DNA of 64,000 nucleotides from NCBI RefSeq assembly GCF_016862215.1, contig NZ_BOMN01000022.1, positions 113,274 through 177,273 of the forward strand, given 5' to 3'. Position 1 is the first letter of the stretch. Every line of letters begins with the position of its first letter. The DNA comes from Winogradskya humida (GTDB taxonomy: Bacteria > Actinomycetota > Actinomycetes > Mycobacteriales > Micromonosporaceae). A program made the translations under genes and the position numbers. Of the stretch, positions 1 to 64,000 are shown in pieces. The notes beneath the pieces were generated by a model. That model worked only from the letters and a program-made list of their open reading frames with translations. It was not told the DNA's origin and ran no database searches.

Positions 1-131
1 AAACGCGCCAGTTCCTCGCCATGGGAATGCTGATGACGATCCTCGGCGCCATGCGTGTCCTCGGACCCGACGCCGTCCCGCGCGACCCGTGGATGACCGA
101 ACTCATCGACTTCGACGACGAGGAAAGCTGA
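1..131 (+). CDS. C-terminal end of an unidentified protein (partial)
   Basis: An open frame runs from the window edge to TGA at 129-131 and gives about 42 residues, with an acidic tail (DFDDEES). The gene starts upstream of the window. The fragment has no motif I can recognise, so no function is assigned. Coding is supported by typical actinobacterial codon use and by the absence of a better frame. Confidence 0.5.
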   Translation, partial: TRQFLAMGMLMTILGAMRVLGPDAVPRDPWMTELIDFDDEES

Positions 132-472
132 TGCCGCCGGGATCTGGCCACGGGCACGAAGGTGCGCCGAAACCGGCTGGGCCGCAATCTTCTGCGGCGT
201 CAGGTGTCAAGCGTGGGCCAATCATGTCTGGCCAGGAAACATATGTTCGTCTGTCAGACGCGATTGGCCAGTTTTGACGAACTGCACCGCAGGAAGTTGT
301 CGCATTCCGGTCTGCAGCGCAACATCCAGCCTCGCGGCAATCCGGTCGCCGCGACCGTCTGCCGCAGCGGGCAGTGGGCGCCGGAACGCCACCGGCAGCG
401 GCTACGGCCCGGGTGATCCACCCGGGCCGAACTGACGGACAACTACCGGCTCAGGTCACCAGACCCGACCGG
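132..472. other. Intergenic region, 341 bp, no convincing gene
   Basis: The short open frames here have no recognisable protein character. Two structures stand out: an inverted repeat GGCCAATC...GATTGGCC at about 213-270, and a perfect GC-rich hairpin at 405-429 that is listed separately. Confidence 0.5.
405..429 (-). terminator. Hairpin downstream of folP2
   Basis: Perfect 11-bp stem, CGGCCCGGGTG / CACCCGGGCCG, around a 3-nt loop. It lies 44 bp beyond the end of the leftward dihydropteroate synthase gene and between convergent genes. There is no U-tract, which is common for actinobacterial terminators, so termination is inferred. Confidence 0.45.
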
Positions 473-1354
473 TCACATGTTGTGGCGGAGGTAGACCGGG
501 TCGCGGAGGCCGAGGAGGGCTTCGGTCATGTGGACGGCGTCGACGGCTGCCTTGACGTCGTGGACGCGGACGATGCGGGCGCCGTGGAGGATGGTGAAGA
601 CGAGGGTGGCGAGGGTGCCGGCGAGGCGTTCGTGCTGGGGGGCGTCGAGGGTTTCGCCGATGAAGTCCTTGTTGCTGACCGCGGCGAGAAGGGGATAGCC
701 GATGTCGGCGATCTCGCGCAGGCGGCGGGTGAGTTCGAGGGTGTGCAGGGTGTTCTTGTTCAGGTCGTGACCGGGGTCGATGACGATCTGCTCCGGGCGT
801 ACCCCATGGGCCAGAGCGGTCTCCACCCGGGAGCGCAGGAAATCGGCGATCTCCTTCGCGACGTCCTGGTACTGCGGGCTGGGGTGCAGGGTGCGGGGTG
901 CGGCGAGGCTGTGGGTGATCACCAGGGTGGCGTCGGAATCCGCGACGACCTCGGCCATCCGGACGTCGCGCAGGCCTGACGTGTCGTTGATGACGCCCGC
1001 GCCGGCTTTGATCACGGCCTCGGCGACCTCGGGGCGGAACGTGTCCACCGAGACCACTGCGAGGCCCTGGGCGGCCTCGACCACCGGGAGTACCCGGTCC
1101 AGCTCCTCGGCGGCGGAGACCTCCGGGCCGGGAGCGAACGGTACGCCGCCGATGTCGATCCAGTCGGCACCCGCGCCCGCCGCTTTCTGTACCGCCTCGG
1201 TCGCCTTCTCGAGGGCGAACGTGCGGCCGCGGTCGTGGAAGGAGTCCGGCGTGCGGTTGACGATGGCCATCACCACGACGCGCCGGGAGAAGTCGTACGA
1301 CCGCCCGCCGATGAGCCGTTGCGCGCTGATCAGCGGGGGTGCGTAAACACTCAC
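473..1354 (-). CDS. folP2: Dihydropteroate synthase-family protein, FolP2-like
   Basis: A 293-aa TIM-barrel protein of the dihydropteroate synthase family, which condenses p-aminobenzoate with dihydropterin pyrophosphate in folate synthesis. Visible motifs are MAIVNRTPDSF (29-39), SVDTFRPEV (102-110), NDTSG (123-127), IDPGHDLNKNT (192-202), SNKDFIG (227-233) and a C-terminal RVHDV. The NRTPDSF form in place of NVTPDSF, and SNK in place of the usual SRK, match the FolP2 branch. From memory, mycobacterial FolP2 did not replace FolP1 in folate synthesis, so catalysis of the classic reaction is uncertain. No other folate gene is adjacent. It is transcribed divergently from the ABC exporter genes. 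Confidence 0.85.
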   Translation of the reverse strand: MSVYAPPLISAQRLIGGRSYDFSRRVVVMAIVNRTPDSFHDRGRTFALEKATEAVQKAAGAGADWIDIGGVPFAPGPEVSAAEELDRVLPVVEAAQGLAVVSVDTFRPEVAEAVIKAGAGVINDTSGLRDVRMAEVVADSDATLVITHSLAAPRTLHPSPQYQDVAKEIADFLRSRVETALAHGVRPEQIVIDPGHDLNKNTLHTLELTRRLREIADIGYPLLAAVSNKDFIGETLDAPQHERLAGTLATLVFTILHGARIVRVHDVKAAVDAVHMTEALLGLRDPVYLRHNM

Positions 1355-1423
1355 GTCGCGAGACTACCTGTGCCCTGAGGTGCGGTATTGGGGGGTTCCG
1401 AAGGATGATCGGCGCGCAATAGG

Positions 1424-3130
1424 GTGCAAGGCGTGACGGAGACGGGACTCGCAGTTGCCGACTTACGAGGCCCGATGTGGTATCTGTGGTGGCTCGTGCG
1501 GCATCAGAAGTGGCGCATCGCCGTCGGCGGGCTGGTCGGGTCGGCGTGGATGGCGGGGCTGACGCTGCCGCCGTACCTGTTGTCCCAGGCTGTTGACCGG
1601 GGGTTGCAGCGGCGGGATCTGCCGGTGCTGGCCGTGTGGGTGGCCGCGCTGCTGGTGGCGGGAGTGGCCAATGCCGCGCTGGCGATTCTGCGGCATCGGA
1701 CGATGACGAAGATCAGGCTCGATGCGGGGTTCCGGACCGTGCGGGTGGTGCTCACCCATGCGGCGAGTCTCGGATCGGCGCTGCCCCGGCGGGTGGGGGC
1801 GGGGGAGGTCGTCACCATCGGCGTGGCCGATGTGTGGGTGCTCGCTCAGGCGCTGACCGTGACCGGGCCGGGGTTCGGGGCCGCCGTGGCGTACGCGATA
1901 GTCGCCGTCCTGTTGCTGCACATCTCCCCGCTGCTGGCGGTGGTGGTGCTGGCGGGCGTACCCGTGCTGGCCCTTGTTGTCGGGCCGATGCTGCGCAGCC
2001 TGCAGCGGGCCGGGCTCAGTTACCGCGAGCGGCAGGGTGCGCTCGCCGACCGGCTCGCCGATGTGGTCGGTGGGTTGCAGGTGCTGAACGGGCTCGGTGG
2101 CAAGGACGGGTTCGCGCGGCGCTATCACCGCGAGTCGCAGGCGGTGGCGAGGGAGGGTTACCGGGTCGGTGCCGTGACCAGCTGGATCCAGGCGCTCGGG
2201 GTGGGCCTGCCCGCGTTGTTCCTGGCCGTGGTGATCTGGCTCGCCGCCCGGATGGCCGCCGCGGGTGCCATCACCGCGGGCGAGCTGGTCGCGGTCTGGG
2301 GGTACGCGGCGATGCTCGTCGTCCCGGTCGCGTTCCTGATCGAGGGCGGGTTCGACATCGGGCATGCGCTGGTCGCGGGGCGGCGGGTGCTGGGGTTCCT
2401 GCGGCTTCCCGTCCCGCCGGCGCAGCTGATGTGGTTCCCGTGCGCCCCGGCCGAGCTGAGCGATCCGCAGTCCGGGGTGGTGGTCGTGCCCGGCCGGTTC
2501 GCGGTGCTCGCGACCGCCCGCTCCGCCGATGCCACGGCCGTGGTGGACCGGCTCGGCGGGTACGGTCCCACCGAGGCGACCTGGGGCGGCGTACGCGTCG
2601 ACACGCTCGCCGTCCGGGAGCGGATCCTGGTCGCCGACAACGAGTCGTACCTGTTCACCGGGACCCTCGCCGAGGCCGTCGCCGGGCGCGCCACCCGGGG
2701 GCACGGCGAGATCGCCTATGCCCTGGCGGCCGCGGCGGCGACGGACCTGTCCGGCCGGCAACCCGTCGAGGACCGGGGGCGCAACCTCTCCGGCGGGCAG
2801 CGCCAGCGGGTACGCCTGGCCCGCGCGCTGCTGCACGACCCCGAGATCCTGCTCGCCGTCGAGCCGACCTCCGCGGTCGACGCGCACACCGAGGCCACCG
2901 TCGCCGAACGGCTCAAGGCGGTCCGGGCCGGGCAGACCACGCTGATCACGACCACGTCACCGGCGCTGCTGGAGCGTGCCGACTGCGTCATCTACCTGGT
3001 CGACGGCCGGGTCGCCGCCACCGGGACGCACCGCGAGCTGCTCGGCACCCAGCCCGGGTACCGCGCCCTGGTGACCCGGACAGCGGGGGAGACCGCGGGA
3101 GAGGACGCGGCCACCGGGGCGGTCCGGTGA
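1424..3130 (+). CDS. ABC exporter half-transporter, degenerate nucleotide-binding site
   Basis: A 568-aa half-transporter with an N-terminal six-helix membrane domain (about 1-330) and a C-terminal ATPase domain. The ATPase is strongly asymmetric. The Walker A position near 355-373 reads VLATARSADATA, with no GxxGxGKS. The Walker B-like stretch reads ILLAVEPTSAVD, losing the Asp but keeping Glu. The switch His region reads TTLITTTSPAL, with no His. The signature LSGGQ (about 455) is intact. It therefore probably cannot hydrolyse ATP at its own Walker site but donates a signature to its partner. GTG at 1433 is an alternative start. Its stop overlaps the GTG of the next gene, which supports a heterodimer. 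Confidence 0.85.
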   Translation: MQGVTETGLAVADLRGPMWYLWWLVRHQKWRIAVGGLVGSAWMAGLTLPPYLLSQAVDRGLQRRDLPVLAVWVAALLVAGVANAALAILRHRTMTKIRLDAGFRTVRVVLTHAASLGSALPRRVGAGEVVTIGVADVWVLAQALTVTGPGFGAAVAYAIVAVLLLHISPLLAVVVLAGVPVLALVVGPMLRSLQRAGLSYRERQGALADRLADVVGGLQVLNGLGGKDGFARRYHRESQAVAREGYRVGAVTSWIQALGVGLPALFLAVVIWLAARMAAAGAITAGELVAVWGYAAMLVVPVAFLIEGGFDIGHALVAGRRVLGFLRLPVPPAQLMWFPCAPAELSDPQSGVVVVPGRFAVLATARSADATAVVDRLGGYGPTEATWGGVRVDTLAVRERILVADNESYLFTGTLAEAVAGRATRGHGEIAYALAAAAATDLSGRQPVEDRGRNLSGGQRQRVRLARALLHDPEILLAVEPTSAVDAHTEATVAERLKAVRAGQTTLITTTSPALLERADCVIYLVDGRVAATGTHRELLGTQPGYRALVTRTAGETAGEDAATGAVR

Positions 3131-4857
3131 TCCGGCTGCCGGTCGCGGACCGGGCCGGTGTCCGCCGCGCGGCGTTCGACCTGATCCGGGCCGACAAACG
3201 GGCCGTGGTGGCGATGGTCGCGCTGAACGCCGTCGCCGCCGTCGCCGGGCTGACCGGGCCGTGGCTGCTCGGGCACATCGTCGACGCGGTCGCCGAGAAC
3301 AGGGCGTCGGTGCACCTGGTCGACCGGCTCGCGCTCGGCATCCTGCTCTGCACGCTCACACAGATCCTGCTGGGCCGTTCGGCGATGGCGATCGGGTACC
3401 GGTTCGGGGAGCGTACGGCGGCCCGGATCCGGGAGAGCTATCTGGACCGGGTGCTCGCCCTGCCGCCCGCGCTCGCCGAGCGGGTGCCGGCCGGGGATCT
3501 CACCGCCCGTGGGACGGCCGACGTCAACGCGGTCGCCACCACCCTGCGTGACGCGGTGCCGGAGGTGCTGATCGCCGCCGCTCAGGCCGTGTTCGTGCTG
3601 GTCGCGGTGTTCTTCCTGGACCCGCTGCTCGGTGGGGTCGCGGTGCTGGGGCTGTCCGGGATCGCGGTGGTGACCCGCTGGTACCTGCGGCGGGCGCGGA
3701 CGGCGTACCTGGACGAGGGGGCGGCCGGGTCGGCGCTGGCGGACGAGCTGACGGCGGCCGTCGCCGGGGCGCGTACCGTCGAGGCACTGGGTCTGCTGGA
3801 ACGCCGCGCCGCGCATGCCCGGCAGGTGCTCGCCGAGGCCCGGCGCACCCGCCTGCGGACCCTGTTCCTGCGCACGGTGTTCTACCCGTCGGTGGACGTG
3901 TCCTATGTGATCCCGGTCGTGTCGGTGCTGCTCATCGGCGGCGCGCTCTACACCCACGGGCTGCTCACCCTCGGCGAGGTCGCGGCGGCCGCGCTGTATC
4001 TGCGGCAGCTGGCGGTGCCGCTCGACGCGATCCTGATCTGGCTGGAGCAACTGCAGAGCAGCGGCGCGTCGTTCGCGCGCCTCGAGGGCCTGGCGGCCCT
4101 GCCGACCGCCTTCCCGGGCGGAAAACTCCCGGTCGGGGATCGGATCGAGGTCCATGACGTGCGATACGCGTACGCCGGAGCCGCCGACGTTCTCCGGGGA
4201 GTCGACCTGACCGTACGCCCGGGGGAGCGCCTCGCCCTGGTCGGCCCGTCAGGCGCGGGCAAGTCGACGCTGGGCCGCCTGCTCGCCGGCGTGGACCGGC
4301 CGCGCACGGGCACGGTCACCACCGGCGGGGTGCCCGTCGCCGAGCTGCCCCCGGATCTGCTGCGCCGCCAGGTCGTGCTGGTCACCCAGGAGCACCACGT
4401 GTTCCGGGAGACACTGCGCGCCAACCTGACCCTGGCCGCGCCGGACGCGACGGACGAGGACCTGCACGCCGCGCTCACCGTCGTCGGCGCGGACTGGGCC
4501 CGGGAACTCCCCGACGGCCTCGCCACGGTGCTGGGCGGCGCCGGGTACGCCCTCGACGGCGCCGCCGCCCAGCAGGTCGCGCTCGCCCGGGTGGTGCTCG
4601 CGGACCCGCACACCGTGATCCTCGACGAGGCGACCGCGCTGCTCGACCCGGCGACGGCCCGCGCGGCGGAACGGGCGCTGGCCGCCGTGCTGCACTCGCG
4701 GACGGTCATCGCGATCGCCCACCGGCTGCAGACGGCCCACGACGCCGACCGGGTCGCGGTCATGGAGGCGGGCCGCCTGGTCGAGCTGGGCACCCACGAC
4801 GACCTGGTCGCCGCCGGGGGGACCTACGCCGCGCTCTGGCGTACCTGGCACGGCTGA
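3127..4857 (+). CDS. ABC exporter half-transporter, catalytic partner
   Basis: A 576-aa half-transporter starting with GTG at 3127, overlapping the upstream stop by four bases. It has a membrane domain followed by an ATPase domain with intact Walker A (GPSGAGKST, about 372), Walker B (TVILDEATALLD, about 495) and switch His (IAIAHRLQ, about 528). Its signature is degenerate (LDGAAAQQVALA instead of LSGGQ). Paired with the upstream protein, exactly one composite ATP site is complete. This is the heterodimeric exporter arrangement, with the second site more eroded than usual. The substrate is unknown. The open frame extends far upstream, but that part is a shadow of the preceding gene. Confidence 0.88.
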   Translation: MIRLPVADRAGVRRAAFDLIRADKRAVVAMVALNAVAAVAGLTGPWLLGHIVDAVAENRASVHLVDRLALGILLCTLTQILLGRSAMAIGYRFGERTAARIRESYLDRVLALPPALAERVPAGDLTARGTADVNAVATTLRDAVPEVLIAAAQAVFVLVAVFFLDPLLGGVAVLGLSGIAVVTRWYLRRARTAYLDEGAAGSALADELTAAVAGARTVEALGLLERRAAHARQVLAEARRTRLRTLFLRTVFYPSVDVSYVIPVVSVLLIGGALYTHGLLTLGEVAAAALYLRQLAVPLDAILIWLEQLQSSGASFARLEGLAALPTAFPGGKLPVGDRIEVHDVRYAYAGAADVLRGVDLTVRPGERLALVGPSGAGKSTLGRLLAGVDRPRTGTVTTGGVPVAELPPDLLRRQVVLVTQEHHVFRETLRANLTLAAPDATDEDLHAALTVVGADWARELPDGLATVLGGAGYALDGAAAQQVALARVVLADPHTVILDEATALLDPATARAAERALAAVLHSRTVIAIAHRLQTAHDADRVAVMEAGRLVELGTHDDLVAAGGTYAALWRTWHG

Positions 4858-4859
4858 GG

Positions 4860-5429
4860 TCAGTCCGCGCAGGTCCAGGTGACGCTGCCGGAGACCTCGG
4901 GGCCGCCGCCCTCGGTGCCGTCGGGGTTCTTGACCGACAGGCCGGTGAAGACCCACGACCCGCCACCCTTGCCGTCGGTGGTCACCGTGCTGGCCGAGCC
5001 CTCCTGGGTGTAGTAGAGGTCGCCGCCGAAGCTCACCCCGGGTGGGCTGCCGGTGTCGGTCAAGGTCTTCTTCTCGTACGTTCCCGCTCCGTGGTAGTCC
5101 TTGACCATCGCGCCGATGTAGACGGTTTTGCCCTCGATCGGGTCGACGGGCATCTGCGGCACGAGGAACCACTTGCGGCCCTTGTCGTCCTGCTCACCGC
5201 CGCCGTACTGATCACAGGACCTGTAGTCGACGCCGTTGTTCGTCGGCATCGGCGCGTTACTGCTGCCCTTCACCGTGACGTCCCCGGTGATGTCCACGGT
5301 GACCTCGGTGTGCACGCTGCCCGTTGTTCCTCCTTCAGAAGAGCCGCCTCCTTCAAAAGAGCCGCCGCAACCCGTCGTCAATGCCAGCAAACCGCCCGCG
5401 AGCAGTGCCGCAACCCCCCGAGTGACCAT
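4860..5429 (-). CDS. Secreted lipoprotein of unknown function
   Basis: A 189-aa protein starting with ATG at 5429. The N-terminus has a short basic start, a hydrophobic stretch and a lipobox-like LTTGC near residue 21, followed by a Gly/Ser-rich linker, so it is probably a lipid-anchored surface protein. The rest is polar and beta-rich in appearance, with a C-terminal SVTWTC and no family I recognise. It converges with the ABC genes (2-bp gap) and is divergent from the SARP regulator. A much longer open frame on this strand continues to 7088 but is antisense to that regulator. Confidence 0.7.
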   Translation of the reverse strand: MVTRGVAALLAGGLLALTTGCGGSFEGGGSSEGGTTGSVHTEVTVDITGDVTVKGSSNAPMPTNNGVDYRSCDQYGGGEQDDKGRKWFLVPQMPVDPIEGKTVYIGAMVKDYHGAGTYEKKTLTDTGSPPGVSFGGDLYYTQEGSASTVTTDGKGGGSWVFTGLSVKNPDGTEGGGPEVSGSVTWTCAD

Positions 5430-5514
5430 GCTTTTGCCGCCCCTTCGCCCGCAGAGAATGATGCATCGCGCCGTTAGCGTGGGAGGACGCGCTGAAGAAA
5501 CGGTTAAGACATCT

Positions 5515-8178
5515 ATGCGGTACGAGGTACTCGGCCCGGTCCGGGCGGTCACCGGCGACGGCACCGCCACTCCGCTGCCACCCCGGATGCGCGCCCTGCT
5601 CGCGGCGCTGCTCGCCGCCGGTGGCCGCCCCGTCTCCCCGGAACGGCTGATCGCCGAGCTGTGGCCGGCCGACGTGCCGCCCACCGCCGCGGGGGCGCTG
5701 CAGGTGCACGTCTCCGGCCTGCGCAAGATCGTGGGGGCCGCACTGTCCACGACACCCGGCGGGTACGTCCTCGCCGCCACATCCGACGCGGACGAGTTCA
5801 CCGAGCTCGCGGGCGCCGAGGCGTGGGACGAGGCGCTCGCGTTGTGGCACGGGCCCGCGTACGAGGGTGGTGGCACCGGGCCGATGGTCGCCGCGGCCGC
5901 CGCCCGGCTGGAGGAGTCGCTGCTCGCCGCCCGCCAGCGCTGGGTGGATCGGGAGATGGCTCTCGGCCACCCCGTTCTCGCCGAGCTGAGCGCGTGGGTC
6001 GCCGCCGAGCCGGTCACCGAACCCCTGGTCGAGCGGCTGATGCTGGCCCTGCACCGCGACGGGCGCACGGCCGAAGCCCTGGACCTTTTCGACCGTACGA
6101 CGATGGCGCTCGCGGAGTACGAGACGCAGCCGCGCGCCGCGATGGCCGCGCTCGCCGAGGCCGTCCGCCGCCGCGACCCCGCCCTGGACCGGCCGCCGGC
6201 GGGACTGCCCGGCAGCCGCAGCCGGTTCATCGGCCGGCGCGCCGAGCTCGACAAGGTGATCGGGCTGCTCGGGCGCAGCCGGCTGCTCACCATCGCCGGG
6301 CCGGGCGGCTGCGGCAAGACCCGGCTGTCACTGGAGCTCGCCCGCGAGGTCGCCGCCGACCACGACGCCGTGATCGTCGCCGAGCTCGCCGGGCACACGA
6401 CAGGGCTGCTCGTCGAGCGGGTCGCGGCCGCCGCCGGGGTACGCGAGGAGCCCGGCGTCCCCGTGCTCGACCTGCTCGCCCAGCACCTCGACGGGCGGGC
6501 GCTGCTCGTGCTGGACAACTGCGAGCACCTCCGCGCCGACGTGGCCGAGCTGGTGCACGAGCTCCTGGGTGCCGCGCCGGGTGTACGGGTGGTCGCCACG
6601 AGCCGCGAAGCTCTGGGCGTACCCGGAGAAGTCGTCTTTGTCCTCACCGGCCTGACCACCCCCGCACCCGGCGGCGACCCCGCCCGCTCGGACGCCGTCA
6701 GGCTGCTCGCCGACCGCGTCGCCGCGGCCCGGGGCGGCACCGCCCTGCGCGCCGACGAACTGCCGGTCGCCGCCGAACTGTGCCGCCGCCTCGACGGCCT
6801 GCCGCTCGCCCTGGAGCTCGCCGCTGCCCGGCTCGGGGCCCTGGCCCTGACCGAGATCATGTCCCGCCTCGACCGCCGCCTCGACCTGCTCGTCGGTACG
6901 TCCCCGGTCGCCCGGCACCAGACCATGCGCGCGGCCATCGACTGGGGGTACGACCTGCTCGACGTCCCCCAGCGGGAGCTGCTGCCCCGCCTCGGCGTGT
7001 TCGCCACCGGCTTCGACCTGGCCGCGGCCTCGGCGGTCGCCGGCACCGACGCGCTGAACCCGCTCACCCAGCTCGCCGCCCGATCCATGGTGGAACACGC
7101 CGACGGCCGTTACCGGCTGATCGAGACCATCCGCGAGTACGCCGCTGAGCGTCTGCCCGCCGACGACCCCGCGCACCGGCGTCACGCGCAGATGTGGGCC
7201 GGGCGGCTCGCCGAACCCCCGCCCGCCGACGGGCCCGAGCACAGCCGCTGGCTGGCCACCATGGGACAGGACTACGACAACATCCAGGCCGCGCTGACCT
7301 GGTCCCTGACCGCCGACCCCGGGCTCGGCCTCGACATCGCCGCCGGGATGTGGTGGTACTGGTGGATCACCGGCCGGATGGCCGAGGGCCTGTCCTGGCT
7401 GGGCCGCACGCTCGACGCGGCACCGGCCACCGCGACCCCGCTGCGCGGCCGGGCCCTGCGCGCCGCCGCGGCCCTGGCCCGCAACTCCGGCGACCTGAGC
7501 GCCGCCCGCGACCTCGGTGAACAGGCCCTGACGACGTTCCGCGACCTCGCCGACCGGCCCGGGATGATCGCCTCGCTCAACAACCTGTCGATCACCGCGC
7601 AGGGCCAGCAGGACTACGAGGCCTCCCTGGCGTACGGCTACGAGAGCCTCGACCTCGCCCGGTTGCAGGGCAACGCCCGGGCTATCGCGGCGGCGCTCAA
7701 CAACACCGCCGGCACGTTGCGCTGCATGGACCGCCTCGACGAGGCCGAACCGCTGTTCGACCAGGCGCTGACCGGTTTCCGGGAGGCGGGGGAGCAGCGC
7801 GGCGAGGCGGCCGCCCTGACCAACCTCGGCATCGTGACCCGCCGCCGGGGCCGGCTCGCGGAGTCCGGCGAGCACATGCGCCGCTCGCTGCGCATCTACA
7901 CCGACCTGGCGATCCCCGAGGGGCAGCTCGACACGATCGAGGGCCTGGCCCAGGTGGCGATCCTCGGCGACGACCCGGCCCGCGGCCTCACGCTGCTGGT
8001 GATCGCCGAACGGGAACGCACCGCCATCGGCGCGCCGCTGTTCACCCCCGACGAGGTGGCCGACCGCGACACCGCTGAGGCCCTCGCCCGTTCGTCGCTC
8101 GCGGCTGATGAGGTGGGCAAGGCGTACCGCACGGCCTCCGAGACGACCCTCGACGCGGCCGTCGCGTCGCTTCTTTAG
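5515..8178 (+). CDS. SARP/AfsR-type regulator with NB-ARC ATPase and TPR repeats
   Basis: An 887-aa multidomain regulator. The N-terminus (about 1-90) is a winged-helix DNA-binding domain (PPRMRALLAALLAAGG..., then a region ending LQVHVSGLRKIVG), followed by a bacterial transcriptional activator domain. An NB-ARC/STAND ATPase follows with Walker A GPGGCGKT (about 261) and LLVLDNCEHL. The C-terminal half is helical with TPR-like repeats (LNNLSITAQGQQDYEASL). The start is ATG 5515, where similarity to the family begins (MRYEVLGPVRAV). Family members switch on secondary-metabolite genes. Whether it acts on the RiPP cluster in this window is unknown, although the 34.2-kb region has SARP-like repeats. 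Confidence 0.88.
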   Translation: MRYEVLGPVRAVTGDGTATPLPPRMRALLAALLAAGGRPVSPERLIAELWPADVPPTAAGALQVHVSGLRKIVGAALSTTPGGYVLAATSDADEFTELAGAEAWDEALALWHGPAYEGGGTGPMVAAAAARLEESLLAARQRWVDREMALGHPVLAELSAWVAAEPVTEPLVERLMLALHRDGRTAEALDLFDRTTMALAEYETQPRAAMAALAEAVRRRDPALDRPPAGLPGSRSRFIGRRAELDKVIGLLGRSRLLTIAGPGGCGKTRLSLELAREVAADHDAVIVAELAGHTTGLLVERVAAAAGVREEPGVPVLDLLAQHLDGRALLVLDNCEHLRADVAELVHELLGAAPGVRVVATSREALGVPGEVVFVLTGLTTPAPGGDPARSDAVRLLADRVAAARGGTALRADELPVAAELCRRLDGLPLALELAAARLGALALTEIMSRLDRRLDLLVGTSPVARHQTMRAAIDWGYDLLDVPQRELLPRLGVFATGFDLAAASAVAGTDALNPLTQLAARSMVEHADGRYRLIETIREYAAERLPADDPAHRRHAQMWAGRLAEPPPADGPEHSRWLATMGQDYDNIQAALTWSLTADPGLGLDIAAGMWWYWWITGRMAEGLSWLGRTLDAAPATATPLRGRALRAAAALARNSGDLSAARDLGEQALTTFRDLADRPGMIASLNNLSITAQGQQDYEASLAYGYESLDLARLQGNARAIAAALNNTAGTLRCMDRLDEAEPLFDQALTGFREAGEQRGEAAALTNLGIVTRRRGRLAESGEHMRRSLRIYTDLAIPEGQLDTIEGLAQVAILGDDPARGLTLLVIAERERTAIGAPLFTPDEVADRDTAEALARSSLAADEVGKAYRTASETTLDAAVASLL

Positions 8179-8211
8179 CGTTTCTTAATTCCGGCCGCTC
8201 ACTCTGCCGTC

Positions 8212-8787
8212 ATGACCTCACGCATTCCGCTGCTGCTGCTGGGAACCCTCACCCTTTCCGCATGTACGCCCATAGTGCAGGCCGCCCCCGGTAGCTCGAC
8301 CTCCCCCTCCTCGTCTCCGCGCGCTCATGCTTCTTCCCCGTCCCCGTCCCCGTCCCCGTCCCCGTCGCCGTCGCGCACCCATTCGAAGAAGGCGTCCCAC
8401 AAGCCGTCGCACTCGCCGTCGCCGTCGCACTCCACGGTCTCCGGGCCCCGGATCGTGTCCTTCAAGGTGATCCAGAAGCCGAAGTGTGCCGAGGGAACCG
8501 CCGTCTTCCGCGCCCCCGCCGTCGACCTGATCATCGCCTGGAAGATCACCGGCGCGGACAGCGGCGCCCTCTCGGTCGACGACCCCACCCACACCCCGGG
8601 CACCTACAGCATGGTCGGCACCGAGGGCACGGAGTCGTTCGGCTTCTCCTGCGCCGGCGGCGTGGGCTCGGTCGAGACCCACAAGTACGACATCTACTCG
8701 GTCGGCGGCGGCACCCAGAAATCCAAGTCCCTCACCGTCTCCGCCAAGGTCCTCGACGACGGCCGCGAGACCGTCGCCCCGAAGTGA
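8212..8787 (+). CDS. Ser/Pro-rich lipoprotein
   Basis: A 191-aa protein with a clear lipoprotein signal (MTSRIPLLLLGTLTLSAC, lipobox LSAC). A low-complexity Ser/Pro linker built from repeated TCCCCG codon pairs (about 8325-8370) comes next, then a compact domain of about 110 residues with two cysteines that may form a disulfide. This looks like a lipid anchor, a wall-spanning stalk and a small extracellular domain. The function is unknown. It follows the SARP gene by 33 bp in the same direction. Confidence 0.72.
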   Translation: MTSRIPLLLLGTLTLSACTPIVQAAPGSSTSPSSSPRAHASSPSPSPSPSPSPSRTHSKKASHKPSHSPSPSHSTVSGPRIVSFKVIQKPKCAEGTAVFRAPAVDLIIAWKITGADSGALSVDDPTHTPGTYSMVGTEGTESFGFSCAGGVGSVETHKYDIYSVGGGTQKSKSLTVSAKVLDDGRETVAPK

Positions 8788-8804
8788 CCGGCGCCCTCAC
8801 CCGG

Positions 8805-8888
8805 CAGGGCTGACCCGACAGGGCTGACCCGACAGGGCTGACCCGGCAGGGCTGACCCGGCAGGGCTGACCCGACAGGGCTAACCTGA
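8805..8888 (+). repeat. Tandem repeat, 14-bp unit x 6, after the lipoprotein gene
   Basis: Six head-to-tail copies of CAGGGCTGACCCGR (8805-8818, 8819-8832, 8833-8846, 8847-8860, 8861-8874, and a diverged last copy 8875-8888). The array begins 18 bp after the lipoprotein stop codon. Every unit contains TGA. It is related to the CAAGGCCTGACC units near 9.45 and 9.8 kb. Confidence 0.9.
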
Positions 8889-8953
8889 TCGTTTCCGGTC
8901 TCTGCCGGAAAAGCCGATCGTCCATTGTCAATGGAGGCGGCACGCTGTCCCGC

Positions 8954-9448
8954 GTGACCGCGCCAAACCAGCCCGCCCGCTCCACCTCTCTGAAGGTCGC
9001 CCTCGCCACCGGGGTGGCGTTCCTGCTGCTCTGCTGCGGCGGCATCACCGCGATCAAGGCCTTCACCGGCGGCGGCAACCCATCCTCCACCCCGCAGTTC
9101 ATCGCGCCGTCGCTCGCGTCCCCGCCCCCGATGGAGTCCACGTCGTCCCCGTCGCCGTCACGCTCCCGGCCGTCCTCACCGTCCCCCTCGTCCTCGTCCT
9201 CCCGCACCAAGATCCCACCGATCAAGAAGCCGGTCCCCGCCCGGACCGCCCCCGCGCCGTCCCCCTCGAAGACCACGAAGAAGCCGAGCCCGAAGCCCAC
9301 CACCACTGCGCCCCCGCCCGCCCCGGCCGTGGTCAGGCCGGGCGCGTTCTGCTCACCCGAGGGCGCCACCGGCATCACGAGGAAAGGCACCCCGATGATC
9401 TGCACCCGCAAGCCCGGCGAGGAGCGCGCCCGTTGGCGCAAGGCCTGA
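8954..9448 (+). CDS. Membrane-anchored Ser/Pro/Thr-rich surface protein
   Basis: A 164-aa protein starting with GTG at 8954. One hydrophobic segment near residues 14-36 is followed by a long Ser/Pro/Lys/Thr linker. A small C-terminal module begins PGAFCSPEGATG and contains PMICTRKPGE, with two cysteines. I recognise that module as a recurrent C-terminal domain of actinobacterial secreted proteins, but it has no assigned function. The topology implies an extracytoplasmic C-terminus. The stop codon lies inside the first copy of a tandem repeat. Confidence 0.7.
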   Translation: MTAPNQPARSTSLKVALATGVAFLLLCCGGITAIKAFTGGGNPSSTPQFIAPSLASPPPMESTSSPSPSRSRPSSPSPSSSSSRTKIPPIKKPVPARTAPAPSPSKTTKKPSPKPTTTAPPPAPAVVRPGAFCSPEGATGITRKGTPMICTRKPGEERARWRKA

Positions 9449-9600
9449 TCCGCGGGCGAACGGCCTTTCATCGGACCCACCCGCTCGCGCGAGGCCTGAC
9501 CCGCGCGCAAGTCCTGACCCGGGCGCAAGGCCTGTCTGACCCGCTGGCGCAAGGTCTCGCGCGTGGGCGCAGGGTCTGACCCGCGAGCGCTGCGCCTGAA
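9437..9600 (+). repeat. Degenerate tandem repeats seeded at a stop codon
   Basis: About seven imperfect copies of GCGCAAGGCCTGACCCG. The first copy is the 3' end of the 8954-9448 gene, including its TGA. Later copies carry substitutions and small insertions. The same motif on the opposite strand fills the region after the MFS gene. Confidence 0.75.
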
Positions 9601-9625
9601 AGCGCAGGTAGGCAAGCATAAAAAC

Positions 9626-9661
9626 GGCCCCGCCACATCTCTTCGATGTGGCGGGGCCTTT
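9626..9661. terminator. Bidirectional intrinsic terminator
   Basis: Perfect 14-bp stem, GGCCCCGCCACATC / GATGTGGCGGGGCC, with loop TCTTC. It is followed by TTT on the + strand and preceded by AAAA (a U-run on the - strand). It lies between convergent genes ending at 9448 and 9854, so it probably serves both. Confidence 0.9.
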
Positions 9662-9672
9662 CCCGTTCGTGC

Positions 9673-9709
9673 ATTAGGTTGTGCACAATTAAATTGTGCA
9701 CAACCTAAT
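9673..9709. repeat. 37-bp perfect palindrome containing GTGCAC
   Basis: Arms ATTAGGTTGTGCACAATT and AATTGTGCACAACCTAAT are exact inverse complements around one central A. It is AT-rich against a GC-rich background. Seventeen bases (TTAGGTTGTGCACAATT) recur at 28279-28295. It may be a protein-binding site or a mobile palindromic repeat. Confidence 0.85.
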
Positions 9710-9729
9710 TCGCCGTGCAAAGCCGTGCC

Positions 9730-9868
9730 GTGCGGCGGTCAGCCGGTGCGACAGCCAGGTCTTGTGGCGGTCAGGTCTTGTGGCGGTCAGGCCTTGCGAC
9801 CGGTCAGGCCTTGCGACCGGTCAGGCCTTGCGACCGGCCAGGCCTTGCGACAGTCAGGCCTTGTGGGA
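9730..9868 (-). repeat. Tandem repeats (16-17 bp, about 8 copies) at the MFS stop codon
   Basis: On the - strand, units of the form CGCAAGGCCTGACCGGT are repeated head to tail. The first copy includes the last codons and TGA of the MFS gene (CACAAGGCCTGA). Copies farther from the gene are more diverged. Confidence 0.85.
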
Positions 9869-11371
9869 GGCGTGCGGGAGGTGCAGCTCCTCCGGCTCCG
9901 GCGGGACGTCCGAGACGCCGGTGGCGACGGCCTGTTCGTGGCGGCGGTGGGCGGAGGGCAGGGCGAGGGCGGCGCCGATGCCCAGGACCGCGACGGCGGC
10001 GCAGACCCAGAAGCCGATGGTGAACGCGTCGTCGCTGGGCAGGCCGCGGGCGTCGGCGTGGGAGGTGATGACCGCGGCGATGACGGCCGTGCCGATGCTG
10101 CTGCCGATGGTGCGGGCGATCGTGTTGACGCTGGTGGCCTCGCCGGTCTGGCTGGCGGGGACCGCTTCGATGATGGCGTTGCTCATGGCGGCGAACGCGA
10201 AGCCGATGCCGGCGCCGGTGAGGACGCCCGAGGCGAGGACCTGCCAGATCGCGCCGTGGCCGAGAGCGGGCAGGATGAACGCGGCGGTGACCAGGGCGGT
10301 GCCGAGGAACATCGGGAGCTTGGGGCCGTACTTGCGGTTGAGGATGCCGGCGATCGGGCCGAAGACGACCATCATGACGACGGTCGGCAGCAGGAACAGC
10401 CCGGCCTGCGACACCGACTTGCCGAAGCCGTAACCGGTCGCGGCGGGCAGCTGGAGCAGCGTCGGGACCAGGACGAACGTGCCGAACATCGCGAAGCCCA
10501 GGATCAGGGCGACCAGGTCGGTGGCCCAGACGCCGCGCAGCTTCATCAGGTGCATGTCGATGAGCGGCTCGGCGACCTTGAACTCGACCGGGATGAAGAC
10601 GGCCAGCGCGACGACGCCGACGGCGAGCAGGCCGATGGTCTTCGGGTCGCCCCAGCCCCACGACTGGCCCTTGCTGATGGCGAGCAGCAGCGTCACGAGC
10701 GCCACCGACAGGATGCCCGCGCCGAGGTAGTCGAGGCGCCCCGGGGTGCGTACCGGGGACTCCTTCATGCCGAAGATCGCACCGATCAGGGCGATGACGA
10801 CCAGGACGAGCGGCAGCCAGAACAGCCAGTGCCAGGAGAGGTGCTCGACGATCGGGCCGGCCGCGACGATGCCGATGCCGGCGCCGATGCCGAAGATCGC
10901 GGAGATGAGGCCGACGGTGACGCTGACCTTCTCGCGGGGCAGCTCGTCGCGGATCATGCCGATCGACAGCGGCAGGATGGCACCGGCGGCGCCCTGCAGC
11001 GCGCGGGCGACGATCAGCACCGCGAGGTTGGGGGCGAGGGCGGCGAGCAGGGTGCCCGCGGCGAGGGCGATCAGGACCCCGATGAGGACCTTGCGCTTGC
11101 CGGCCATGTCACCGAGGCGGCCCAGGATCGGCGTGAGCACCGAGGCGGAGAGCAGGTACGCCGTGATCACCCAGCTGGCGTCGCTGGTCGACGCCCCGAG
11201 GTCGCGGCCGATGGTGCCCAGGGCGGGGGCGACCAGCGACTGGAGCACGGCGAACGCGAGGCCACCGAGCGACAGGTAGAGCACCAGCATGGTGCCGCCG
11301 GAGCCGCGTCCCCCGTCCGTGCCGGTGCCGGTGGAGCCGGGAGCGCCGGGCTCCTCGATGGTCTGGGTCAT
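9854..11371 (-). CDS. MFS multidrug efflux transporter, DHA2 type
   Basis: A 505-aa membrane protein with about 14 hydrophobic segments and the major facilitator pattern. It starts with a soluble Gly/Thr-rich tail, then VLYLSLGGLAFAVLQSLVAP. The loop LGRLGDMAGKRKVL matches the conserved MFS loop motif (GxLxDrxGrkxxl), and the length fits the EmrB/QacA 14-helix drug:proton antiporters. The likely role is export of a toxic compound across the plasma membrane. Two copies of a TetR-type operator lie just upstream (11391-11410 and 11428-11447), and a matching copy precedes the TetR gene at 13243. Repression by that regulator is therefore likely. Confidence 0.88.
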   Translation of the reverse strand: MTQTIEEPGAPGSTGTGTDGGRGSGGTMLVLYLSLGGLAFAVLQSLVAPALGTIGRDLGASTSDASWVITAYLLSASVLTPILGRLGDMAGKRKVLIGVLIALAAGTLLAALAPNLAVLIVARALQGAAGAILPLSIGMIRDELPREKVSVTVGLISAIFGIGAGIGIVAAGPIVEHLSWHWLFWLPLVLVVIALIGAIFGMKESPVRTPGRLDYLGAGILSVALVTLLLAISKGQSWGWGDPKTIGLLAVGVVALAVFIPVEFKVAEPLIDMHLMKLRGVWATDLVALILGFAMFGTFVLVPTLLQLPAATGYGFGKSVSQAGLFLLPTVVMMVVFGPIAGILNRKYGPKLPMFLGTALVTAAFILPALGHGAIWQVLASGVLTGAGIGFAFAAMSNAIIEAVPASQTGEATSVNTIARTIGSSIGTAVIAAVITSHADARGLPSDDAFTIGFWVCAAVAVLGIGAALALPSAHRRHEQAVATGVSDVPPEPEELHLPHASHKA

Positions 11372-11390
11372 GACGTCCCCGAAGATAGAA

Positions 11391-11410
11391 GTAAACGTGT
11401 GCTTACTTAT
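11391..11410 (+). promoter_or_regulatory. TetR-type operator, copy 1 (upstream of MFS gene)
   Basis: GTAAACGTGTGCTTACTTAT. With the preceding AA it forms an inverted repeat AAGTAAAC-GTGT-GCTTACTT. It shares GTAAAC, a 5-7-nt spacer and ACTTA with the sites at 11428 and 13139. Confidence 0.65.
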
Positions 11411-11427
11411 TATCGGGCCGCGGCGGC

Positions 11428-11447
11428 TTAAGTCAACATCCGTTTAC
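11428..11447 (-). promoter_or_regulatory. TetR-type operator, copy 2
   Basis: On the - strand it reads GTAAACGGATGTTGACTTAA, matching copies 1 and 3 at both ends. It is located 17 bp from copy 1 in the MFS upstream region. Confidence 0.6.
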
Positions 11448-11448
11448 G

Positions 11449-13119
11449 TCACACCGCGACTACCGCCGGGTCGGCCCTGCGGTTCAGGCGCAGGTACGCC
11501 AGCAGCCCCGCGGGCAGCACGAGCCAGAACGAGATGAGGCGGTAACCGAGCACGACGGCGGTGGCGCTCGCATACGGCGCACCCGCCGCGACCAGGCCGG
11601 CGAGCAGGCTGGCCTCGATCAGCCCGATGCCGCCGGGCGTCACGGGGATCTGCCGCACGACCTGCACGGCCAGGTACGCGGTGGCCAGCTGGAACGCGCT
11701 CAGCGGCAGGCCACAGGCGTGCGCGACGGCGATCAGGCAGCAGAGATCGGCAAGCCAGTTGAGTACGGCGTACGCGATCGTCACCGCCCAGTGCCGGGCC
11801 CGCACCGACCGCGCCTCGGCGACGATGCCGCGCAGCTGGTCGAGCGCCCGGCCGGCCCAGCGCCACGTGGGCTGCCACGCGAAGGACCGGCCCCGCAGCA
11901 GCACGAACACGCCGGTCAGGGCGGCCGCCGCGAGGGCCAGCACCAGGATGGTGTGCAGCCCGGCGGTCCCCGCGTAGAGCACCGCCAGCCCGATGATCGA
12001 GGCGAGCCCGGAGAGCACCATCACGGTCGCCGCCACGGAGACGCTCGCGCCGCGCCGTCGATATTGTCGCAGTGCGAACGCCGCGGACATCGCCGCGCCG
12101 GCCGGCAGCACCATGCTGATCGCCGAGCGGGTGTAGGTGATGGCCAGCGCGGCGCCCCGCGTGATGACGACGTCGAGGGCCGTCAGCAGGGCGCGCTGCT
12201 GCCGGGCGAACGCCACCTGCGACAGGAACTGCACGAGCACCGCCACGGCCAGCCAGCGCACATCGGCGTCGGCCAGGACGGCGATGACGTCGCCCGGATC
12301 CGGGACGCGCCCGCGCATCGCCACCACCACGGCGACCCCGGCGACGGCTACGGCGAGGGCGCGCAGCGCGTACCTGCGTGTCTGGGGTCGGGTGGCAGCG
12401 ACCGCTTGCCGCAGGGTGCCGAGGCCCAGGACGGGGACGGCGACCAGGGCCAGCAGGGTGACCGCCACGATCGCGTCCAGCCAGTAATGATTGCCCGTGC
12501 CCACCACCACGAGCAGCGTGATCAGCGGGTGCGCGAGCCAGACCCACCGCCACCGGTTGCGGGTCGCCGCGAACAGCGCACCGGCGACGACCACCGCCCA
12601 TCCGACGTGCAGCGAGGGCATGGCGGCGTACTGGTTGCTGAGCGCGTCGGTGTCCGGCGGGCCGTAGACGGCCGGGCCGTACAGCGTGCCGGTGTCGAGC
12701 AGGCCGGTGCCCGGGGTGAGCCGCGGCGGGGCGAGCGGGAACCACATCTGCACGGCGAAGGCCACCGCGGTGAGAAGAGCGAGAATCCGGCGGGTACGCA
12801 GATAGAGCCCGGGCCGCCGCATGTACAACCAGATCAGCGTCACGGCGGTCGCCGGGAAGTGCACGTACGCGTAGTAGTGGTTCGCCGCGAGCAGCAACCA
12901 GTGCCAGTCCACCAGCGTGTTCTGCACCGAGAGCTCGTTCGGCAGCCGCAGCAGCCGCTCCAGGTGCCACACCTTCGCCGCGTTCGCCGTCGCCACGTCG
13001 GCGTGACCGGCCGTGAGGATGCGGCCCGCCTTGTAGGCCAGGAAGAGTGCCGCGACCAGACCGAGCTCACCGAGCCAGGCCGGCCACCGCCGCCCGGTGA
13101 CCTCCCTGAGTGCTGACAC
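11449..13119 (-). CDS. PAP2 phosphatase fused to a UPF0104/LPG-synthase-type flippase domain
   Basis: A 556-aa integral membrane protein with two modules. The first half carries PAP2-type motifs (AMPSLHVGWA and a downstream GTGNHYWLDA), as in lipid phosphatases and phosphotransferases. The second half resembles the membrane domain of lysylphosphatidylglycerol synthases, with VTPGGIGLIEASLLAG near the C-terminus. No soluble aminoacyl-transferase domain is present, so lysine transfer is not expected. A role in phospholipid or lipid-carrier dephosphorylation and translocation is inferred. The start is taken as GTG 13119. The alternative GTG 13146 would overlap the operator at 13139. It is divergent from the TetR gene. 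Confidence 0.8.
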   Translation of the reverse strand: MSALREVTGRRWPAWLGELGLVAALFLAYKAGRILTAGHADVATANAAKVWHLERLLRLPNELSVQNTLVDWHWLLLAANHYYAYVHFPATAVTLIWLYMRRPGLYLRTRRILALLTAVAFAVQMWFPLAPPRLTPGTGLLDTGTLYGPAVYGPPDTDALSNQYAAMPSLHVGWAVVVAGALFAATRNRWRWVWLAHPLITLLVVVGTGNHYWLDAIVAVTLLALVAVPVLGLGTLRQAVAATRPQTRRYALRALAVAVAGVAVVVAMRGRVPDPGDVIAVLADADVRWLAVAVLVQFLSQVAFARQQRALLTALDVVITRGAALAITYTRSAISMVLPAGAAMSAAFALRQYRRRGASVSVAATVMVLSGLASIIGLAVLYAGTAGLHTILVLALAAAALTGVFVLLRGRSFAWQPTWRWAGRALDQLRGIVAEARSVRARHWAVTIAYAVLNWLADLCCLIAVAHACGLPLSAFQLATAYLAVQVVRQIPVTPGGIGLIEASLLAGLVAAGAPYASATAVVLGYRLISFWLVLPAGLLAYLRLNRRADPAVVAV

Positions 13120-13138
13120 TCCGCGCCCCCGACTACTA

Positions 13139-13158
13139 GTAAACACCCGCTGACTTAT
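13139..13158 (+). promoter_or_regulatory. TetR-type operator, copy 3 (tetR / PAP2 intergenic)
   Basis: GTAAACACCCGCTGACTTAT, aligned without gaps to copy 1 (same GTAAAC, then GCT-ACTTAT at identical spacing). It lies between the divergent PAP2-flippase and TetR genes, which fits autoregulation plus control of the neighbours. Confidence 0.65.
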
Positions 13159-13242
13159 GCGACGCTCATCATGCGCCGCCCCGGCGAACGGTTACCAGCA
13201 GGTGAGCGGACGATCACATCGCCATGACGGGAGGGCAGCCAC

Positions 13243-13875
13243 ATGGGCACAACCCCAGGACCGGTCATGCCCATCACCCCAGGTCGTGCCCCGCTCCCCG
13301 CGGCCCGCCGCCCCCGCGACGCGGAACGCACCCGAGCCCAGCTGCTCGCGGTGGCGACGGCCCGTTTCGCCCGCAACGGGTACGCGACCACCACGGTCCG
13401 CGACATCGCCGACGAGGCAGGTGTCAACGTAGCCCTGATCAGCCGCTACTTCACGTCCAAGGAAGGCCTGTTCGAGGCCTGCCTGGCCGCCGCGGTCACC
13501 GAGATCCGCCGCGACTCCGACGACACCCCGCTCGACCGGCTCGCCGCCGCCCTGACCCGCCGGATCGCCTGCCCGGACCGCGACGGACGCCTCCCCGAAC
13601 GCTTCCTGCTGCTCCTGCGCACCTCGGGTGACCAGCACACCGAGGACATGCGCCTCGGAGTACTCCGCTCGATCAGCGAACGCATGGCCGCCGCCGGCCC
13701 CGGCGACAACTCCGCACTGTTGCGCGCCCAGATCGTACTGTCAGCGGCCCTGGGCATCATCCTGATGCGCGGCTCCCTGGGCCTGCAGCCCCTCGCCGGC
13801 GCCACCGAGCAGGACCTCGCCGCCCCGGTCTCCGACCTGGTGAACGCCCTGTGCGCCAAGGGTCGCACCTCGTAG
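13243..13875 (+). CDS. TetR-family repressor
   Basis: A 210-aa regulator. An N-terminal helix-turn-helix covers about residues 30-75 (RAQLLAVATARFARNGYATT, then VRDIADEAGVNVALISRYF), followed by an all-helical ligand-binding domain. Start ATG 13243 has a GGGAGGG ribosome-binding site upstream. It is divergent from the PAP2-flippase gene, and three related operator-like sites lie upstream of it and of the MFS gene. The likely scheme is a ligand-responsive repressor of the pump and the membrane lipid protein. The ligand is unknown. Confidence 0.85.
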   Translation: MGTTPGPVMPITPGRAPLPAARRPRDAERTRAQLLAVATARFARNGYATTTVRDIADEAGVNVALISRYFTSKEGLFEACLAAAVTEIRRDSDDTPLDRLAAALTRRIACPDRDGRLPERFLLLLRTSGDQHTEDMRLGVLRSISERMAAAGPGDNSALLRAQIVLSAALGIILMRGSLGLQPLAGATEQDLAAPVSDLVNALCAKGRTS

Positions 13876-13921
13876 AGTTCCGCCCGCCGACCTGGTCCTC
13901 GCCACCCTCGAGAAGGAGCCG

Positions 13922-15496
13922 TCAGAGCTGGAAGCGGTCCACGATGCGGCGCAGGTCGCCCGACATCTCGGCGAGCCGGCCCGCCGCGCGGTCCGCCTCG
14001 CCGACGCCGACCGTGGTGAGCTGGACCGACTCGGCGACCTCCGTGATGGTCCCGGCGACCTGACCGCCGGCCGTCGCGGCCTCGGCCACGTTGCGGCTCA
14101 TCTCGTTGGTGGTGACCGTCTGCTCCTCGACCGCCGAGGCGATCGTGGTCTGGAAGTCGCTGATCCGGCCGATGATCTCGGTGATCTCCTCGATCGCGGT
14201 GACCGCCCCGGCGGTGTCGGCCTGGATGGCCGCGACCCGGTGTCCGATGTCCTCGGTGGCCTTGGCGGTTTCCTGCGCGAGATCCTTGACCTCGGAGGCG
14301 ACCACGGCGAAGCCCTTGCCCATCTCCCCGGCGCGGGCCGCCTCGATCGTGGCGTTCAGGGCGAGCAGGTTGGTCTGTTCGGCGATCGCGGTGATCACCT
14401 TGATCACATTGCCGATCTCCGCCGACGACTCCCCGAGCTTGGCCATGACGCCGCTGGTCGTGGCGGTGACCTCGACCGCCCGGGCGGCGACGCCCGCGGC
14501 CTTGGTGGCGCTCTCGCTGATCTCGCGGATCGACGCGCCCATCTCCTCGGCGCCCGCCGCGACCGTCTGGATCGTCGCGGACATGGTCGCGGCCGAGTCG
14601 GCCACCGAGGCGGCCTGGCGGGCACCCGCGCTCGAGCTGGCCGTGCTCTCCTTGCTGGTGCCGGCGAGCGAGCCCGCGGCGTCACCCAGCGCGTCGGAGT
14701 GGTTCGACAGGTCCGTCACCGTCTGACGCAACGACGTCGTGGCCTTGCGCAGACTGCCGGCCATCCGGCCCAGCTCGTCCCGCTGGTCGACGGTCACGTC
14801 GCGGGACAGGTCACCGCCGGCCACGGCCTCGAGCACACCGGACACCTCCCGCAACGGCCGGAGGATCATCCGGGCGACCCAGAGCGCCAGCAGCACCGCG
14901 ATCACCACGGAAAGGACCAGGACCGAGTTCACCACGGTACGCGTGGAGCGTACGGTGGCATCGAAACCCTGACCCGCGACCAGCGCGTCGTCCGCCCGGC
15001 CGATCTCCGCCGACAGCAGCGTCTCGTAAGTTTTGCGCAGGTCACGGTTGGCGCCCATGGCGGCGGTGACGGCAGCCTGCCGGTCCGTGGGATACGTTGT
15101 GAACTCCGCGCCCAGCGCGCTGAACCAGGCATCCGTGGCTGACTTGATCGTGTCGATCGAGGATTGCTCGGCGGTCCCGCCCAGGGCACGCGCCCCGGCC
15201 AGGCTCTCGTTGACCTTCGCCTGCCGCCCCAGCGACTCGTCCCGGAACGACGTGTCCCCGGCGATCAGATAACCCCGCTCGTCGTTCGCGGCGGCCTTGG
15301 CAGCCAGCGCGGCATCATTGAGCTTGGTGATGTACGGGACCGCGCGCTGCAGCTCGGCCGCGCGGGTGGTCTGCAGATCGCCGATCCCGATCAGGCTGAT
15401 GACCCCGGTGGCAACCGTCCCGGCAACAGCCACCCCGGCCACCGTCAGGATCTTCGTCGCGATCCCACGGTCCCGCATCCAGCGCCCTGCACCCAC
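13922..15496 (-). CDS. Methyl-accepting chemotaxis protein
   Basis: A 524-aa receptor. An N-terminal transmembrane helix is followed by an extracytoplasmic four-helix-bundle sensor of about 150 residues, a second membrane helix ([20 protein letters not shown]), a HAMP linker and a long coiled-coil signalling domain. The hairpin tip is the highly conserved [19 protein letters not shown], where CheA and CheW bind. It has no recognisable ligand motif. No che genes are nearby, so it signals to a system encoded elsewhere. Start GTG 15496 is used; ATG seven codons later is possible. Confidence 0.9.
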
Positions 15497-15622
15497 GTCG
15501 TGTCCCCACCCCGGTCCGATGTTTCCCCCGTCAAGGTCCGGATCGGCGCATCGGCACCCGAACGTACGCAGTTCACCTTCTGTTCACCCTCGGATGGCGC
15601 AGGTCACACCCGCCGCGCCATC

Positions 15623-16228
15623 ATGTGCGACGTGACAATCCCCGCGCAGACTCTTGCCGCCGCCGCAACCGACCCCGCCGCCGCGGCCTGGACCCGGATC
15701 GGCCACGAAGCGGGTGCGGACCTGCTGCCCTGGCTGGCCCGGACCTGCGCCTCCTTCGCCATCCACGACCGGGAGACCGCCCTGGCCCTGGCCGGTTTCA
15801 CCGCCGTGGATGCAAGCGACGAGGACCGCGCCACGTACGCCGGGGCGATCGCGGCCCTGCGCGAGCTGGCGGTGCAGGGCCTGCCCGTAGCGTCCACCGA
15901 CGCCATTTTCGTCTACCTCCAGCAGGCCATCCTCGGCTTCGACGGCGACGACCTCTGGGGCCACGAACCCGACCACGTCAACGACGGCGAAGTCGACGTG
16001 GAATGCCCCGCCTGCGACGAGGGACACCTCCTCGACCTGACCTCCGACCACTCGGACATCGAGCCCGGCCTCACGTCTGACCTCGCGGTTCGCCTGCACA
16101 CCGAGGCCGTCCAGGCGGGCCGGCACGAGGTGGCCGCCACCTTCACCCGCCTCTTCGGCCGCTTCACCTGCCCCGAATGCGGCGTGAAGAGCGAGGTCAC
16201 CGCCAGCCTGGCGGGGGTCTCCGCCTGA
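15623..16228 (+). CDS. Hypothetical protein with a C-terminal zinc-ribbon-like CxxC pair
   Basis: A 201-aa soluble protein. The first two thirds are helical and Ala-rich. The last third has two CxxC knuckles, VECPACDEGH and FTCPECGVKS, spaced about 55 residues apart, which could bind one zinc ion. I do not recognise the family. Start ATG 15623 or GTG 15632; neither has a strong ribosome-binding site. The neighbours do not suggest a pathway. Confidence 0.65.
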   Translation: MCDVTIPAQTLAAAATDPAAAAWTRIGHEAGADLLPWLARTCASFAIHDRETALALAGFTAVDASDEDRATYAGAIAALRELAVQGLPVASTDAIFVYLQQAILGFDGDDLWGHEPDHVNDGEVDVECPACDEGHLLDLTSDHSDIEPGLTSDLAVRLHTEAVQAGRHEVAATFTRLFGRFTCPECGVKSEVTASLAGVSA

Positions 16229-16241
16229 GCGGGCCGTGACC

Positions 16242-16506
16242 TCAGCCTTCCTCCATCCATCTCAGTGCCCGCTCCGGCGTCACCTCGGCCCGGTAAACAC
16301 GGAAGCCGCTCTGGGTGATGACGTTGCGCTGGGCGAAGCCACTGAGAGCCGGTACGCCCGTCGACCAGGGCGTTGCGGGTATCGGTCTCCACCTGCGCGA
16401 TCAGGGAGCCCGCGGCGGGCGGGTGGATCAGGGCCGCGTCCGCGGGGGCGTTCCGGCGTAACCAGTCGACGGTCTCGTGCCGGAGAGCGGCCACGGTGTC
16501 ATTCAC
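16242..16506 (-). pseudogene. Small frameshifted gene (about 88 codons)
   Basis: From GTG 16506 the frame reads VNDTVAALRHETVDWLRRN and continues sensibly to about NALVDG. It then needs a one-base shift to continue as TGVPALSGFAQRNVITQSG and end at TGA 16242 (MEEG). The length of 265 bases equals 88 codons plus one base. Both halves look protein-like and have no long alternative. This is either a decayed small gene or a sequencing error. Family unknown. Confidence 0.55.
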
Positions 16507-16627
16507 GCTCTGATCATGCCGCCGGGGCGGAGCTTCTGAGGGGGAATCGGGCGGTTGTGACCGTCGGATGACCGGACCCCGGGCCGGGTCGGTGGGGTGG
16601 GGTTCGGTACCCTTATGATCTTGCCGC

Positions 16628-17914
16628 GTGATCCACAAAAGACTGTCCATAGTGGGTATCGCCGGATTGATCGCGATATCCAGTCTTCTCGGTGCCGGGC
16701 CGGCGCAGGCGCGGGAGCCCGGTGAGCAGGCCGAACCACCCCGGGTAGAGCTGGTGCTCGATGTCAGCGGGTCGATGCGGGCGGCTGACATCGATGGGGA
16801 GACCCGGATCGCCGTGGCGAAGCGGGCCTTCAACGAGGTGGTCGACGCGTTGCCGGAGACCACGTATCTCGGGATCCGGGTGCTGGGGGCGACCTATCCC
16901 GGGGACAACAAGAAGACGGGTTGCAAGGACACGCAGCAGATCGTCGAGGTCGGGCCGGTGGATCGGAACGCTGCCAAGGATGCGATCGCGGGGCTGAAGC
17001 CGACCGGTTTCACTCCGGTCGGGCTGGCGTTGCGGGAGGCCGCCAAGGATCTGGGGGACTCCGGGTCCGTGCGGCGGATCGTTCTGATCACGGACGGCGA
17101 GGATACGTGTACGCCGCCAGATCCTTGCGCCGTGGCCAGGGAGCTCGCCGCGCAGGGGACGAAGCTGGTTGTTGACACGCTGGGGCTGGCGCCCGACGAG
17201 AAGACGCGCAAGCAGCTGGTCTGTATCTCCACCGCGACCGGGGGGACGTTCACCGCGGCGCAGAGTCAGGAGGAGCTGACCGACCGGGTCAAGCAGCTCG
17301 TGGACCGGGCCGCTGTGCCGCCGCCCGTGGCTCCGGCTGCGGTGACCGGGGCTGAGGATTGCCAGAGTGCGCCGTTGCTCGCGCCGGGGGTCTACACCGA
17401 TCGGGAGAAGATCGGGGAGCACCGGTATTACCGCGTACCCGTGCAGTCGGGTCAGGAATTGCGGGCCTCGGTGAGTGTCGCGCTGGACCGGCAGGTTTCG
17501 CGTGATTACGGCGTACTGATGAAAGCGGCGACGGCGGACGGCCGGGAGCTGGTCCGGGGGTCCGACGCGGGCAGCGGGCGGGCTGATGTTCTCTCCGCGG
17601 GGCTGCGCTGGTCCGGGGACGAGGAGCCCTCGCCACAGGCGAGCGACGGTGCGGACGACGACGATCAGCCGGCCGTGACCACCGATGTGTGTCTCATTGT
17701 CAGCAACTCGTTCGCGTCGAACACCGCCGCGAGTGCGCCCGGTATGCCCCTCGAGCTGAGCATCGACGTCGTGGACGCCTCGCACGCGCCGGACGCTCCG
17801 GGGCTCGGGCGGGGCTGGTTGTTGCTGCTCGTGCTCGGGCTGGCGGGGCTCGTGGCCGGGGTGCTGGCCGGTTGGCTGACCCGCTGGTGGGTTGCTACAT
17901 GGAGGGAGAACTGA
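16628..17914 (+). CDS. Secreted, membrane-anchored von Willebrand factor A domain protein
   Basis: A 428-aa protein with an N-terminal signal peptide ending near AQA (residue 28). The vWA domain begins at about residue 39, with a metal-ion adhesion site LDVSGSM and a later TDGEDT. After the vWA domain comes a beta-rich region of about 150 residues, then a C-terminal transmembrane helix (GRGWLLLLVLGLAGLVAG) and a short tail. It is therefore exported and held in the membrane by its C-terminus. vWA domains mediate metal-dependent protein binding. The next gene follows after one base and encodes a protein of similar topology, so the two probably work together. Confidence 0.85.
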   Translation: MIHKRLSIVGIAGLIAISSLLGAGPAQAREPGEQAEPPRVELVLDVSGSMRAADIDGETRIAVAKRAFNEVVDALPETTYLGIRVLGATYPGDNKKTGCKDTQQIVEVGPVDRNAAKDAIAGLKPTGFTPVGLALREAAKDLGDSGSVRRIVLITDGEDTCTPPDPCAVARELAAQGTKLVVDTLGLAPDEKTRKQLVCISTATGGTFTAAQSQEELTDRVKQLVDRAAVPPPVAPAAVTGAEDCQSAPLLAPGVYTDREKIGEHRYYRVPVQSGQELRASVSVALDRQVSRDYGVLMKAATADGRELVRGSDAGSGRADVLSAGLRWSGDEEPSPQASDGADDDDQPAVTTDVCLIVSNSFASNTAASAPGMPLELSIDVVDASHAPDAPGLGRGWLLLLVLGLAGLVAGVLAGWLTRWWVATWREN

Positions 17915-17915
17915 G

Positions 17916-18698
17916 ATGCGTACCCGACATGTTCTGATCGCGGCGGCGCTCGGTGCCGTCTTTCTCGGTGCGACCGGGCAGAGCGCGGCCGCCGTGCCGT
18001 CGCCCGCTCCGGGAGTCAGCAGCGCCGGGACCTCGTTCCTGACCGCCGTCGCGGTGACGCCGGGTCAGCAGGTGCACGTCGACGCGGTCACCGGTGACTA
18101 TCTGTACTGGTCATTCGGCGCGGAGGCGGGACAGCGGCCCGACCTGACCGCGACCGTCGCCCTGCCCCCGGCCGGGGACCGCACCGGCGGACAGGCCTGG
18201 ACCATCGAGGTCTTCGACGGGCTGCGCCGCCGGCAGGCCTGCGTGGCCGGGGAGCAGAGCCCCCTGGCCGACGCGAGCGCGACGCAGATCGCCCTGCGCT
18301 GTCAGTTGCGGCAGGTCCGGTCGTGGGCGGAGCCGTGGGACGGTGACCCGCTGCCGGGCACGTACTACGTGCGGTTGTCGAGCACCGAGCTGCCGGAGAA
18401 GGATCTGGGCCTGCCGCTGAAGGTGGACCTGCTGCTCGCCGCGCCGAAGGGTGACACCGGCGCCGACCAGGGTGTGCTCGCCGCGCCGCTGGTGCCGAAC
18501 AACCGCCCGGGCAGCGTGCTGACCGGGGGCGCGGCTCCGTCGGCGGCCCCGGTGGACGACGAGGACGGCGGCACCTTCGACTGGGTGCCGGACTTCTCGT
18601 CCCGCTGGGTCTGGACCGTGGGCGGCGGCGTCCTGGCCGCGGTCACCGGCCTGATCGGCTTTTCGTGGACGCGCCGCCGGAAGGTCAGGACGGCGTAA
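17916..18698 (+). CDS. Secreted protein with C-terminal membrane anchor, partner of the vWA protein
   Basis: A 260-aa protein starting with ATG 17916, one base after the vWA gene stop, with GGAGGGAGAA as ribosome-binding site. It has a signal peptide (VLIAAALGAVFLGATG, then SAAA), a beta-rich body that resembles the C-terminal region of the vWA protein in length and texture, and a C-terminal helix (VGGGVLAAVTGLIGFSW) with a basic tail. The function is unknown. Gene order suggests a membrane complex with the vWA protein. Confidence 0.75.
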   Translation: MRTRHVLIAAALGAVFLGATGQSAAAVPSPAPGVSSAGTSFLTAVAVTPGQQVHVDAVTGDYLYWSFGAEAGQRPDLTATVALPPAGDRTGGQAWTIEVFDGLRRRQACVAGEQSPLADASATQIALRCQLRQVRSWAEPWDGDPLPGTYYVRLSSTELPEKDLGLPLKVDLLLAAPKGDTGADQGVLAAPLVPNNRPGSVLTGGAAPSAAPVDDEDGGTFDWVPDFSSRWVWTVGGGVLAAVTGLIGFSWTRRRKVRTA

Positions 18699-19416
18699 GG
18701 AAGTTGGGGACGGAGGGCCGTGCGGAGGACGCGCGGCCTTTCGGTTCCTCCCACTCCTCCTGGCGGCCGAGAGCGGTCAGATCCAGGAAACCGTACGCCC
18801 CGCCGAGGTGATCCACCCCGCGCCCAAACGTCGAATACGTGTGGAACACCGCGTCGTCCACCTTCAGGAAGCAGCTCATGCCCGGCTGTTCCTGGGTGGT
18901 GCCGGGCTCGACGGCCCATGGCAGCGGCTTGTAGTTGTAGATCGGCGGGTCCTCGTCGGACGGGTCCATGGTCACGCCGTAGTCGAGGTTGAAGTTCGTG
19001 CCGTGCGACGAGTACCACGGGATCGTCCAGCCCTTGCGCGCCTGGTAATCGGCGAGCTTCGGCTGCGGCGCGCGGGAGATCAGCGCGAACGACGTGTCGC
19101 GGGCGTTGAGGTGCTCGATCAGGCCGGGGGAGAGCTCGTCGACGCCGGCGGTGCAGCTGGGGCACGCGTCGTCCCAGGACGGGTCGAACATGACGTGCTG
19201 CACGATGAGTTGCCGGCGCCCGTCGAACAGGTCCGCCAGCCGGGCCGGGCCGTGCGCGCCGTGGAATTCGTAGGGCTCGTTCACGCGTACCATCGGGAGC
19301 CGCCTGCGGTCCGCGTTGAGCGCGTCGATGCGCCGGGTCATCTCTTTCTCCCGGACGAGCAGCTCCACCCGGGCGGCCAGCCATACCTCACGGTCGACGA
19401 TCTGCGGAAGCGTCAT
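18685..19416 (-). CDS. DUF899-family thioredoxin-like protein
   Basis: A 243-aa protein starting with ATG 19416. Recognisable DUF899 features are FHGAHGPARLADLFDGRRQL, MFDPSWDDACPSCTAG and a C-terminal FDVWARG-type region seen here as YSTFGRGVDHLGGAYGFLDL. The CPSC dithiol sits where thioredoxin-fold proteins carry CxxC. The fold is thioredoxin-like; the physiological substrate is unknown. Its 3' end overlaps the end of the preceding rightward gene by 14 bp. Confidence 0.82.
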   Translation of the reverse strand: MTLPQIVDREVWLAARVELLVREKEMTRRIDALNADRRRLPMVRVNEPYEFHGAHGPARLADLFDGRRQLIVQHVMFDPSWDDACPSCTAGVDELSPGLIEHLNARDTSFALISRAPQPKLADYQARKGWTIPWYSSHGTNFNLDYGVTMDPSDEDPPIYNYKPLPWAVEPGTTQEQPGMSCFLKVDDAVFHTYSTFGRGVDHLGGAYGFLDLTALGRQEEWEEPKGRASSARPSVPNFLTPS

Positions 19417-19450
19417 ACCGGATTTTAACCCCGCAAAGGGACGATCGCCG

Positions 19451-20008
19451 TCAGCGCGTCCCGTCGAGCGCGGCGGCCAGGTACGCGGTCGCGTCCCTGA
19501 TGTCGACCTCGCGCATGTGCAGCGGCCCGGTCTCGGTGATCCACGCCCGGTCGGCGCCGCCCGCGAACATCGGTGCGAGCCCGAGATCTCGCACGAGCTG
19601 CGACGCTGTCGCCCGTGCGTCGGCGAAGTCGGTGCACAGGAACTCGGCGAGCATCGGGTCACGGCCGCGCCGGGCGTCGAGCACCGAGACGGGCAGCGTG
19701 TTCAGCGCCTTCACCCAGTGCGCGTCCGGCGACCACAGGGCCAGCTGCTCGAGGCCGCTCTCGCTCGGCGGCGGCTCGGTCGCGTCCAGCACGGGCTTGC
19801 CCGCGAGCGCACCCCCGGCCAGATCCAGCGCGTCGTGCGCCGCACCCCACTCCGGCGCGAACAGCACCGCGTCCCCGAACACCGCCGCCTCCTGCACGGT
19901 GGCACCCGTATCCCCGATGCTGGCGACCACCTCGTGCCCGGCCTGCGTCCACCATTGCGCGAGAGCACCACCGATCTCGCCCTGCCCCGCGATGACCCCG
20001 ATCCGCAT
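19451..20008 (-). CDS. NADP/F420-dependent oxidoreductase-like Rossmann protein
   Basis: A 185-aa protein starting MRIGVIAGQGEIGGALAQWW. The dinucleotide-binding fingerprint GxGxxG is altered to GQGEIG. It keeps VKALNTLP, a signature of the coenzyme-F420-dependent NADP reductase family (VKAFNT in most members). It is a short single-domain form. The likely activity is redox chemistry with NADP or F420; the substrate is unknown. Confidence 0.72.
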   Translation of the reverse strand: MRIGVIAGQGEIGGALAQWWTQAGHEVVASIGDTGATVQEAAVFGDAVLFAPEWGAAHDALDLAGGALAGKPVLDATEPPPSESGLEQLALWSPDAHWVKALNTLPVSVLDARRGRDPMLAEFLCTDFADARATASQLVRDLGLAPMFAGGADRAWITETGPLHMREVDIRDATAYLAAALDGTR

Positions 20009-20050
20009 AATCCACAGGATGCCCGGTGATCCTCGGTCGCCGTGGGCGAA

Positions 20051-20200
20051 TCAGGTGATCTCGTTGCCCGTGTGGAAGAAGCGGGTGACGTAGTCCTGCG
20101 AACCCAGCGGGCTGCTGCGGGCCAGGGCGAACAGCTCGGTGCCCTCGGCGAGCGGCCCGTCGCCTATCAGGAAGGCCTGGGCGACACGTACCAGGCCATC
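20051..20200 (-). pseudogene. Possible 3' remnant of a gene
   Basis: The frame gives protein-like sequence, LVRVAQAFLIGDGPLAEG followed by LFALARSSPLGSQDYVTRFF, and ends at TGA 20051. It has no plausible start downstream of the GGDEF gene stop at 20199. It may be a leftover C-terminus. Family not recognised. Confidence 0.3.
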
Positions 20201-21752
20201 AGGCCGCGGCGGCGAGGCGGTTGCGGCCGCCGCGTTTGGCCGCGTAAAGGTTGGCGTCGGCGCGGGTGTAGAGGTCGTCACCGGTCTCGCCGGGGCGGCA
20301 GGTGGCCAGGCCCATGCTCAGGGTGACGCGCAGGCCGGGGGCGATCGTGGACCAGTCGCGGGACAGGATGACCTGCCGAATCCGCTCGGCGACCTGGCGT
20401 GATTCCAGCTCGCCGGTGGACAGGAACAGCGCGAACTCGTCACCGCCGAAGCGGATCGCCACCTCGTCGTGGCGGCAGTGCGCTCGCAGGACGGCGGCGA
20501 TCTCGCCGAGGACGCGGTCGCCGACGCCGTGGGAGAACTCGTCGTTGATCGCCTTGAACCGGTCCACGTCGATGAGCAGCAGCGCGCCCGCACCCGACAT
20601 CGACGACATGCGGCTGTCGAACATCCGGCGGTTGCCGAGACCGGTGAGCGCGTCGGAGGTGGCCTGCCGGTCGGCGCTCTTGCGGGCCGCCTCCAGCTCC
20701 ACCCGCTTGTACGACTGGTGCAGCATCGTGCGCCGGTCCAGCCGCAGCTGCCACAGCATCCGGATGTGCGCGTGCAGCGCCCCCAGCATCGTGCTGCTCG
20801 CCTCGCCGGGGGACTGCATGGCGGCGGTGACGGCCAGTTCGAACTGGAAGTTGAGCCGCTGGGCGGGCAGGACGCACAGCTCGTCGCCGGCGAGGAACTC
20901 CCGCCGGGCGGCCCGGAGGTCCCCGGCCGAGCGCAGCACCAGGCCGTGCGCCATGTGCAGGGCACGGGTCTCGTGGTTGTGGCCGCCGGCGCGCATGGGC
21001 ATCAGGTGCTTGTCGACGAGTTCCTGGGCGGCGGTGAGCCGGCCCTGCTTGGCGTAACCGAGCGCGAGCAGGGCCTCGCCGATGGGGGCGTCGGTGCCAC
21101 GGTCCGACCAGTAGGTCAGGATGGTCACGCTCTTGCCGAGGATGACCGCGGCCTCCTCCTCACGCTGCACCTGCTCGAGGCGCAACGCCCATTCGAGCAG
21201 GAACTCCGCGTACTGCAGCTCGGCGCCGGAGCGGTAGATGTCGTTCGGCTCCTCGAACGCGTTGATGGCCTGCAGCATGGCCACCTCGGCCAGCTCGAAC
21301 AGCTCGGCCTCGCGGGCGGCGTCGGCCAGCGACGCCATCGCGGAGAAGTAGCGCAGGCTCTTGCGGGGCACGACGTCGAGCATCGCCATCGCCCGGGCCA
21401 CGTAGTGCAGGCCCTCGTCCATCCGCCCGACCTGGATCAGCATCCGGGCGGTGTCGGCGAGGATCTTGGCGTCGGTGGTACGCGGGCCGGTGAACGGGCC
21501 CGTGTCGGCGACCAGCTCCTCGCCGATGCGCAGGGCCTCGTCGGGGCGGCCGAGGGCGCTGAGGGCGTACATGCGGCCGAGCCGGCTGACGCGGTAGGTC
21601 CGGCCGTCGCCGAGGATGCGCAGCGCACCCTCGGCCGCGTCGGCGGCGATCAGCGTCTCGCCGTGGTGCCCGCGGATGGTCAGGTCGTGGACGTGCAGGC
21701 CGAGGCCGGCGTACGCGCCATAGGGCGAGACGACAGCCGGCAGATTGTCCAC
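20199..21752 (-). CDS. Diguanylate cyclase (GGDEF) with N-terminal TPR-like domain
   Basis: A 517-aa cytoplasmic protein. Residues 1-350 are helical and resemble tetratricopeptide repeats, with no membrane segment. The C-terminal 160 residues are a GGDEF domain with the intact active-site motif RFGGDEFALF (about 436) and ALTGLGNRRMFD at its start. It should make cyclic di-GMP from GTP. There is no EAL domain, and an RxxD inhibitory site is not obvious. The TPR half probably controls the enzyme through protein contacts. It is divergent from the TetR gene at 21831. Confidence 0.87.
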   Translation of the reverse strand: MDNLPAVVSPYGAYAGLGLHVHDLTIRGHHGETLIAADAAEGALRILGDGRTYRVSRLGRMYALSALGRPDEALRIGEELVADTGPFTGPRTTDAKILADTARMLIQVGRMDEGLHYVARAMAMLDVVPRKSLRYFSAMASLADAAREAELFELAEVAMLQAINAFEEPNDIYRSGAELQYAEFLLEWALRLEQVQREEEAAVILGKSVTILTYWSDRGTDAPIGEALLALGYAKQGRLTAAQELVDKHLMPMRAGGHNHETRALHMAHGLVLRSAGDLRAARREFLAGDELCVLPAQRLNFQFELAVTAAMQSPGEASSTMLGALHAHIRMLWQLRLDRRTMLHQSYKRVELEAARKSADRQATSDALTGLGNRRMFDSRMSSMSGAGALLLIDVDRFKAINDEFSHGVGDRVLGEIAAVLRAHCRHDEVAIRFGGDEFALFLSTGELESRQVAERIRQVILSRDWSTIAPGLRVTLSMGLATCRPGETGDDLYTRADANLYAAKRGGRNRLAAAA

Positions 21753-21801
21753 GGTTCTAACGTCGGTCGGCTGGCCGGGAAGGTGAGCCTTCCGCTACGA
21801 T

Positions 21802-21817
21802 TTGAGCGTACGCTCAA
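21802..21817. promoter_or_regulatory. Perfect 16-bp palindromic operator upstream of tetR
   Basis: TTGAGCGTACGCTCAA is a perfect palindrome 13 bp before the TetR start. Position and symmetry fit autorepression. Confidence 0.7.
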
Positions 21818-21830
21818 CGGGAAGAGGGCT

Positions 21831-22451
21831 GTGTCCGCTACTCAGCAGAAGTTGATCGAGGGCGCCCTGGCCGCGGTGCGCGAGCACGGCATCGCAGGCG
21901 TCTCGGCGCGAACCATCGCCGCCGCCGCGGGGGTCAACCAGGCGCTCGTCTTCTACCACTTCGGCACCGTCGACGAGCTGCTGTCGGTGGCGTGCAGGAG
22001 CGAGACCGAGACGCGCGTGGCGGTCTACCGGGAGCGTTTCGCCGCCGTGCGCAACCTGCGTGAGCTGCTCGACGTCGGCCGCGCGCTGCACGAGCGGGAG
22101 AAGACGGACGGCAACGTCGCGGTCCTCGGTCAGCTGCTCGCCGGGGCGCAGACCGACGAGCGCCTCGCCGCCTCGACCGGCGCGGCCCTGGCGCTCTGGA
22201 CCGCGGAGATCGAGACGGTGCTGCGCCGGTTGCTGGACGGCTCGCCGCTGGGCATGCTGGCCGACCCGGCGGGCCTGGCGCAGGCGGTGTCGGCGGCGTT
22301 CGTCGGCCTGGAGCTCTTCGAGGGTGTCGACCCGGACGGCGCCGCCCAGGCTTTCACGGCCCTGGAGCAGCTCGCCGTCCTCGCCGAGGTCGTCGACGAT
22401 CTCGGGCCGGTGGCCCGCCGGGCCCTGAAGATGCGTCTCAGGAAGCTGTGA
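21831..22451 (+). CDS. TetR-family regulator
   Basis: A 206-aa regulator starting with GTG 21831 after GAAGAGGG. The helix-turn-helix lies near residues 8-52 (VREHGIAGVSARTIAAAAG, then VNQALVFYHFG), and the rest is helical. A perfect palindrome sits directly upstream. Its 3' end overlaps the convergent LLM oxidoreductase by 14 bp. The likely targets are itself and possibly the divergent GGDEF gene. Confidence 0.83.
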   Translation: MSATQQKLIEGALAAVREHGIAGVSARTIAAAAGVNQALVFYHFGTVDELLSVACRSETETRVAVYRERFAAVRNLRELLDVGRALHEREKTDGNVAVLGQLLAGAQTDERLAASTGAALALWTAEIETVLRRLLDGSPLGMLADPAGLAQAVSAAFVGLELFEGVDPDGAAQAFTALEQLAVLAEVVDDLGPVARRALKMRLRKL

Positions 22452-23466
22452 CGGGCTTCCAGCCGAGTGCGGGCCCGAGTCTGGTGGCCATGTCGGTCAG
22501 GATCTGCACGTAATCGGCGTGCTCGAAGCTGAACGGCAGTGCGAACGCCACCTCGTGGATCTCCTGGAACGCGGCGTGCGCGTAGAGCTGCTCGGCGATC
22601 TGCTCCGACGAGCCGATCAGGTCGGGAGCGAACATCATCCGGCGCGGTCCGTGCGTGGTCGCGGTGCGCGGAAGACGCTTTTCCACGTACGCCGTATAGC
22701 GCGCTTTCTGCTCGTCAGTGGCACTGTCGGTGGGGATCACGACGAGCCCCTGCGACACCCGGGCGTCCTCGCCGCCGGGGTGCGCCGCGCGGAACGCCCG
22801 CACCTGGGCGAGCTGGTTCAGCGCGAAGTCCTCCGAGTCCTCCGCCTGGATGACGCTGCTGGTCAGGAAGTTCATCCGGTGCTCGCCGGCCCACGTCGCC
22901 GAGCGCAGGCTGGCCCCGCCGTACCACATGCGCTCGCGCAGCCCGGCCGCGTGCGGCTCGACCCGGTCGGAGAAGACCTCGACCACGCCCTGCGCGCCGC
23001 TGAGATCACTGGCCTTCTCCCCGGCCACGAAGCTGAGCAGCCGCTCGACCCGCCCGTAGGTGAAGTCCTCCGCGTCGGCGGTGTCCGGGTAGAGCGCGTC
23101 GCGGACGTGCTCCCAGTTCATCGGGGGACCGACGCTGATGCCCGGGTTGAGCCGCCCGCCGGTCAGGATGTCGACCGTCGCGAGGTCCTCGGCGAGCCGC
23201 AGCGGATTCTCCCAGCCCAGCGGCATGACCGCCGTGCCGAGCTCGATGCGGCTCGTGCGCTGCGATGCTGCGGCGAGCACGGCGATCGGTGACGAGATCC
23301 CGAACTGCAGGTGACGGTGGCGCAGCCAGGCACTGTTGAACCCGAGCTGCTCACCGAGCTGGATGATCTCCAGCGTCGACTCGTGACCCGGCCCCGGATC
23401 GGACCCGTCGAACAGCCCGATCGTCAGGAAGCCCATTTTCCGCAGCGGTGATGAAGGCGTCGGCAC
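22438..23466 (-). CDS. LLM-class flavin-dependent oxidoreductase
   Basis: A 342-aa luciferase-like TIM-barrel protein. Features include LTIGLFDG near the start, SRIELGTAVMPLGWENPLRL (F420/FMN luciferase family core), and TGGRLNPGISVGPP. It is paired in tandem with a similar gene (23501-24529), 34 bp apart in the same direction. Members oxidise or hydroxylate small molecules using FMN or F420. The substrate is unknown. Confidence 0.83.
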   Translation of the reverse strand: MPTPSSPLRKMGFLTIGLFDGSDPGPGHESTLEIIQLGEQLGFNSAWLRHRHLQFGISSPIAVLAAASQRTSRIELGTAVMPLGWENPLRLAEDLATVDILTGGRLNPGISVGPPMNWEHVRDALYPDTADAEDFTYGRVERLLSFVAGEKASDLSGAQGVVEVFSDRVEPHAAGLRERMWYGGASLRSATWAGEHRMNFLTSSVIQAEDSEDFALNQLAQVRAFRAAHPGGEDARVSQGLVVIPTDSATDEQKARYTAYVEKRLPRTATTHGPRRMMFAPDLIGSSEQIAEQLYAHAAFQEIHEVAFALPFSFEHADYVQILTDMATRLGPALGWKPVTAS

Positions 23467-23500
23467 ACCCCGATTCTGCCCGCTTCCGAAGATCGCGTGG

Positions 23501-24529
23501 TCAGCGGGCGGGGGACCAGCCGATCGCGGGCGCGATGTGCTTGGTCAGCGTCTCGAGGATCCGGGCGTTGTACTCGACGCCGAGCTGGTTGGGGACGGTG
23601 AACAGGATCGTGTCGGCGGCCTGGACTGCCTCGTCGGCGGCGAGCTCTGCCGCGATGCGGTCGGGCTCCCCGGCGTACGTGCGGCCGAAGCGGGAGCGGA
23701 CGCCCTCGAGCAGCCCGACCTGGTCCTCGTCCTGCTCCTGGTTGCCGAAGTAGATGCGGTCGATCTCCTCGGTGATCGGCAGCACGCTGCGCGAGATCGA
23801 CACGCGGGCCTCGCGGGTGTGGCCGGCTTCCTTCCAGGCCTGGCGGAACAGCTCGATCTGCTCGGCCTGCAGGCGGTCGAACGGTACGCCGGTGTCCTCG
23901 CTCAGCAGCGTGGAGCTCTGCAGGTTCACGCCGATCCCGGCGGCCCACTGCGCGGTGGCGCGGGTGCCGGCACCCCACCAGATCCGGTCGCGCAGGCCGG
24001 GGGACTGCGGCGTGACGGCGAGCCCGCCGCTGACGCCGCCGGTGCGGGCCGGGTCGGTGCGGGCGACCGCGGCGCCGTCGATCGCGGCGAGGAAGATCTC
24101 GGTCTTGTTGCGGGCGTCGTCACCAGCGGTCGAACCCTCGGCCGGGACGTAGCCGAACGACTCGGCGCCGCGCAGTGCGGTCTCGGGGGATCCCCGGCTC
24201 ACGCCGAGCTGCAGTCGCCCGCCGCTGATCAGGTCGGCGGCCGCGGCTTCCTCAGCCATATAGAGAGGATTCTCGTAGCGCATATCGATCACGCCGGTGC
24301 CGATCTCGATCCGGCTGGTCCGCGCGCCGATCGCGGCGAGCAGCGGGAACGGCGAGGCCAGCTGGCGCTCAAAGTGGTGCACGCGCACGAACGCACCGTC
24401 GACGCCGAGCTCCTCGGCGGCCACGGCCAGGTCGATGGTCTGCAGCAGCGCGTCGCCGCCGCTGCGGGTCTGTGACCCGTTGACATCGCGCCAGTGGCCG
24501 AACGACAGGAACCCGATCTTCTTCTTCAC
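23501..24529 (-). CDS. LLM-class flavin-dependent oxidoreductase
   Basis: A 342-aa paralogue of the preceding protein, beginning MKKKIGFLSFGHW. The luciferase core includes SRIEIGTGVIDMRYENPLYM and SGGRLQLGVSRGSPE. The first motifs are conserved between the two, but they differ in several loops, so different substrates are likely. The pair may form a heterodimer, as bacterial luciferases do (inference). The upstream gene is the ArsR-type regulator on the same strand. Confidence 0.83.
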   Translation of the reverse strand: MKKKIGFLSFGHWRDVNGSQTRSGGDALLQTIDLAVAAEELGVDGAFVRVHHFERQLASPFPLLAAIGARTSRIEIGTGVIDMRYENPLYMAEEAAAADLISGGRLQLGVSRGSPETALRGAESFGYVPAEGSTAGDDARNKTEIFLAAIDGAAVARTDPARTGGVSGGLAVTPQSPGLRDRIWWGAGTRATAQWAAGIGVNLQSSTLLSEDTGVPFDRLQAEQIELFRQAWKEAGHTREARVSISRSVLPITEEIDRIYFGNQEQDEDQVGLLEGVRSRFGRTYAGEPDRIAAELAADEAVQAADTILFTVPNQLGVEYNARILETLTKHIAPAIGWSPAR

Positions 24530-24598
24530 GCAGGCCCCAACTCGCGTCAGGACCCCGGCATTCCCAACCTATCCTCCTAGGACGCCCAGGAACGTGCC

Positions 24599-25234
24599 CT
24601 ACGGTTCGGTCCGAGGGGCGATCGACTCCGTCCGAGGGGCGATCGACTCCGTCCGAGGGGCGATCGACTCCGTCCGTGGGGCGATCGCGATGAGCAGGTC
24701 GAACGAGGGTTGCCCGGGAGTGGTGGCGGCGCTGAACTGCTCGACGACCTCGAGCAGCGTCTCGCGGAACCGGCCGGCCTGCTCCGGTGCCATGCCGGCG
24801 GAGGTGTAGCTGACGACGATGCGCTCGGCGTCGGGGGCGTCACGATCGAGGGCGGCCCGGCCCGAGCGCAGGCCGGTCATGATCGTGCCCTTCACCTCGT
24901 CGAGGAGCGTGCTGACCAGCTCGCCCATCTCCTCGACGGGCTCGGTGGCGCTGCCGCGCTGGAAGACGATGCTGGCCTGAGCGGTGCCGTAGTGCTTCTC
25001 GATGATGCCGTTGACCACCTGGGTGCTGCGGATCTCGAGGAGGCCGCGCTGTTCGAGCAGGCCGAGGTGGTAGTAGAGCTTCTTCGGCGGCATCACGATG
25101 GCGGTGGCTAGCTCCTTGGCCGTCCAGGAGCGTGCCCGGTCGGCCATCATCAGCTCCACGATCGCCAGGCGCGCCGGATCGGCGAGGGCCTTGAGCGTCT
25201 CCACGTCGCGCACGACGCGGGGTTCGGCGGTCAT
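24599..25234 (-). CDS. ArsR-type winged-helix regulator with repeated C-terminus
   Basis: A 211-aa protein starting with ATG 25234. The winged-helix domain (about 10-80) contains TLKALADPARLAIVELMM and PPKKLYYHLGLLEQRGLL. A helical region with a CPBP-like length follows. The last 28 residues are four copies of the heptad IAPRTES (the final copy IAPRTEP), produced by a 21-bp tandem repeat that runs up to the stop codon. The expansion is probably recent. It is divergent from the RiPP precursor at 25398 and could bind that promoter region. Confidence 0.8.
   Translation of the reverse strand: MTAEPRVVRDVETLKALADPARLAIVELMMADRARSWTAKELATAIVMPPKKLYYHLGLLEQRGLLEIRSTQVVNGIIEKHYGTAQASIVFQRGSATEPVEEMGELVSTLLDEVKGTIMTGLRSGRAALDRDAPDAERIVVSYTSAGMAPEQAGRFRETLLEVVEQFSAATTPGQPSFDLLIAIAPRTESIAPRTESIAPRTESIAPRTEP
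24609..24692 (-). repeat. 21-bp tandem repeat inside the 3' end of the ArsR-type gene
   Basis: Three perfect copies of a 21-bp unit (24609-24629, 24630-24650, 24651-24671) and one diverged copy (24672-24692). In frame they encode repeated IAPRTES, ending 8 bp before the stop codon. Confidence 0.92.
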
Positions 25235-25319
25235 CGATGTATTTCCCTTCAAACGGTGACGTCTCGGAGCATAGTCGCGATGTCCAAATCCCATCGAATG
25301 AACCGCCGAAATACGACGC

Positions 25320-25348
25320 TTGACTTAGCTAGATCATCTAGCAAAACT
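25320..25348 (+). promoter_or_regulatory. Candidate promoter and operator of the first RiPP operon
   Basis: TTGACT (25320-25325) and AAAACT (25343-25348) are separated by 17 bp. The spacer contains an inverted repeat, GCTAGAT-C-ATCTAGC (25328-25342), a typical repressor position. CTTGGACGT follows at 25347-25355 and also occurs in the XRE regulator promoter. The -10 box is weak. Confidence 0.5.
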
Positions 25349-25397
25349 TGGACGTTCCACGATGATCTGTTTCTCCAGCGGACTCAGGGGTGCACCC

Positions 25398-25586
25398 ATG
25401 CTGATCGATTCCTGGCTTCTGCAGCACGCGGCTGAACTGGCCGAACAGGCGGGCACCCAGCTCAGCGCCGCCGCCGGCGTGCTCCACCACGAGGCGCACG
25501 TCTTCATGGAGGAGATCACCCAGGCCACCACGACCCTGCACTCCGCGTTCACCGAGACCGTCAACGCCGGCTGTGCCGAGCACTGA
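25398..25586 (+). CDS. Putative RiPP precursor peptide, radical SAM associated
   Basis: A 62-aa peptide starting with ATG 25398 and a good AGGGG ribosome-binding site. The N-terminal two thirds form an amphipathic helix-prone leader (DSWLLQHAAELAEQAG). The C-terminal part is Thr-rich with one Cys at residue 59 (TTTLHSAFTETVNAGCAEH). The radical SAM gene starts within its last codons, a 14-bp overlap. No known function fits, and the position and size argue for a substrate of that enzyme. It shows no similarity to the precursor at 40786. Confidence 0.65.
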   Translation: MLIDSWLLQHAAELAEQAGTQLSAAAGVLHHEAHVFMEEITQATTTLHSAFTETVNAGCAEH

Positions 25587-26916
25587 CCACCTGCGACCCA
25601 GCAGGTATGCGGTGGTCGGCCGTAACGCCTTCCGTCACCCGTCGGGCCGGGTCGTGCGCCCGGTCCTGAACACCGCGACGGCGAAGGTCTACCTGGTCGA
25701 CCTGGCCACCGCGCAGCGCCTGGAAGGGGGCGTCGCCGAGGGGGACGACGCCCGGCTTTTCGGCGCGGGGCTACTGGTCAGGACAGGCCACGACGAGGCG
25801 GCCGAGGTCATCGAGGCCTCGCGGGTGGCGGCCCGCGACCGCCGGACCCGCGACTTCGTGGTGATGCCGAGCGCGTACTGCAACATGGGCTGCGGCTACT
25901 GCGGGCAGACCCACGAGCGGGTCACCGTCTCGCGGGACCACCGCGCCGCGCTGGCGGAGCGCGTCGCCCGGGCAGCCCGCGGCGGGCGGTACGACGCGCT
26001 CAACGTCCGCTGGTTCGGCGGTGAGCCGCTGATGGGCTACGCCGTGCTGCTCGACCTGTCCCGCCGCTTCACCGCCGCCGCCGACGAGGCCGGCGTCGGG
26101 TATGCGGCGAAGATCGTCACCAACGGGGCGCTGCTGGACGCGCGCAAGCTCCGGGCACTGCACCGGGAGGCGCGGATCAGCTCCGTCGAGGTCACCCTCG
26201 ACGGCCCGGCCGAGGTGCACGACGCGTCGCGGCCGTTGAAGAGCGGCGCCGGCTCGTTCCAGAAGATCGTCGGGGTCATCGGCGCGGCTTTGCAGGACCC
26301 CGAGTTGGCGGGGCTGCTCTTCACCGTGCGTACCAACATCGGGGTGCACAACGCGGCCCTGGCCGAGCCGTTCGCCGCCGGGCTGGCAGCCGCGGGGCTC
26401 GCCCACGACCGGGTCGCCTGCTACCCGGCGCCGGTGCACTCGTGGGGCAACGACGTCAGCGACGTGGCCGTGCCGCGCGCGGAGCTGGCGGCGGCCGAGA
26501 TGGCGTGGTTCCTCGCCTACCAGCGCCACGGCCTGCGGTTCCGGTTGCTGCCGGCGGCCCCGCGCCGGGTGGTCTGCGCGGCGACGACGCGGCACAGCGA
26601 GGTCGTCGGCGCGGACGGGCGCGTCTACAGCTGCACCGAGCAGTCGCTCGTGCCCGGGCATCACGATCAGGACCTCGGGCACGTCGTGAGCCTGGATGCT
26701 GACGCGCTGCGGCCGCCGGGGGCCTTCGACGACTGGTACGACACCCTCGACGCCGGCGCGACCGCGTGCCGCGGGTGCGCGATCCTGCCGGTGTGCGGCG
26801 GCGCGTGCCCCAAGCTCTGGCGAGAGGGCAAGCCGCCCTGCCCGTCGCTGCGGGACAACGTCCGCGACCGTCTCGACCTCTACGCGCTGACCGCCGGCTA
26901 CACCCCCGTCGCCTGA
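25573..26916 (+). CDS. SPASM-domain radical SAM peptide maturase
   Basis: A 447-aa enzyme starting with GTG 25573. The N-terminal region (1-95) has a small PqqD-like character (YAVVGRNAFRHPSGR). The radical SAM cluster motif is CNMGCGYC (C103, C107, C110), and WFGGEPLMGY follows. The C-terminal SPASM region has CRGCAILPVCGGACPKLW plus further cysteines for auxiliary iron-sulfur clusters. Such enzymes introduce crosslinks or epimerisations into peptides. The 14-bp overlap with the precursor gene supports it as substrate. The chemistry cannot be read from the sequence. Confidence 0.85.
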   Translation: MPSTDHLRPSRYAVVGRNAFRHPSGRVVRPVLNTATAKVYLVDLATAQRLEGGVAEGDDARLFGAGLLVRTGHDEAAEVIEASRVAARDRRTRDFVVMPSAYCNMGCGYCGQTHERVTVSRDHRAALAERVARAARGGRYDALNVRWFGGEPLMGYAVLLDLSRRFTAAADEAGVGYAAKIVTNGALLDARKLRALHREARISSVEVTLDGPAEVHDASRPLKSGAGSFQKIVGVIGAALQDPELAGLLFTVRTNIGVHNAALAEPFAAGLAAAGLAHDRVACYPAPVHSWGNDVSDVAVPRAELAAAEMAWFLAYQRHGLRFRLLPAAPRRVVCAATTRHSEVVGADGRVYSCTEQSLVPGHHDQDLGHVVSLDADALRPPGAFDDWYDTLDAGATACRGCAILPVCGGACPKLWREGKPPCPSLRDNVRDRLDLYALTAGYTPVA

Positions 26917-26924
26917 GGTTCGCG

Positions 26925-28193
26925 TCATCGCAGGACCAGGGTCCGGACCAGGTTGGGCACCCGCAGCTCGGTGCTCACCTCGCTGTGCGAGGCGCGGACC
27001 AGCCCACAGCCGATGAGTACGTCGAGCCCGGCGGCGACCTCGTCGAGCCCGTGGCCCAGGGCGCGCACGACGTCGGTCACCGTGCCCGGCCTCGCGGTGC
27101 CGGCCAGTTCGCACAGGATCGTGTGGTGCCACTTGCCGAGCCGCGCGAGACTGGCGCCGACCAGGGCGCCGATCGTCAGGGCCTGGCGGTCGGGGCGGGC
27201 CGGGACGGCGAGGTCGAGCAGATCGGCGGGGGTCACCTCGGCGAGCTGCTGCGGGCTGAGCACCCGCCCCCGCTCCGCGACGACCTCCAGGGCGAGCGGC
27301 AGCCCGTCGAGCCGCCGGCAGATCTCGGCCGCGGCCAGGGCGTTCGCCGTGCTCAGCGCAAAGCCCGGCCGGGCCTGCGCCAGGCGTTCCACGAACAACC
27401 GCACGGAGGGTACGCCCGCCAGCTCAGCCGGCGTCTCTGCCTTTATCGGCGGCGTGGGCAGCGGCGCGACGACCGCCGGATGCGCGCCCGCGACGTGCCA
27501 CGGCCGCCGCGACGTGGTGATCACCCGCAGCCCGGGACACTGGGCGAGCAGCTCCCGGACGAGCAGCGGCATCGTGGCCTCGGCGAGCCCGTCGAGGACG
27601 AGCAGGGCCTCGTGCCGGCCGATCAGCTGGCGTACCTGCCCGACCGGGTCCTCCTCCGCGCTGTCGGCGTCGGCCAGGGACTTCAGCGACCGCAGCAGCG
27701 GGCCGTACGCGGTGCCGTGCCGGTGCAGCGTCCCCATGTCGGTGCCGATCCAGAGCACCGGCCAGTCGTGCCGTGCCCCGGCGCGAGTTGCGACCTCGGC
27801 GGCCAGCCGGGTCTTCCCGACCCCGGGCAACCCGGAGAGTGCGATCATCCGCCGCCCCGACTCCAGGACCTCGAGCAGGCCGAGGACCTCGGTCTCCCGC
27901 CCGATCAGCGCGTCGGGGGCCGTCGGCGCGGCGGTGCAGCAGCCGTTGTCGAACGGGCCGGTGGGGCGCCGGGTCAGGCTGGCCGTCACGAACAGCTCAC
28001 GCATCGCGCCCTGCAGGTGCAGGCCGTCGGCGAGCAGGTGGATGGTCTGGGTGCGGGCGTTGGCCCGGCCGGCCTCGAGGTCGCGGATCGCCCGGGGGCT
28101 CACCGTGGAGAGGTCGGCGAGGGCCCGCTGGGTGAGCCCGGCCCGCACCCGATGGTGGCGCAGGAGCTCCGGGAAAGGGATGGGAGTCGTCAC
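26925..28193 (-). CDS. XRE-type regulator with NB-ARC ATPase domain
   Basis: A 422-aa protein (start GTG 28193). The N-terminal helix-turn-helix reads LRHHRVRAGLTQRALADLS and SPRAIRDLEAGRA. A STAND/NB-ARC ATPase follows, with Walker A GLPGVGKT (about 125), Walker B-like LLVLDGLAE and a GLPLAL motif. The TPR extension found in larger relatives is missing. An earlier ATG at 28226 exists but would lie on the operator and at about the predicted transcription start, so the later start is preferred. It converges with the radical SAM gene (8-bp gap) and probably controls the precursor operon. Confidence 0.83.
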   Translation of the reverse strand: MTTPIPFPELLRHHRVRAGLTQRALADLSTVSPRAIRDLEAGRANARTQTIHLLADGLHLQGAMRELFVTASLTRRPTGPFDNGCCTAAPTAPDALIGRETEVLGLLEVLESGRRMIALSGLPGVGKTRLAAEVATRAGARHDWPVLWIGTDMGTLHRHGTAYGPLLRSLKSLADADSAEEDPVGQVRQLIGRHEALLVLDGLAEATMPLLVRELLAQCPGLRVITTSRRPWHVAGAHPAVVAPLPTPPIKAETPAELAGVPSVRLFVERLAQARPGFALSTANALAAAEICRRLDGLPLALEVVAERGRVLSPQQLAEVTPADLLDLAVPARPDRQALTIGALVGASLARLGKWHHTILCELAGTARPGTVTDVVRALGHGLDEVAAGLDVLIGCGLVRASHSEVSTELRVPNLVRTLVLR

Positions 28194-28222
28194 GCTGCCC
28201 CCGCTCGATCTAATCTTCAGGA

Positions 28223-28260
28223 ACATCCAAATTATCTTGGACGTCTGAACGGAGTGTCAA
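28223..28260 (-). promoter_or_regulatory. Sigma70-like promoter and overlapping operator of the XRE regulator
   Basis: On the - strand TTGACA (28255-28260) and GATAAT (28231-28236) are 18 bp apart. An inverted repeat, ACATCCAA-6 nt-TTGGACGT (28223-28244), covers the -10 box, which fits autoregulation. Its CTTGGACGT half-site recurs at 25347-25355 near the precursor promoter. Confidence 0.65.
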
Positions 28261-28283
28261 CCCGGCCGTTCGGTCCCGTTAGG

Positions 28284-28323
28284 TTGTGCACAATTAAGTT
28301 GTGTGCAACTTAATTGTGCACAA
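28284..28323. repeat. 40-bp perfect palindrome, related to the one at 9673
   Basis: Arms TTGTGCACAATTAAGTTG and CAACTTAATTGTGCACAA are exact inverse complements around TGTG. The upstream flank extends the match to TTAGGTTGTGCACAATT (28279-28295), identical to the 9.68-kb palindrome. Confidence 0.85.
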
Positions 28324-28330
28324 CTTAATT

Positions 28331-28518
28331 GCCCGCAACCTAACGGTGCGCAACCGGCGGTCCGCAACCTAACGGTGCGCGATCGGCGGCCCTCACCGAC
28401 GGTGCGTAGCGAGCGGCCTGCACCGAACGGTGCGCAATCGGCGGCCCTCACCGACGGTGCGTAGCCAGCGACCTGCACCGAACGGTGCGCAATCGGCGGC
28501 CTGCACCTAACGGTGCGC
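28331..28518 (-). repeat. Tandem repeats (27-29 bp, 6-7 copies) seeded at the GAF gene stop
   Basis: On the - strand each unit begins with a form of CGCACCGTTAGGTGCAGG. The first unit contains the last codons and TAG of the GAF gene (GCGCACCGTTAG). Units alternate between two variants and end in the palindrome at 28284-28323. Confidence 0.85.
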
Positions 28519-29157
28519 GACCGACCTGGTGCGCCGGTCCAGCAGGTCCAGTGAGACGCCGAGCAGGGCCACCGCCAGCGGGTCGGAGGCGTCCATCGCG
28601 GCGTGTTCGGAGAGCCGGGCCAGCAGGTTGCCCAGCGGGGGCGGCGGCGCGGTCCGGTCGGTGCGCCGCAGCAGGGCGAGGCTCAGGGCGGCCTGGGCGG
28701 CGATCAGGTCGAGCAGTTCCATGTCGTCCAGTTCGCGAGCGGCGGCGTCGGCGTCGTCGGGGCCGCTGGCCCGGCGGTCCAGGACCTCCAGCACGCCGAT
28801 GCACTCGCCGTCGGCGACCAGTGGGGCCGCCATGATGCTCGCCGGCAGGTAGCCGGTGGACGCCGCCGCGTCGCGGGCGAACCGGTCCGTGCCGCTGACG
28901 TCGGTGATCAGCGTCTGGCAGCTCGCCGCCACCCAGCCCGCGATGCCGGTGCCGGGTGCGAACCGGCGGCCGACCAGGCTCTGCTGGCCCGCGCCGGCGA
29001 CCGCGGCGAAGACCAGTTCGCCGGTGTCGGGGCTGACCATGAAGACCGACGTGGCGGCCGCCGAGTAGACGTGGCGTGCCACCGCGACGATGGACTGCAG
29101 CAACCGCTGTTCGGTGACTCCGCTATGTGGCTCTGCTGACGAGAACTCCACCGTCAT
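28507..29157 (-). CDS. GAF-domain protein
   Basis: A 216-aa soluble protein. One GAF domain spans about residues 15-145 (FMVSPDTGELVFAAVAGAG, then SIMAAPLVADGECIGVLEVL). The last 65 residues are helical, with no kinase, HTH or phosphatase domain. It probably binds a small molecule or acts as a regulatory subunit. It is the last gene of a tightly packed leftward operon: its start lies 35 bp inside the end of the S8 protease gene. A stand-alone GAF partner for the upstream cyclase is one possibility. Confidence 0.8.
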   Translation of the reverse strand: MTVEFSSAEPHSGVTEQRLLQSIVAVARHVYSAAATSVFMVSPDTGELVFAAVAGAGQQSLVGRRFAPGTGIAGWVAASCQTLITDVSGTDRFARDAAASTGYLPASIMAAPLVADGECIGVLEVLDRRASGPDDADAAARELDDMELLDLIAAQAALSLALLRRTDRTAPPPPLGNLLARLSEHAAMDASDPLAVALLGVSLDLLDRRTRSVAHR

Positions 29158-30016
29158 CCCCCTCGATCGATACGTTGTCGGCGCAGTGGTAGAGCACGCT
29201 CTTGAGCTGGAACGGCGTCAGCCACGGGTGTTTGCTCAGGACCCGGGCGGCGATCCCCGCGATGTGCGGCGCCGCGAAGCTGTTGCCGGTGTTGCGGGTG
29301 ACACCGCCACCGGGCTGCGCGACGGGCACGCGTACGCCCCGTGCGCAGAATTCCACCGGCGGCGCGGCGTTGTAGTAGTAGGTGAGCGGGCCGGGCTCCG
29401 CGTGGCTCGCCACGGAGATCACCGACGAGAACGCCCACGGGAAGCTCTCGATCGGCAGGTTGTGCGCGGCCACGACGAGGGTCGTGCGGCGGAAGTAGGC
29501 GCGGTCGCAGAGCTCGGCCAGGCGGCCCCGGAATTCCAGCCGGGCGGTGGACAGGCTCATGTTGATGACGTCGAAGTCCTGCTCGATGGCGTACGCGAGC
29601 CCCGCGATCAACGCCGCCGCACTGCCGGACTTCCCGTCCTCGAGGACCCGCAGCGAGCTGAGTTCCACGCCGGGGGCGAGTTCGCGGATGATCCCCGCGC
29701 ACGCCGTGCCGTGCCCTGCGGTGTCGGACGGCTCGCAGGCGCGGACCCGGGGCACCCGGCCCTCCTCGGTGACGACCTCCCAGGCCCGGTCGACGGGGCC
29801 GGTGAGGGGGTGGGTCGCGTCGATGCCGCTGTCGAGGACGCAGACGCGTACGCCGCTGCCGTCCGCGCCGTCGAGGGCCCATTCCCGGTCGACACCGCCG
29901 AACAGGCTCGCGGGTACGGGCTCCTCGCGGTACCCCGTGGCCGGCATGCCCCACGCCGGTACGCCCGCGAAGTACCTGGCCCGTTCACGCCGCCACGGCG
30001 CGGGGGTCAGCTCCAT
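29123..30016 (-). CDS. Cytoplasmic subtilisin-like (S8) serine protease
   Basis: A 297-aa protein with no signal peptide or propeptide. The catalytic triad is visible: VCVLDSGID (D62), TAGHGTACAG (H102) and GNSFAAPH (S246), with oxyanion Asn in AAHN (N186). The Ser motif is GNSFAAPH rather than the usual GTSMAAPH. Intracellular S8 proteases occur in RiPP clusters, where they cut leader from core, so this is a candidate leader peptidase (inference). It overlaps the cyclase gene by 10 bp and the GAF gene by 35 bp. Confidence 0.85.
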   Translation of the reverse strand: MELTPAPWRRERARYFAGVPAWGMPATGYREEPVPASLFGGVDREWALDGADGSGVRVCVLDSGIDATHPLTGPVDRAWEVVTEEGRVPRVRACEPSDTAGHGTACAGIIRELAPGVELSSLRVLEDGKSGSAAALIAGLAYAIEQDFDVINMSLSTARLEFRGRLAELCDRAYFRRTTLVVAAHNLPIESFPWAFSSVISVASHAEPGPLTYYYNAAPPVEFCARGVRVPVAQPGGGVTRNTGNSFAAPHIAGIAARVLSKHPWLTPFQLKSVLYHCADNVSIEGDDGGVLVSRAT

Positions 30017-32811
30017 GCGCGTACCGATCGCAGGGGAACCTCGGCCCCGATCCCGGCGTAACTCGCGATCGCCGCCTGGACCGCCCGGTCCGCCGCGGCA
30101 TCGTCCCCGGCCGTGCGGTGGGCACGGGCGAGGTCGAAGTACACGTCACCTCGCAGGCACGGGTCGTCGGTGGTGGCGAGCAGCGAGGTGAGAGCGTCCG
30201 GCGCGGCGACACCGAGCCGGGCGGCGGTGGACAGCGCGAGCAGCCGGCCGCGTACCTCCATGTCCTGATGCCGTTCCAGGAGCCCGCCGATCTCGGCGGT
30301 CGCGCGCGGCAGATCCTCGGTGATCAGCTCCCGGGCCGCCTGCACGCGCAACGTGAGTGCGGTCGGCGCGTGCCCGGCCTTTTCCAGGGCTGACGCGGCG
30401 TCCTGGAAATGCCCGCGCGCGCCGCGGTGATCGCCGTCCAGGGCGGTCACGAGCCCGGCGGCCTGGGAGATCAGGACCTCGCCCATGGTCAGCCGCAGCT
30501 GCGTGACGATCGCCCCGGCCTCGGCGAGTGCGGCGTGGGCGCCCGGGCTGTCACCGGTCAGCGCGAGACTCCGGGCCCGCGCGACCAGCACCGGCATGAG
30601 CAGGAACGGGTCGGCGGCGAAACGGCCGGCGAGCTCGGCGCAGTGGGCCAGCCGCTCGGCGAGGGGCACCGGCGACCACTGCCGGATCTCACAGAGCGCG
30701 ACGAGCAGCCGCTCCTGTTCGTAGTCGTCGCCGAGTTCCTTCGCGTGCCCGAGCGCGGCGCGTGCCGCCCGCTCGGCGGCCCCGAACCTGCCGCACGCCA
30801 GGTGGGTGAGCATGCGCAACTGCTCGAAGCGGCAGCCTGCGAGCCGGTCAGAAGTGTCGCCCTCCAGATCGCGCGGAACCTCCGTGTGGATGCCGCGCCG
30901 TGCGTCCAGCAGGTACCGCTGGGCGAGGCATGCCCGCGAACCGAAGGAAGCGGCGATCACCGAAACCGCGCGGGTCAGGTCACCGGACAGCAACAGCGCG
31001 TCGCTGAGCCGGATCGCCGCAACCGCCGACCCCGGGAGCAGCTCCACGGCCCGTCCCAGCAGCTCGATCGCGGCGGGGACGTCGCGTTGCCGCAGCGCCG
31101 CCGTGCCCTCGTGGAGCAGAGCATCGGCCGCTTCCCTTGTCAGGGCGGGCAGCCCGGCGTCGTGCGGGCGCAGCTCCGCGAGAAGGCGTACGGCCGCCGC
31201 GAGATGGAACGCCGCCGCGACCCCGCCCGCGGCCAGGGCCCGGTGCCAGGTCAGCCGCTGGTTCTTGTCGAGCCGCCCGTACGCGACCTCGTGCACCGGC
31301 TGCTGGACGAAGCTGTACCCGCCGGCCCGCTCGGCGGGCCGGATCAGCCCCCGCCGCACCAGCGTCTCCAGATCGGCGGCCGCCACGGGCGTACCCAGCG
31401 GATCGAGCTCGCGCACCGTGAACGAGGACCCGGCCACCGCCGCGGCGCCGAGCAGCTCCCGGGCCGGCGCGGGCAGCCGATCGAGGGCGGCCCCGACCAA
31501 CGCGGTGATCGTCGGCGGCACGCCCCCCGATGACTCCACCATCAGCCGGATGAACAGGGGATTGCCCGCGCTGTGCGCCGTGACGCGGTCGATCATCCCG
31601 GCCTCGTGCGCCTGCACCTCGGCCCCGGCGGCGCTGAGCAGCGCGACGAGCGACGCGCTGTCCTGCGGCCCCAGCGGTCCCAGGCAGATCACCTCGTCAC
31701 CGGGCCCGCGCACCCACGGCGCACCGCGTTCCATCAGCTCAGGGCGGCCCGCGCAGATCATCAACAGCGGCAGATCCCACAACGTACGCGTGAGCTCGCC
31801 GATCAACCGCAACAGTGACAACCCCGCCGCGTCGAGCCCGTCCCAGACCACGACGAGCGGCTGTGCCCCGGCAGCCGCGGTGAGCAACTCCCGGGCCGCC
31901 CAGGACACCTCCTCCACACCCGGCGCCCGGGCGTCGGCCCCCTGCCGCAGCCCGTCCAGGACCGCCGTCAGCCGGGGGCTGTGCCCTCGATGGGCCAGCG
32001 CGTCGAGGACCTGCAACAGCGTGACGTGATTGCCGTTCGGACCGTACGACGGGCACGTCCCGGTCACCGCGGTGAACACGGCACCGGCGGCGGCCAGCTC
32101 CGCCAGCACCTCGCGGACCAGCCGGGACTTGCCGACCCCGGGCGGGCCGAGCACGGTCACCGTCCGGGTGCGCCGCTGCCCGGCGGCGGCGTCGTACGCG
32201 GCCCGGATCCGGGCCCGCTCGGCGTCGCGGTCCACCATCGGGGCACCGTCGTCGGGGCGGCCGGCGGCGCCGTACGCGTCCCCGGCCCGCAGCGCCGCCA
32301 CCGGCAGCTCCTTGCCCTTCACGGTCAGCGGGGGCACCGGGACCATCGCGAAGTGCTGCCGGGCCAGATCCGCGACGACGTCGTTGACGATGATCTCCCC
32401 GGCGACGGCGGCCGACTGCAGCCGCGCCGCGAGGTTGACGACGTCGCCGACGATCCGCAGCCCGGCCCGCGGCGAGTGGGTCACCAGCGCCTCGCCCGCC
32501 GCGATCCCGCAGTGCACGTCGACCGGCCTGCCCAGGGGACTGACCAGCGTCGCCGTCCCGGCCCGGATGTCGCACGCGGCGCGCAGGGCCCGCAGCGCGT
32601 CGTCCTCCCCGGAGCGGTCCGTGCCGAAGACCGCCATGACTGCGTCCCCGATGAACTTCTCCACGACCCCGCCGTGGTCCTCGATCGCCGCCGAGCAGAT
32701 GCCGTAGTACTGCTCCAGCAGCACCTGCAGCGGCTCGGGGTCGACGCGTTCCGCCAGCGCGGTCCAGCCGACCAGATCGAGGAAGAGCACGACCACCAGC
32801 CTGCGGCTCAC
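30007..32811 (-). CDS. Class III nucleotide cyclase fused to AAA ATPase and TPR-like region
   Basis: A 934-aa signalling protein. Residues 1-180 form a class III adenylate/guanylate cyclase domain. The metal-binding Asp residues are present (LFLDLVGWTALAE and KFIGDAVMAVFG), and RIVGDVVNLAARLQ carries the transition-state residues, so it looks active. An AAA_16 ATPase follows (VTVLGPPGVGKSRLV, about 230) and then about 500 residues of helical repeats. Such proteins act as sensors or regulators. The start is three bases downstream of the 59-aa leader-like gene, and the gene belongs to the leftward RiPP-associated operon. Confidence 0.86.
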   Translation of the reverse strand: MSRRLVVVLFLDLVGWTALAERVDPEPLQVLLEQYYGICSAAIEDHGGVVEKFIGDAVMAVFGTDRSGEDDALRALRAACDIRAGTATLVSPLGRPVDVHCGIAAGEALVTHSPRAGLRIVGDVVNLAARLQSAAVAGEIIVNDVVADLARQHFAMVPVPPLTVKGKELPVAALRAGDAYGAAGRPDDGAPMVDRDAERARIRAAYDAAAGQRRTRTVTVLGPPGVGKSRLVREVLAELAAAGAVFTAVTGTCPSYGPNGNHVTLLQVLDALAHRGHSPRLTAVLDGLRQGADARAPGVEEVSWAARELLTAAAGAQPLVVVWDGLDAAGLSLLRLIGELTRTLWDLPLLMICAGRPELMERGAPWVRGPGDEVICLGPLGPQDSASLVALLSAAGAEVQAHEAGMIDRVTAHSAGNPLFIRLMVESSGGVPPTITALVGAALDRLPAPARELLGAAAVAGSSFTVRELDPLGTPVAAADLETLVRRGLIRPAERAGGYSFVQQPVHEVAYGRLDKNQRLTWHRALAAGGVAAAFHLAAAVRLLAELRPHDAGLPALTREAADALLHEGTAALRQRDVPAAIELLGRAVELLPGSAVAAIRLSDALLLSGDLTRAVSVIAASFGSRACLAQRYLLDARRGIHTEVPRDLEGDTSDRLAGCRFEQLRMLTHLACGRFGAAERAARAALGHAKELGDDYEQERLLVALCEIRQWSPVPLAERLAHCAELAGRFAADPFLLMPVLVARARSLALTGDSPGAHAALAEAGAIVTQLRLTMGEVLISQAAGLVTALDGDHRGARGHFQDAASALEKAGHAPTALTLRVQAARELITEDLPRATAEIGGLLERHQDMEVRGRLLALSTAARLGVAAPDALTSLLATTDDPCLRGDVYFDLARAHRTAGDDAAADRAVQAAIASYAGIGAEVPLRSVRAWS

Positions 32812-32814
32812 GCG

Positions 32815-32994
32815 TCAGAGCAGCTTCAGGTCGTGGGCGGTGACCTCGCCCTCGGCGTCGCGCAGCCGGTCGTGCACGTCGACGAGCAGGGTCGTCTCCT
32901 GTTCCGACAGCGCGGCCAGCACCGCCTGCTGCGGTCCGCTCAGCTGGTCGACCGGATATCCGGCGTCGCGCAGCACACCCAGGGCGTCATGCAT
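32815..32994 (-). CDS. 59-aa leader-peptide-like protein lacking a core
   Basis: A small protein starting with ATG 32994. Residues 4-54 align without gaps to residues 5-55 of the RiPP precursor at 40786, with 16 of 51 identical, including LRxAG, QxS, QET, RL and AH. It then stops after only five more residues (DLKLL), so there is no core peptide and no cysteine. It resembles small proteins that I recall being annotated as an aroma-sacti cluster domain (memory, unchecked). It could be a free leader that activates or titrates the maturases. It is flanked by one- and three-base gaps in the operon. Confidence 0.75.
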   Translation of the reverse strand: MHDALGVLRDAGYPVDQLSGPQQAVLAALSEQETTLLVDVHDRLRDAEGEVTAHDLKLL

Positions 32995-32995
32995 T

Positions 32996-33259
32996 TCACT
33001 CACCCACCAAAGAGAGTTCGGACATCGGGGCGTACGGCGGGGGCCAGACGCCGACCGGCAGCAGCCGGTGCACATAGCAGTACGCGACCAGCTCGGCCCG
33101 GTTGCGGCACTTGAACCGCCCGAGCAGGACGCTGATCTCCTCGCCGACCGTGTGCCGGCTCAGCCGCAGCTCGCGGGCGGCCCGGTCGGTGGTGTGCCCG
33201 CGCGCGAGCATCGCCAGCAACTGCAGGTCGCGGGCGGAGACCGGGTCAGCGGGCGGCAT
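32996..33259 (-). CDS. Stand-alone LuxR-type HTH protein
   Basis: An 87-aa protein consisting almost only of a LuxR-family helix-turn-helix (SARDLQLLAMLARGHTTD, then RAARELRLSRHTVGEEIS). There is no receiver or ligand domain. The start lies 14 bp inside the end of the ATP-grasp gene. Such bare HTH proteins may act with a partner. It is a candidate pathway regulator of the RiPP cluster. Confidence 0.8.
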   Translation of the reverse strand: MPPADPVSARDLQLLAMLARGHTTDRAARELRLSRHTVGEEISVLLGRFKCRNRAELVAYCYVHRLLPVGVWPPPYAPMSELSLVGE

Positions 33260-34169
33260 CGAACAGCTCCCGGAGCATCACGGCGGCCAGGAACGTCACG
33301 CCGTGCCAGCGGGCGCGGCGCTCGTACCAGAGCCAGTCGCCGTCCGGGTTGGCCTCCAGGAAGACGACCTCGCCGGTGCCGGTGACGAGCAGGTCGAACG
33401 CCGCGTAGCGCAGACCCCACGCGGCGGCCAGGGCCCGGACCACCACCGCGGCGGCGCCCGGGCAGTCCGTGCGGGTCACGCTGACCGACGCCGGATCGGT
33501 CCAGGTCGCCGCGGGGTTCCGCTTGCCGACGTCGAACGCGCACACCGTGCCGTGGAGGTAGTACACGCGCAGCTCGCGGACGTGCGCGACGTATTCCTGC
33601 ACCACGACCGGATGCCCGCCGCTGTCCTTCACCGCCGGGGCGTCGAGCACCACAGGCAGGTGGGTGGCCCAGCTACGCGGGTCCGGCTCGGCGAGGCGGA
33701 AGTCCGGGGTCTTGACCATCACCCGGTCCGTGCCCAGCTGCCGGGCCGCGGCGGCGACATCGGTGCTGAGCACCGTACGCGGTACGCGTACCCCGAGCCG
33801 CCCCGCCGACCGCACCTGCGCCGTCCCGGCCGGAGCGGTCCCCGGCAGCGTGGTGGCCGCCGCGGCGCACACCTCACTGAGGAAGTCCCCCCACGCCGAA
33901 GCCGCGAGCGCCGACATCGACCCCGCCGGACGGGCGTGGGCCACGAGCGTGCCGGGTGCCCGGTGCCGCGTCCACACCACCGCCGGGCGCACCCGCCGCC
34001 CGCCGTCCGTCAGCGTTCCCGAATCGACGTCGAGAGAAAGGGGACCGTCGCCCGCGCCGATCGTTATCGCCGGTGTCGAGAATGCTCCGGTCACCATGTC
34101 GCGTACCCCGGTCAATTCCGCACCGCCCGCGCCGTCGAACAGCACTACAGCCGGTTCTGCCATAACCAT
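33246..34169 (-). CDS. ATP-grasp enzyme of the RiPP-maturase type
   Basis: A 307-aa protein with ATP-grasp features: VMVKTPDFR (ATP-binding Lys), VVQEYVAHVRELRVYYLHG, and a metal-binding end AFDLLVTGTGEVVFLEANPD. The sequence style matches ATP-grasp ribosomal peptide ligases (graspetide maturases), which form ester or amide crosslinks, but there is no typical graspetide precursor here. It is the first gene of the leftward operon and is divergent from the ABC transporter genes. Its role in this cluster is therefore open: crosslinking the main precursor, or a signalling or tailoring function. Confidence 0.78.
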   Translation of the reverse strand: MVMAEPAVVLFDGAGGAELTGVRDMVTGAFSTPAITIGAGDGPLSLDVDSGTLTDGGRRVRPAVVWTRHRAPGTLVAHARPAGSMSALAASAWGDFLSEVCAAAATTLPGTAPAGTAQVRSAGRLGVRVPRTVLSTDVAAAARQLGTDRVMVKTPDFRLAEPDPRSWATHLPVVLDAPAVKDSGGHPVVVQEYVAHVRELRVYYLHGTVCAFDVGKRNPAATWTDPASVSVTRTDCPGAAAVVVRALAAAWGLRYAAFDLLVTGTGEVVFLEANPDGDWLWYERRARWHGVTFLAAVMLRELFDAAR

Positions 34170-34203
34170 GGATGAATGCTAAGGACGCACCGGCCCCGCG
34201 AAT

Positions 34204-34230
34204 GGCAGATAGGCGGCAGCTTCGCGGCAG
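34204..34230. promoter_or_regulatory. Three GGCAG direct repeats at 11-bp spacing in the divergent RiPP promoter region
   Basis: GGCAG occurs at 34204, 34215 and 34226, exactly one helical turn apart, in the 132-bp region between the divergent operons. SARP-type activators bind heptamer direct repeats at 11-bp spacing, so this is a candidate activator site. Confidence 0.5.
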
Positions 34231-34301
34231 TTTGCTGCCGGGAGGTTTTCCGAGCCGTACGGTCCCCTCAATGTCTTCGATGGATTCAGAGGGGAGGGAT
34301 C

Positions 34302-35246
34302 GTGGCGACCGATGTGGTGAGTGCGGTGGAGCTGACGAAGCGCTACCGCGGCAAGGAAACGCCGGCGGTGGACGGCATCTCGTTCGACATCGCCCGGGGC
34401 GAGACCGTCGGGCTGCTCGGGCCCAACGGCGCGGGGAAGACCACCCTGATGAAGCTGATCTGCGGGGTCACCCCGCCGACCAGCGGCGTGATCCGGGTCT
34501 TCGGGCTGGACCCCGCGCAGGACCCGGTGCGCGCCAAGTCCGGGATCGGTGCGATGCACCAGTCCGGCCCGTACGACGAGATGCTGTCCGGCCTGGACAA
34601 CCTGCGGATCGCCGCGAAGTTCCGGGGCCTGTCGTGGCGCGCCGTCGAGCCCTGGGCGGGCGAGGTGGCCGGCTATCTCGGGCTGACCGAGGCGCTCCCA
34701 CGGCTCGTGTTCCAGCTCTCCGGCGGGCAACGGCAGCGGCTGCAGCTCGTCCGGGCGCTGCTCACAATCCCGCAGCTGCTGATCCTCGACGAGCCGTCGG
34801 CGGGCCTGGACGTCGCCGGCCGGCACCAGGTCGAGCAGTTCGTGCGATGGCTGCGCGCCGAGCACGGCGTGACGGTGCTCTGGACCAGCCACCACATCGA
34901 GGAGATCGAGCGCAACTGCCAGCGCGTCCTGGTCGTCAGCGCGGGCCGGGTGCTGCGCTTCGCCCAGCCACGCGAGCTGGTCCGCGAGTACGGCGGCAGC
35001 CGCCTGGTCGTGACCGTCGACGACCCGATCGCCGCGAAGGTCGTCGCCGAATGGGCCGACGGCGAGGGGCTCACGGCGACTGTCGACGACACCGAGGTGC
35101 AGATCGACGGCGCCGCCGGGCGTGACGTGCTGCCCGGCCTGACCCGGCACTGCCAGGACGCGGGTGTGGCGATCACCGGGTTCACGACCGCCGCCGACTC
35201 CCTGGAGCAGGTGTTCCTCCGGATGACAGAAAAGGCTTCCCAGTGA
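34302..35246 (+). CDS. ABC transporter ATP-binding protein (RiPP export or immunity)
   Basis: A 314-aa protein starting with GTG 34302, ribosome-binding site GGGGAGGGA. The ATPase is intact: Walker A GLLGPNGAGKTTLMKL, signature LSGGQRQRLQL, Walker B LLILDEPSAGLD and switch His in TSHHIEEIE. The C-terminal 80 residues follow the layout of drug-resistance ATPases (DrrA type). It is the first gene of the rightward RiPP operon and overlaps its permease by four bases. It probably exports the mature peptide or protects the producer. Confidence 0.88.
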   Translation: MATDVVSAVELTKRYRGKETPAVDGISFDIARGETVGLLGPNGAGKTTLMKLICGVTPPTSGVIRVFGLDPAQDPVRAKSGIGAMHQSGPYDEMLSGLDNLRIAAKFRGLSWRAVEPWAGEVAGYLGLTEALPRLVFQLSGGQRQRLQLVRALLTIPQLLILDEPSAGLDVAGRHQVEQFVRWLRAEHGVTVLWTSHHIEEIERNCQRVLVVSAGRVLRFAQPRELVREYGGSRLVVTVDDPIAAKVVAEWADGEGLTATVDDTEVQIDGAAGRDVLPGLTRHCQDAGVAITGFTTAADSLEQVFLRMTEKASQ

Positions 35247-36052
35247 GCGAATTGGCGTTCGAGCACACCCCGCCGGTCGCGCCCGCGCGTGCCGCCGACT
35301 TCTCCGCGGTGTTCTACCGGGAGTACGCCCTGCTGGCCCGCAACCGGGTCAACCTCATCTTCGGCCTGACCCCGACCCTGGTGTACCTGCTGCTGGTCAA
35401 CACCGCGCTCGGCAACGTCGTCGGCGACATCTCCTACAAGGGCACGAACTTGCCGTTCGCGGTCTTCCTGCTGCCGATGGTGCTGGCGATGTCCGTGGTC
35501 AGCGCCGCGGGCACCACCGGCATGGCGCTGTTCCAGGAGGAGATGAGCGGCGTCTCCACACAGCTGTGGTCGTGGCCGCTGCGCCGGTCGCGTTTCCTGC
35601 TCGGCAAGCTGCTCGCCGGGGTCACGCTGGTCCTGGCGCAGAGCCTGCTGGCGCTGGTCGTGGCGATGGCGTTGTTCCGCTACCCGTTCCCGCTCGCCAA
35701 CTGGCTGACGATGCTGGTCGCGCTCGTGCTCGCCGCGGTGGCGTTCAACGGCATCTACCTGGCCGGCGCGATCCTCATCCGCGACTACCGGACGTTCTCC
35801 GTGCTCAGCAGCATCTCGGTGCTCGTGCTGGTGTTCACCGCCCCGGCGCTGTCCCCGGTGGACCAGTTGCCGGTCGTGCTGCGCTGGATCTCGGTGGTGA
35901 ACCCGGTGACGTACGCGATCAACGGCATGCGCGACGGCGCCGTGCTCGGGTTCGGCTCCGCGTGGCCCAGCCTGGTCGTGCTCGCGGTCATCGCCGTCGT
36001 GGCCAACGCCGTCGCTGCGCGTGCGCTGCTACGGCGTACCGCCAATCTCTGA
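35243..36052 (+). CDS. ABC-2 type permease
   Basis: A 269-aa integral membrane protein with six predicted helices. The stretch TRYREYALLARNRVNLIFG-like region (seen as YREYALLARNRVNLIFGLT) and the central motif VSAAGTTGMALFQEEMSG are typical of ABC-2 permeases. Translation starts at GTG 35243, overlapping the ATPase stop, so the two are coupled. It forms the membrane part of the RiPP transporter. Confidence 0.87.
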   Translation: MSELAFEHTPPVAPARAADFSAVFYREYALLARNRVNLIFGLTPTLVYLLLVNTALGNVVGDISYKGTNLPFAVFLLPMVLAMSVVSAAGTTGMALFQEEMSGVSTQLWSWPLRRSRFLLGKLLAGVTLVLAQSLLALVVAMALFRYPFPLANWLTMLVALVLAAVAFNGIYLAGAILIRDYRTFSVLSSISVLVLVFTAPALSPVDQLPVVLRWISVVNPVTYAINGMRDGAVLGFGSAWPSLVVLAVIAVVANAVAARALLRRTANL

Positions 36053-36068
36053 CCGGGGGAGCGAGCAC

Positions 36069-37211
36069 ATGCGAACCGAGACCGACCAGCGGAAAGTACG
36101 GCTGCCCGGCACCGATCGGGCCCGGCCGCCCGCGGAGACCTTCGTCATGGCGGAGCGGGCCGCCGCGATCGTCGGTGTCACGCGGGTCGCCGACATCACC
36201 CGGCTCGACACCATCGGGATCCCCACGTTCCAGGCGGTCCGGCCGCTGTCCGCGACCCTGGCCGTGTCGCAGGGCAAGGGCGTGACCCCGGAGCTGGCCA
36301 GGCTCTCCGCGGTGATGGAGTCCGTGGAGATCTGGCACGCCGAGCAGCCGCTGACCGCGGAGCTGACGGCGAGCCCGCGCGAGGTCGCCCACCGGCTCAC
36401 CTACGACGTGTACGCCCTGACCCCCAGCGTCCCCAGCGTTCTGCACGACGGGCTGCCCCTCGACTGGGTGCCGGCGCGCTCGCTCGACGGTGGCGCGCTG
36501 ACCCTCGTACCCGTCGATGTCGTCGGCCTCTCCCTGCAGCGCCGCGACGGCTGGCACCCGCCCGCATTCCTGTCCTCCACCAACGGTCTGGCCAGCGGCA
36601 ACACCGTCGTCGAGGCCACCCTGCACGGCCTCTACGAGGTGATCGAACGCGACGCGGTCACGGCGGCCCTCGCCGGTAGCGGCGTCCCCGGCGTCCGTGT
36701 CGCGCCGGAGAGCCTGGGCTCGGCGGTGGCCGACGGGCTGAGCGAGCTGATCGACCGGGCCGGCGTCACCCTCGAGGTCCGCCTGCTCGCGTCCCCCACC
36801 GGCCTGCCGTGTTTCCTCGCGTGGCTGGCCTGCGACGACTACCCGGCGGCCATGTTCGGCTTCGGCTGCCACCTGGACCCCGAGATCGCGCTGACCCGGG
36901 CGGTCACCGAGGCGGCGCAGACCCGGCTCAGCTACATCGCCGGTGCCCGCGACGACCTGCACGACGACATCGACGACGCGGGGTCGAAGCGCCGCCGGGA
37001 ACCCGCCGGCACCGCCGCCGGCCTGCGTGATCTGCTCGCGCCCCCGGTCCGGCACGAGAGCCTGCTGGAAGACCTCGTCCATGTCACCGCCGTGGCCACC
37101 GCCGCGTTCGGTCACCCGCCGCTGGTCGCCGAGCTGACCCGCGCCGAGATCGGCGTGCCGGTCGTCAAGGTCATAGCTCCGGGCAGCCGCGTCACCACGG
37201 AGGTGCTGTAG
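36069..37211 (+). CDS. YcaO-domain protein (azoline/thioamide-type cyclodehydratase)
   Basis: A 380-aa YcaO protein. ATP-binding motifs include LSAVMESVEIWHAE (79-92) and NGLASGNTVVEATL (172-185), followed by LYEVIERD (188-195). The C-terminus ends VTTEVL, without the PxPxP tail of classical azoline-forming YcaO enzymes. YcaO proteins activate amide backbones with ATP. Coupled to TfuA they install thioamides (known for the thioviridamide family). The TfuA gene follows with a one-base overlap. The predicted substrate is the precursor at 40786. Confidence 0.9.
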   Translation: MRTETDQRKVRLPGTDRARPPAETFVMAERAAAIVGVTRVADITRLDTIGIPTFQAVRPLSATLAVSQGKGVTPELARLSAVMESVEIWHAEQPLTAELTASPREVAHRLTYDVYALTPSVPSVLHDGLPLDWVPARSLDGGALTLVPVDVVGLSLQRRDGWHPPAFLSSTNGLASGNTVVEATLHGLYEVIERDAVTAALAGSGVPGVRVAPESLGSAVADGLSELIDRAGVTLEVRLLASPTGLPCFLAWLACDDYPAAMFGFGCHLDPEIALTRAVTEAAQTRLSYIAGARDDLHDDIDDAGSKRRREPAGTAAGLRDLLAPPVRHESLLEDLVHVTAVATAAFGHPPLVAELTRAEIGVPVVKVIAPGSRVTTEVL

Positions 37212-38488
37212 TGACTCCCGCAACCGTGGTCGTCTACGCCGGGCCGACCATCTCCGCCACCGACATCCACCGCGTCCTCCCGGCAGCCGAGATCCGGCCC
37301 CCGGCGGCCCGCGGCGACCTGCTCGCCCGCGACTGGCGGCCCGGTGACGTGGCCGTGCTGATCGACGGCTACTTCCGGGAACGGCGCTCGGTCGGGCACA
37401 AGGAGATCCTGCGCCTGATCGACGCCGGGGTCCGCGTGCTCGGCGCGGCCAGCATGGGTGCGCTGCGGGCCGCGGAGCTCGCACCCTGCGGCATGCACGG
37501 CGTCGGCGATGTCTACGAGATGTACCGCTCGGGGCGCATCGACGGCGACGACGAGGTCGGCATGCTGCACGGACCGGCCGAGCTCGGGTATCCCGCGCGG
37601 ACGGTCGCCCTGGTCAACCTGCGGTACGGCTGCGACGAGGGCGGGTTCGGCCCGCGGATCGTCGCGGCGGCCAAGGCCATGCCGTTCATGGACCGTACGT
37701 GGGCCGAGCTCGCCGCCGCCGTCGAGGAGCCGGACCGGGTCGCGCTGCTCGCCCTGGAGCACCGGATCGGCTCGGGGGAGTGGGACCTGAAACGCCGCGA
37801 CGCCCTCGCGGCACTGCGGGTGGCCGCCGCTCCGGGTGTCACTCCGGCGGTACACCAGGCGGTCCCGTTCGCGGTGATCGCCGAGCATCAGGCCCTCGAC
37901 CGGCGTACGCGCCGCGAGTACGCCCCCGGCCGCTGGATGTCCGACCTGGACGTCCTCACCGCCGCGCGGCTCTTCGACGACGGCTACCCGGAGGTCCACG
38001 AGCGGGTGCTGACCGGGTTGCTCGACGGGTTCGCGGCTGCCGGGGGGACGAGTACGGCGGAATACGCGTACGCGAAGCTGGGTGTTGACGATCCCCTGCC
38101 CGACGCCCTCGCCGGCTGGCTGACCGACGCCGAGATGGTCCGGTTGCCCCCGGCCGAGCGGATCACGCAGGTCCTCGTGCGGGTGTGGCCGGTGTGGCAC
38201 AGCTCCGACTGGCGGCCCGCCGTCCTCGAGGCCCTGCGGGGCTCGGAACGCTGGGATCAATGGTGCGACCTGGTGGTCCGGGCCGATGAGGCCGCCGAGC
38301 AGGCCCGGTTCCGGGTGGCTGTCCCGCCGCCCGCGGTGTGCGCGCAGTTGTTCCTGCGGCACTGGCGTGGACCCGGCACGGCACCGCGGGTCGAGATGGC
38401 CCGGCGGGGATTCAGCTCTCCCGAGGAGCTGGGTGGCGCGGTGCGGCGCTATTTCGCGTACGACATGAGCCGCCGGGGCACCCGATGA
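37211..38488 (+). CDS. TfuA-like protein, YcaO partner
   Basis: A 425-aa protein. The N-terminal 220 residues are the TfuA domain, with VVVYAGPTISATDI at the start, the signature GAASMGALRAAEL (78-90) and VYEMYRSGRIDGDDEVGML. About 200 further residues form a C-terminal region I do not recognise. TfuA proteins assist YcaO enzymes in thioamide formation, probably by delivering sulfur. It starts with GTG 37211 and overlaps the P450 start by four bases. Confidence 0.88.
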   Translation: MTPATVVVYAGPTISATDIHRVLPAAEIRPPAARGDLLARDWRPGDVAVLIDGYFRERRSVGHKEILRLIDAGVRVLGAASMGALRAAELAPCGMHGVGDVYEMYRSGRIDGDDEVGMLHGPAELGYPARTVALVNLRYGCDEGGFGPRIVAAAKAMPFMDRTWAELAAAVEEPDRVALLALEHRIGSGEWDLKRRDALAALRVAAAPGVTPAVHQAVPFAVIAEHQALDRRTRREYAPGRWMSDLDVLTAARLFDDGYPEVHERVLTGLLDGFAAAGGTSTAEYAYAKLGVDDPLPDALAGWLTDAEMVRLPPAERITQVLVRVWPVWHSSDWRPAVLEALRGSERWDQWCDLVVRADEAAEQARFRVAVPPPAVCAQLFLRHWRGPGTAPRVEMARRGFSSPEELGGAVRRYFAYDMSRRGTR

Positions 38489-39672
38489 CGGCGACCCTGT
38501 TCGACCCGGGCCTCCGTGCTGATCCGCACCCGATGTTGCGGCGCATGCGCGAGGAGGCGCCCGTCCACCGCCACGTGACACCGGTCAGCGGTCGAACGTT
38601 CTGGTACCTCACCCGGTACGCGGACGTGCAGGCCGCGCTGCACCACCCGGACCTCGGGCGTCAGCTCGACCGGTTGCCGGCCGGGCTCGCCGCCACGCAC
38701 CGCCGGGCGACCGCCGACCCCCTGGCCATGCTGCGGCGCAACGTCTTCCACCTCGACCCGCCCGACCACACCCGGCTGCGGCGGCTGATCACCCCCGCGT
38801 TCGGCGCCCGCACCGTCGCCGCGATCGACGACCACATCACCCGCATCGTCGGCGAACTGATCGACGACCCCTCATGGGGAGAGGGCGGCGTCGTAGACGT
38901 CATCGAGGGGCTGGCGTTGCCGTTGCCGGTGCTGGTTGTCGCGGAGCTGCTCGGCTTCCCGGTCGAGGACCGGGCGTCGCTGCGCCGGTGGAGCGACGAG
39001 ATGAGCCGCAGCGAGGACCCGGCCCGCATCCAGCGCGCGGGCCTGGAGTTCGCGAGCCACCTCGCCAAGGTCATCGCCCAGCGCCGTAAGACCCCCGGCG
39101 ACGACCTGCTGTCCCAGCTCGCCCTCGCCCCGATCAGCCGCCCCGAGCAGATCGCGGCGGTCTTCCAGCTCCTGCTCGCCGGCGACGAGACCACCGTGAA
39201 CCTGATCGGCAACGCGGTGCTGGAACTGCTTCGCCACCCGGACCAGCTCGCCCGGCTGCGCGCGGACCCCGGCCTGCTCGAGTCGTGTGTCGAGGAGGTC
39301 ATCAGGTTCAACGGGCCGGTTGGGCACACCGGCCTGCTGTACGCGCTGGCCGACGTGGAGATCGGCGGCACGATCGTCCCGCGCGGCGACGCCGTGGTGC
39401 CGGTGCTGCTCGCGGCGAACCGGGACCCGGCGGTGTTCGCGGACCCGGACGTGTTCGACATCGGGCGTACCCCGAACCGGCACCTCGGCTTCGGCCACGG
39501 CATCCACTTCTGCCTCGGCGCGGCCCTGGCCCGGATGCAGGCCCGGACGGCGGTCGGCACGCTCGTGCGGCGGTTCCCCGCGCTGCGCCCGGCCGGTGAC
39601 CTGTCCGCGTTGCGGTGGACGCCGGATCTGTTCCTGCACGGCGTACGCCACCTGCCCGTACATCTGACATGA
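38485..39672 (+). CDS. Cytochrome P450
   Basis: A 395-aa soluble P450. The oxygen-binding helix has LLLAGDETTVNLI, the K-helix has EEVIR, and the haem-binding loop is FGHGIHFCLGAALAR with the ligand Cys at 343. The length is typical of bacterial class I P450s, which need a separate ferredoxin; none is encoded next to it. It probably hydroxylates or crosslinks the peptide. The start codon overlaps the TfuA stop (ATGA). Confidence 0.93.
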   Translation: MTATLFDPGLRADPHPMLRRMREEAPVHRHVTPVSGRTFWYLTRYADVQAALHHPDLGRQLDRLPAGLAATHRRATADPLAMLRRNVFHLDPPDHTRLRRLITPAFGARTVAAIDDHITRIVGELIDDPSWGEGGVVDVIEGLALPLPVLVVAELLGFPVEDRASLRRWSDEMSRSEDPARIQRAGLEFASHLAKVIAQRRKTPGDDLLSQLALAPISRPEQIAAVFQLLLAGDETTVNLIGNAVLELLRHPDQLARLRADPGLLESCVEEVIRFNGPVGHTGLLYALADVEIGGTIVPRGDAVVPVLLAANRDPAVFADPDVFDIGRTPNRHLGFGHGIHFCLGAALARMQARTAVGTLVRRFPALRPAGDLSALRWTPDLFLHGVRHLPVHLT

Positions 39673-39685
39673 AGGGTCCCGTGTC

Positions 39686-40690
39686 ATGACCTACACGCCG
39701 CTGACCCGGATGGCCTTCGGCTACGCCACCTCGCAGATCCTGCACACCGCCGTGCGGCTCGGCATCCCGGAAGCCCTCGAAGCGGGACCGCTGCCGCAGG
39801 AGAAGCTCGCCGTCGAGACCTCGTGCGACCAGGCAGGACTGGGCCGGCTCCTGCGCGCGCTCACCGTCCTCGGGGTGATCGGGCAGACACCCGCCGGGTA
39901 CGCCCTCACCGACCTGGGCCGGCCGCTGTGCCCCGGGCATCCCGGGTCGCTGCACGCCGCGCTGCTGATGCTCGGCGACCCGGCGATGTGGCGGGCCTGG
40001 GGGTCGCTGACCGACGCGGTCCGCTCCGGCGGCTCGGCGTTCGAGCACGCCCACGGGCATCCGCTCTTCGACCACCTCGCCGGGGATCCGGGACTGTCCA
40101 CCCTGTTCAACACCGCGATGGGCGCGGGGACGGGGGAGGTGGCGGGTGACTTCGTCCGGGCGTACGACGTCCGCGCGGCCCGCACGGTGGTCGACATCGG
40201 CGGCGGCAACGGCACCCTGCTCGCCGCCGTCCTCGCCGCGGCCCCGGACGCCCACGGCGTCCTGCTCGACAGCGCGGAAGGCGCGGCCCGGGCAGCACCG
40301 ACGTTACGCCGTGCCGCACCCCCGGAACGCTGGACGATCACCCCCGGCGACTTCTTCGACACCGTCCCCGAGGGCGACCTGATCCTGCTCAAGGGCATCC
40401 TGCACGACTGGGACGACCGGCGGTGCGTCACGATCCTGCGCAACTGCCGCCGCTCGATAGCCCCGGACGGCCGCCTGCTCGTGCTCGAACCCGTGGTGGC
40501 GCCCGGCGCCGGTCCAGGCGCCGCGGCCGCGGTCATGAGCGACATCGCCATGCTCGTGCTCACCGGCGGCCAGGAACGCACGGCAGCCGAATACCGCGCG
40601 CTTCTGGCCGCCTCCGGATTCGCCCTTTCCGCCATTACCGAACCGCTCGGCGCCACTCCCACGCGTATTCTCGCCGCCATTCCGTGTTGA
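39686..40690 (+). CDS. SAM-dependent O-methyltransferase
   Basis: A 334-aa methyltransferase of the plant-type/hydroxyneurosporene family. A winged-helix dimerisation domain covers about 1-100. The SAM-binding motif is VVDIGGGNGTLLAAVL, then GDFFDTVPEGDLILLKGILH, with the catalytic His in LHDWDD. It likely methylates a hydroxyl on the peptide, for example one made by the P450 (inference). The gap of 95 bp after it, with a hairpin, separates it from the precursor gene. Confidence 0.88.
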   Translation: MTYTPLTRMAFGYATSQILHTAVRLGIPEALEAGPLPQEKLAVETSCDQAGLGRLLRALTVLGVIGQTPAGYALTDLGRPLCPGHPGSLHAALLMLGDPAMWRAWGSLTDAVRSGGSAFEHAHGHPLFDHLAGDPGLSTLFNTAMGAGTGEVAGDFVRAYDVRAARTVVDIGGGNGTLLAAVLAAAPDAHGVLLDSAEGAARAAPTLRRAAPPERWTITPGDFFDTVPEGDLILLKGILHDWDDRRCVTILRNCRRSIAPDGRLLVLEPVVAPGAGPGAAAAVMSDIAMLVLTGGQERTAAEYRALLAASGFALSAITEPLGATPTRILAAIPC

Positions 40691-40697
40691 TTGTCCG

Positions 40698-40715
40698 ACC
40701 CCACATTCGTGGGGT
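40698..40715 (+). terminator. Small hairpin before the precursor gene
   Basis: ACCCCAC-ATTC-GTGGGGT, a 7-bp stem just after the methyltransferase stop. It may attenuate read-through or mark an RNA processing point upstream of the precursor. Confidence 0.4.
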
Positions 40716-40785
40716 TGTGCGACGGTAATACGAGCCAGCATTCTTCTCCTATCCCCGCTATTTCCCACAGCGAAAGGAAAAGGCC

Positions 40786-41049
40786 ATGTCCTACAACTCG
40801 GTAGAGGCACTGCGTGAAGCCGGCATCATCGGCGGCCAGATGTCGCCGGAGCTCGAGGAGTTCTACGGCAGCCTGACCCAGCAGGAGACCGAGGTCCTCA
40901 TCTCCACCAAGAGCCGGCTCGTGGCGCTGTTCCCCGACGTCGCGGCGCACTCCCAGGAATGGTCCACCCCCGAGGCGGCAGAGCAGGGTTTCGACGCCGC
41001 GATGCTGTGCGCCTGCGCGATCTGGTCGGGGTCCGGCGCGGCCAACTAG
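40786..41049 (+). CDS. RiPP precursor peptide with Cys-Ala-Cys core
   Basis: An 87-aa peptide starting with ATG 40786 (ribosome-binding site GGAAAAGG). The leader, about 1-68, contains VEALREAGIIGGQMS and SLTQQETEVLISTKSRL. The C-terminus is different in composition: FDAAMLCACAIWSGSGAAN, with only two cysteines (75, 77), one Trp and small residues, which suits thioamidation plus thioether or aromatic crosslinking. The leader matches the 59-aa protein at 32815 without gaps. The gene lies in the middle of the maturase operon and has hairpins on both sides. The cleavage site is not determined. Confidence 0.8.
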   Translation: MSYNSVEALREAGIIGGQMSPELEEFYGSLTQQETEVLISTKSRLVALFPDVAAHSQEWSTPEAAEQGFDAAMLCACAIWSGSGAAN

Positions 41050-41060
41050 CTCGACCCCGT

Positions 41061-41092
41061 GCGCCGGCGTGGCCAGCGGGCCACGCCGGCGC
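41061..41092 (+). terminator. Strong hairpin after the precursor gene
   Basis: Perfect 14-bp stem, GCGCCGGCGTGGCC / GGCCACGCCGGCGC, with loop AGCG, between the precursor stop and the radical SAM start. There is no U-tract. It is probably a partial terminator or 3' stabiliser that raises precursor mRNA over maturase mRNA. Confidence 0.7.
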
Positions 41093-41113
41093 CGAACCGG
41101 CGAAGGAGACATC

Positions 41114-42589
41114 ATGCGCGGGCATCTGGTTCGCAACCGCTCATTGTTCGACGTGCCGAAGGACCTGACGTACTTCGTGCACGGCGACGACCATCTTGTG
41201 ATCAACCCGGCGGTCGGGGCCCGCTGCGTCCTGACGCCGGCGGAATTCCGGGTGCTCGAGGCGCTGGCCACCGGGGCACCGCTGGAGACCGCGCAGGAGA
41301 CCGAGAAGGCCCTCGCCAAGTTCATCCTCAGCTGGATCGTCTACTACAACGGGCACCGGCCCACGATCACCGCCAACGAGTCGCCGCTCAACATGGCGTA
41401 CTACGCGATCACCGACGGGTGCAACCTGCGCTGCCCGTACTGTTACGCGTCCTCGGAGAAGTGCCTGCCGAACGAGCTGACCACCGCCGAGTCCCTGGAC
41501 CTGGTGACCCAGATCGCCGAGTTCGGCGCGAAGACCATCGTCTTCACCGGCGGCGAACCGATGCTGCGCAAGGACCTCTTCGAGATCGTCGCCCACGCCC
41601 GGGCCCAGGGACTGCTGGCCAACGTGATCACCAACGCGACGATGATCCGTACCCCGCAGATCGCCCGGCGCTTCGCCGAGCTGTTCAACTCGGTCACGGT
41701 CAGCGTGGACGGCAGCACCGCCGAGACCCACGACAAGACCCGCGGCAAGGGTACGTTCGCCAAGACCCACAAGGCGTTGCGGATGCTCAACGCCGCGGGG
41801 GTGACACCGCGCATCAACCACATCGTCACCTCCGACAGCATCGGCGAGCTGGAGAAGTTCGCGGAGTTCATCCAGGGGCTGGACGTGCACAGCGTGCGGC
41901 TGATGAACCACAACGAGATCGGCCGCGGGGCCAGTGACAACTACGACTTCGGCTGGAACGACCACCTGCGGGTGCAGCAACTCGTCTGGACCTCGCCGAT
42001 AGCCGGCACCCTGCGCCCGGACGGCCCGCGCCCGGTGAGCCCCTGCTCGGTCAGCGGCAACTGCGGGATGGGCGGCAACGAGATCTACATCAACTCGCTC
42101 GGCGACATCTACCCCTGCAAGCTGGTCACCGGCAAGGCCGAGCACGCCGGCAACATCCGCACCCAACCGCTGGCGGACATCTTCGCCAGCCCGGTGCTCG
42201 CGGCGATGCGCCGGAGCACGGTCTTCGGCGGCGAGTTCCACGAGGACTGCGCGAAGTGCTACATCAAGTCGAACTGCGGCGGCGGCTGCCGGGCCACGCA
42301 CATGTCGCTCTCCGGCGACCTGCGGCGCAACGACCGGCACTTCTGCCGGATCCTGCGCCACGGCGTGGTCACCCAGCTGTGGCAGGAGTCCGGGGTCAGC
42401 CGCGCCGAGATCGCCGCGGACGACGAGGCGATGACCGTCCCGCGGATGGTCGGCGGCGGTGCCGTGCACGAGGCGTACGACCAGTGGAAGACCTACGTTC
42501 CCAAGCCGCCGCCGGTGATCCGCACCGGCGCGCTGATCCCCATCATGCCGGTACCGAGGAGGTCGGGCAGTGTCCCTGCACATCAGTGA
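41114..42589 (+). CDS. SPASM-domain radical SAM peptide maturase
   Basis: A 491-aa enzyme starting with ATG 41114 after AAGGAGA. The radical SAM motif is GCNLRCPYCYA (C103, C107, C110), and FTGGEPMLRKDL follows. The C-terminal SPASM domain is rich in Cys: NCGMGGNEIYINSLGDIYPC, then EDCAKCYIKSNCGGGC and a final HFC. A preceding wHTH-like N-terminus and a following PqqD gene fit leader binding. Such enzymes make Cys-to-carbon or carbon-carbon crosslinks. The likely substrate residues are in the CACAIW core. Confidence 0.9.
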   Translation: MRGHLVRNRSLFDVPKDLTYFVHGDDHLVINPAVGARCVLTPAEFRVLEALATGAPLETAQETEKALAKFILSWIVYYNGHRPTITANESPLNMAYYAITDGCNLRCPYCYASSEKCLPNELTTAESLDLVTQIAEFGAKTIVFTGGEPMLRKDLFEIVAHARAQGLLANVITNATMIRTPQIARRFAELFNSVTVSVDGSTAETHDKTRGKGTFAKTHKALRMLNAAGVTPRINHIVTSDSIGELEKFAEFIQGLDVHSVRLMNHNEIGRGASDNYDFGWNDHLRVQQLVWTSPIAGTLRPDGPRPVSPCSVSGNCGMGGNEIYINSLGDIYPCKLVTGKAEHAGNIRTQPLADIFASPVLAAMRRSTVFGGEFHEDCAKCYIKSNCGGGCRATHMSLSGDLRRNDRHFCRILRHGVVTQLWQESGVSRAEIAADDEAMTVPRMVGGGAVHEAYDQWKTYVPKPPPVIRTGALIPIMPVPRRSGSVPAHQ

Positions 42590-42848
42590 ATCCGTCATCT
42601 GGAACGAGACGGCCGACGGCGTCTCGCTCTACCACACCGAGACCGGCGATTTCCGTACGCTGAACGCCACCGCGGCCCAGATCTGGGTCCTCCTCGCCGA
42701 CGGCGGCGACCCGGCGTCGGTCGGCTCCCGGCTGGCGCTGCTGTTCGCCGGCGGCAACGCCGCGATCGCCGCCCGCATCCGCACCGAGGTCCAGACCTTC
42801 GTGGCCTCGATGCTCAGCCAGGGCCTGCTGGAGGACCAACCCTCATGA
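42570..42848 (+). CDS. PqqD-like leader-binding protein (RRE)
   Basis: A 92-aa protein of PqqD size and pattern (VIWNETADGVSLYHTETG, then FRTLNATAAQIWVLLADGG). PqqD proteins are RiPP recognition elements: they bind the leader peptide and present it to the maturase. It starts at GTG 42570, 20 bp inside the radical SAM gene, and overlaps the FAD gene by four bases. Direct partnership with the radical SAM enzyme is very likely. Confidence 0.87.
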   Translation: MSLHISESVIWNETADGVSLYHTETGDFRTLNATAAQIWVLLADGGDPASVGSRLALLFAGGNAAIAARIRTEVQTFVASMLSQGLLEDQPS

Positions 42849-44167
42849 CCTCGGCCGTCGTGCTCGGGGGCGGGTTCGCCGGGGTGCTGGCGGCCCGGGT
42901 GCTCGCCGGTCACGCCGGCACCGTGACCGTGATCGAGAGCGGCCACTACCCGCAGACCCCGGGAGCGCGGCCCGGCGTGCCGCAGGCCCACCACAACCAC
43001 GTGCTGGTCACCGGGGGAGCGCGGGCGCTCGACGAGCTGATCCCCGGCACGGTCGCCGCGCTGCTGGCGGCGGGCGCGCACCGGCGCGGCCTGACCGGCG
43101 ACGCCCTGATCCTCAGCGCGGACGGCTGGTTCCGCCGCCACGAGACCGGCGCGTTCGCGATCTCGTGCAGCCGCTGGCTCCTCGACCACGTCCTCCGCGC
43201 CCGGGCCCTGACCGACCCTCGCATCACCGTCCGCGAGGGCCACCGAGCCCTGCGCCTCATCACCGCCGCCGGCCGGGTCACGGGTGTGGTGGTCACCGGG
43301 CCGGACGGGCGGACCGAGGAACTCCCCGCGGACCTGGTGGTCGACGCGACCGGACGGCGTTCCCCTGCAGGGCGCCGGCTGCCCGGGGTCGAGGAGACGG
43401 TGGTGGACTCCGGGCTCGCGTACTCCACCCGGGTCTATCAGGCCCCGGCCGGTCTCAGCCGGGGCATGCCCGCGATCATGCTGCACCCCCGGACGACCGC
43501 AGGCCGCGAGGGTCACGGCGCGACCCTGTTCCCGATCGAGCGGGGCCGCTGGATCGTCACCCTGACCGGCACCCGCGGCAACACCCCACCCGTGGACGCG
43601 GCCGGCTTCACGGCATGCCTGGCCGCCCTGGGCTCACCGATCGTCGCGGACGTCCTGGCCGGCGCACGCCCGATCGGCCCCCCGCGCCCGTACCGCGCCA
43701 CCGCCAACCGCCGCCGCCACTTCGAACGCCGCCGTACCGGGGGCTTCCTCGTCCTCGGCGACGCGCTGGTGGCCACGAACCCGGTCTACTCGCTCGGCAT
43801 GTCGGTGGCCGCGCTCAGCGCCCTGCGACTGGACGGCGCCCTGACCGAGCACGGCCTGCACGCGGCCCCGGCCCTGCAGCAAGCCGTCGCCGCGGAGGCG
43901 GACCGGGCCTGGCAGATGGCGGTGGCGAAGGACCGCCCGGCCCCCGCCACGGTCCCGGCGCCCCTGCGTGCCCTGATCGGCCGGTCCCTGCTCGGCAGCC
44001 CGGCCCTGATCGGCGAGCTGTTCCGCGACCAGACCCTGCTCGAACCGGCGACCGGCGGCCTTCGCACCCTCGCCGGGCCCCCGCCGCCGCTGCTCAGCAC
44101 CGGTGACGCGGTGGCGCAGTTCCCCCGGCTCGGCGACTGGTACTCGGCAATGGGGAGGGCGACATGA
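42845..44167 (+). CDS. FAD-dependent monooxygenase-like oxidoreductase
   Basis: A 440-aa flavoprotein. The N-terminal FAD-binding fingerprint is AVVLGGGFAGVLAARVLA, then the region VVDATGRRSP and GFLVLGDALVATNPVYSLGM, typical of group A flavin monooxygenases and geranylgeranyl-reductase-like enzymes. It is probably an oxidation or dehydrogenation step on the peptide. Its start overlaps the PqqD stop, and its own stop overlaps the next gene by four bases. Confidence 0.85.
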   Translation: MTSAVVLGGGFAGVLAARVLAGHAGTVTVIESGHYPQTPGARPGVPQAHHNHVLVTGGARALDELIPGTVAALLAAGAHRRGLTGDALILSADGWFRRHETGAFAISCSRWLLDHVLRARALTDPRITVREGHRALRLITAAGRVTGVVVTGPDGRTEELPADLVVDATGRRSPAGRRLPGVEETVVDSGLAYSTRVYQAPAGLSRGMPAIMLHPRTTAGREGHGATLFPIERGRWIVTLTGTRGNTPPVDAAGFTACLAALGSPIVADVLAGARPIGPPRPYRATANRRRHFERRRTGGFLVLGDALVATNPVYSLGMSVAALSALRLDGALTEHGLHAAPALQQAVAAEADRAWQMAVAKDRPAPATVPAPLRALIGRSLLGSPALIGELFRDQTLLEPATGGLRTLAGPPPPLLSTGDAVAQFPRLGDWYSAMGRAT

Positions 44168-46035
44168 CCGTGATCCCGCACGAGGTGCTGTTCGGCAACC
44201 CGGCATACCTGAAGCCTGAGGTCTCCCCGGACGGCCGCAGCCTGTTCTTCCTCGCCCCGCACGAGGGTGTGATGAACGTCTGGACCGCCCCGGTCGGCGA
44301 CCCCGGCGCGGCGACCCCGGTGACTGACGACCGCGGCCGCGGCATCCGGCTCTTCGGCGTGTGCCACGACAACCGCACCCTGTTCCACCTGCGCGACCGC
44401 GACGGCGACGAGAGCTGGCGGCTCTACCTGGTCGACCTCGCGACCGGCGCGGAACGCTGCGCGACCCCGTTCGACGGCGTCCAGGCCCGCATCCTCACGC
44501 ACAACCGCCGCCACCCGGGCACGATCCTGCTCGGACTCAACAGGAACCGCCCGAACCTGCACGACGTCTACCGCCTCGACCTGGCCACCGCCGAGCTCAC
44601 CGAGGTGGCCACGAACCCCGGCTATCTGAGCTGGATCATCGACGCCGACCTGAACGTGCGCGGCGGCACCCGCATGCACCCGGACGGCAGCCTGACGATC
44701 CACGTCGACGACACCGTCCTCGAGGTGCCCTACGAGGACGTCATGACCACCCGCGTCCTGGGCTTCTCCGCCGACAGCAGCACGTACTACCTGCAGTCGT
44801 CGATCGACGCCAACGCCAGCCGCCTCTTCGCCGTCGACGTCGCCACGGGCACCCACACGCTGCTGGCCGAACACCCCGTCCACGACATCCGCCAGGTCGA
44901 GGTCCACCCGGAGACCGGCGTCCCCCAGGCGGTCATCTTCGCCGGCGACCGCGACGAGCGCCTCTTCCTCGACGAGACCTACGCCAAGGACCTCGACCGC
45001 ATCACAACGGCCCTTCACCACCTTGATGCCGAGGTGTACGCCGACCGCGCCGCCCCCGTCTGGACGATCACCGCCGTCACCGGTGCGGGCCCGCTGCTCT
45101 ACTACGTCTACGACCCGTCCCGTGAACAGCTGACGTACCTGTTCAACCACCAGCCCGCCCTCGACGCGTACGAGCTCGCTCGGATGGAACCGTTCACGTT
45201 CACCGCGCGGGACGGCGTACCCGTGCATGGGTATGTGACCTGGCCCTTGAACTGCTCCGGCCCGGTGCCCGCGGTCGTCAACGTGCACGGCGGCCCCTGG
45301 TCCCGCAACTTCTTCGGCTTCGACGAGGAAGCCCAGCTCCTGGCCAACCGCGGCTACGCCTGCATCCAGGTCAACTATCGCGGCTCCACCGGTTACGGCA
45401 AACGCTTCCGCAACCTCGGCGCCCGCCAATGGGGCGCCGCCATGCACACCGACCTGCTCGACGCGGTCACCCACCTGACCACCACCAGCGCGATCGACCC
45501 GGCCCGGGTGGCGATCATGGGCTGCTCGTACGGCGGCTACGCGGCCCTGGCCGGAGCGGCCTTCACCCCCGACGTCTTCGCCTGCGCCATCGACCTGTGC
45601 GGCCCGTCGAGCCTGCTGACGATGCTCGCCGCCGGCGCCCCCTACCGAACCCCCCTCACCGCCTTCATGTACGCCCAGGTAGGCGACCCCGAACTCGACG
45701 CGGACATGCTCTGGGCCCGTTCCCCGTTGTCCCGCATCAACGACATCACCATCCCCATCCTGATCGCCCAGGGCGCCAACGACGTCCGCGTACCCCGATC
45801 AGAAGCGGAACAGATCGTCGAAGCCCTCCGCCACAAAGGCCTGCCCCACGAATACCTCCTCTTCCCCGACGAAGGCCACGGCCTCGCCCGCCCCCACAAC
45901 CGCCAGACCTACTACACCGCCGTAGAACGCTTCCTCGCCACCCACCTGTCCCCGAAAGGCCCCCCATGCGCTCCTGGAACACCCCCCGCGGTGGGGGAGA
46001 CATCGTCTACGGCCTCGGCCTCATCGGCGCCCTGA
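44164..46035 (+). CDS. Prolyl-oligopeptidase-family (S9) serine peptidase
   Basis: A 623-aa protein. Residues 1-350 form a beta-propeller that gates substrate size. The alpha/beta-hydrolase domain follows, with nucleophile GCSYGGYA (S455), Asp in GANDVRV (D540) and His in DEGHGLARP (H572). Small-peptide specificity makes it a candidate for removing the leader or trimming the product, or for self-resistance. The last 25 residues (Pro/Ser/Ala-rich) overlap the next gene in another frame and look like an extension rather than conserved sequence. Confidence 0.87.
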   Translation: MTVIPHEVLFGNPAYLKPEVSPDGRSLFFLAPHEGVMNVWTAPVGDPGAATPVTDDRGRGIRLFGVCHDNRTLFHLRDRDGDESWRLYLVDLATGAERCATPFDGVQARILTHNRRHPGTILLGLNRNRPNLHDVYRLDLATAELTEVATNPGYLSWIIDADLNVRGGTRMHPDGSLTIHVDDTVLEVPYEDVMTTRVLGFSADSSTYYLQSSIDANASRLFAVDVATGTHTLLAEHPVHDIRQVEVHPETGVPQAVIFAGDRDERLFLDETYAKDLDRITTALHHLDAEVYADRAAPVWTITAVTGAGPLLYYVYDPSREQLTYLFNHQPALDAYELARMEPFTFTARDGVPVHGYVTWPLNCSGPVPAVVNVHGGPWSRNFFGFDEEAQLLANRGYACIQVNYRGSTGYGKRFRNLGARQWGAAMHTDLLDAVTHLTTTSAIDPARVAIMGCSYGGYAALAGAAFTPDVFACAIDLCGPSSLLTMLAAGAPYRTPLTAFMYAQVGDPELDADMLWARSPLSRINDITIPILIAQGANDVRVPRSEAEQIVEALRHKGLPHEYLLFPDEGHGLARPHNRQTYYTAVERFLATHLSPKGPPCAPGTPPAVGETSSTASASSAP

Positions 46036-46133
46036 TCCATTACATCGCCGAAGCGAACGCCTTCTGGCCCGCCCTCCTGGGCATCCTCAAAGCCCTGATC
46101 TGGCCCGTCTTCCTGGTCCAGTCCCTCCTCTAG
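45966..46133 (+). CDS. Small membrane protein overlapping the S9 peptidase gene
   Basis: A 55-aa protein (ATG 45966, with AAAGG upstream). The sequence is mostly one or two hydrophobic helices, YGLGLIGALIHYIA and FWPALLGILKALIWPVFLVQ, preceded by a short polar start. It overlaps the upstream gene by 70 bp in a different frame. The strongly hydrophobic pattern supports it as real. The role is unknown; immunity is only a guess. Confidence 0.65.
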   Translation: MRSWNTPRGGGDIVYGLGLIGALIHYIAEANAFWPALLGILKALIWPVFLVQSLL

Positions 46134-46142
46134 AATGGACCG

Positions 46143-46675
46143 GTGCCGGGCAAGAAGTACCTACTCCTCGACCACGACGGTGTGCTGGTGGACACCGAAC
46201 TCTGGTATTACCGAGCCGGCGCGCGAGCCTTAGCGGACATCGGCGTAACCGGCAATATCTGAGAACAGAATCCATTGAAATCAACGGCGTCATCAACGCC
46301 CTCACCGAACTGTCACAACATGCCCGCATGGCCATCGTCACGACGGCAAAGCGCGCGGACTTCGAGCTCATCCACCAGAACCGCCACATCAGACAATTCA
46401 TGGACTTCGTCCTGGTCCGCGAAGACTACAACCACGCCAAACCCCACCCCGAGCCCTACCTGACCGGCCTGAACCGTTTCGGCGCCACCAGAGAAGAAAC
46501 CCTCGTCATAGAGGACTCCGCCCGAGGTCTGAACTCAGCAGTGGCAGCCGGCATCGACTGCGCCATCGTCCACAACGACTTCACCAGAACACATGACTTC
46601 TCGCGGGCCGACTATCGCATCAAAACCCTGCTCGACCTGAAGGACATAATCCTTGGAATAGGCCGGTCATCGTGA
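46143..46675 (+). pseudogene. HAD-family hydrolase pseudogene with internal deletion
   Basis: The gene begins well with the HAD motif I sequence YLLLDHDGVLVDTELWYYRA, but it hits TGA at 46260 after about 40 codons. From 46262 another frame resumes with IEINGVINALTELSQHARM, then MAIVTTAKRADFELIHQN (motif II) and LVIEDSARGLNSAVAAG (motif III), ending at 46675. About 60 or more residues of the cap region expected between motifs I and II are missing. This is a deletion plus frameshift, so no function is expected. Confidence 0.75.
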
Positions 46676-46985
46676 GACCAGATGTTGCACGATCAAGTCC
46701 TGCCCACGCATAATCTGCGGCCACCCCTGTCAAACACCGCAATTTATTGAACCGAACAAAACACATTCCCCCGCCCGCGACCACAGCAAGCACCGACGTC
46801 GTAACACGGGGCAACTCCACCTCCGCACGCCCTGATCCCAACGCTTGCCACCCGCCCAGCCGGAGCGTTTCGCCCGGGCCGTGCCACCCACCCGGCCGTG
46901 CCACCCACCTGGCTGTGCCGCCCACCTGGCCATGCCACCCACCCGGCCCGCGAACCGTGCCCACCTGGCCCCATAGGCTGATGGC
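46676..46985. other. Intergenic region, 310 bp, with tandem repeats
   Basis: Between the HAD pseudogene and the response regulator. Except for the 17-bp repeats (46881-46970, listed separately) it holds no recognisable gene. The first part is less GC-rich than its surroundings. Confidence 0.5.
46881..46970 (+). repeat. 17-bp tandem repeat, about 5 copies, before the response regulator
   Basis: Units of the form GTGCCACCCACCCGGCC lie at 46881, 46898, 46915 and 46932, with a partial diverged copy at 46957. They end 15 bp before the response-regulator start codon and so occupy its 5' untranslated or promoter region. Confidence 0.88.
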
Positions 46986-47801
46986 ATGCGCGTGCTGATC
47001 GTGGAAGACGATTCCAACCTTGCCGAAACCGTTCGTGACGGCCTGCGGCTGGAGGCGATCGACGCCGACATCGCCGGCGACGGCGCCCGCGCCCTGGAAC
47101 TGCTGAGCGTCAACTCCTACGACCTCGCCGTCCTCGACCGGGACACCCGCGGCACCCGCGGCCCCTCCGGCGACGAGATCGCCCAGCGAATCGCAGCCTC
47201 CGGCACCGGCATGCCGTACCTCATGCTCACCGGCCCGTCCGAACTCGCCGCGTCCGAGCTCACCGACCCGTCCGAGCTTGCGAAACCTTCCGAGCTTGCC
47301 AATTCGTCCGAGCTTGCCAATTCGTCCGGGCCTGCCGCATCGTCCGGGCCTGCCGCGCCGTTCGAGCTCGTCAAACCGTTCGCCGTCGGGGAGCTCGTGC
47401 TGCGGCTGCGGGCGCTCGACAGCGAACGTACGCCGGTGCGGCCCCCGGTTCGCGAGACCGCCGGGCTGCGACTGGACCCGTTCCACCGTGAGGCCGTCCG
47501 TGACGGGCGCCGGATCGCGCTCACCCGCCGGCAGTTCGCCGTGCTCGAGATCCTCGTCGCCGCCGAAGGGGATGCCGTCCCCGCCGGCGAGCTGCTCGAG
47601 CGGGCCTGGGGCGACGACGCCGACCCGCTCGCCAACGCCGTCAAGGTCACCATCTCAGCCCTGCGCAAACGACTCGGTACCCCCTGGCTGATCGCCACGG
47701 CGCCCGGGGTGGGCTACCGGATCGACCCCGGCGCCGACTCCACCCGCACCGGCGAGGAGCTCGCCCCCGCCGCAGACAGCCGGCACGCCCCTCAAGAGTG
47801 A
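46986..47801 (+). CDS. OmpR-type response regulator with repeat-expanded receiver
   Basis: A 271-aa two-domain regulator. The receiver has the acidic pair (EDD, 7-9), phosphoacceptor D51 in LAVLDRD, Thr82 and the conserved Lys130 in LVKPF. Between Thr82 and Lys130, where relatives have about 22 residues including a GADDYL motif, there are 47 residues of repeats based on SELANSS and SGPAAS. A winged-helix DNA-binding domain follows (ALTRRQFAVLEILV). No histidine kinase is encoded beside it. Whether the altered receiver still folds and signals is uncertain. Confidence 0.82.
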   Translation: MRVLIVEDDSNLAETVRDGLRLEAIDADIAGDGARALELLSVNSYDLAVLDRDTRGTRGPSGDEIAQRIAASGTGMPYLMLTGPSELAASELTDPSELAKPSELANSSELANSSGPAASSGPAAPFELVKPFAVGELVLRLRALDSERTPVRPPVRETAGLRLDPFHREAVRDGRRIALTRRQFAVLEILVAAEGDAVPAGELLERAWGDDADPLANAVKVTISALRKRLGTPWLIATAPGVGYRIDPGADSTRTGEELAPAADSRHAPQE

Positions 47802-47825
47802 ACCGGCACGCCCCTCAAGAGTGAA
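47780..47825 (+). repeat. Perfect 23-bp direct duplication across a stop codon
   Basis: CCGGCACGCCCCTCAAGAGT plus GAA occurs at 47780-47802 and again at 47803-47825. The first copy contains the last codons and TGA of the response regulator. Confidence 0.95.
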
Positions 47826-47827
47826 AT

Positions 47828-47875
47828 CGTGGAGGCTGAGCCGGGCACGAACCGTCAGCCGGCCCAGCCTCCACG
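47828..47875 (+). terminator. Hairpin after the response regulator gene
   Basis: Inverted repeat CGTGGAGGCTG / CAGCCTCCACG, 11 bp perfect, with a 26-nt loop that contains a nested GCCGG/CCGGC. There is no U-tract. It is probably a terminator. Confidence 0.5.
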
Positions 47876-47984
47876 ACCAGCAGCAGGCAAGCCAGCTGCA
47901 ATAATTGACCCAGCCTCCTAGGACGACCAAGACCAAGTGCGCCCCGGCTCAACCGAAGAAACCTCGGGCGCGTATCAATGGGAT

Positions 47985-49046
47985 GTGGAACGAGTGCGGG
48001 CGTACGCGGGACTGATCTCCGCTCTGGCAGCGGGAACCCTGCTCCTGGCCCTGCCGCCCGCCGCGCAGGGCAAGACCGGAGCCCCGGCACCTTTGTCCGT
48101 GGCGTGGCCGACGGCGAGCAAGGCCGCACTCCCGGCAACGCTCCCGGACAAAACCGCCTACGAGCCCACCCTGTTCCTCGACGCGAACACGTCGGTCGGC
48201 ACCGCGCCCACCCCCGACGGCAAGTCACTACGCCTACTGATCCGGACGAAAACCGAGAAGGTCCTCCGCACCCTCCCCAGCACCGCAAACCCGTCATTCC
48301 AGAGCGTGAGCGTCGCAGGCGGCACCCTCGGCTGGTTCGAGCGCACGGACAAGGGCGGCCTCCAGCTCTGGATGGCCGACCTCAAGACCGGCGCGGTCCG
48401 GCAGGTCACGGCGGACACCGGCCTGGCAAGGTTCTACCGCTCCGACAACGACCTGGTCATAGCCGACGGCCGGTTCCGCTGGGTGGCGAGCGGCCCGCGG
48501 GACACCACGGAAGTACGGTCGGTTGCGCTTCAAGGCGGGCCCGTTGAGGTACGCCCGGAGCCCGGCTCATGGCGGTTCACCGGCTGGCCCTGGCTGGTGG
48601 ACGGCGCAACCAGCACGACCGGCGCGACCACCCTGCGTAACCTTGTCACGGGGCAGGACGTCAAGGTCAAGACGACGCGTAAGGCGGCAACCGATTGCAG
48701 CCCGACCTGGTGTCAGGTGGTGTCGCTGGACGAGGACGGTTACAGCAGGATCGAGCTGATGCGTCCCGACGGCAGCGCCCGGGTCGACGTCGCGGGGGAC
48801 ACCGCGAACACGGAGATCGTCGACGTCGCGCCGCTGGGCAAGTTTGAGATCTTCGTGCGGATCGACGCGAACTCCGAGCTCACGGGCAATGCCGAGCTGC
48901 TGATGTACGAGATCGCGACCCACCGTACGGTGCAGGTCAGCCCGGACGCCGGCCAGATCGCGTACCGGAACGGCGTGTTGTCCTGGTCCACCGGCAACCT
49001 GGAGACGTTCGTGCGGCACAGCCTTGACCTGCGCACGATCCATTGA
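47985..49046 (+). CDS. Secreted beta-propeller-like protein of unknown function
   Basis: A 353-aa protein, start GTG 47985 (GTG 47994 possible). A signal peptide (LISALAAGTLLLALPPAAQG) is followed by repeated WD/TolB-like segments with polar turns, such as LQLWMADLKTGAVRQVTAD and the C-terminal TVQVSPDAGQIAYRNGVLSW. There is no catalytic motif. It is probably exported. It converges with the exonuclease gene with a one-base gap. Confidence 0.7.
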   Translation: MERVRAYAGLISALAAGTLLLALPPAAQGKTGAPAPLSVAWPTASKAALPATLPDKTAYEPTLFLDANTSVGTAPTPDGKSLRLLIRTKTEKVLRTLPSTANPSFQSVSVAGGTLGWFERTDKGGLQLWMADLKTGAVRQVTADTGLARFYRSDNDLVIADGRFRWVASGPRDTTEVRSVALQGGPVEVRPEPGSWRFTGWPWLVDGATSTTGATTLRNLVTGQDVKVKTTRKAATDCSPTWCQVVSLDEDGYSRIELMRPDGSARVDVAGDTANTEIVDVAPLGKFEIFVRIDANSELTGNAELLMYEIATHRTVQVSPDAGQIAYRNGVLSWSTGNLETFVRHSLDLRTIH

Positions 49047-49047
49047 G

Positions 49048-50076
49048 TTAGAACAGCGACAGCTGCCCGGGCGTGGGATCCCGCCGCCCGCTCAGGCCCC
49101 GCCGGAACACCCACGGCCGCAGGTCGGGGATCGGATCTTCGTCGCGTTCCTCGCGTTGCGGGGGCAGGCTGCCGGTCAGGGCCCACAGTGACGGCCCCAG
49201 GTTGATCCCGCGGGCCCGCAGCGCTCCCCGCATCGTGGCGAGATTCAACGGCAACCGCGCCGAGCCAGGATCGGGAACGGGCAGGTCGGTGCGCATCTGC
49301 ATGAGTCGCTGGTTGCGCTCCACGATGGACCGTACGCCCTCAGCCCCGAGTTGCGCCGTCGCCTTCTCGCCGACAGCGTCGCGGACGAGGTGGTCCTGGC
49401 CCGCGTCGAGCGCCGCCCACACCGTGTCGATCGAGCCGAACGCCGCGAGCAGGCGTGCCGCGGTGGCCTCGCCGAAGCCGCGTACGCCGTGCAGGTTGTC
49501 GGACGGGTCGCCGCGCAGGGCGGCGTAGTCGCGGTACTGCCAGGATTCGACGCCGCACAGCTCGGTGAGGCCGGTCTGGTCGACGAGGACGGCCTCGTCG
49601 AAGCCCCCGTTGCGTACGCGGAGCACGGATGTTGTCTCGTTGATCAGGGCGAACGCGTCGCGGTCGCTGGTCATGAGCACCGAGCGCCAGCCGGCGGCGG
49701 TGGCGGTCGCGGCGGAGCTGGCGAGGATGTCGTCGGCCTCGTAGGCGGGCGGGACGACGGTGTGGATGCCGGCGGCCCGCAGCAGGTCAGGGGCGCCGAG
49801 GATCTGTTCGGCCAGGTCGGCGGCCTTGTCGGGGCGGTGCGCCTTGTACGCGGGGTAGTCGGCCCGGCGCGCCGAGTCGTGGGGGCAGTCGAATCCCACG
49901 ATCAGCGCGTCGGGCCGCAGGTAGGCGGCGGCCCGGGCGATGTAGCCGACGAGCCCGCGCAGTGCCCAGACGGGGCGTCCGGCCTGATCGACCCAGCCGT
50001 CCCCGGCCCCGGCGTGGTACGCGCGGTGCAGCAGGCTGTTGCCGTCGAGCACCAGCAGCAGGGGGAGTTCGGGCAC
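49048..50076 (-). CDS. 5'-3' exonuclease (PolI-like/FEN family) with clamp-binding tail
   Basis: A 342-aa nuclease of the DNA polymerase I 5'-nuclease type. Metal-binding acidic residues are visible in LLVLDGNSLLHRAYHA, VGFDCP, YEADDILAS and MTSDRDAFALI. The helix-hairpin-helix is LRGDPSDNLHGVRGFGEATA. It ends with GQLSLF, which fits the bacterial sliding-clamp (DnaN) binding motif QL[SD]LF. The polymerase domains are missing, so it is a stand-alone flap/RNA-primer nuclease. It probably acts at replication forks or in repair. Confidence 0.87.
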   Translation of the reverse strand: MPELPLLLVLDGNSLLHRAYHAGAGDGWVDQAGRPVWALRGLVGYIARAAAYLRPDALIVGFDCPHDSARRADYPAYKAHRPDKAADLAEQILGAPDLLRAAGIHTVVPPAYEADDILASSAATATAAGWRSVLMTSDRDAFALINETTSVLRVRNGGFDEAVLVDQTGLTELCGVESWQYRDYAALRGDPSDNLHGVRGFGEATAARLLAAFGSIDTVWAALDAGQDHLVRDAVGEKATAQLGAEGVRSIVERNQRLMQMRTDLPVPDPGSARLPLNLATMRGALRARGINLGPSLWALTGSLPPQREERDEDPIPDLRPWVFRRGLSGRRDPTPGQLSLF

Positions 50077-50085
50077 CGCAAGAGC

Positions 50086-51024
50086 CTAGGCCACGAGCCG
50101 CTTCAGGGCTTCACCCGCCATGGTGACGGCGCCGGGGACGTACCCGTTGGGGATGAGGTTGAAGGTGAGGCCGTCGACGCCCTGGTCGAGCACATCGCGC
50201 TGGATCTGCTCGGTGACCTGGTCGGGGGTGCCGACGAAGGCGATGGCCTGGCGGGCCTCGGGCAGGCGCAGGAGCAGTTCCTTGGCCTCGCCCTCGGATT
50301 CGGCCATGACGACGGTGGCGTGCCAGGTGGTGGGCAGCGTCGCCGGGTCGCGGTCGATCTCCTCGCAGCGCTGCTTCAGGACGGCGATCTTGCGGGAGAT
50401 GTCCTCGCGGGCGCAGATGATGTTCATGTGGTCGGCGAACCGCGCGGCCAGCCGGAACGTCTTCTGCTCGCCGCTGCCGCCGAGCATGATCGGGATGGTG
50501 GGCCGGATCCGAGGGTTGTTCATGGCGTTGCGGCTGGTGTACCACTTACCCTCGAACGTCGGCTGCTCGCCCTTGAGCATCCCGGTGATGATGGTCAGCG
50601 ACTCCTCGAGCTTCTCGAACCGGTCGGTGAAGCTGCCGAACTCGATGCCGAAGTCGTCGTGCTCGAGCTCGTACCACCCGGCGCCGATGCCGAGGATCGC
50701 CCGCCCTTTGGACGCCACGTCGAGCGTGGTGACAGTCTTGGCGAGCACGGCGGGATGACGGTACGTGTTCCCGGTGACCAGCGTCCCGAGCTGCGCCTTC
50801 GTGGTGGCGGTGGCGAGCGCGCCCAGCGCGGTGTAGGCCTCGAGCATCGGGTTGTCGGGCGTGCCGATGCCGGGCAGCTGGTAGAAGTGGTCCATCAGCA
50901 GCACGGTGTCGACCCCGGCCGCCTCGGCCTCGCGGGCCTGCGCGATCACGGTGTCGAACAGGTCTTCGACGGGCACGCCGGGATAGGTGAAGTTCGGGAT
51001 CTGGTATCCGAGCCTGATGGTCAC
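50086..51024 (-). CDS. LLM-class F420-dependent oxidoreductase
   Basis: A 312-aa protein starting with GTG 51024 behind GGAGG (ATG 51036 is possible). Family sequence includes [28 protein letters not shown] and [20 protein letters not shown]. It matches the F420-binding LLM group known from Mycobacterium as Rv1855c-like. It should use reduced or oxidised F420 on an unknown substrate. It lies 9 bp beyond the start of the exonuclease gene in the same direction. Confidence 0.84.
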
Positions 51025-51119
51025 AGCGGCCTCCATGGTGACGAGCGTTCACCGGCCAATCTACGTCCCGGTGACCCCGGTCGCCCGCGACCTGGCCGCG
51101 TGTGTGGAGCCCCGCCGCC

Positions 51120-51242
51120 GGTGCGGCCCGGAACGATCTCCTCGATCAGCTCGGCGACCCGCTCGTCGTCCCCGTCCGCGGCACGCAGCCGCCCGGTCAT
51201 CGTCTCGTCGATGGCGAAATGCACCCCAAGGCTCACCCCCAC
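51120..51242 (-). pseudogene. Remnant of a DUF1877-like gene
   Basis: From ATG 51242 the frame reads [19 protein letters not shown] and continues to about LIEEIVPGR, the start of DUF1877-family proteins. It then turns into low-complexity sequence. Only about 40 of an expected 160 or so residues remain. Confidence 0.5.
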
Positions 51243-51355
51243 ATCCTGGCCCAGGCGTACGACAGTTTCCGGGCGCGACTCGCGCGGGGGTTGTCAGGTG
51301 CGGATTCGGTGGAAAGATGGGCTCGCGACCAGGGATCTGCTCATCGGGAGGCCGG

Positions 51356-52792
51356 ATGACCACCAAAACCGTGCAGCACAACTTCGTCGGGGGGCAGGCC
51401 GTGGCGCCCGTCGAGGGGCGTTACGCCGACCTTGTGGATCCCTCGACGGGGGAGGTGTTCGCCAGTGCACCCGTCTCCGGCAAGGAAGATGTCGATCGGG
51501 CGATGACGGCCGCGGCCACCGCGTTCGAGACGTGGCGGGACACGACGCCGGCAGAGCGGCAGCTGGCCCTGCTGAGGTTCGCCGACGCGATCGAGGCGCG
51601 GGCCGGGGAGCTGGTCGCTGCGGAGTCGCAGAACACCGGTAAGCCGCTCGGGCTGACCGCGAGTGAGGAGTTGCCGCCGGCGATCGATCAGATCCGGTTC
51701 TTCGCCGGGGCGGCGCGGCTGCTCGAAGGGCGGTCGGCGGGGCAGTATCTGGCCGGCTACGAGAGCTATGTGCGCCGGGAGCCGGTCGGAGTCTGTGCGC
51801 AGGTCACGCCCTGGAACTATCCGCTGATGATGGCGGTGTGGAAGATCGCGCCGGCGCTCGCGGCCGGTAACACGGTGGTGCTGAAGCCGTCCGACACGAC
51901 GCCGGTCACGTCGGTGCTGCTGGCGGAGATCGCCGCGGAGTTCTTCCCCGCGGGGGTGTTCAACGTCGTCACCGGTGACCGGGACACCGGGCGGGCGCTG
52001 GTCGAGCACCGGACGCCGCAGATGGTGTCGATCACCGGGTCGGTGCGCGCCGGGATGGAGGTCGCGGGGTCGGCCGCCGCGGATCTGAAGCGCACGCATC
52101 TCGAGCTGGGCGGTAAGGCGCCCGTGGTGGTCTTCGACGACGCCGACGTGGCGGCCGCGGCGGCCGGGATCGCCGAGGCGGGGTATTTCAACGCGGGCCA
52201 GGACTGCACCGCGGCGACGCGGGTGCTCGCCGGGCCCGGTGTCTACGAGGACTTCGTGGCGGCGCTGGCCGAGCAGGCCAAGGGCACCCGCACCGGCGCG
52301 CCCGGTGACGAGGACGTGCTCTATGGGCCGCTGAACAACGCGCGGCAGCTGGAGCGGGTCAGCGGGTTCCTCGACCGGCTGCCGGGGCACGCCACGGTGG
52401 AGGCCGGGGGTGCGCGGCAGGGGGAGCGGGGCTACTTCTACACGCCGACCGTGGTGGCCGGGCTGCGCCAGGGTGACGAGCTCGTGCAGGACGAGGTGTT
52501 CGGGCCGGTCATCACGGTGCAGCGGTTCACCGACGAGGACGAGGCCGTGGCCTGGGCCAACGGCGTGGAATACGGGCTGGCGTCCAGCGTGTGGACAAAG
52601 GATCACGGGCGGGCGATGCGGATGACGCGGCGCCTCGACTTCGGGTGCGTGTGGGTCAACTGCCACATCCCGCTGGTCGCGGAGATGCCGCACGGCGGGT
52701 TCAAGCACTCCGGGCACGGCAAGGACCTCTCCGTGTACGGGCTGGAGGACTACACCCGCATCAAGCACGTCATGCACTACACGGGAGAGTGA
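51356..52792 (+). CDS. patD: Aminobutyraldehyde dehydrogenase-like enzyme
   Basis: A 478-aa NAD-dependent aldehyde dehydrogenase (ATG 51356, GGGAGG upstream). Key motifs are [20 protein letters not shown], the catalytic Glu in [12 protein letters not shown] and nucleophile Cys in [12 protein letters not shown]. The pattern matches gamma-aminobutyraldehyde dehydrogenase (PatD/YdcW), which oxidises 4-aminobutanal from putrescine to GABA. Two aminotransferases and an amine oxidase follow, which supports a polyamine role. It is followed by a GABA-type aminotransferase 2 bp downstream. Confidence 0.83.
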
Positions 52793-52794
52793 GC

Positions 52795-54063
52795 ATGCCG
52801 TCGTCCGAGGAAGTTCACAAGCGCCGGTCAGCAGCCGTGGCGCGCGGTGTCAGCTCGGTGATCAGCAGTTATGTGAGCGACGCCGGGGGTGGCACGCTCA
52901 CCGACGTCGACGGGCGGGAGTGGATCGACTTCGCGTCCGGGATCGCCGTCACCAACGTCGGCAACAGCGCGCCGCGGGTGGTCGAGGCCGTCCGGGCGCA
53001 GGTGGAGCGGTTCACCCACACCTGCTTCATGGTCGCGCCGTACGAGTCGTACGTCGCGGTGTGTGAGCAGCTGATCGAGCTGACACCGGGCTCGTTCGAG
53101 AAGCGGGCCGCGCTGTTCAACTCCGGGGCCGAGGCGGTGGAGAACGCCGTCAAGATCGCGCGGCATGCGACCGGGCGGCCGGCGGTGATCGTGTTCGACC
53201 ACGCGTACCACGGGCGGACGAACCTCACGATGGCGCTGACGGCGAAGTCGATGCCGTACAAGCACCGGTTCGGGCCGTTCGCGCCGGAGATCTACCGGGT
53301 GCCGATGTCGTACCCGCTGCGTGACGGCGGGCTGAGCGGCCCGGAGGCGGCGCTCCGGGCGATCGACACGATCGAGAAGCAGGTCGGCGGTGCCAACGTC
53401 GCGGCGGTGGTGATCGAGCCGATCCAGGGCGAGGGCGGTTTTGTCGTCCCCGCGCCCGGATTCCTCCCGGCGATCGCGGCGTGGGCGAAAGGCGCCGGCG
53501 CGGTGTTCGTCGCGGACGAGATCCAGACCGGTTTCTGCCGTACGGGCTCCTGGTTCGCCTCCGAGCACGAGAACGTCGAGCCCGACCTGGTGACCATGGC
53601 CAAGGGCATGGGCGGGGGCCTGCCGATCGCGGGCGTGGTCGGGCGCGCCGACCTGATGGACGCCGTGCACGCCGGTGGCCTCGGCGGCACGTATGGAGGC
53701 AACCCGATCGCGTGCGCGGCGGCCCTCGCCGCCATCGAGACCATGCGCGAGCTGGACCTGAACGCGGCGGCGCGCAGCATCGAGGCGAGGATGCTGCCGG
53801 CGCTGAAGCGGATCGCCCCGGAAGGTGCCGAGGTCCGGGGACGCGGGGCGATGCTCGCCATCGAGCTCGTCAAACCGGGCACGATCGAGCCGGACTCCGT
53901 GCGTACCGTGAGCATTGCCAAGGCCTGTCACGACGCGGGCCTGCTCGTGCTCACCTGCGGGACCTATGGCAATGTCCTGCGGTTTCTCCCGCCCCTGGTC
54001 ATCGGGGAGCGGGAGCTGGACCGCGGCCTGGAGATCCTCGGAGGTGCCCTACTGGGTGCGTAG
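52795..54063 (+). CDS. gabT: 4-aminobutyrate aminotransferase
   Basis: A 422-aa class III PLP aminotransferase (ATG 52795). It contains NSGAEAVENAVKIARHATG, FDHAYHGRTNLTMALT, the PLP-binding region VADEIQTGFCRTG and the Schiff-base Lys in TMAKGMGGGLPIAG. The length and motifs fit GabT, which moves the amino group of GABA to 2-oxoglutarate and gives succinate semialdehyde. It sits directly after patD, so the pair takes aminobutanal to succinate semialdehyde. No succinate-semialdehyde dehydrogenase is in the cluster. Confidence 0.85.
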   Translation: MPSSEEVHKRRSAAVARGVSSVISSYVSDAGGGTLTDVDGREWIDFASGIAVTNVGNSAPRVVEAVRAQVERFTHTCFMVAPYESYVAVCEQLIELTPGSFEKRAALFNSGAEAVENAVKIARHATGRPAVIVFDHAYHGRTNLTMALTAKSMPYKHRFGPFAPEIYRVPMSYPLRDGGLSGPEAALRAIDTIEKQVGGANVAAVVIEPIQGEGGFVVPAPGFLPAIAAWAKGAGAVFVADEIQTGFCRTGSWFASEHENVEPDLVTMAKGMGGGLPIAGVVGRADLMDAVHAGGLGGTYGGNPIACAAALAAIETMRELDLNAAARSIEARMLPALKRIAPEGAEVRGRGAMLAIELVKPGTIEPDSVRTVSIAKACHDAGLLVLTCGTYGNVLRFLPPLVIGERELDRGLEILGGALLGA

Positions 54064-55230
54064 CGCCCAGGGCGAACCGTAGGCGGTGAGCAGGTCGAGG
54101 AAGGGCACGGCGTCGAAGGCCTCCGGGCCGAGGACGCCGCTGCCCGACCACGTCCCGGCGGCGAGCAGCTCCAGCGCGACCACCGGGTTCACCGCGGTCT
54201 GCCACACCACGGCCTGCGACCCGTACTCGCTCATCGACCACTGGTTGTCGACCACGTGGTAGAGGTAGACGGTGCTCGGCCGGCCCTCCTTGTCGAGCCC
54301 GGACACCAGCGTGCCCGCACACGTCGCACCGGTCATCCGCGCCCCCAGCGTCGCCGGGTCGGGCAGCACCGCGGCCACCACGTCGCGCGGCGACACCGGC
54401 ACCCCGCCGACCAGCACCGGGCTGGTCCGGTCGAGGCCGAGCTTGTGCAGCGTCCGCAGCACGTCGATGAATTCCTTGCCCAGCCCGTACTTGAACGTGA
54501 CCCGCCGTGCCCCCACCCAGCGGGGGATGAGCAGGACCTCCTCATGCTCGACGTGCACGCACTCGACCGGCCCGATCCCGCCGGGGAAGTCGAACATCTC
54601 CGGCTCGCTCAGCGCCTCGACCGTGAACCAGCCCCGGTCACGCTCGTAGACGACCGGCGGGTTGAGGCACTCCTCGATCGTCGTCCAGATGGAGAACGAC
54701 GGCGCGAAGTCGTATCCCTCGACGACCAGGTTGCCGCCGTCGCGGATGCCGATCTCGTCGATCTCTGAGAACAGGTGGTCGGCGGCGTAGCGGGCGAAGA
54801 CGTCGGACAGGCCCGGCTCGACCCCCATCCCGACCAGCGCGAGCCGCCCCGCCCCCTCCCACTGCCCGGCGGCGGCGAACTGCGTGTCACCGAGGCGCAC
54901 CCCGGTCGCTGCGTCCGACAACGACATCGCCATGTCCAGATAGTCGGCGCCCGCGTGCAGGGCCCCCTCGAAGACCGGCATGACGAATCGCGGGTCGACG
55001 GCGTTCAGCACGTGCGTGATCGCGTGCTCGCGGCACAGCGCGGCGACCGCCCCGGCATCGGACGCGTCGACCTGCGCGGCGGCGAACCGCTCATCGAGCC
55101 CAGCGACCGCCCGCTCGGCGCGCGCGAGGTCGTAGTCGGCCACGACATAGCGGTCGAAGAAGCCGCGCCGGGCCGCGATGAGCGCCGCGGCACTGCCGAC
55201 ACCGCCGGCACCGATGGAGAGGATCCGCAT
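54049..55230 (-). CDS. Saccharopine dehydrogenase-like oxidoreductase
   Basis: A 393-aa protein (ATG 55230) with an N-terminal Rossmann motif LSIGAGGVGSAAALIAARRG and GADYLDMAMSLSD. Family members act on lysine, saccharopine or carboxynorspermidine. In this polyamine/lysine-type setting a role in diamine or lysine metabolism is plausible, but the substrate is not determined. Its 3' end overlaps gabT by 15 bp in the opposite direction, and it is divergent from the Lrp regulator. Confidence 0.78.
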   Translation of the reverse strand: MRILSIGAGGVGSAAALIAARRGFFDRYVVADYDLARAERAVAGLDERFAAAQVDASDAGAVAALCREHAITHVLNAVDPRFVMPVFEGALHAGADYLDMAMSLSDAATGVRLGDTQFAAAGQWEGAGRLALVGMGVEPGLSDVFARYAADHLFSEIDEIGIRDGGNLVVEGYDFAPSFSIWTTIEECLNPPVVYERDRGWFTVEALSEPEMFDFPGGIGPVECVHVEHEEVLLIPRWVGARRVTFKYGLGKEFIDVLRTLHKLGLDRTSPVLVGGVPVSPRDVVAAVLPDPATLGARMTGATCAGTLVSGLDKEGRPSTVYLYHVVDNQWSMSEYGSQAVVWQTAVNPVVALELLAAGTWSGSGVLGPEAFDAVPFLDLLTAYGSPWALRTQ

Positions 55231-55384
55231 GCGCCATCCTAGATCGAAGAACCGAAACATTGTTCTGCGAGCGTTGTGGCGACGGAAACACTTGTCAAGA
55301 GGCCGGAAAGCTGCGATAAACGTAGATGCCCGCGGTTGACGACTTGTCCGCGGGACGCGCCGGGACAGGTGGAACAATCCTGGC

Positions 55385-55840
55385 GTGACCGACCAGACGC
55401 TGGACTCCACCAACAAGCAGATCATCGAGCACCTGCAGCGCGACGGACGGATGTCCTACGCGACGCTCGCCAAGACCATCGGGCTGTCCGAGGCCGCCGT
55501 GCGCCAGCGCGTGCAGCGACTCCTCGACGGCGGCCTGATGCAGATCGTCGCGGTCACCGACCCGCTGACGCTCGGCTTCGCCCGCCAGGCGATGGTCGGG
55601 GTCAAGGTACTCGGCGACATGCGCCGCGTCGCCGACGAGATCGCCGCCATCCCGGAGGTCGACTACGTGGTGATCTGCGCCGGCGGCTACGACATGCTCG
55701 TCGAGCTCGTCTGCACCGATGACGAGCACCTGCTCGAGCTGCTCAACGACAAGATCAGGGCGGTCGAGGGCGTCGCCGCCACCGAGACGTTCATGTATCT
55801 CAAGCTCGCGAAACAGACCTATGCGTGGGGAACCAGATGA
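55385..55840 (+). CDS. Lrp/AsnC-family transcriptional regulator
   Basis: A 151-aa regulator. The N-terminal HTH is STNKQIIEHLQRDGRMSYAT and TIGLSEAAVRQRVQRLLDGG. The C-terminal RAM domain follows (VVICAGGYDMLVELVCTDDE). It is divergent from the saccharopine dehydrogenase-like gene and its stop overlaps the next aminotransferase gene (ATGA), so it likely senses an amino acid or diamine and controls the cluster. Confidence 0.87.
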   Translation: MTDQTLDSTNKQIIEHLQRDGRMSYATLAKTIGLSEAAVRQRVQRLLDGGLMQIVAVTDPLTLGFARQAMVGVKVLGDMRRVADEIAAIPEVDYVVICAGGYDMLVELVCTDDEHLLELLNDKIRAVEGVAATETFMYLKLAKQTYAWGTR

Positions 55841-57207
55841 CTCAGGACCTGTCAGCCGCGGCACGCGACCACCTCTGGATGCACTTCACCCGGCTCTCCA
55901 GCTACACCGGGCCGGATGCCGGGGAGGTGCCGGTCATCGTGCGCGGCTCCGGTCCGTACATCTACGACCAGCACGGCAAGCGCTACCTCGACGGCCTGTC
56001 CGGGCTGTTCGTGGTGCAGACCGGCCACGGCCGCACCGAGCTGGCCGAGGCCGCCGCCAAGCAGGCCGCTGAGCTGGCGTATTTCCCGGTCTGGTCGTAC
56101 GCGCACCCGACCGCGGTCGAGCTCGCCGAACGCCTCGCGTCGCTGACCCCCGGCGACCTGAACAGGGTCTTCTTCACCACCGGCGGCTCCGAGGCCGTGG
56201 AGAGCGCCTGGAAACTGGCCCGCAGCTACTTCAAGCTGACCGGCAAGCCCATGAAGACCAAGGCCATCTCCCGTGCGGTCGCCTATCACGGCACCACCAT
56301 GGGTGCCCTGTCGATCACCGGCCTGCCCGCGCTCAAGCAGGAGTTCGAGCCGCTCGTGCCCAGCACCATGCGCGTCCCGAACACCAACTACTACCGGCGC
56401 CCCGACGAGAGCATGAGCGAGGAGCAGTTCGGCATCTGGGCCGCCGACCGCATCGCCGAGGCCATCGAGTTCGAGGGCCCCGACACGGTCGCCTGCGTCT
56501 ACCTCGAGCCCGTGCAGAACGCCGGCGGCTGCTTCCCGCCCCCGCCCGGCTACTTCCAGCGCGTCCGCGAGATCTGCGACCGCTACGACGTGCTGCTCGT
56601 CTCCGACGAGGTGATCTGCGCGTTCGGCCGGCTCGGGGAGTACTTCGGCTCCCAGCGCTACGGCTACACCCCCGACATCATCACCTGCGCCAAGGGCCTC
56701 ACCTCCGGGTACGTCCCGATGGGCGCGATGATCGCCTCGGAACGCCTGGTGGAGCCGTTCCTGCACGGCACCGCGACGTTCGCGCACGGCATCACGTTCG
56801 GCGGGCACCCCGTCGCCTCCGCCGTCGCCCTGACCAACCTCGACATCTTTGAGCGCGAAGACCTCAACGGCCACGTCCGCGCGCAGACCGACGTGTTCCG
56901 CTCCTACCTCGACCGGCTGCGTGACCTGCCGATCGTCGGCGACGTCCGCGGCGACGGCTACTTCTTCGGCATCGAGCTCGTCAAGGACAAGGCCACCAAG
57001 GAAACGTTCGACATGGCCGAGTCCGACCGGCTGCTGCGCGGCTTCCTCTCGCAGGCGCTGTTCGAGGCCGGGCTCTACTGCCGCGCCGACGACCGCGGCG
57101 ACCCGGTCATCCAGCTCGCCCCGCCGCTCATCTGCGAGGAGAAACACTTCCAGGAGATCGAGCAGATCCTGCGTACGGTGCTGAGCGAGGCATGGACCAA
57201 GATCTGA
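55837..57207 (+). CDS. Class III aminotransferase (putrescine/omega-amino acid type)
   Basis: A 456-aa PLP enzyme (ATG 55837, overlapping the Lrp stop). It contains FFTTGGSEAVESAWKLARSY, AYHGTTMGALSITG, SDEVICAFGRLGEYFG and the Lys in CAKGLTSGYVPMGAM. The sequence belongs to the omega-amino acid:pyruvate/putrescine aminotransferase group. It could convert putrescine or cadaverine to the aminoaldehyde used by PatD. The next gene overlaps by 16 bp. Confidence 0.85.
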   Translation: MTQDLSAAARDHLWMHFTRLSSYTGPDAGEVPVIVRGSGPYIYDQHGKRYLDGLSGLFVVQTGHGRTELAEAAAKQAAELAYFPVWSYAHPTAVELAERLASLTPGDLNRVFFTTGGSEAVESAWKLARSYFKLTGKPMKTKAISRAVAYHGTTMGALSITGLPALKQEFEPLVPSTMRVPNTNYYRRPDESMSEEQFGIWAADRIAEAIEFEGPDTVACVYLEPVQNAGGCFPPPPGYFQRVREICDRYDVLLVSDEVICAFGRLGEYFGSQRYGYTPDIITCAKGLTSGYVPMGAMIASERLVEPFLHGTATFAHGITFGGHPVASAVALTNLDIFEREDLNGHVRAQTDVFRSYLDRLRDLPIVGDVRGDGYFFGIELVKDKATKETFDMAESDRLLRGFLSQALFEAGLYCRADDRGDPVIQLAPPLICEEKHFQEIEQILRTVLSEAWTKI

Positions 57208-58460
57208 CGCCGAGCTTCTGGCTCTCCGGCCTCGCCGTCGAAAAACGCCCCCCGCTGCCCGGCGACACCACCGCCGACGTGGCGATCGTCGGCGGCGGCT
57301 ACACGGGCCTGTGGACGGCCTACTACCTGGCCGCCGCCGCCCCGCACCTGCGCATCGTCGTCCTGGAGTCTTCTTTTTGCGGATTTGGGGCGTCCGGGCG
57401 CAACGGCGGCTGGTGCTCCGGCCTGTTCCCCGTCTCCTTCTCCCGCCTTGAACGGCGCTACGGCGAGACACAGGCGCAGGCCATGACCAAGGCCCTCGCG
57501 GACACCGTCGACGAGGTCGGCCGGGTGGCGGCCGCCGAGGGCATCGACTGCGACTACGCCAAGGGCGGCACCATCACGCTGGCCCGCACCCAGGCTCAGC
57601 TCAAGCGCGCATCCCAGTCCCCGGACTTCATCGACGCCGCGGCCGCCTCCACGATCTGCGGCGCCACCGACGTCCTCGGCGCCACCTACAGCCCCGACTG
57701 CGCCGCCCTGCACCCCGCCAAACTCGTCCGCGGCCTCGCCGACGCCGTCGAACGCCGCGGCGTCACCATCCACGAGGGAACCCGCGTCCACCGCATCACC
57801 CGAGGCACGGTCGAGACCAGCCACGGCACCGTCCGCGCCGCCACGATCGTCCGCGCCCTCGAGGGCTACACCCCCACCCTTCCCGGCCACAAACGAGCGA
57901 TCGCCCCGGTCTACTCCCTCATGATCGCCACCGAACCCCTCGACCCCGCGACCTGGGACCGCATCGGCCTGGCGAGGCGAGAGACCTTCACCGACGAAAG
58001 ACACCTCGTGGTGTACGGGCAACGCACAGCAGACGACAGACTGGCGTTCGGCGGCCGCGGCGCCCCGTACCACTACGGCTCCACGGTGAAACCCCACTAC
58101 GACACCGTCCCCTCGGTCTTCGCCGCCCTGCGCCGCACGATCACCGACCTGTTCGGCATCACCCCACCGATCGCCGCGTCCTGGGGCGGCCCCCTCGGCA
58201 TCCCCCGCGACTGGATGCCCTCGGTCGGCATCAAGGACGGCATAGCCTGGTCCGGCGGCTACGTCGGCGACGGCGTGGCAGCGGCGAACCTCGGCGGCCG
58301 CACCCTCGCCGACCTGATCTCCGGCAACCTCACCGACCGCACGACCCTCCCGTGGGTGGGCCACCGCTCCCGCCCCTGGGAACCCGAACCCCTCCGCTGG
58401 CTCGGCATCAACGCAGCCCTGCGCGCCACCTCCCTGCGCGACCTGTGGGAACGCCGCTGA
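57192..58460 (+). CDS. FAD-dependent amine oxidoreductase, PuuB-like
   Basis: A 422-aa flavoprotein of the DAO family with VAIVGGGYTGLWTAYYLA, GRNGGWCSG and a C-terminal SWGGPLGIPRDWMPSVG. This layout matches gamma-glutamylputrescine oxidase (PuuB) and related amine oxidases. There is no gamma-glutamylputrescine synthetase gene in the window, so the substrate may be a free amine. It ends the polyamine cluster. Confidence 0.83.
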   Translation: MDQDLTPSFWLSGLAVEKRPPLPGDTTADVAIVGGGYTGLWTAYYLAAAAPHLRIVVLESSFCGFGASGRNGGWCSGLFPVSFSRLERRYGETQAQAMTKALADTVDEVGRVAAAEGIDCDYAKGGTITLARTQAQLKRASQSPDFIDAAAASTICGATDVLGATYSPDCAALHPAKLVRGLADAVERRGVTIHEGTRVHRITRGTVETSHGTVRAATIVRALEGYTPTLPGHKRAIAPVYSLMIATEPLDPATWDRIGLARRETFTDERHLVVYGQRTADDRLAFGGRGAPYHYGSTVKPHYDTVPSVFAALRRTITDLFGITPPIAASWGGPLGIPRDWMPSVGIKDGIAWSGGYVGDGVAAANLGGRTLADLISGNLTDRTTLPWVGHRSRPWEPEPLRWLGINAALRATSLRDLWERR

Positions 58461-58579
58461 GCCGCCGCATCTAATCAGCGTTGAGCGTGACCTGCTCCGC
58501 AACCATGTTCTGCCACCATGTCCGGTCACGCGACAGTTCCCGACGGTCGGACCGCGGCTGAGAGCGTAGACGTGCGGCC

Positions 58580-59270
58580 CTATGAGTCGAGATAGGCGAC
58601 CCAGTCGAGTTCGGCCGTGCCCGGCCGTTGGTCAGGTTCACTGGCCAGCCTGGCCCGCAGCTCGCGCTCCCAGGCAAGGGCCCATGCGCGGAGGCTCGCG
58701 ATGGTGTCGTCGGTGAGCCCGTAGGCAGTGAATCCTCGATCGGAAGTTCGGCGACCGCACCGAGACGGTCTGCCAACTCCGCGGCGTGGAACTCAGGCGT
58801 ATGCTGGCTGCCGAGCCGTCCAGGTCCAACGTCGAATATCCGGCCGCTCCGGCGGCCCGGACGTCGATGATGTCGCGAGGCATGGTCCGGCTGTACAGCG
58901 CCCGCATCTTGAGGCCGACGGCATCGTCGATCGCCAGTACCGGACCGACGGTGAGCCGGGTCGGCGGCCCGATCGCTTCTTTCAGCAGATCGACCTCGCA
59001 CGCCCGGGTGCCGTCGGTGACATCCATCCGTGCCATGCGGGACGTCGCTTCAACGATGGTCACGGTGTATCCAGCGTCCTGGTATGCCTGAGCGAGACGG
59101 TCAGCAACCTCGGGGAGCGGCAGCGGTGACACGGTCGCGAAGTCCACGTCGCGTGACGGCCTGCTGGTCAACCCGTGCTGGGAGATCGCATACCCGCCGG
59201 CCAGGACGAGGCCGAGGTCGTCGCCGGCGTCGAACCCGATCTGTGCGATCGTGCGGTGAAAGTCGTCCAT
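58580..59270 (-). pseudogene. AbiEii-type nucleotidyltransferase toxin gene, frameshifted
   Basis: From ATG 59270 the frame encodes VLAGGYAISQHGLTSRPSRD and VDFATVSPLP, a DUF1814/AbiEii nucleotidyltransferase start, then ACEVDLLKEA. Near 58800 it needs a shift to continue as EFHAAELADRLGAVAELPIE, and near 58735 another shift to end as LTDDTIASLRAWALAWEREL and WVAYLDS at TAG 58580. There are two frameshifts, so the toxin is probably inactive, unless they are sequencing errors. The gene follows the 59280-59630 gene on the same strand. Confidence 0.7.
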
Positions 59271-59279
59271 GTGAGCGGG

Positions 59280-59630
59280 TCAGGCGGAGGGGGCCAGGCC
59301 GGGCAGCCGTTGCTCCCACCGTCGGGTGATCTGTGAGGTGAACCCCCGCCGCAACCGTGGCCACTCTTGGCGCAGCAGATCCGGGTTGACCCAGCGCTTG
59401 ACGTCGTCTCGCTGCCCGCAATCGAGCATGATCCCGTACAGCAGGAACCGGTCCCCCGCATCGGCGAGGTTGAAATCAGTGACACCGGACCAGGCAAGCC
59501 GGTTGGGTAGGTGTACCACACCCGCAGCAGGCCCGCACAAATCTTCCCAGCCCCGCGGAATACGCGCTTCAACGCCTTCGTAGCGGTCCGGAAGATCGGC
59601 GCCATACATGCTGAAATTATGCCTCAGCAT
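59280..59630 (-). CDS. Small protein paired with the AbiEii-like gene
   Basis: A 116-aa protein starting with ATG 59630. It has an acidic/aromatic N-terminus (MYGADLPDRYEGVEARIPRG) and a helical C-terminus (WVNPDLLRQEWPRLRRGFTS). It ends 9 bp before the toxin start, so the two are an operon. It could be the antitoxin or an accessory subunit. The family is not recognised by sequence. Confidence 0.6.
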   Translation of the reverse strand: MLRHNFSMYGADLPDRYEGVEARIPRGWEDLCGPAAGVVHLPNRLAWSGVTDFNLADAGDRFLLYGIMLDCGQRDDVKRWVNPDLLRQEWPRLRRGFTSQITRRWEQRLPGLAPSA

Positions 59631-59786
59631 CGCCGGCGAGTGCACGTCAGGCTTCGCTGGCCCCTCGGGATCGGGCCGGTAGATCGTCGTAACAGTGAGA
59701 TGCGTAGATAGCCGGAGGCGTGCCTGCAAAGGGAGAGATCCGGCCGACGGAACCGAAACTGCCGAAGTGAGTCCGGCCGGGACGGA

Positions 59787-60165
59787 TCAGGCGCTGAGTT
59801 TGTCGCGCCAGGCGAGGAACTCGCAGAGTTCGGTGAGGTCGGGGGTGGGTCCCCCGGTGTGGATGGTGAAGAGGCGGGCACCGAGTTCGTGCATCTTGTC
59901 GCGGTCTTCGGTCTTGCCCATGACGGAGATTTCGATCTCGGACGGGTCGCGGCCGCCGCCGATGAGAACGGGGATGTGGTCGACCGTGCGGGCCATGTCA
60001 GCGAGGAGTTCGGGATTCCGGTAGCTGTTGCAGGCAACGAGAGCACCGATCTCGACGCGGGACGTGGACTCAGCCCATGCCGCAAGCAACGTCCAGCACT
60101 CGAAGTACAGTCCGTCCGGTTCTCCACTTAAAGGGAAGAAGTGGTCCCAGTTGAACAGCTGTACG
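59787..60165 (-). pseudogene. LLM oxidoreductase relic with internal deletion
   Basis: The frame includes [40 protein letters not shown] and [10 protein letters not shown], all typical of F420-dependent LLM enzymes. It then jumps directly to [19 protein letters not shown] and a normal C-terminal tail ([10 protein letters not shown]). About 150 residues in the middle are missing. The 5' end runs into the aldo/keto reductase relic. Confidence 0.65.
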
Positions 60166-60511
60166 GTTCTGCACCGCGTCGATCGTGGTCACCCCCGGGC
60201 CTCGGCGAGCTGCCCGGTGCTCACCTCGGACAGTCCGATCAGGCCGATCAGCCCCTCGTCGCGCAGGTCACGCAGCGTCCCCACCTGCTCGGCGAGCGGC
60301 ACCTCCGGATCCACCCGGTGCAGCTGCAGCAACTCCAGCCGGTCCACCCGCAGCCGCCGCAGACCTACTCGTTCGCTCCCCACCCGTACATATGGGCGGT
60401 GTCGATCAGAGTGACCCCGAGCTCGACCGCACGCCGCGCCACGGAGATCGCATCCTCCCGGGCCGCGGCCCGGGTGGCCGTCAGATGCATGGCGCCGAAT
60501 CCTGTTCTCAA
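60165..60511 (-). pseudogene. Aldo/keto reductase relic
   Basis: It starts at TTG 60511 with RTGFGAMHLTATRAAAREDA and ELGVTLIDTAHMYGWGANE, the AKR N-terminus with Asp and Tyr of the active site, then stops at 60365. A second frame resumes as LRRLRVDRLELLQLHRVDPE and GLIGLIGLSEVSTGQLAEAR, then joins the LLM relic. Most of the central barrel is lost. Confidence 0.65.
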
Positions 60512-60556
60512 CGTTGTGTCCCTTCGCCATTCACCGGACTCGGCTATCCTCCCGCG

Positions 60557-61297
60557 GTGCGCAAGCGTCGTCTTCTGATAGCCGCCCTGGTCGCCGGGAT
60601 CCTCGGTGCGGGGGTGGGCACCACGGTCCTCGCCGCACCCGCCGTCGCGGTCACCGTCTGCCCCGCCTGCTACGGCCTGCACAACCTCGGCGGCAACGTC
60701 TGGGCCGAGACGGACGACCCGCGCTACCGCACGATGATCGACGGTGCCCGCGCCCGCCTCGACTATTTCTACGGCGAACGGACCGCGAACCCGCGCATCC
60801 TGATCTGCGCCACCGACACCTGCTACCGGCACATCGGCGGGGGAGGGGAGAAGGGCAGGGCCCTCGGGGAATTCTCGCTCATGCTCTCCCCGGCGGGTGC
60901 GACGGAGACCATCGCCACCCACGAGCTCAGCCACGCCGAACTGCACCACCTGCTCGGCGCGTCCGCGAACTCCGTCCCCGACTGGTTCGACGAGGGCCTC
61001 GCGGTCCTGGTCTCGCAGGACCCCCGCTACCTCGCCCCGGTCGGCACCCCGGAACGCTGCCTGATGCCGTACGAGCTGGCCCTCCCGGTCGTCGACGCCG
61101 ACTGGTTCTCCAGCACCCGGCACGGCAACGATCTCCCGTACCGGCAGGCGGCCTGCGTGGTCAGCCGCTGGGCCCGCGGCCACGGCAACGGCACGGGCGT
61201 CGCCGACCTGGCGTCCCGGCTCGCGCAGGGTAGCAAGTTCGGTGAGGTGGTCAACCCGCAGCCGACGGTCTCCCCGTCGCCCACCCCCTCACGGTGA
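60557..61297 (+). CDS. Secreted protein with HExxH metallopeptidase motif
   Basis: A 246-aa protein starting with GTG 60557. The signal peptide is RLLIAALVAGILGAGVG and cleavage is near AVA. The motif ATHELSHAELHH contains HELSH (HExxH), and WFDEGLAVLVSQ follows, as in gluzincin-type peptidases with a downstream Glu. It has four or more Cys that may form disulfides. The C-terminus is Pro/Ser-rich. The likely role is an extracellular zinc peptidase; the substrate is unknown. Confidence 0.75.
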   Translation: MRKRRLLIAALVAGILGAGVGTTVLAAPAVAVTVCPACYGLHNLGGNVWAETDDPRYRTMIDGARARLDYFYGERTANPRILICATDTCYRHIGGGGEKGRALGEFSLMLSPAGATETIATHELSHAELHHLLGASANSVPDWFDEGLAVLVSQDPRYLAPVGTPERCLMPYELALPVVDADWFSSTRHGNDLPYRQAACVVSRWARGHGNGTGVADLASRLAQGSKFGEVVNPQPTVSPSPTPSR

Positions 61298-61355
61298 GCG
61301 CCGTCACCGCGTGAGAGCTTTCGGGGGGCGGATCCGGGAGTAGGTTCAAGTGGAT

Positions 61356-62336
61356 ATGTCTACGCCACTTTCCGTCCTCGACCTCGCGCCCATCGCCCCC
61401 GGGCAGAGCGCGCGCGACAGCTTCGAGGCCAGCGTCACCCTCGCCCGCGCCGCCGAACGCAGCGGTTACCGCCGCGTCTGGTATGCCGAACACCACAACA
61501 TGGCCTCGATCGCCTCGTCGGCCACGAGCGTGCTGATCGGCTACGTCGCCGCCCACACCGAGTCGATCCGCCTCGGCGCCGGCGGCATCATGCTGCCCAA
61601 CCACTCACCCCTGGTGATCGCGGAACAGTTCGGCACCCTCGCGACGCTCTTCCCGGACCGCATCGACCTGGGCCTGGGCCGCGCCCCCGGCAGCGACCAG
61701 ACCACGATGCGAGCCCTGCGCCGCGACAACTCCTCCGCCGAGACGTTCCCCCAGGACGTCCAGGAGCTCCAGGCCTACCTCACCGGCCACACCCTGATCC
61801 CCGGCGTCCAGGCCGTCCCCACCCCCGACGGCCCGGTCCCGCTCTACATCCTCGGCTCGTCGCTGTTCGGCGCCCAGCTCGCCGCCCACCTCGGCCTGCC
61901 CTACGCCTTCGCCTCCCACTTCGCCCCGGACGCCCTGATCCAGGCCATCGCCGTCTACCGCGAGACGTTCAAGCCCTCAGCCCAACTGGCCGAGCCCTAC
62001 GCCATCGCCGGCGTCAACGTCATCGCCGCCGACACCCACGACGAAGCGGTCGCCCAGAAGAACGCGTCCTACCGATCCCGCACCCGGGCCTTCATCTCCC
62101 GAGGCCCGATCGCCCGCAACTACACCGACGCCGAAATCGACACCTTCCTCGCCTCCCCGGGCGGCCGGCAACTCTCCGCCATGACCCGCTACACCGCGGT
62201 CGGCACCGCCGCCGAGGTCCACGACTACCTCGAATCCTTCGCCAAGGAATGCGGCGCCGACGAGCTCATCACCGCCCACCACGCTTTGAACATCGAAGAC
62301 CGGGTCCACTCGGTGGAGCTCACCGCCCAGCCCTGA
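61356..62336 (+). CDS. LLM-class oxidoreductase (luciferase-like, MsnO8-type)
   Basis: A 326-aa protein (ATG 61356; GTG 61350 is possible). Sequence includes [40 protein letters not shown] and [20 protein letters not shown], the standard pattern of alkanal-monooxygenase-like LLM proteins (MsnO8 group). It probably uses FMN. The substrate is unknown. It is the fifth LLM-type sequence in the window counting the relic. Confidence 0.86.
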
Positions 62337-62347
62337 CAGGGCAGCCC

Positions 62348-62506
62348 TCACCCGACCGCCACATACGTCCCCTTCCCGCGCACCGTCACGACAAGCCCAG
62401 CCTCGCGAAGCAACCGCAACGCATGCCGGACGGTGTCGCGCGAAAGGCCGTACTCCTGCTGCAGCGAGGTCGCCCGCTGCTCCTGGGAAGTCGCGCTCGC
62501 GGGCAT
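62348..62506 (-). pseudogene. C-terminal fragment of a GntR-type HTH regulator
   Basis: A 52-codon frame ends at TGA 62348 and encodes SLQQEYGLSRDTVRHALRLL, then REAGLVVTVRGKGTYVAVG, the second half of a GntR winged-helix domain. The first helix and any effector domain are missing. It is either a truncated gene or a very short HTH protein (ATG 62506). Confidence 0.6.
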
Positions 62507-62534
62507 CAAGTGACCGGTGACCAGGCCGCCTGCG

Positions 62535-62861
62535 CTACCGGCCGGCCGGGGTGACGAGAAGGGTGAGGCGGTTGCCGTCGGTGCAGATGACGGTGGCCAG
62601 GGATGGTGGCTGGTCGGAGAAGTAGGCCAGGTCGACGGTGCGGTCGGCGGCGGGGATGTGGTGCGGGCGTCTGCTCCAGCCGGCGGCGCTCAGCAGCAGC
62701 CGGGCGACCGGGCCGTGCGCGGCGCCCACCGCGGCGACCAGGGCGGCCAGCTCGGCCGAGGGGTCGGTCGAGCGGGGCCACCAGCGGCCGTCGAGCATCA
62801 TGTGGTGATAGGGGACCGGCTCGAGGCGTATTCGGTCGGGGGAACCGGTCGGCGTTGCCAT
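62535..62861 (-). CDS. DUF5994-family protein
   Basis: A 108-aa protein (ATG 62861). The characteristic start is DRIRLEPVPYHHMMLDGRWW, then PRSTDPSAELAALVAAV, which I recognise as the actinobacterial DUF5994 family. There is no signal peptide or catalytic motif, and the function is unknown. It lies beside the GntR fragment on the same strand. Confidence 0.75.
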   Translation of the reverse strand: MATPTGSPDRIRLEPVPYHHMMLDGRWWPRSTDPSAELAALVAAVGAAHGPVARLLLSAAGWSRRPHHIPAADRTVDLAYFSDQPPSLATVICTDGNRLTLLVTPAGR

Positions 62862-63122
62862 GGGACTTCCTGTCGTCGTGGACCTGAGCTGGGCGCGGGG
62901 TCCATGACTTGGCGATGACAAGGCTGGGACGGCGGTCCACCGAGGCCGGTGAGGGTTTCCTGAGCACCGGAGAACCCGCCAGCGCGTACGCGGACAAGTG
63001 GACTGGATGACCCCCACTGTACGCCCGCGCAACGGGTACAGTCGAAGTGTCGCTCCAGACCCCGGCGGCTCATGAATGTCGTGCGCGGACATCCGGCCCC
63101 GGGCCGGGGTCAGGACCGGATC

Positions 63123-63968
63123 ATGTCAGCTGTCTGGATTGTCGTCGTCGTCGCCCTCGTGGTGCTGGTGCTGTTCACCCTCGCGATCAAGGTCGTCAAG
63201 CAGTACGAGCAGGGCGTCCTCTTCCGCCTCGGCCGGGTCATCGGCACCCGCGAGGCCGGCCTGACCGTGATCATCCCGTTCATCGACGTCCTGACCAGGG
63301 TGAGCCTGCGCATCGTCACCATGCCCATCCAGTCGCAGGGCATCATCACCCGCGACAACGTGAGCGTGGACGTGTCCGCGGTGGCCTACTTCCGGGTCGT
63401 CGACGCGGTGAAATCGGTGGTCGCCATCGAGAACGTCGCGACGGCGATCAACCAGATAGCGCAGACCACCCTGCGCAAGGTCGTCGGTCAGCACACCCTC
63501 GACGAGACCCTCTCGGAAACCGACCGGATCAACGTCAGCATCCGCGAGATCCTCGACGTCACCACCGCCGACTGGGGCGTGGTCGTCACGCTGGTCGAGC
63601 TGAAGGACATCCAGCTCCCGGAGAGCATGAAACGCGCGATGGCCCGCCAGGCGGAAGCCGAGCGCGAGAAACGCGCGAAGATCATCGCCGCCGAGGGTGA
63701 GGCCCTGGCCGCGGACGCCCTCGGCGCGGCCGCGGACACGATGATGGCGCACCCGCTCGCCCTGCAACTGCGTAACCTGCAGAGCCTGGTCGAGCTCGGC
63801 GTCGACAAGAACACCACGGTGGTCTTCCCGGCCCCGCTGATGAGCACCATCGGCGAGCTCGGCGCGTTCATCGCCCGCGAGAACGCCGCAGCCACACCCC
63901 CGCCGGCACCCCCGGTGACCCCGATCAACCCACCCACGAACGGTGCGACGCTACCCACCGCCGGTTAG
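63123..63968 (+). CDS. SPFH-domain membrane protein (slipin/stomatin-like)
   Basis: A 281-aa protein. One N-terminal hydrophobic helix (VWIVVVVALVVLVLFTLA) is followed by the SPFH domain (QGVLFRLGRVIGTREAGL, then TRVSLRIVTMPIQSQGIITR) and a coiled-coil region with AEAEREKRAKIIAAEGEALA. The C-terminus is Pro/Ala/Thr-rich. Slipins organise membrane microdomains and are anchored by the N-terminal helix. ATG 63123 is chosen because the hydrophobic helix begins there. There is no NfeD gene partner in view. Confidence 0.88.
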   Translation: MSAVWIVVVVALVVLVLFTLAIKVVKQYEQGVLFRLGRVIGTREAGLTVIIPFIDVLTRVSLRIVTMPIQSQGIITRDNVSVDVSAVAYFRVVDAVKSVVAIENVATAINQIAQTTLRKVVGQHTLDETLSETDRINVSIREILDVTTADWGVVVTLVELKDIQLPESMKRAMARQAEAEREKRAKIIAAEGEALAADALGAAADTMMAHPLALQLRNLQSLVELGVDKNTTVVFPAPLMSTIGELGAFIARENAAATPPPAPPVTPINPPTNGATLPTAG

Positions 63969-63972
63969 CAGT

Positions 63973-63992
63973 GCGCCCGTTCCGGCGGGCGC
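63973..63992 (+). terminator. Hairpin after the SPFH gene
   Basis: GCGCCCG / CGGGCGC, a 7-bp stem with a 6-nt loop, starts 5 bp after the stop. There is no U-tract. Likely terminator. Confidence 0.5.
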
Positions 63993-64000
63993 GGGCCGGG

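What the first reader, a model, noticed from the sequence alone, without database searches (positions are those of the whole stretch)
34302..46133. RiPP cluster combining YcaO-TfuA and SPASM radical SAM with PqqD
One tightly overlapping operon encodes ABC export, YcaO, TfuA, P450, O-methyltransferase, precursor, radical SAM, PqqD, FAD oxidoreductase and S9 peptidase. YcaO-TfuA pairs are established for thioamides; SPASM radical SAM plus PqqD for peptide crosslinks. Both acting on one precursor, with P450, flavin and methyl steps, would be a hybrid class. The YcaO also lacks the PxPxP tail.
Basis: partly seen in the sequence, partly recalled or inferred. Interest (0 to 1): 0.9.

Follow-up and report, generated by a model that had tools for sequence, protein, structure and literature searches.

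The report
Thioamidated-sactipeptide cluster with chimeric precursor
An actinomycete gene cluster, of a kind whose two sulfur-chemistry halves stay together in 34 of the 35 related clusters compared here, is predicted to put two normally separate changes, sulfur crosslinks and sulfur-for-oxygen swaps, onto one small peptide; the product has not been seen and would be a hybrid type of molecule.

Summary
The operon is real and where stated. The precursor (40786-41049) is an NCBIfam 'StsA-related CxC sactipeptide' (135 bits, cut-off 75) and the radical SAM enzyme is StsB-family (851 bits, cut-off 625), so predicted to make sactionine thioethers. YcaO-TfuA look like thioamidating enzymes. The combination is conserved: of 35 CxC loci read (window plus 34), 34 have this TfuA, although gene order differs. 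An inverted repeat, CCCAC-N4-GTGGG, lies upstream of 32 of 38 precursors and 20 of 28 ABC-YcaO-TfuA operons but 0 of 275 other genes; its stricter form occurs once in the window's 11.1-Mb genome, before the precursor. 32 of 35 loci hold one CxC precursor. Both enzyme systems very probably act on one peptide. Against: one locus has a precursor heading each half; one lacks YcaO-TfuA. Prior art: Malit 2021 reported this gene set by mining; I found no product in my searches.

The parts
34302..35246 (+). ABC transporter ATPase (DrrA-like), ABC1
   Evidence: PF00005 103 bits; present in 31 of 34 fetched CxC loci, some stretches cut
35243..36052 (+). ABC-2 permease, ABC2
   Evidence: PF01061 92 bits; 32 of 34 fetched CxC loci
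36069..37211 (+). YcaO, predicted thioamide-forming (ORF opens at 36021)
   Evidence: PF02624 229 bits; nearest functional NCBIfam model McrA-glycine thioamidation YcaO, 190 bits but under its cut-off of 365; best solved relative MJ1094, 6pe3
37211..38488 (+). TfuA, predicted sulfide-delivering partner, with about 210-residue C-terminal helical extension
38485..39672 (+). Cytochrome P450 (CYP267B1/TamI/PikC-like)
   Evidence: PF00067; PDB search; 30 of 34 fetched CxC loci
39686..40690 (+). O-methyltransferase
   Evidence: PF00891 158 bits; 24 of 34 fetched CxC loci
40699..40714 (.). Inverted repeat CCCCAC-ATTC-GTGGGG, candidate operator
   Evidence: exact site; stricter pattern once in the 11.1-Mb genome; conserved upstream of precursors and of ABC1
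40786..41049 (+). Precursor peptide, StsA-related CxC, 87 aa: N-terminal aroma-sacti domain (about 1-55), WSTP (59-62), core with C75, C77, W80, G82, G84
   Evidence: NF045559 135.4 bits, cut-off 75; NF045560 60.5 bits, cut-off 30; invariant residues over 29 sequences; model
41114..42589 (+). StsB-family radical SAM/SPASM enzyme, predicted sactionine synthase
   Evidence: NF045574 850.8 bits, cut-off 625; CxxxCxxC in the sequence
42570..42848 (+). PqqD-like stand-alone RiPP recognition element (StsC-like position)
   Evidence: PF05402 35 bits; 34 of 34 fetched CxC loci
42845..44167 (+). Flavin monooxygenase of the Lsd18/MonCI (alkene epoxidase) type
   Evidence: 8up4 E 7e-87, MonCI E 4e-73; 34 of 34 fetched CxC loci
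44164..46035 (+). S9 prolyl-oligopeptidase-family peptidase
   Evidence: PF00326 160 bits; 9 of 34 fetched CxC loci
33246..34169 (-). ATP-grasp protein of the divergent module
   Evidence: TIGR04187 67 bits, under cut-off 350; homologues in 11 of 34 fetched CxC loci and in L118, L119 away from StsB
32996..33259 (-). LuxR-type HTH small protein
   Evidence: PF00196 33 bits, cut-off 23.5; in L086 and L087 in one open frame with the leader-like domain
32815..32994 (-). Core-less leader-like protein (LEAD), 59 aa, ends ...AHDLKLL
   Evidence: NF045560 61.2 bits, cut-off 30; read
30007..32811 (-). Class III nucleotidyl cyclase-AAA-TPR protein (CYC)
   Evidence: PF00211, PF13191; beside the leader-like protein in 25 of 34 fetched CxC loci
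29123..30016 (-). Subtilase (S8), candidate leader peptidase
   Evidence: PF00082 104 bits; conserved
28507..29157 (-). GAF-domain protein
   Evidence: PF01590 55 bits; conserved

Best explanation
This is a RiPP cluster of the StsA-related CxC family in which a StsB-type radical SAM enzyme and a YcaO-TfuA pair are both predicted to modify the same 87-residue precursor, likely giving a peptide with sactionine crosslinks and backbone thioamides. Inferred course: the PqqD-like protein would hold the WSTP motif (59-62) and present the C-terminal tail to StsB, which would link the sulfurs of C75 and C77 to alpha carbons, perhaps in the conserved SGSG stretch. YcaO with ATP, and sulfide released by TfuA from a ThiS thiocarboxylate, would thioamidate one or more backbone amides of the same tail. 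The Lsd18/MonCI-type flavoenzyme, P450 and methyltransferase would oxidise and methylate, the invariant W80 being one candidate. S8 and/or S9 peptidases would remove the N-terminal part, and the ABC pair would export the product. Shown here: the genes, their families, their co-conservation, the shared inverted repeat and the single precursor in most loci. Not shown: any chemistry, order of steps, site of thioamidation, peptidase identity or bioactivity.
Against: No product or assay. L065 has two CxC precursors, one heading each half, so the halves could serve different peptides there. G578 (L067) keeps two CxC precursors, StsB, PqqD and FAD without YcaO or TfuA, and G590 (L088) has YcaO-TfuA without StsB or a recognisable precursor, so the two are separable. 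In the window, its close relatives and the two Streptomyces loci the repeat is not upstream of ABC1, so co-regulation is shown in relatives, not here. In the window alone the repeat has no statistical weight: with up to 3 mismatches 1 found, 1.18 expected. YcaO and TfuA fall below the McrA-specific NCBIfam cut-offs. Genomes are related, so counts are not independent events. The first look of the family-wide searches scored only 4 or 5 candidates per genome.
Confidence: 0.7

Rival explanations
1. YcaO-TfuA and StsB act on different peptides: the cluster is two adjacent pathways, and YcaO-TfuA thioamidates another peptide or protein (for example a second CxC precursor, or the core-less leader-like protein).
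For: L065 has one precursor heading each half; the two halves are separate operons in many loci; YcaO-TfuA without StsB in G590 and StsB without YcaO-TfuA in G578.
Against: 32 of 35 loci have one CxC precursor; no alternative conserved small ORF among those printed; the halves share the inverted repeat; both L065 precursors have near-identical cores; G590 has no aroma-sacti domain at all.
Confidence: 0.13
2. The radical SAM enzyme makes another bond (ranthionine to a beta or gamma carbon, or a carbon-carbon link to W80) rather than a sactionine.
For: Malit 2021 report that antiSMASH calls such clusters ranthipeptide; the invariant Trp beside CxC would be a natural partner.
Against: StsB family match 851 bits (cut-off 625) to a model named sactipeptide maturase; StsB is called a sactipeptide enzyme in PMC12710340 (passages). 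The StsB sactionine assay itself (Precord 2023) is recalled: the paper is not held.
Confidence: 0.12
3. YcaO-TfuA act on Cys or Ser side chains to make azol(in)es, or are vestigial.
For: Two conserved Cys in the core; loss in one locus (L067).
Against: No E1-like/ThiF-like or dehydrogenase partner in the scanned proteins; TfuA kept in 34 of 35 loci; K64 and S81 invariant over 42 TfuA sequences.
Confidence: 0.05

Closest known systems
StsA/StsB/StsC sactipeptide system (Streptomyces sparsogenes by recall; StsC-StsA binding in PMC12710340)
   Same: StsB-family radical SAM, stand-alone PqqD-like recognition protein, WxxP motif before a CxC-rich, Gly/Ser-rich tail
   Different: StsA-type precursors seen next to three divergent StsB genes (L083-L085) are short, lack the N-terminal aroma-sacti domain, and their stretches lack YcaO, TfuA and the flavoenzyme. 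I did not read the S. sparsogenes cluster itself.
TfuA-YcaO gene cluster families of Sphaerisporangium, Microbispora and Herbidospora (Malit et al. 2021, PMC8120280)
   Same: TfuA-YcaO with SPASM radical SAM, stand-alone PqqD, P450 and O-methyltransferase; figure legend also lists a prolyl endopeptidase
   Different: There assigned as ranthipeptide by antiSMASH and not linked to StsA/StsB; no shared operator, bipartite precursor or leader-like module mentioned in the section read. Their supplementary precursor alignments were not available to me.
YcaO-TfuA of methanogens (McrA-glycine thioamidation; 6pe3, 6xp8)
   Same: Nearest functional models and solved structures for both proteins
   Different: Acts on a protein; below the curated cut-offs for the McrA-specific families; this TfuA has a C-terminal extension of about 210 residues
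Thioviridamide-like thioamitides and thiovarsolins
   Same: YcaO-TfuA thioamidation of a RiPP precursor
   Different: The NCBIfam scan of this precursor at E <= 0.1 gives only the three sactipeptide-related models; other enzymes differ (recalled)

Membership tests
StsA-related CxC sactipeptide RiPP (NF045559/NF045574) | Precursor over curated cut-off | tested here: met
   135.4 bits, cut-off 75
StsA-related CxC sactipeptide RiPP (NF045559/NF045574) | StsB-family radical SAM/SPASM over cut-off, next to precursor | tested here: met
   850.8 bits, cut-off 625; 64 nt downstream of the precursor stop
StsA-related CxC sactipeptide RiPP (NF045559/NF045574) | S-to-alpha-carbon thioether in the product | not testable with these tools
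   needs MS/NMR
StsA proper (NF045558) | Precursor over the StsA cut-off | tested here: not met
   19.2 bits, cut-off 42; matches residues 56-85 only
Thioamidated RiPP (YcaO-TfuA) | Adjacent ycaO and tfuA genes | tested here: met
   36069-37211 and 37211-38488 overlap by 1 nt; Pfam YcaO and TfuA over cut-off
Thioamidated RiPP (YcaO-TfuA) | TfuA fold with Ser-Lys catalytic pair | tested here: inconclusive
Thioamidated RiPP (YcaO-TfuA) | Thioamide in the product | not testable with these tools
   needs high-resolution MS
McrA-specific YcaO/TfuA (TIGR03266, NF033432) | Score over curated cut-off | tested here: not met
   190.5 v 365 and 147.4 v 235.2 bits
Azoline-forming TOMM (SagD type) | SagD-type YcaO with E1-like/ocin-ThiF partner | tested here: not met
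   SagD model 108 bits, cut-off 219; no such partner among the proteins scanned
Ranthipeptide | Thioether to beta or gamma carbon | not testable with these tools
   only antiSMASH-type labels in print

The most novel reading that the evidence does not exclude
A natural hybrid RiPP class: a chimeric precursor made by joining an N-terminal peptide domain, drawn from a separate ATP-grasp/HTH/cyclase/subtilase/GAF module, to a StsA-type WxxP-core tail, so that the tail recruits the sactionine machinery and the new N-terminal domain recruits the added machinery (YcaO-TfuA, flavoenzyme and/or the module's subtilase). The product carries thioethers and thioamides together, and the module's core-less copy of the domain acts as a leader mimic that senses or sets precursor supply.
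Probability: 0.35. Interest if true: 0.82.

Novelty: new variant of a known kind. Interest (0 to 1): 0.6.

Why it matters
Sactionine and thioamide chemistry are each established on separate RiPPs; my searches found no characterised peptide with both. A cluster kept as a unit across several genera, with a shared operator, makes the hybrid a directly testable pathway and gives a choice of homologous loci for expression. Two natural separations (G578 without YcaO-TfuA, G590 without StsB) are ready-made controls. If the precursor is truly bipartite, it shows how evolution adds a second modification system to an existing RiPP: by adding a second recognition domain in front of the first. The core-less leader-like protein offers a handle on RiPP regulation.

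Tried and rejected
Tried without use: plasmid collection search with the precursor (no match); the StsB paper (Precord 2023, PMC10288494) is not held, so what I say of it is the title in a reference list plus recall; paper searches for a thioamide-plus-sactionine product listed none that I could identify from titles, abstract starts and the passages read.

Fold search of TfuA: nothing reliable for residues 212-425; that part was barely tested and was not folded alone, so no claim that its fold is new. I had hoped for a recognition-element fold there; not seen, not excluded.

Gene trees: the split of loci by architecture (S9-bearing v the rest, labels set by me) is exact for YcaO (support 0.93) and StsB, but not for TfuA (3 tips off), FAD (2) or ABC1 (4), and mean identities are mixed; so only weak support for inheritance as one unit.

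Considered and rejected: QhpG-like role for the flavoenzyme (37 bits, cut-off 240) in favour of the Lsd18/MonCI relationship; a second genomic repeat in G590 as an operator (no precursor-like or sts-like gene in the 20 kb around it); the idea that the module carries the same repeat (0 of 12 ATP-grasp and 0 of 26 cyclase upstream regions); a precursor without recognisable homology (of 25 small-ORF families printed, the only one in all eight clades is the precursor/leader-like family; the next ones I looked at are parts of the subtilase and GAF genes or shadow frames).
Full report
What is there. The window lies in an 11.1-Mb actinomycete genome close to Winogradskya consettensis (StsB 99%, TfuA 94% identical). 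The plus strand carries ABC1, ABC2, YcaO, TfuA, P450, O-methyltransferase, precursor, StsB-type radical SAM, PqqD-like protein, flavoenzyme and S9 peptidase. Each was matched to families: the precursor scores 135.4 bits (cut-off 75) with NCBIfam NF045559, 'StsA-related sactipeptide RiPP', and 60.5 bits (cut-off 30) with NF045560, 'aroma-sacti cluster domain'; the radical SAM enzyme scores 850.8 bits (cut-off 625) with NF045574, 'StsB family sactipeptide maturase'. A protein search gave 45 relatives of the precursor and 2136 scored relatives of the TfuA, 120 listed; several contig lengths are shared between the two lists.

Is the combination conserved? StsB over its cut-off was found in 4 of 67 genomes of the genus, 32 of 341 of family f19 and 5 of 394 drawn from the class. 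This TfuA (E <= 1e-60) was found in 4 of 67 (the same four) and 29 of 341; in f19, 28 genomes have both, four have StsB only (G512, G585, G755, G578) and one has TfuA only (G590). I fetched about 20 kb around 37 StsB genes. In 34 the precursor is of the CxC kind; TfuA is in 33, YcaO in 32 (L056 is cut by the stretch; L067 lacks both), PqqD and the flavoenzyme in 34, P450 in 30, methyltransferase in 24, S9 in 9. With the window that is 34 of 35 with TfuA. Family f19 contains Sphaerisporangium (contig of G645 has the length of the S. melleum contig), so I take it as Streptosporangiaceae by inference; G761 and G762 are Streptomyces.

Architecture. Three layouts keep the content: one long plus-strand run (window, close relatives, a few f19 loci), two halves facing each other (most f19 loci), and two halves about 13 kb apart (Streptomyces). 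In 32 of 35 loci there is one CxC precursor; L065 has one heading each half, and L067 and L076 have tandem pairs. A survey of small ORFs outside known genes found one family in all eight clades, the precursor/leader-like family; I read the 25 families printed.

A shared candidate operator. CCCAC-N4-GTGGG lies 99-86 nt before the window's precursor. Within 200 bp upstream it is found for 32 of 38 precursors and 20 of 28 ABC1 genes, and for 0 of 275 other genes (33 YcaO, 33 TfuA, 31 P450, 25 methyltransferase, 35 StsB, 35 PqqD, 35 FAD, 10 S9, 12 ATP-grasp, 26 cyclase); many of these others lie inside operons, so the random control, 162 of 10,500 windows of 200 bp from the same loci, is the fairer one. 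The form CCCACRWWYGTGGG occurs 53 times in these 674 kb against a mean of 0.0 in 20 block shuffles. In whole genomes it occurs once in G000 (this site), once in G012, and in the seven CxC genomes searched 12 of 15 sites are at the cluster; seven genomes without a CxC precursor hold four sites, one of them 160 bp before YcaO in G590. The pattern read backwards gives two sites in the 14 genomes. Misses: precursors of L052, L063, L066, L074 and the second copies in L067 and L076; ABC1 of the window, L051-L053, L065, L074, L086, L087. In the window alone the match is not significant when mismatches are allowed. The regulator is unknown.

Bipartite precursor. Across 29 relatives the invariant residues include W59, P62, C75, C77, W80, G82 and G84. 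A model (29 sequences, mean pLDDT 74) is confident for residues 1-40, fair to 50 and poor beyond. WxxP is the motif that StsC binds in StsA (PMC12710340, passages). The three divergent StsB genes (52% identical) sit beside short precursors with WxxP and Cys-rich, Gly-rich tails but no N-terminal domain, and their stretches lack YcaO, TfuA and the flavoenzyme. So the N-terminal domain goes with the added enzymes. This may be a single evolutionary event, and L067 keeps the domain without YcaO-TfuA, so recognition of the domain by YcaO-TfuA is a hypothesis.

The divergent module. On the minus strand, 28507-34169, lie ATP-grasp, LuxR-type HTH, a 59-aa leader-like protein that ends before any core, a cyclase-AAA-TPR protein, a subtilase and a GAF protein. 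The leader-like protein and the precursor's N-terminal part match the same 52-position model at 61.2 and 60.5 bits. All 34 fetched CxC genomes have such a domain apart from the precursor: 25 within the fetched stretch and nine elsewhere (G082, G153, G207, G227; G461, G464, G469, G645, G720); I read the frames of only some of the latter (L118, L119) to confirm the lack of a core. In the class sample, the domain is in 5 of 5 StsB genomes and 7 of 389 others; two of the three genomes with non-CxC StsB also have it, G585 and G590 do not. Among ten loci fetched around the domain away from StsB, all have the cyclase and seven have subtilase and GAF. In L086 and L087 the HTH and leader-like domains share one open frame. 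The module is thus a unit of its own that the CxC clusters keep.

What is known. I found no product, and no mention of the operator, the bipartite precursor or the leader-like module, in searches and the passages read; subscription papers are mostly not held. Verdict: a conserved, co-regulated, uncharacterised hybrid; new variant of a known kind.

Noticed in passing
window 28507-34169 (-); L117-L121, L123, L126: Module of leader-like peptide, cyclase-AAA-TPR, subtilase and GAF protein (ATP-grasp and HTH in some) also occurs away from StsB in Streptomyces-like and other genomes; several of its peptides end in GGALF or similar. Function unknown.
   Followed up: partly
L086 6858-7550 (+), L087 12030-12503 (-): LuxR-type HTH and leader-like domain in one open frame in two Streptomyces loci, hinting at a regulatory role of the leader-like domain.
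   Followed up: partly
window 42845-44167: RiPP-cluster flavoenzyme is a close relative of polyether epoxidases Lsd18/LasC and MonCI.
   Followed up: partly
window 37211-38488, residues 212-425 of TfuA: Long helical C-terminal extension with several invariant residues and no fold assigned.
   Followed up: partly
L088 (G590): YcaO-TfuA with the inverted repeat and an HTH gene but no precursor, StsB or aroma-sacti domain in the genome at the thresholds used.
   Followed up: partly
L083, L084, L085: Divergent StsB genes with short StsA-like precursors, tandem in L084.
   Followed up: partly
window 45966-46133 (+): Possible 55-aa membrane protein overlapping the end of the S9 gene.
   Followed up: no
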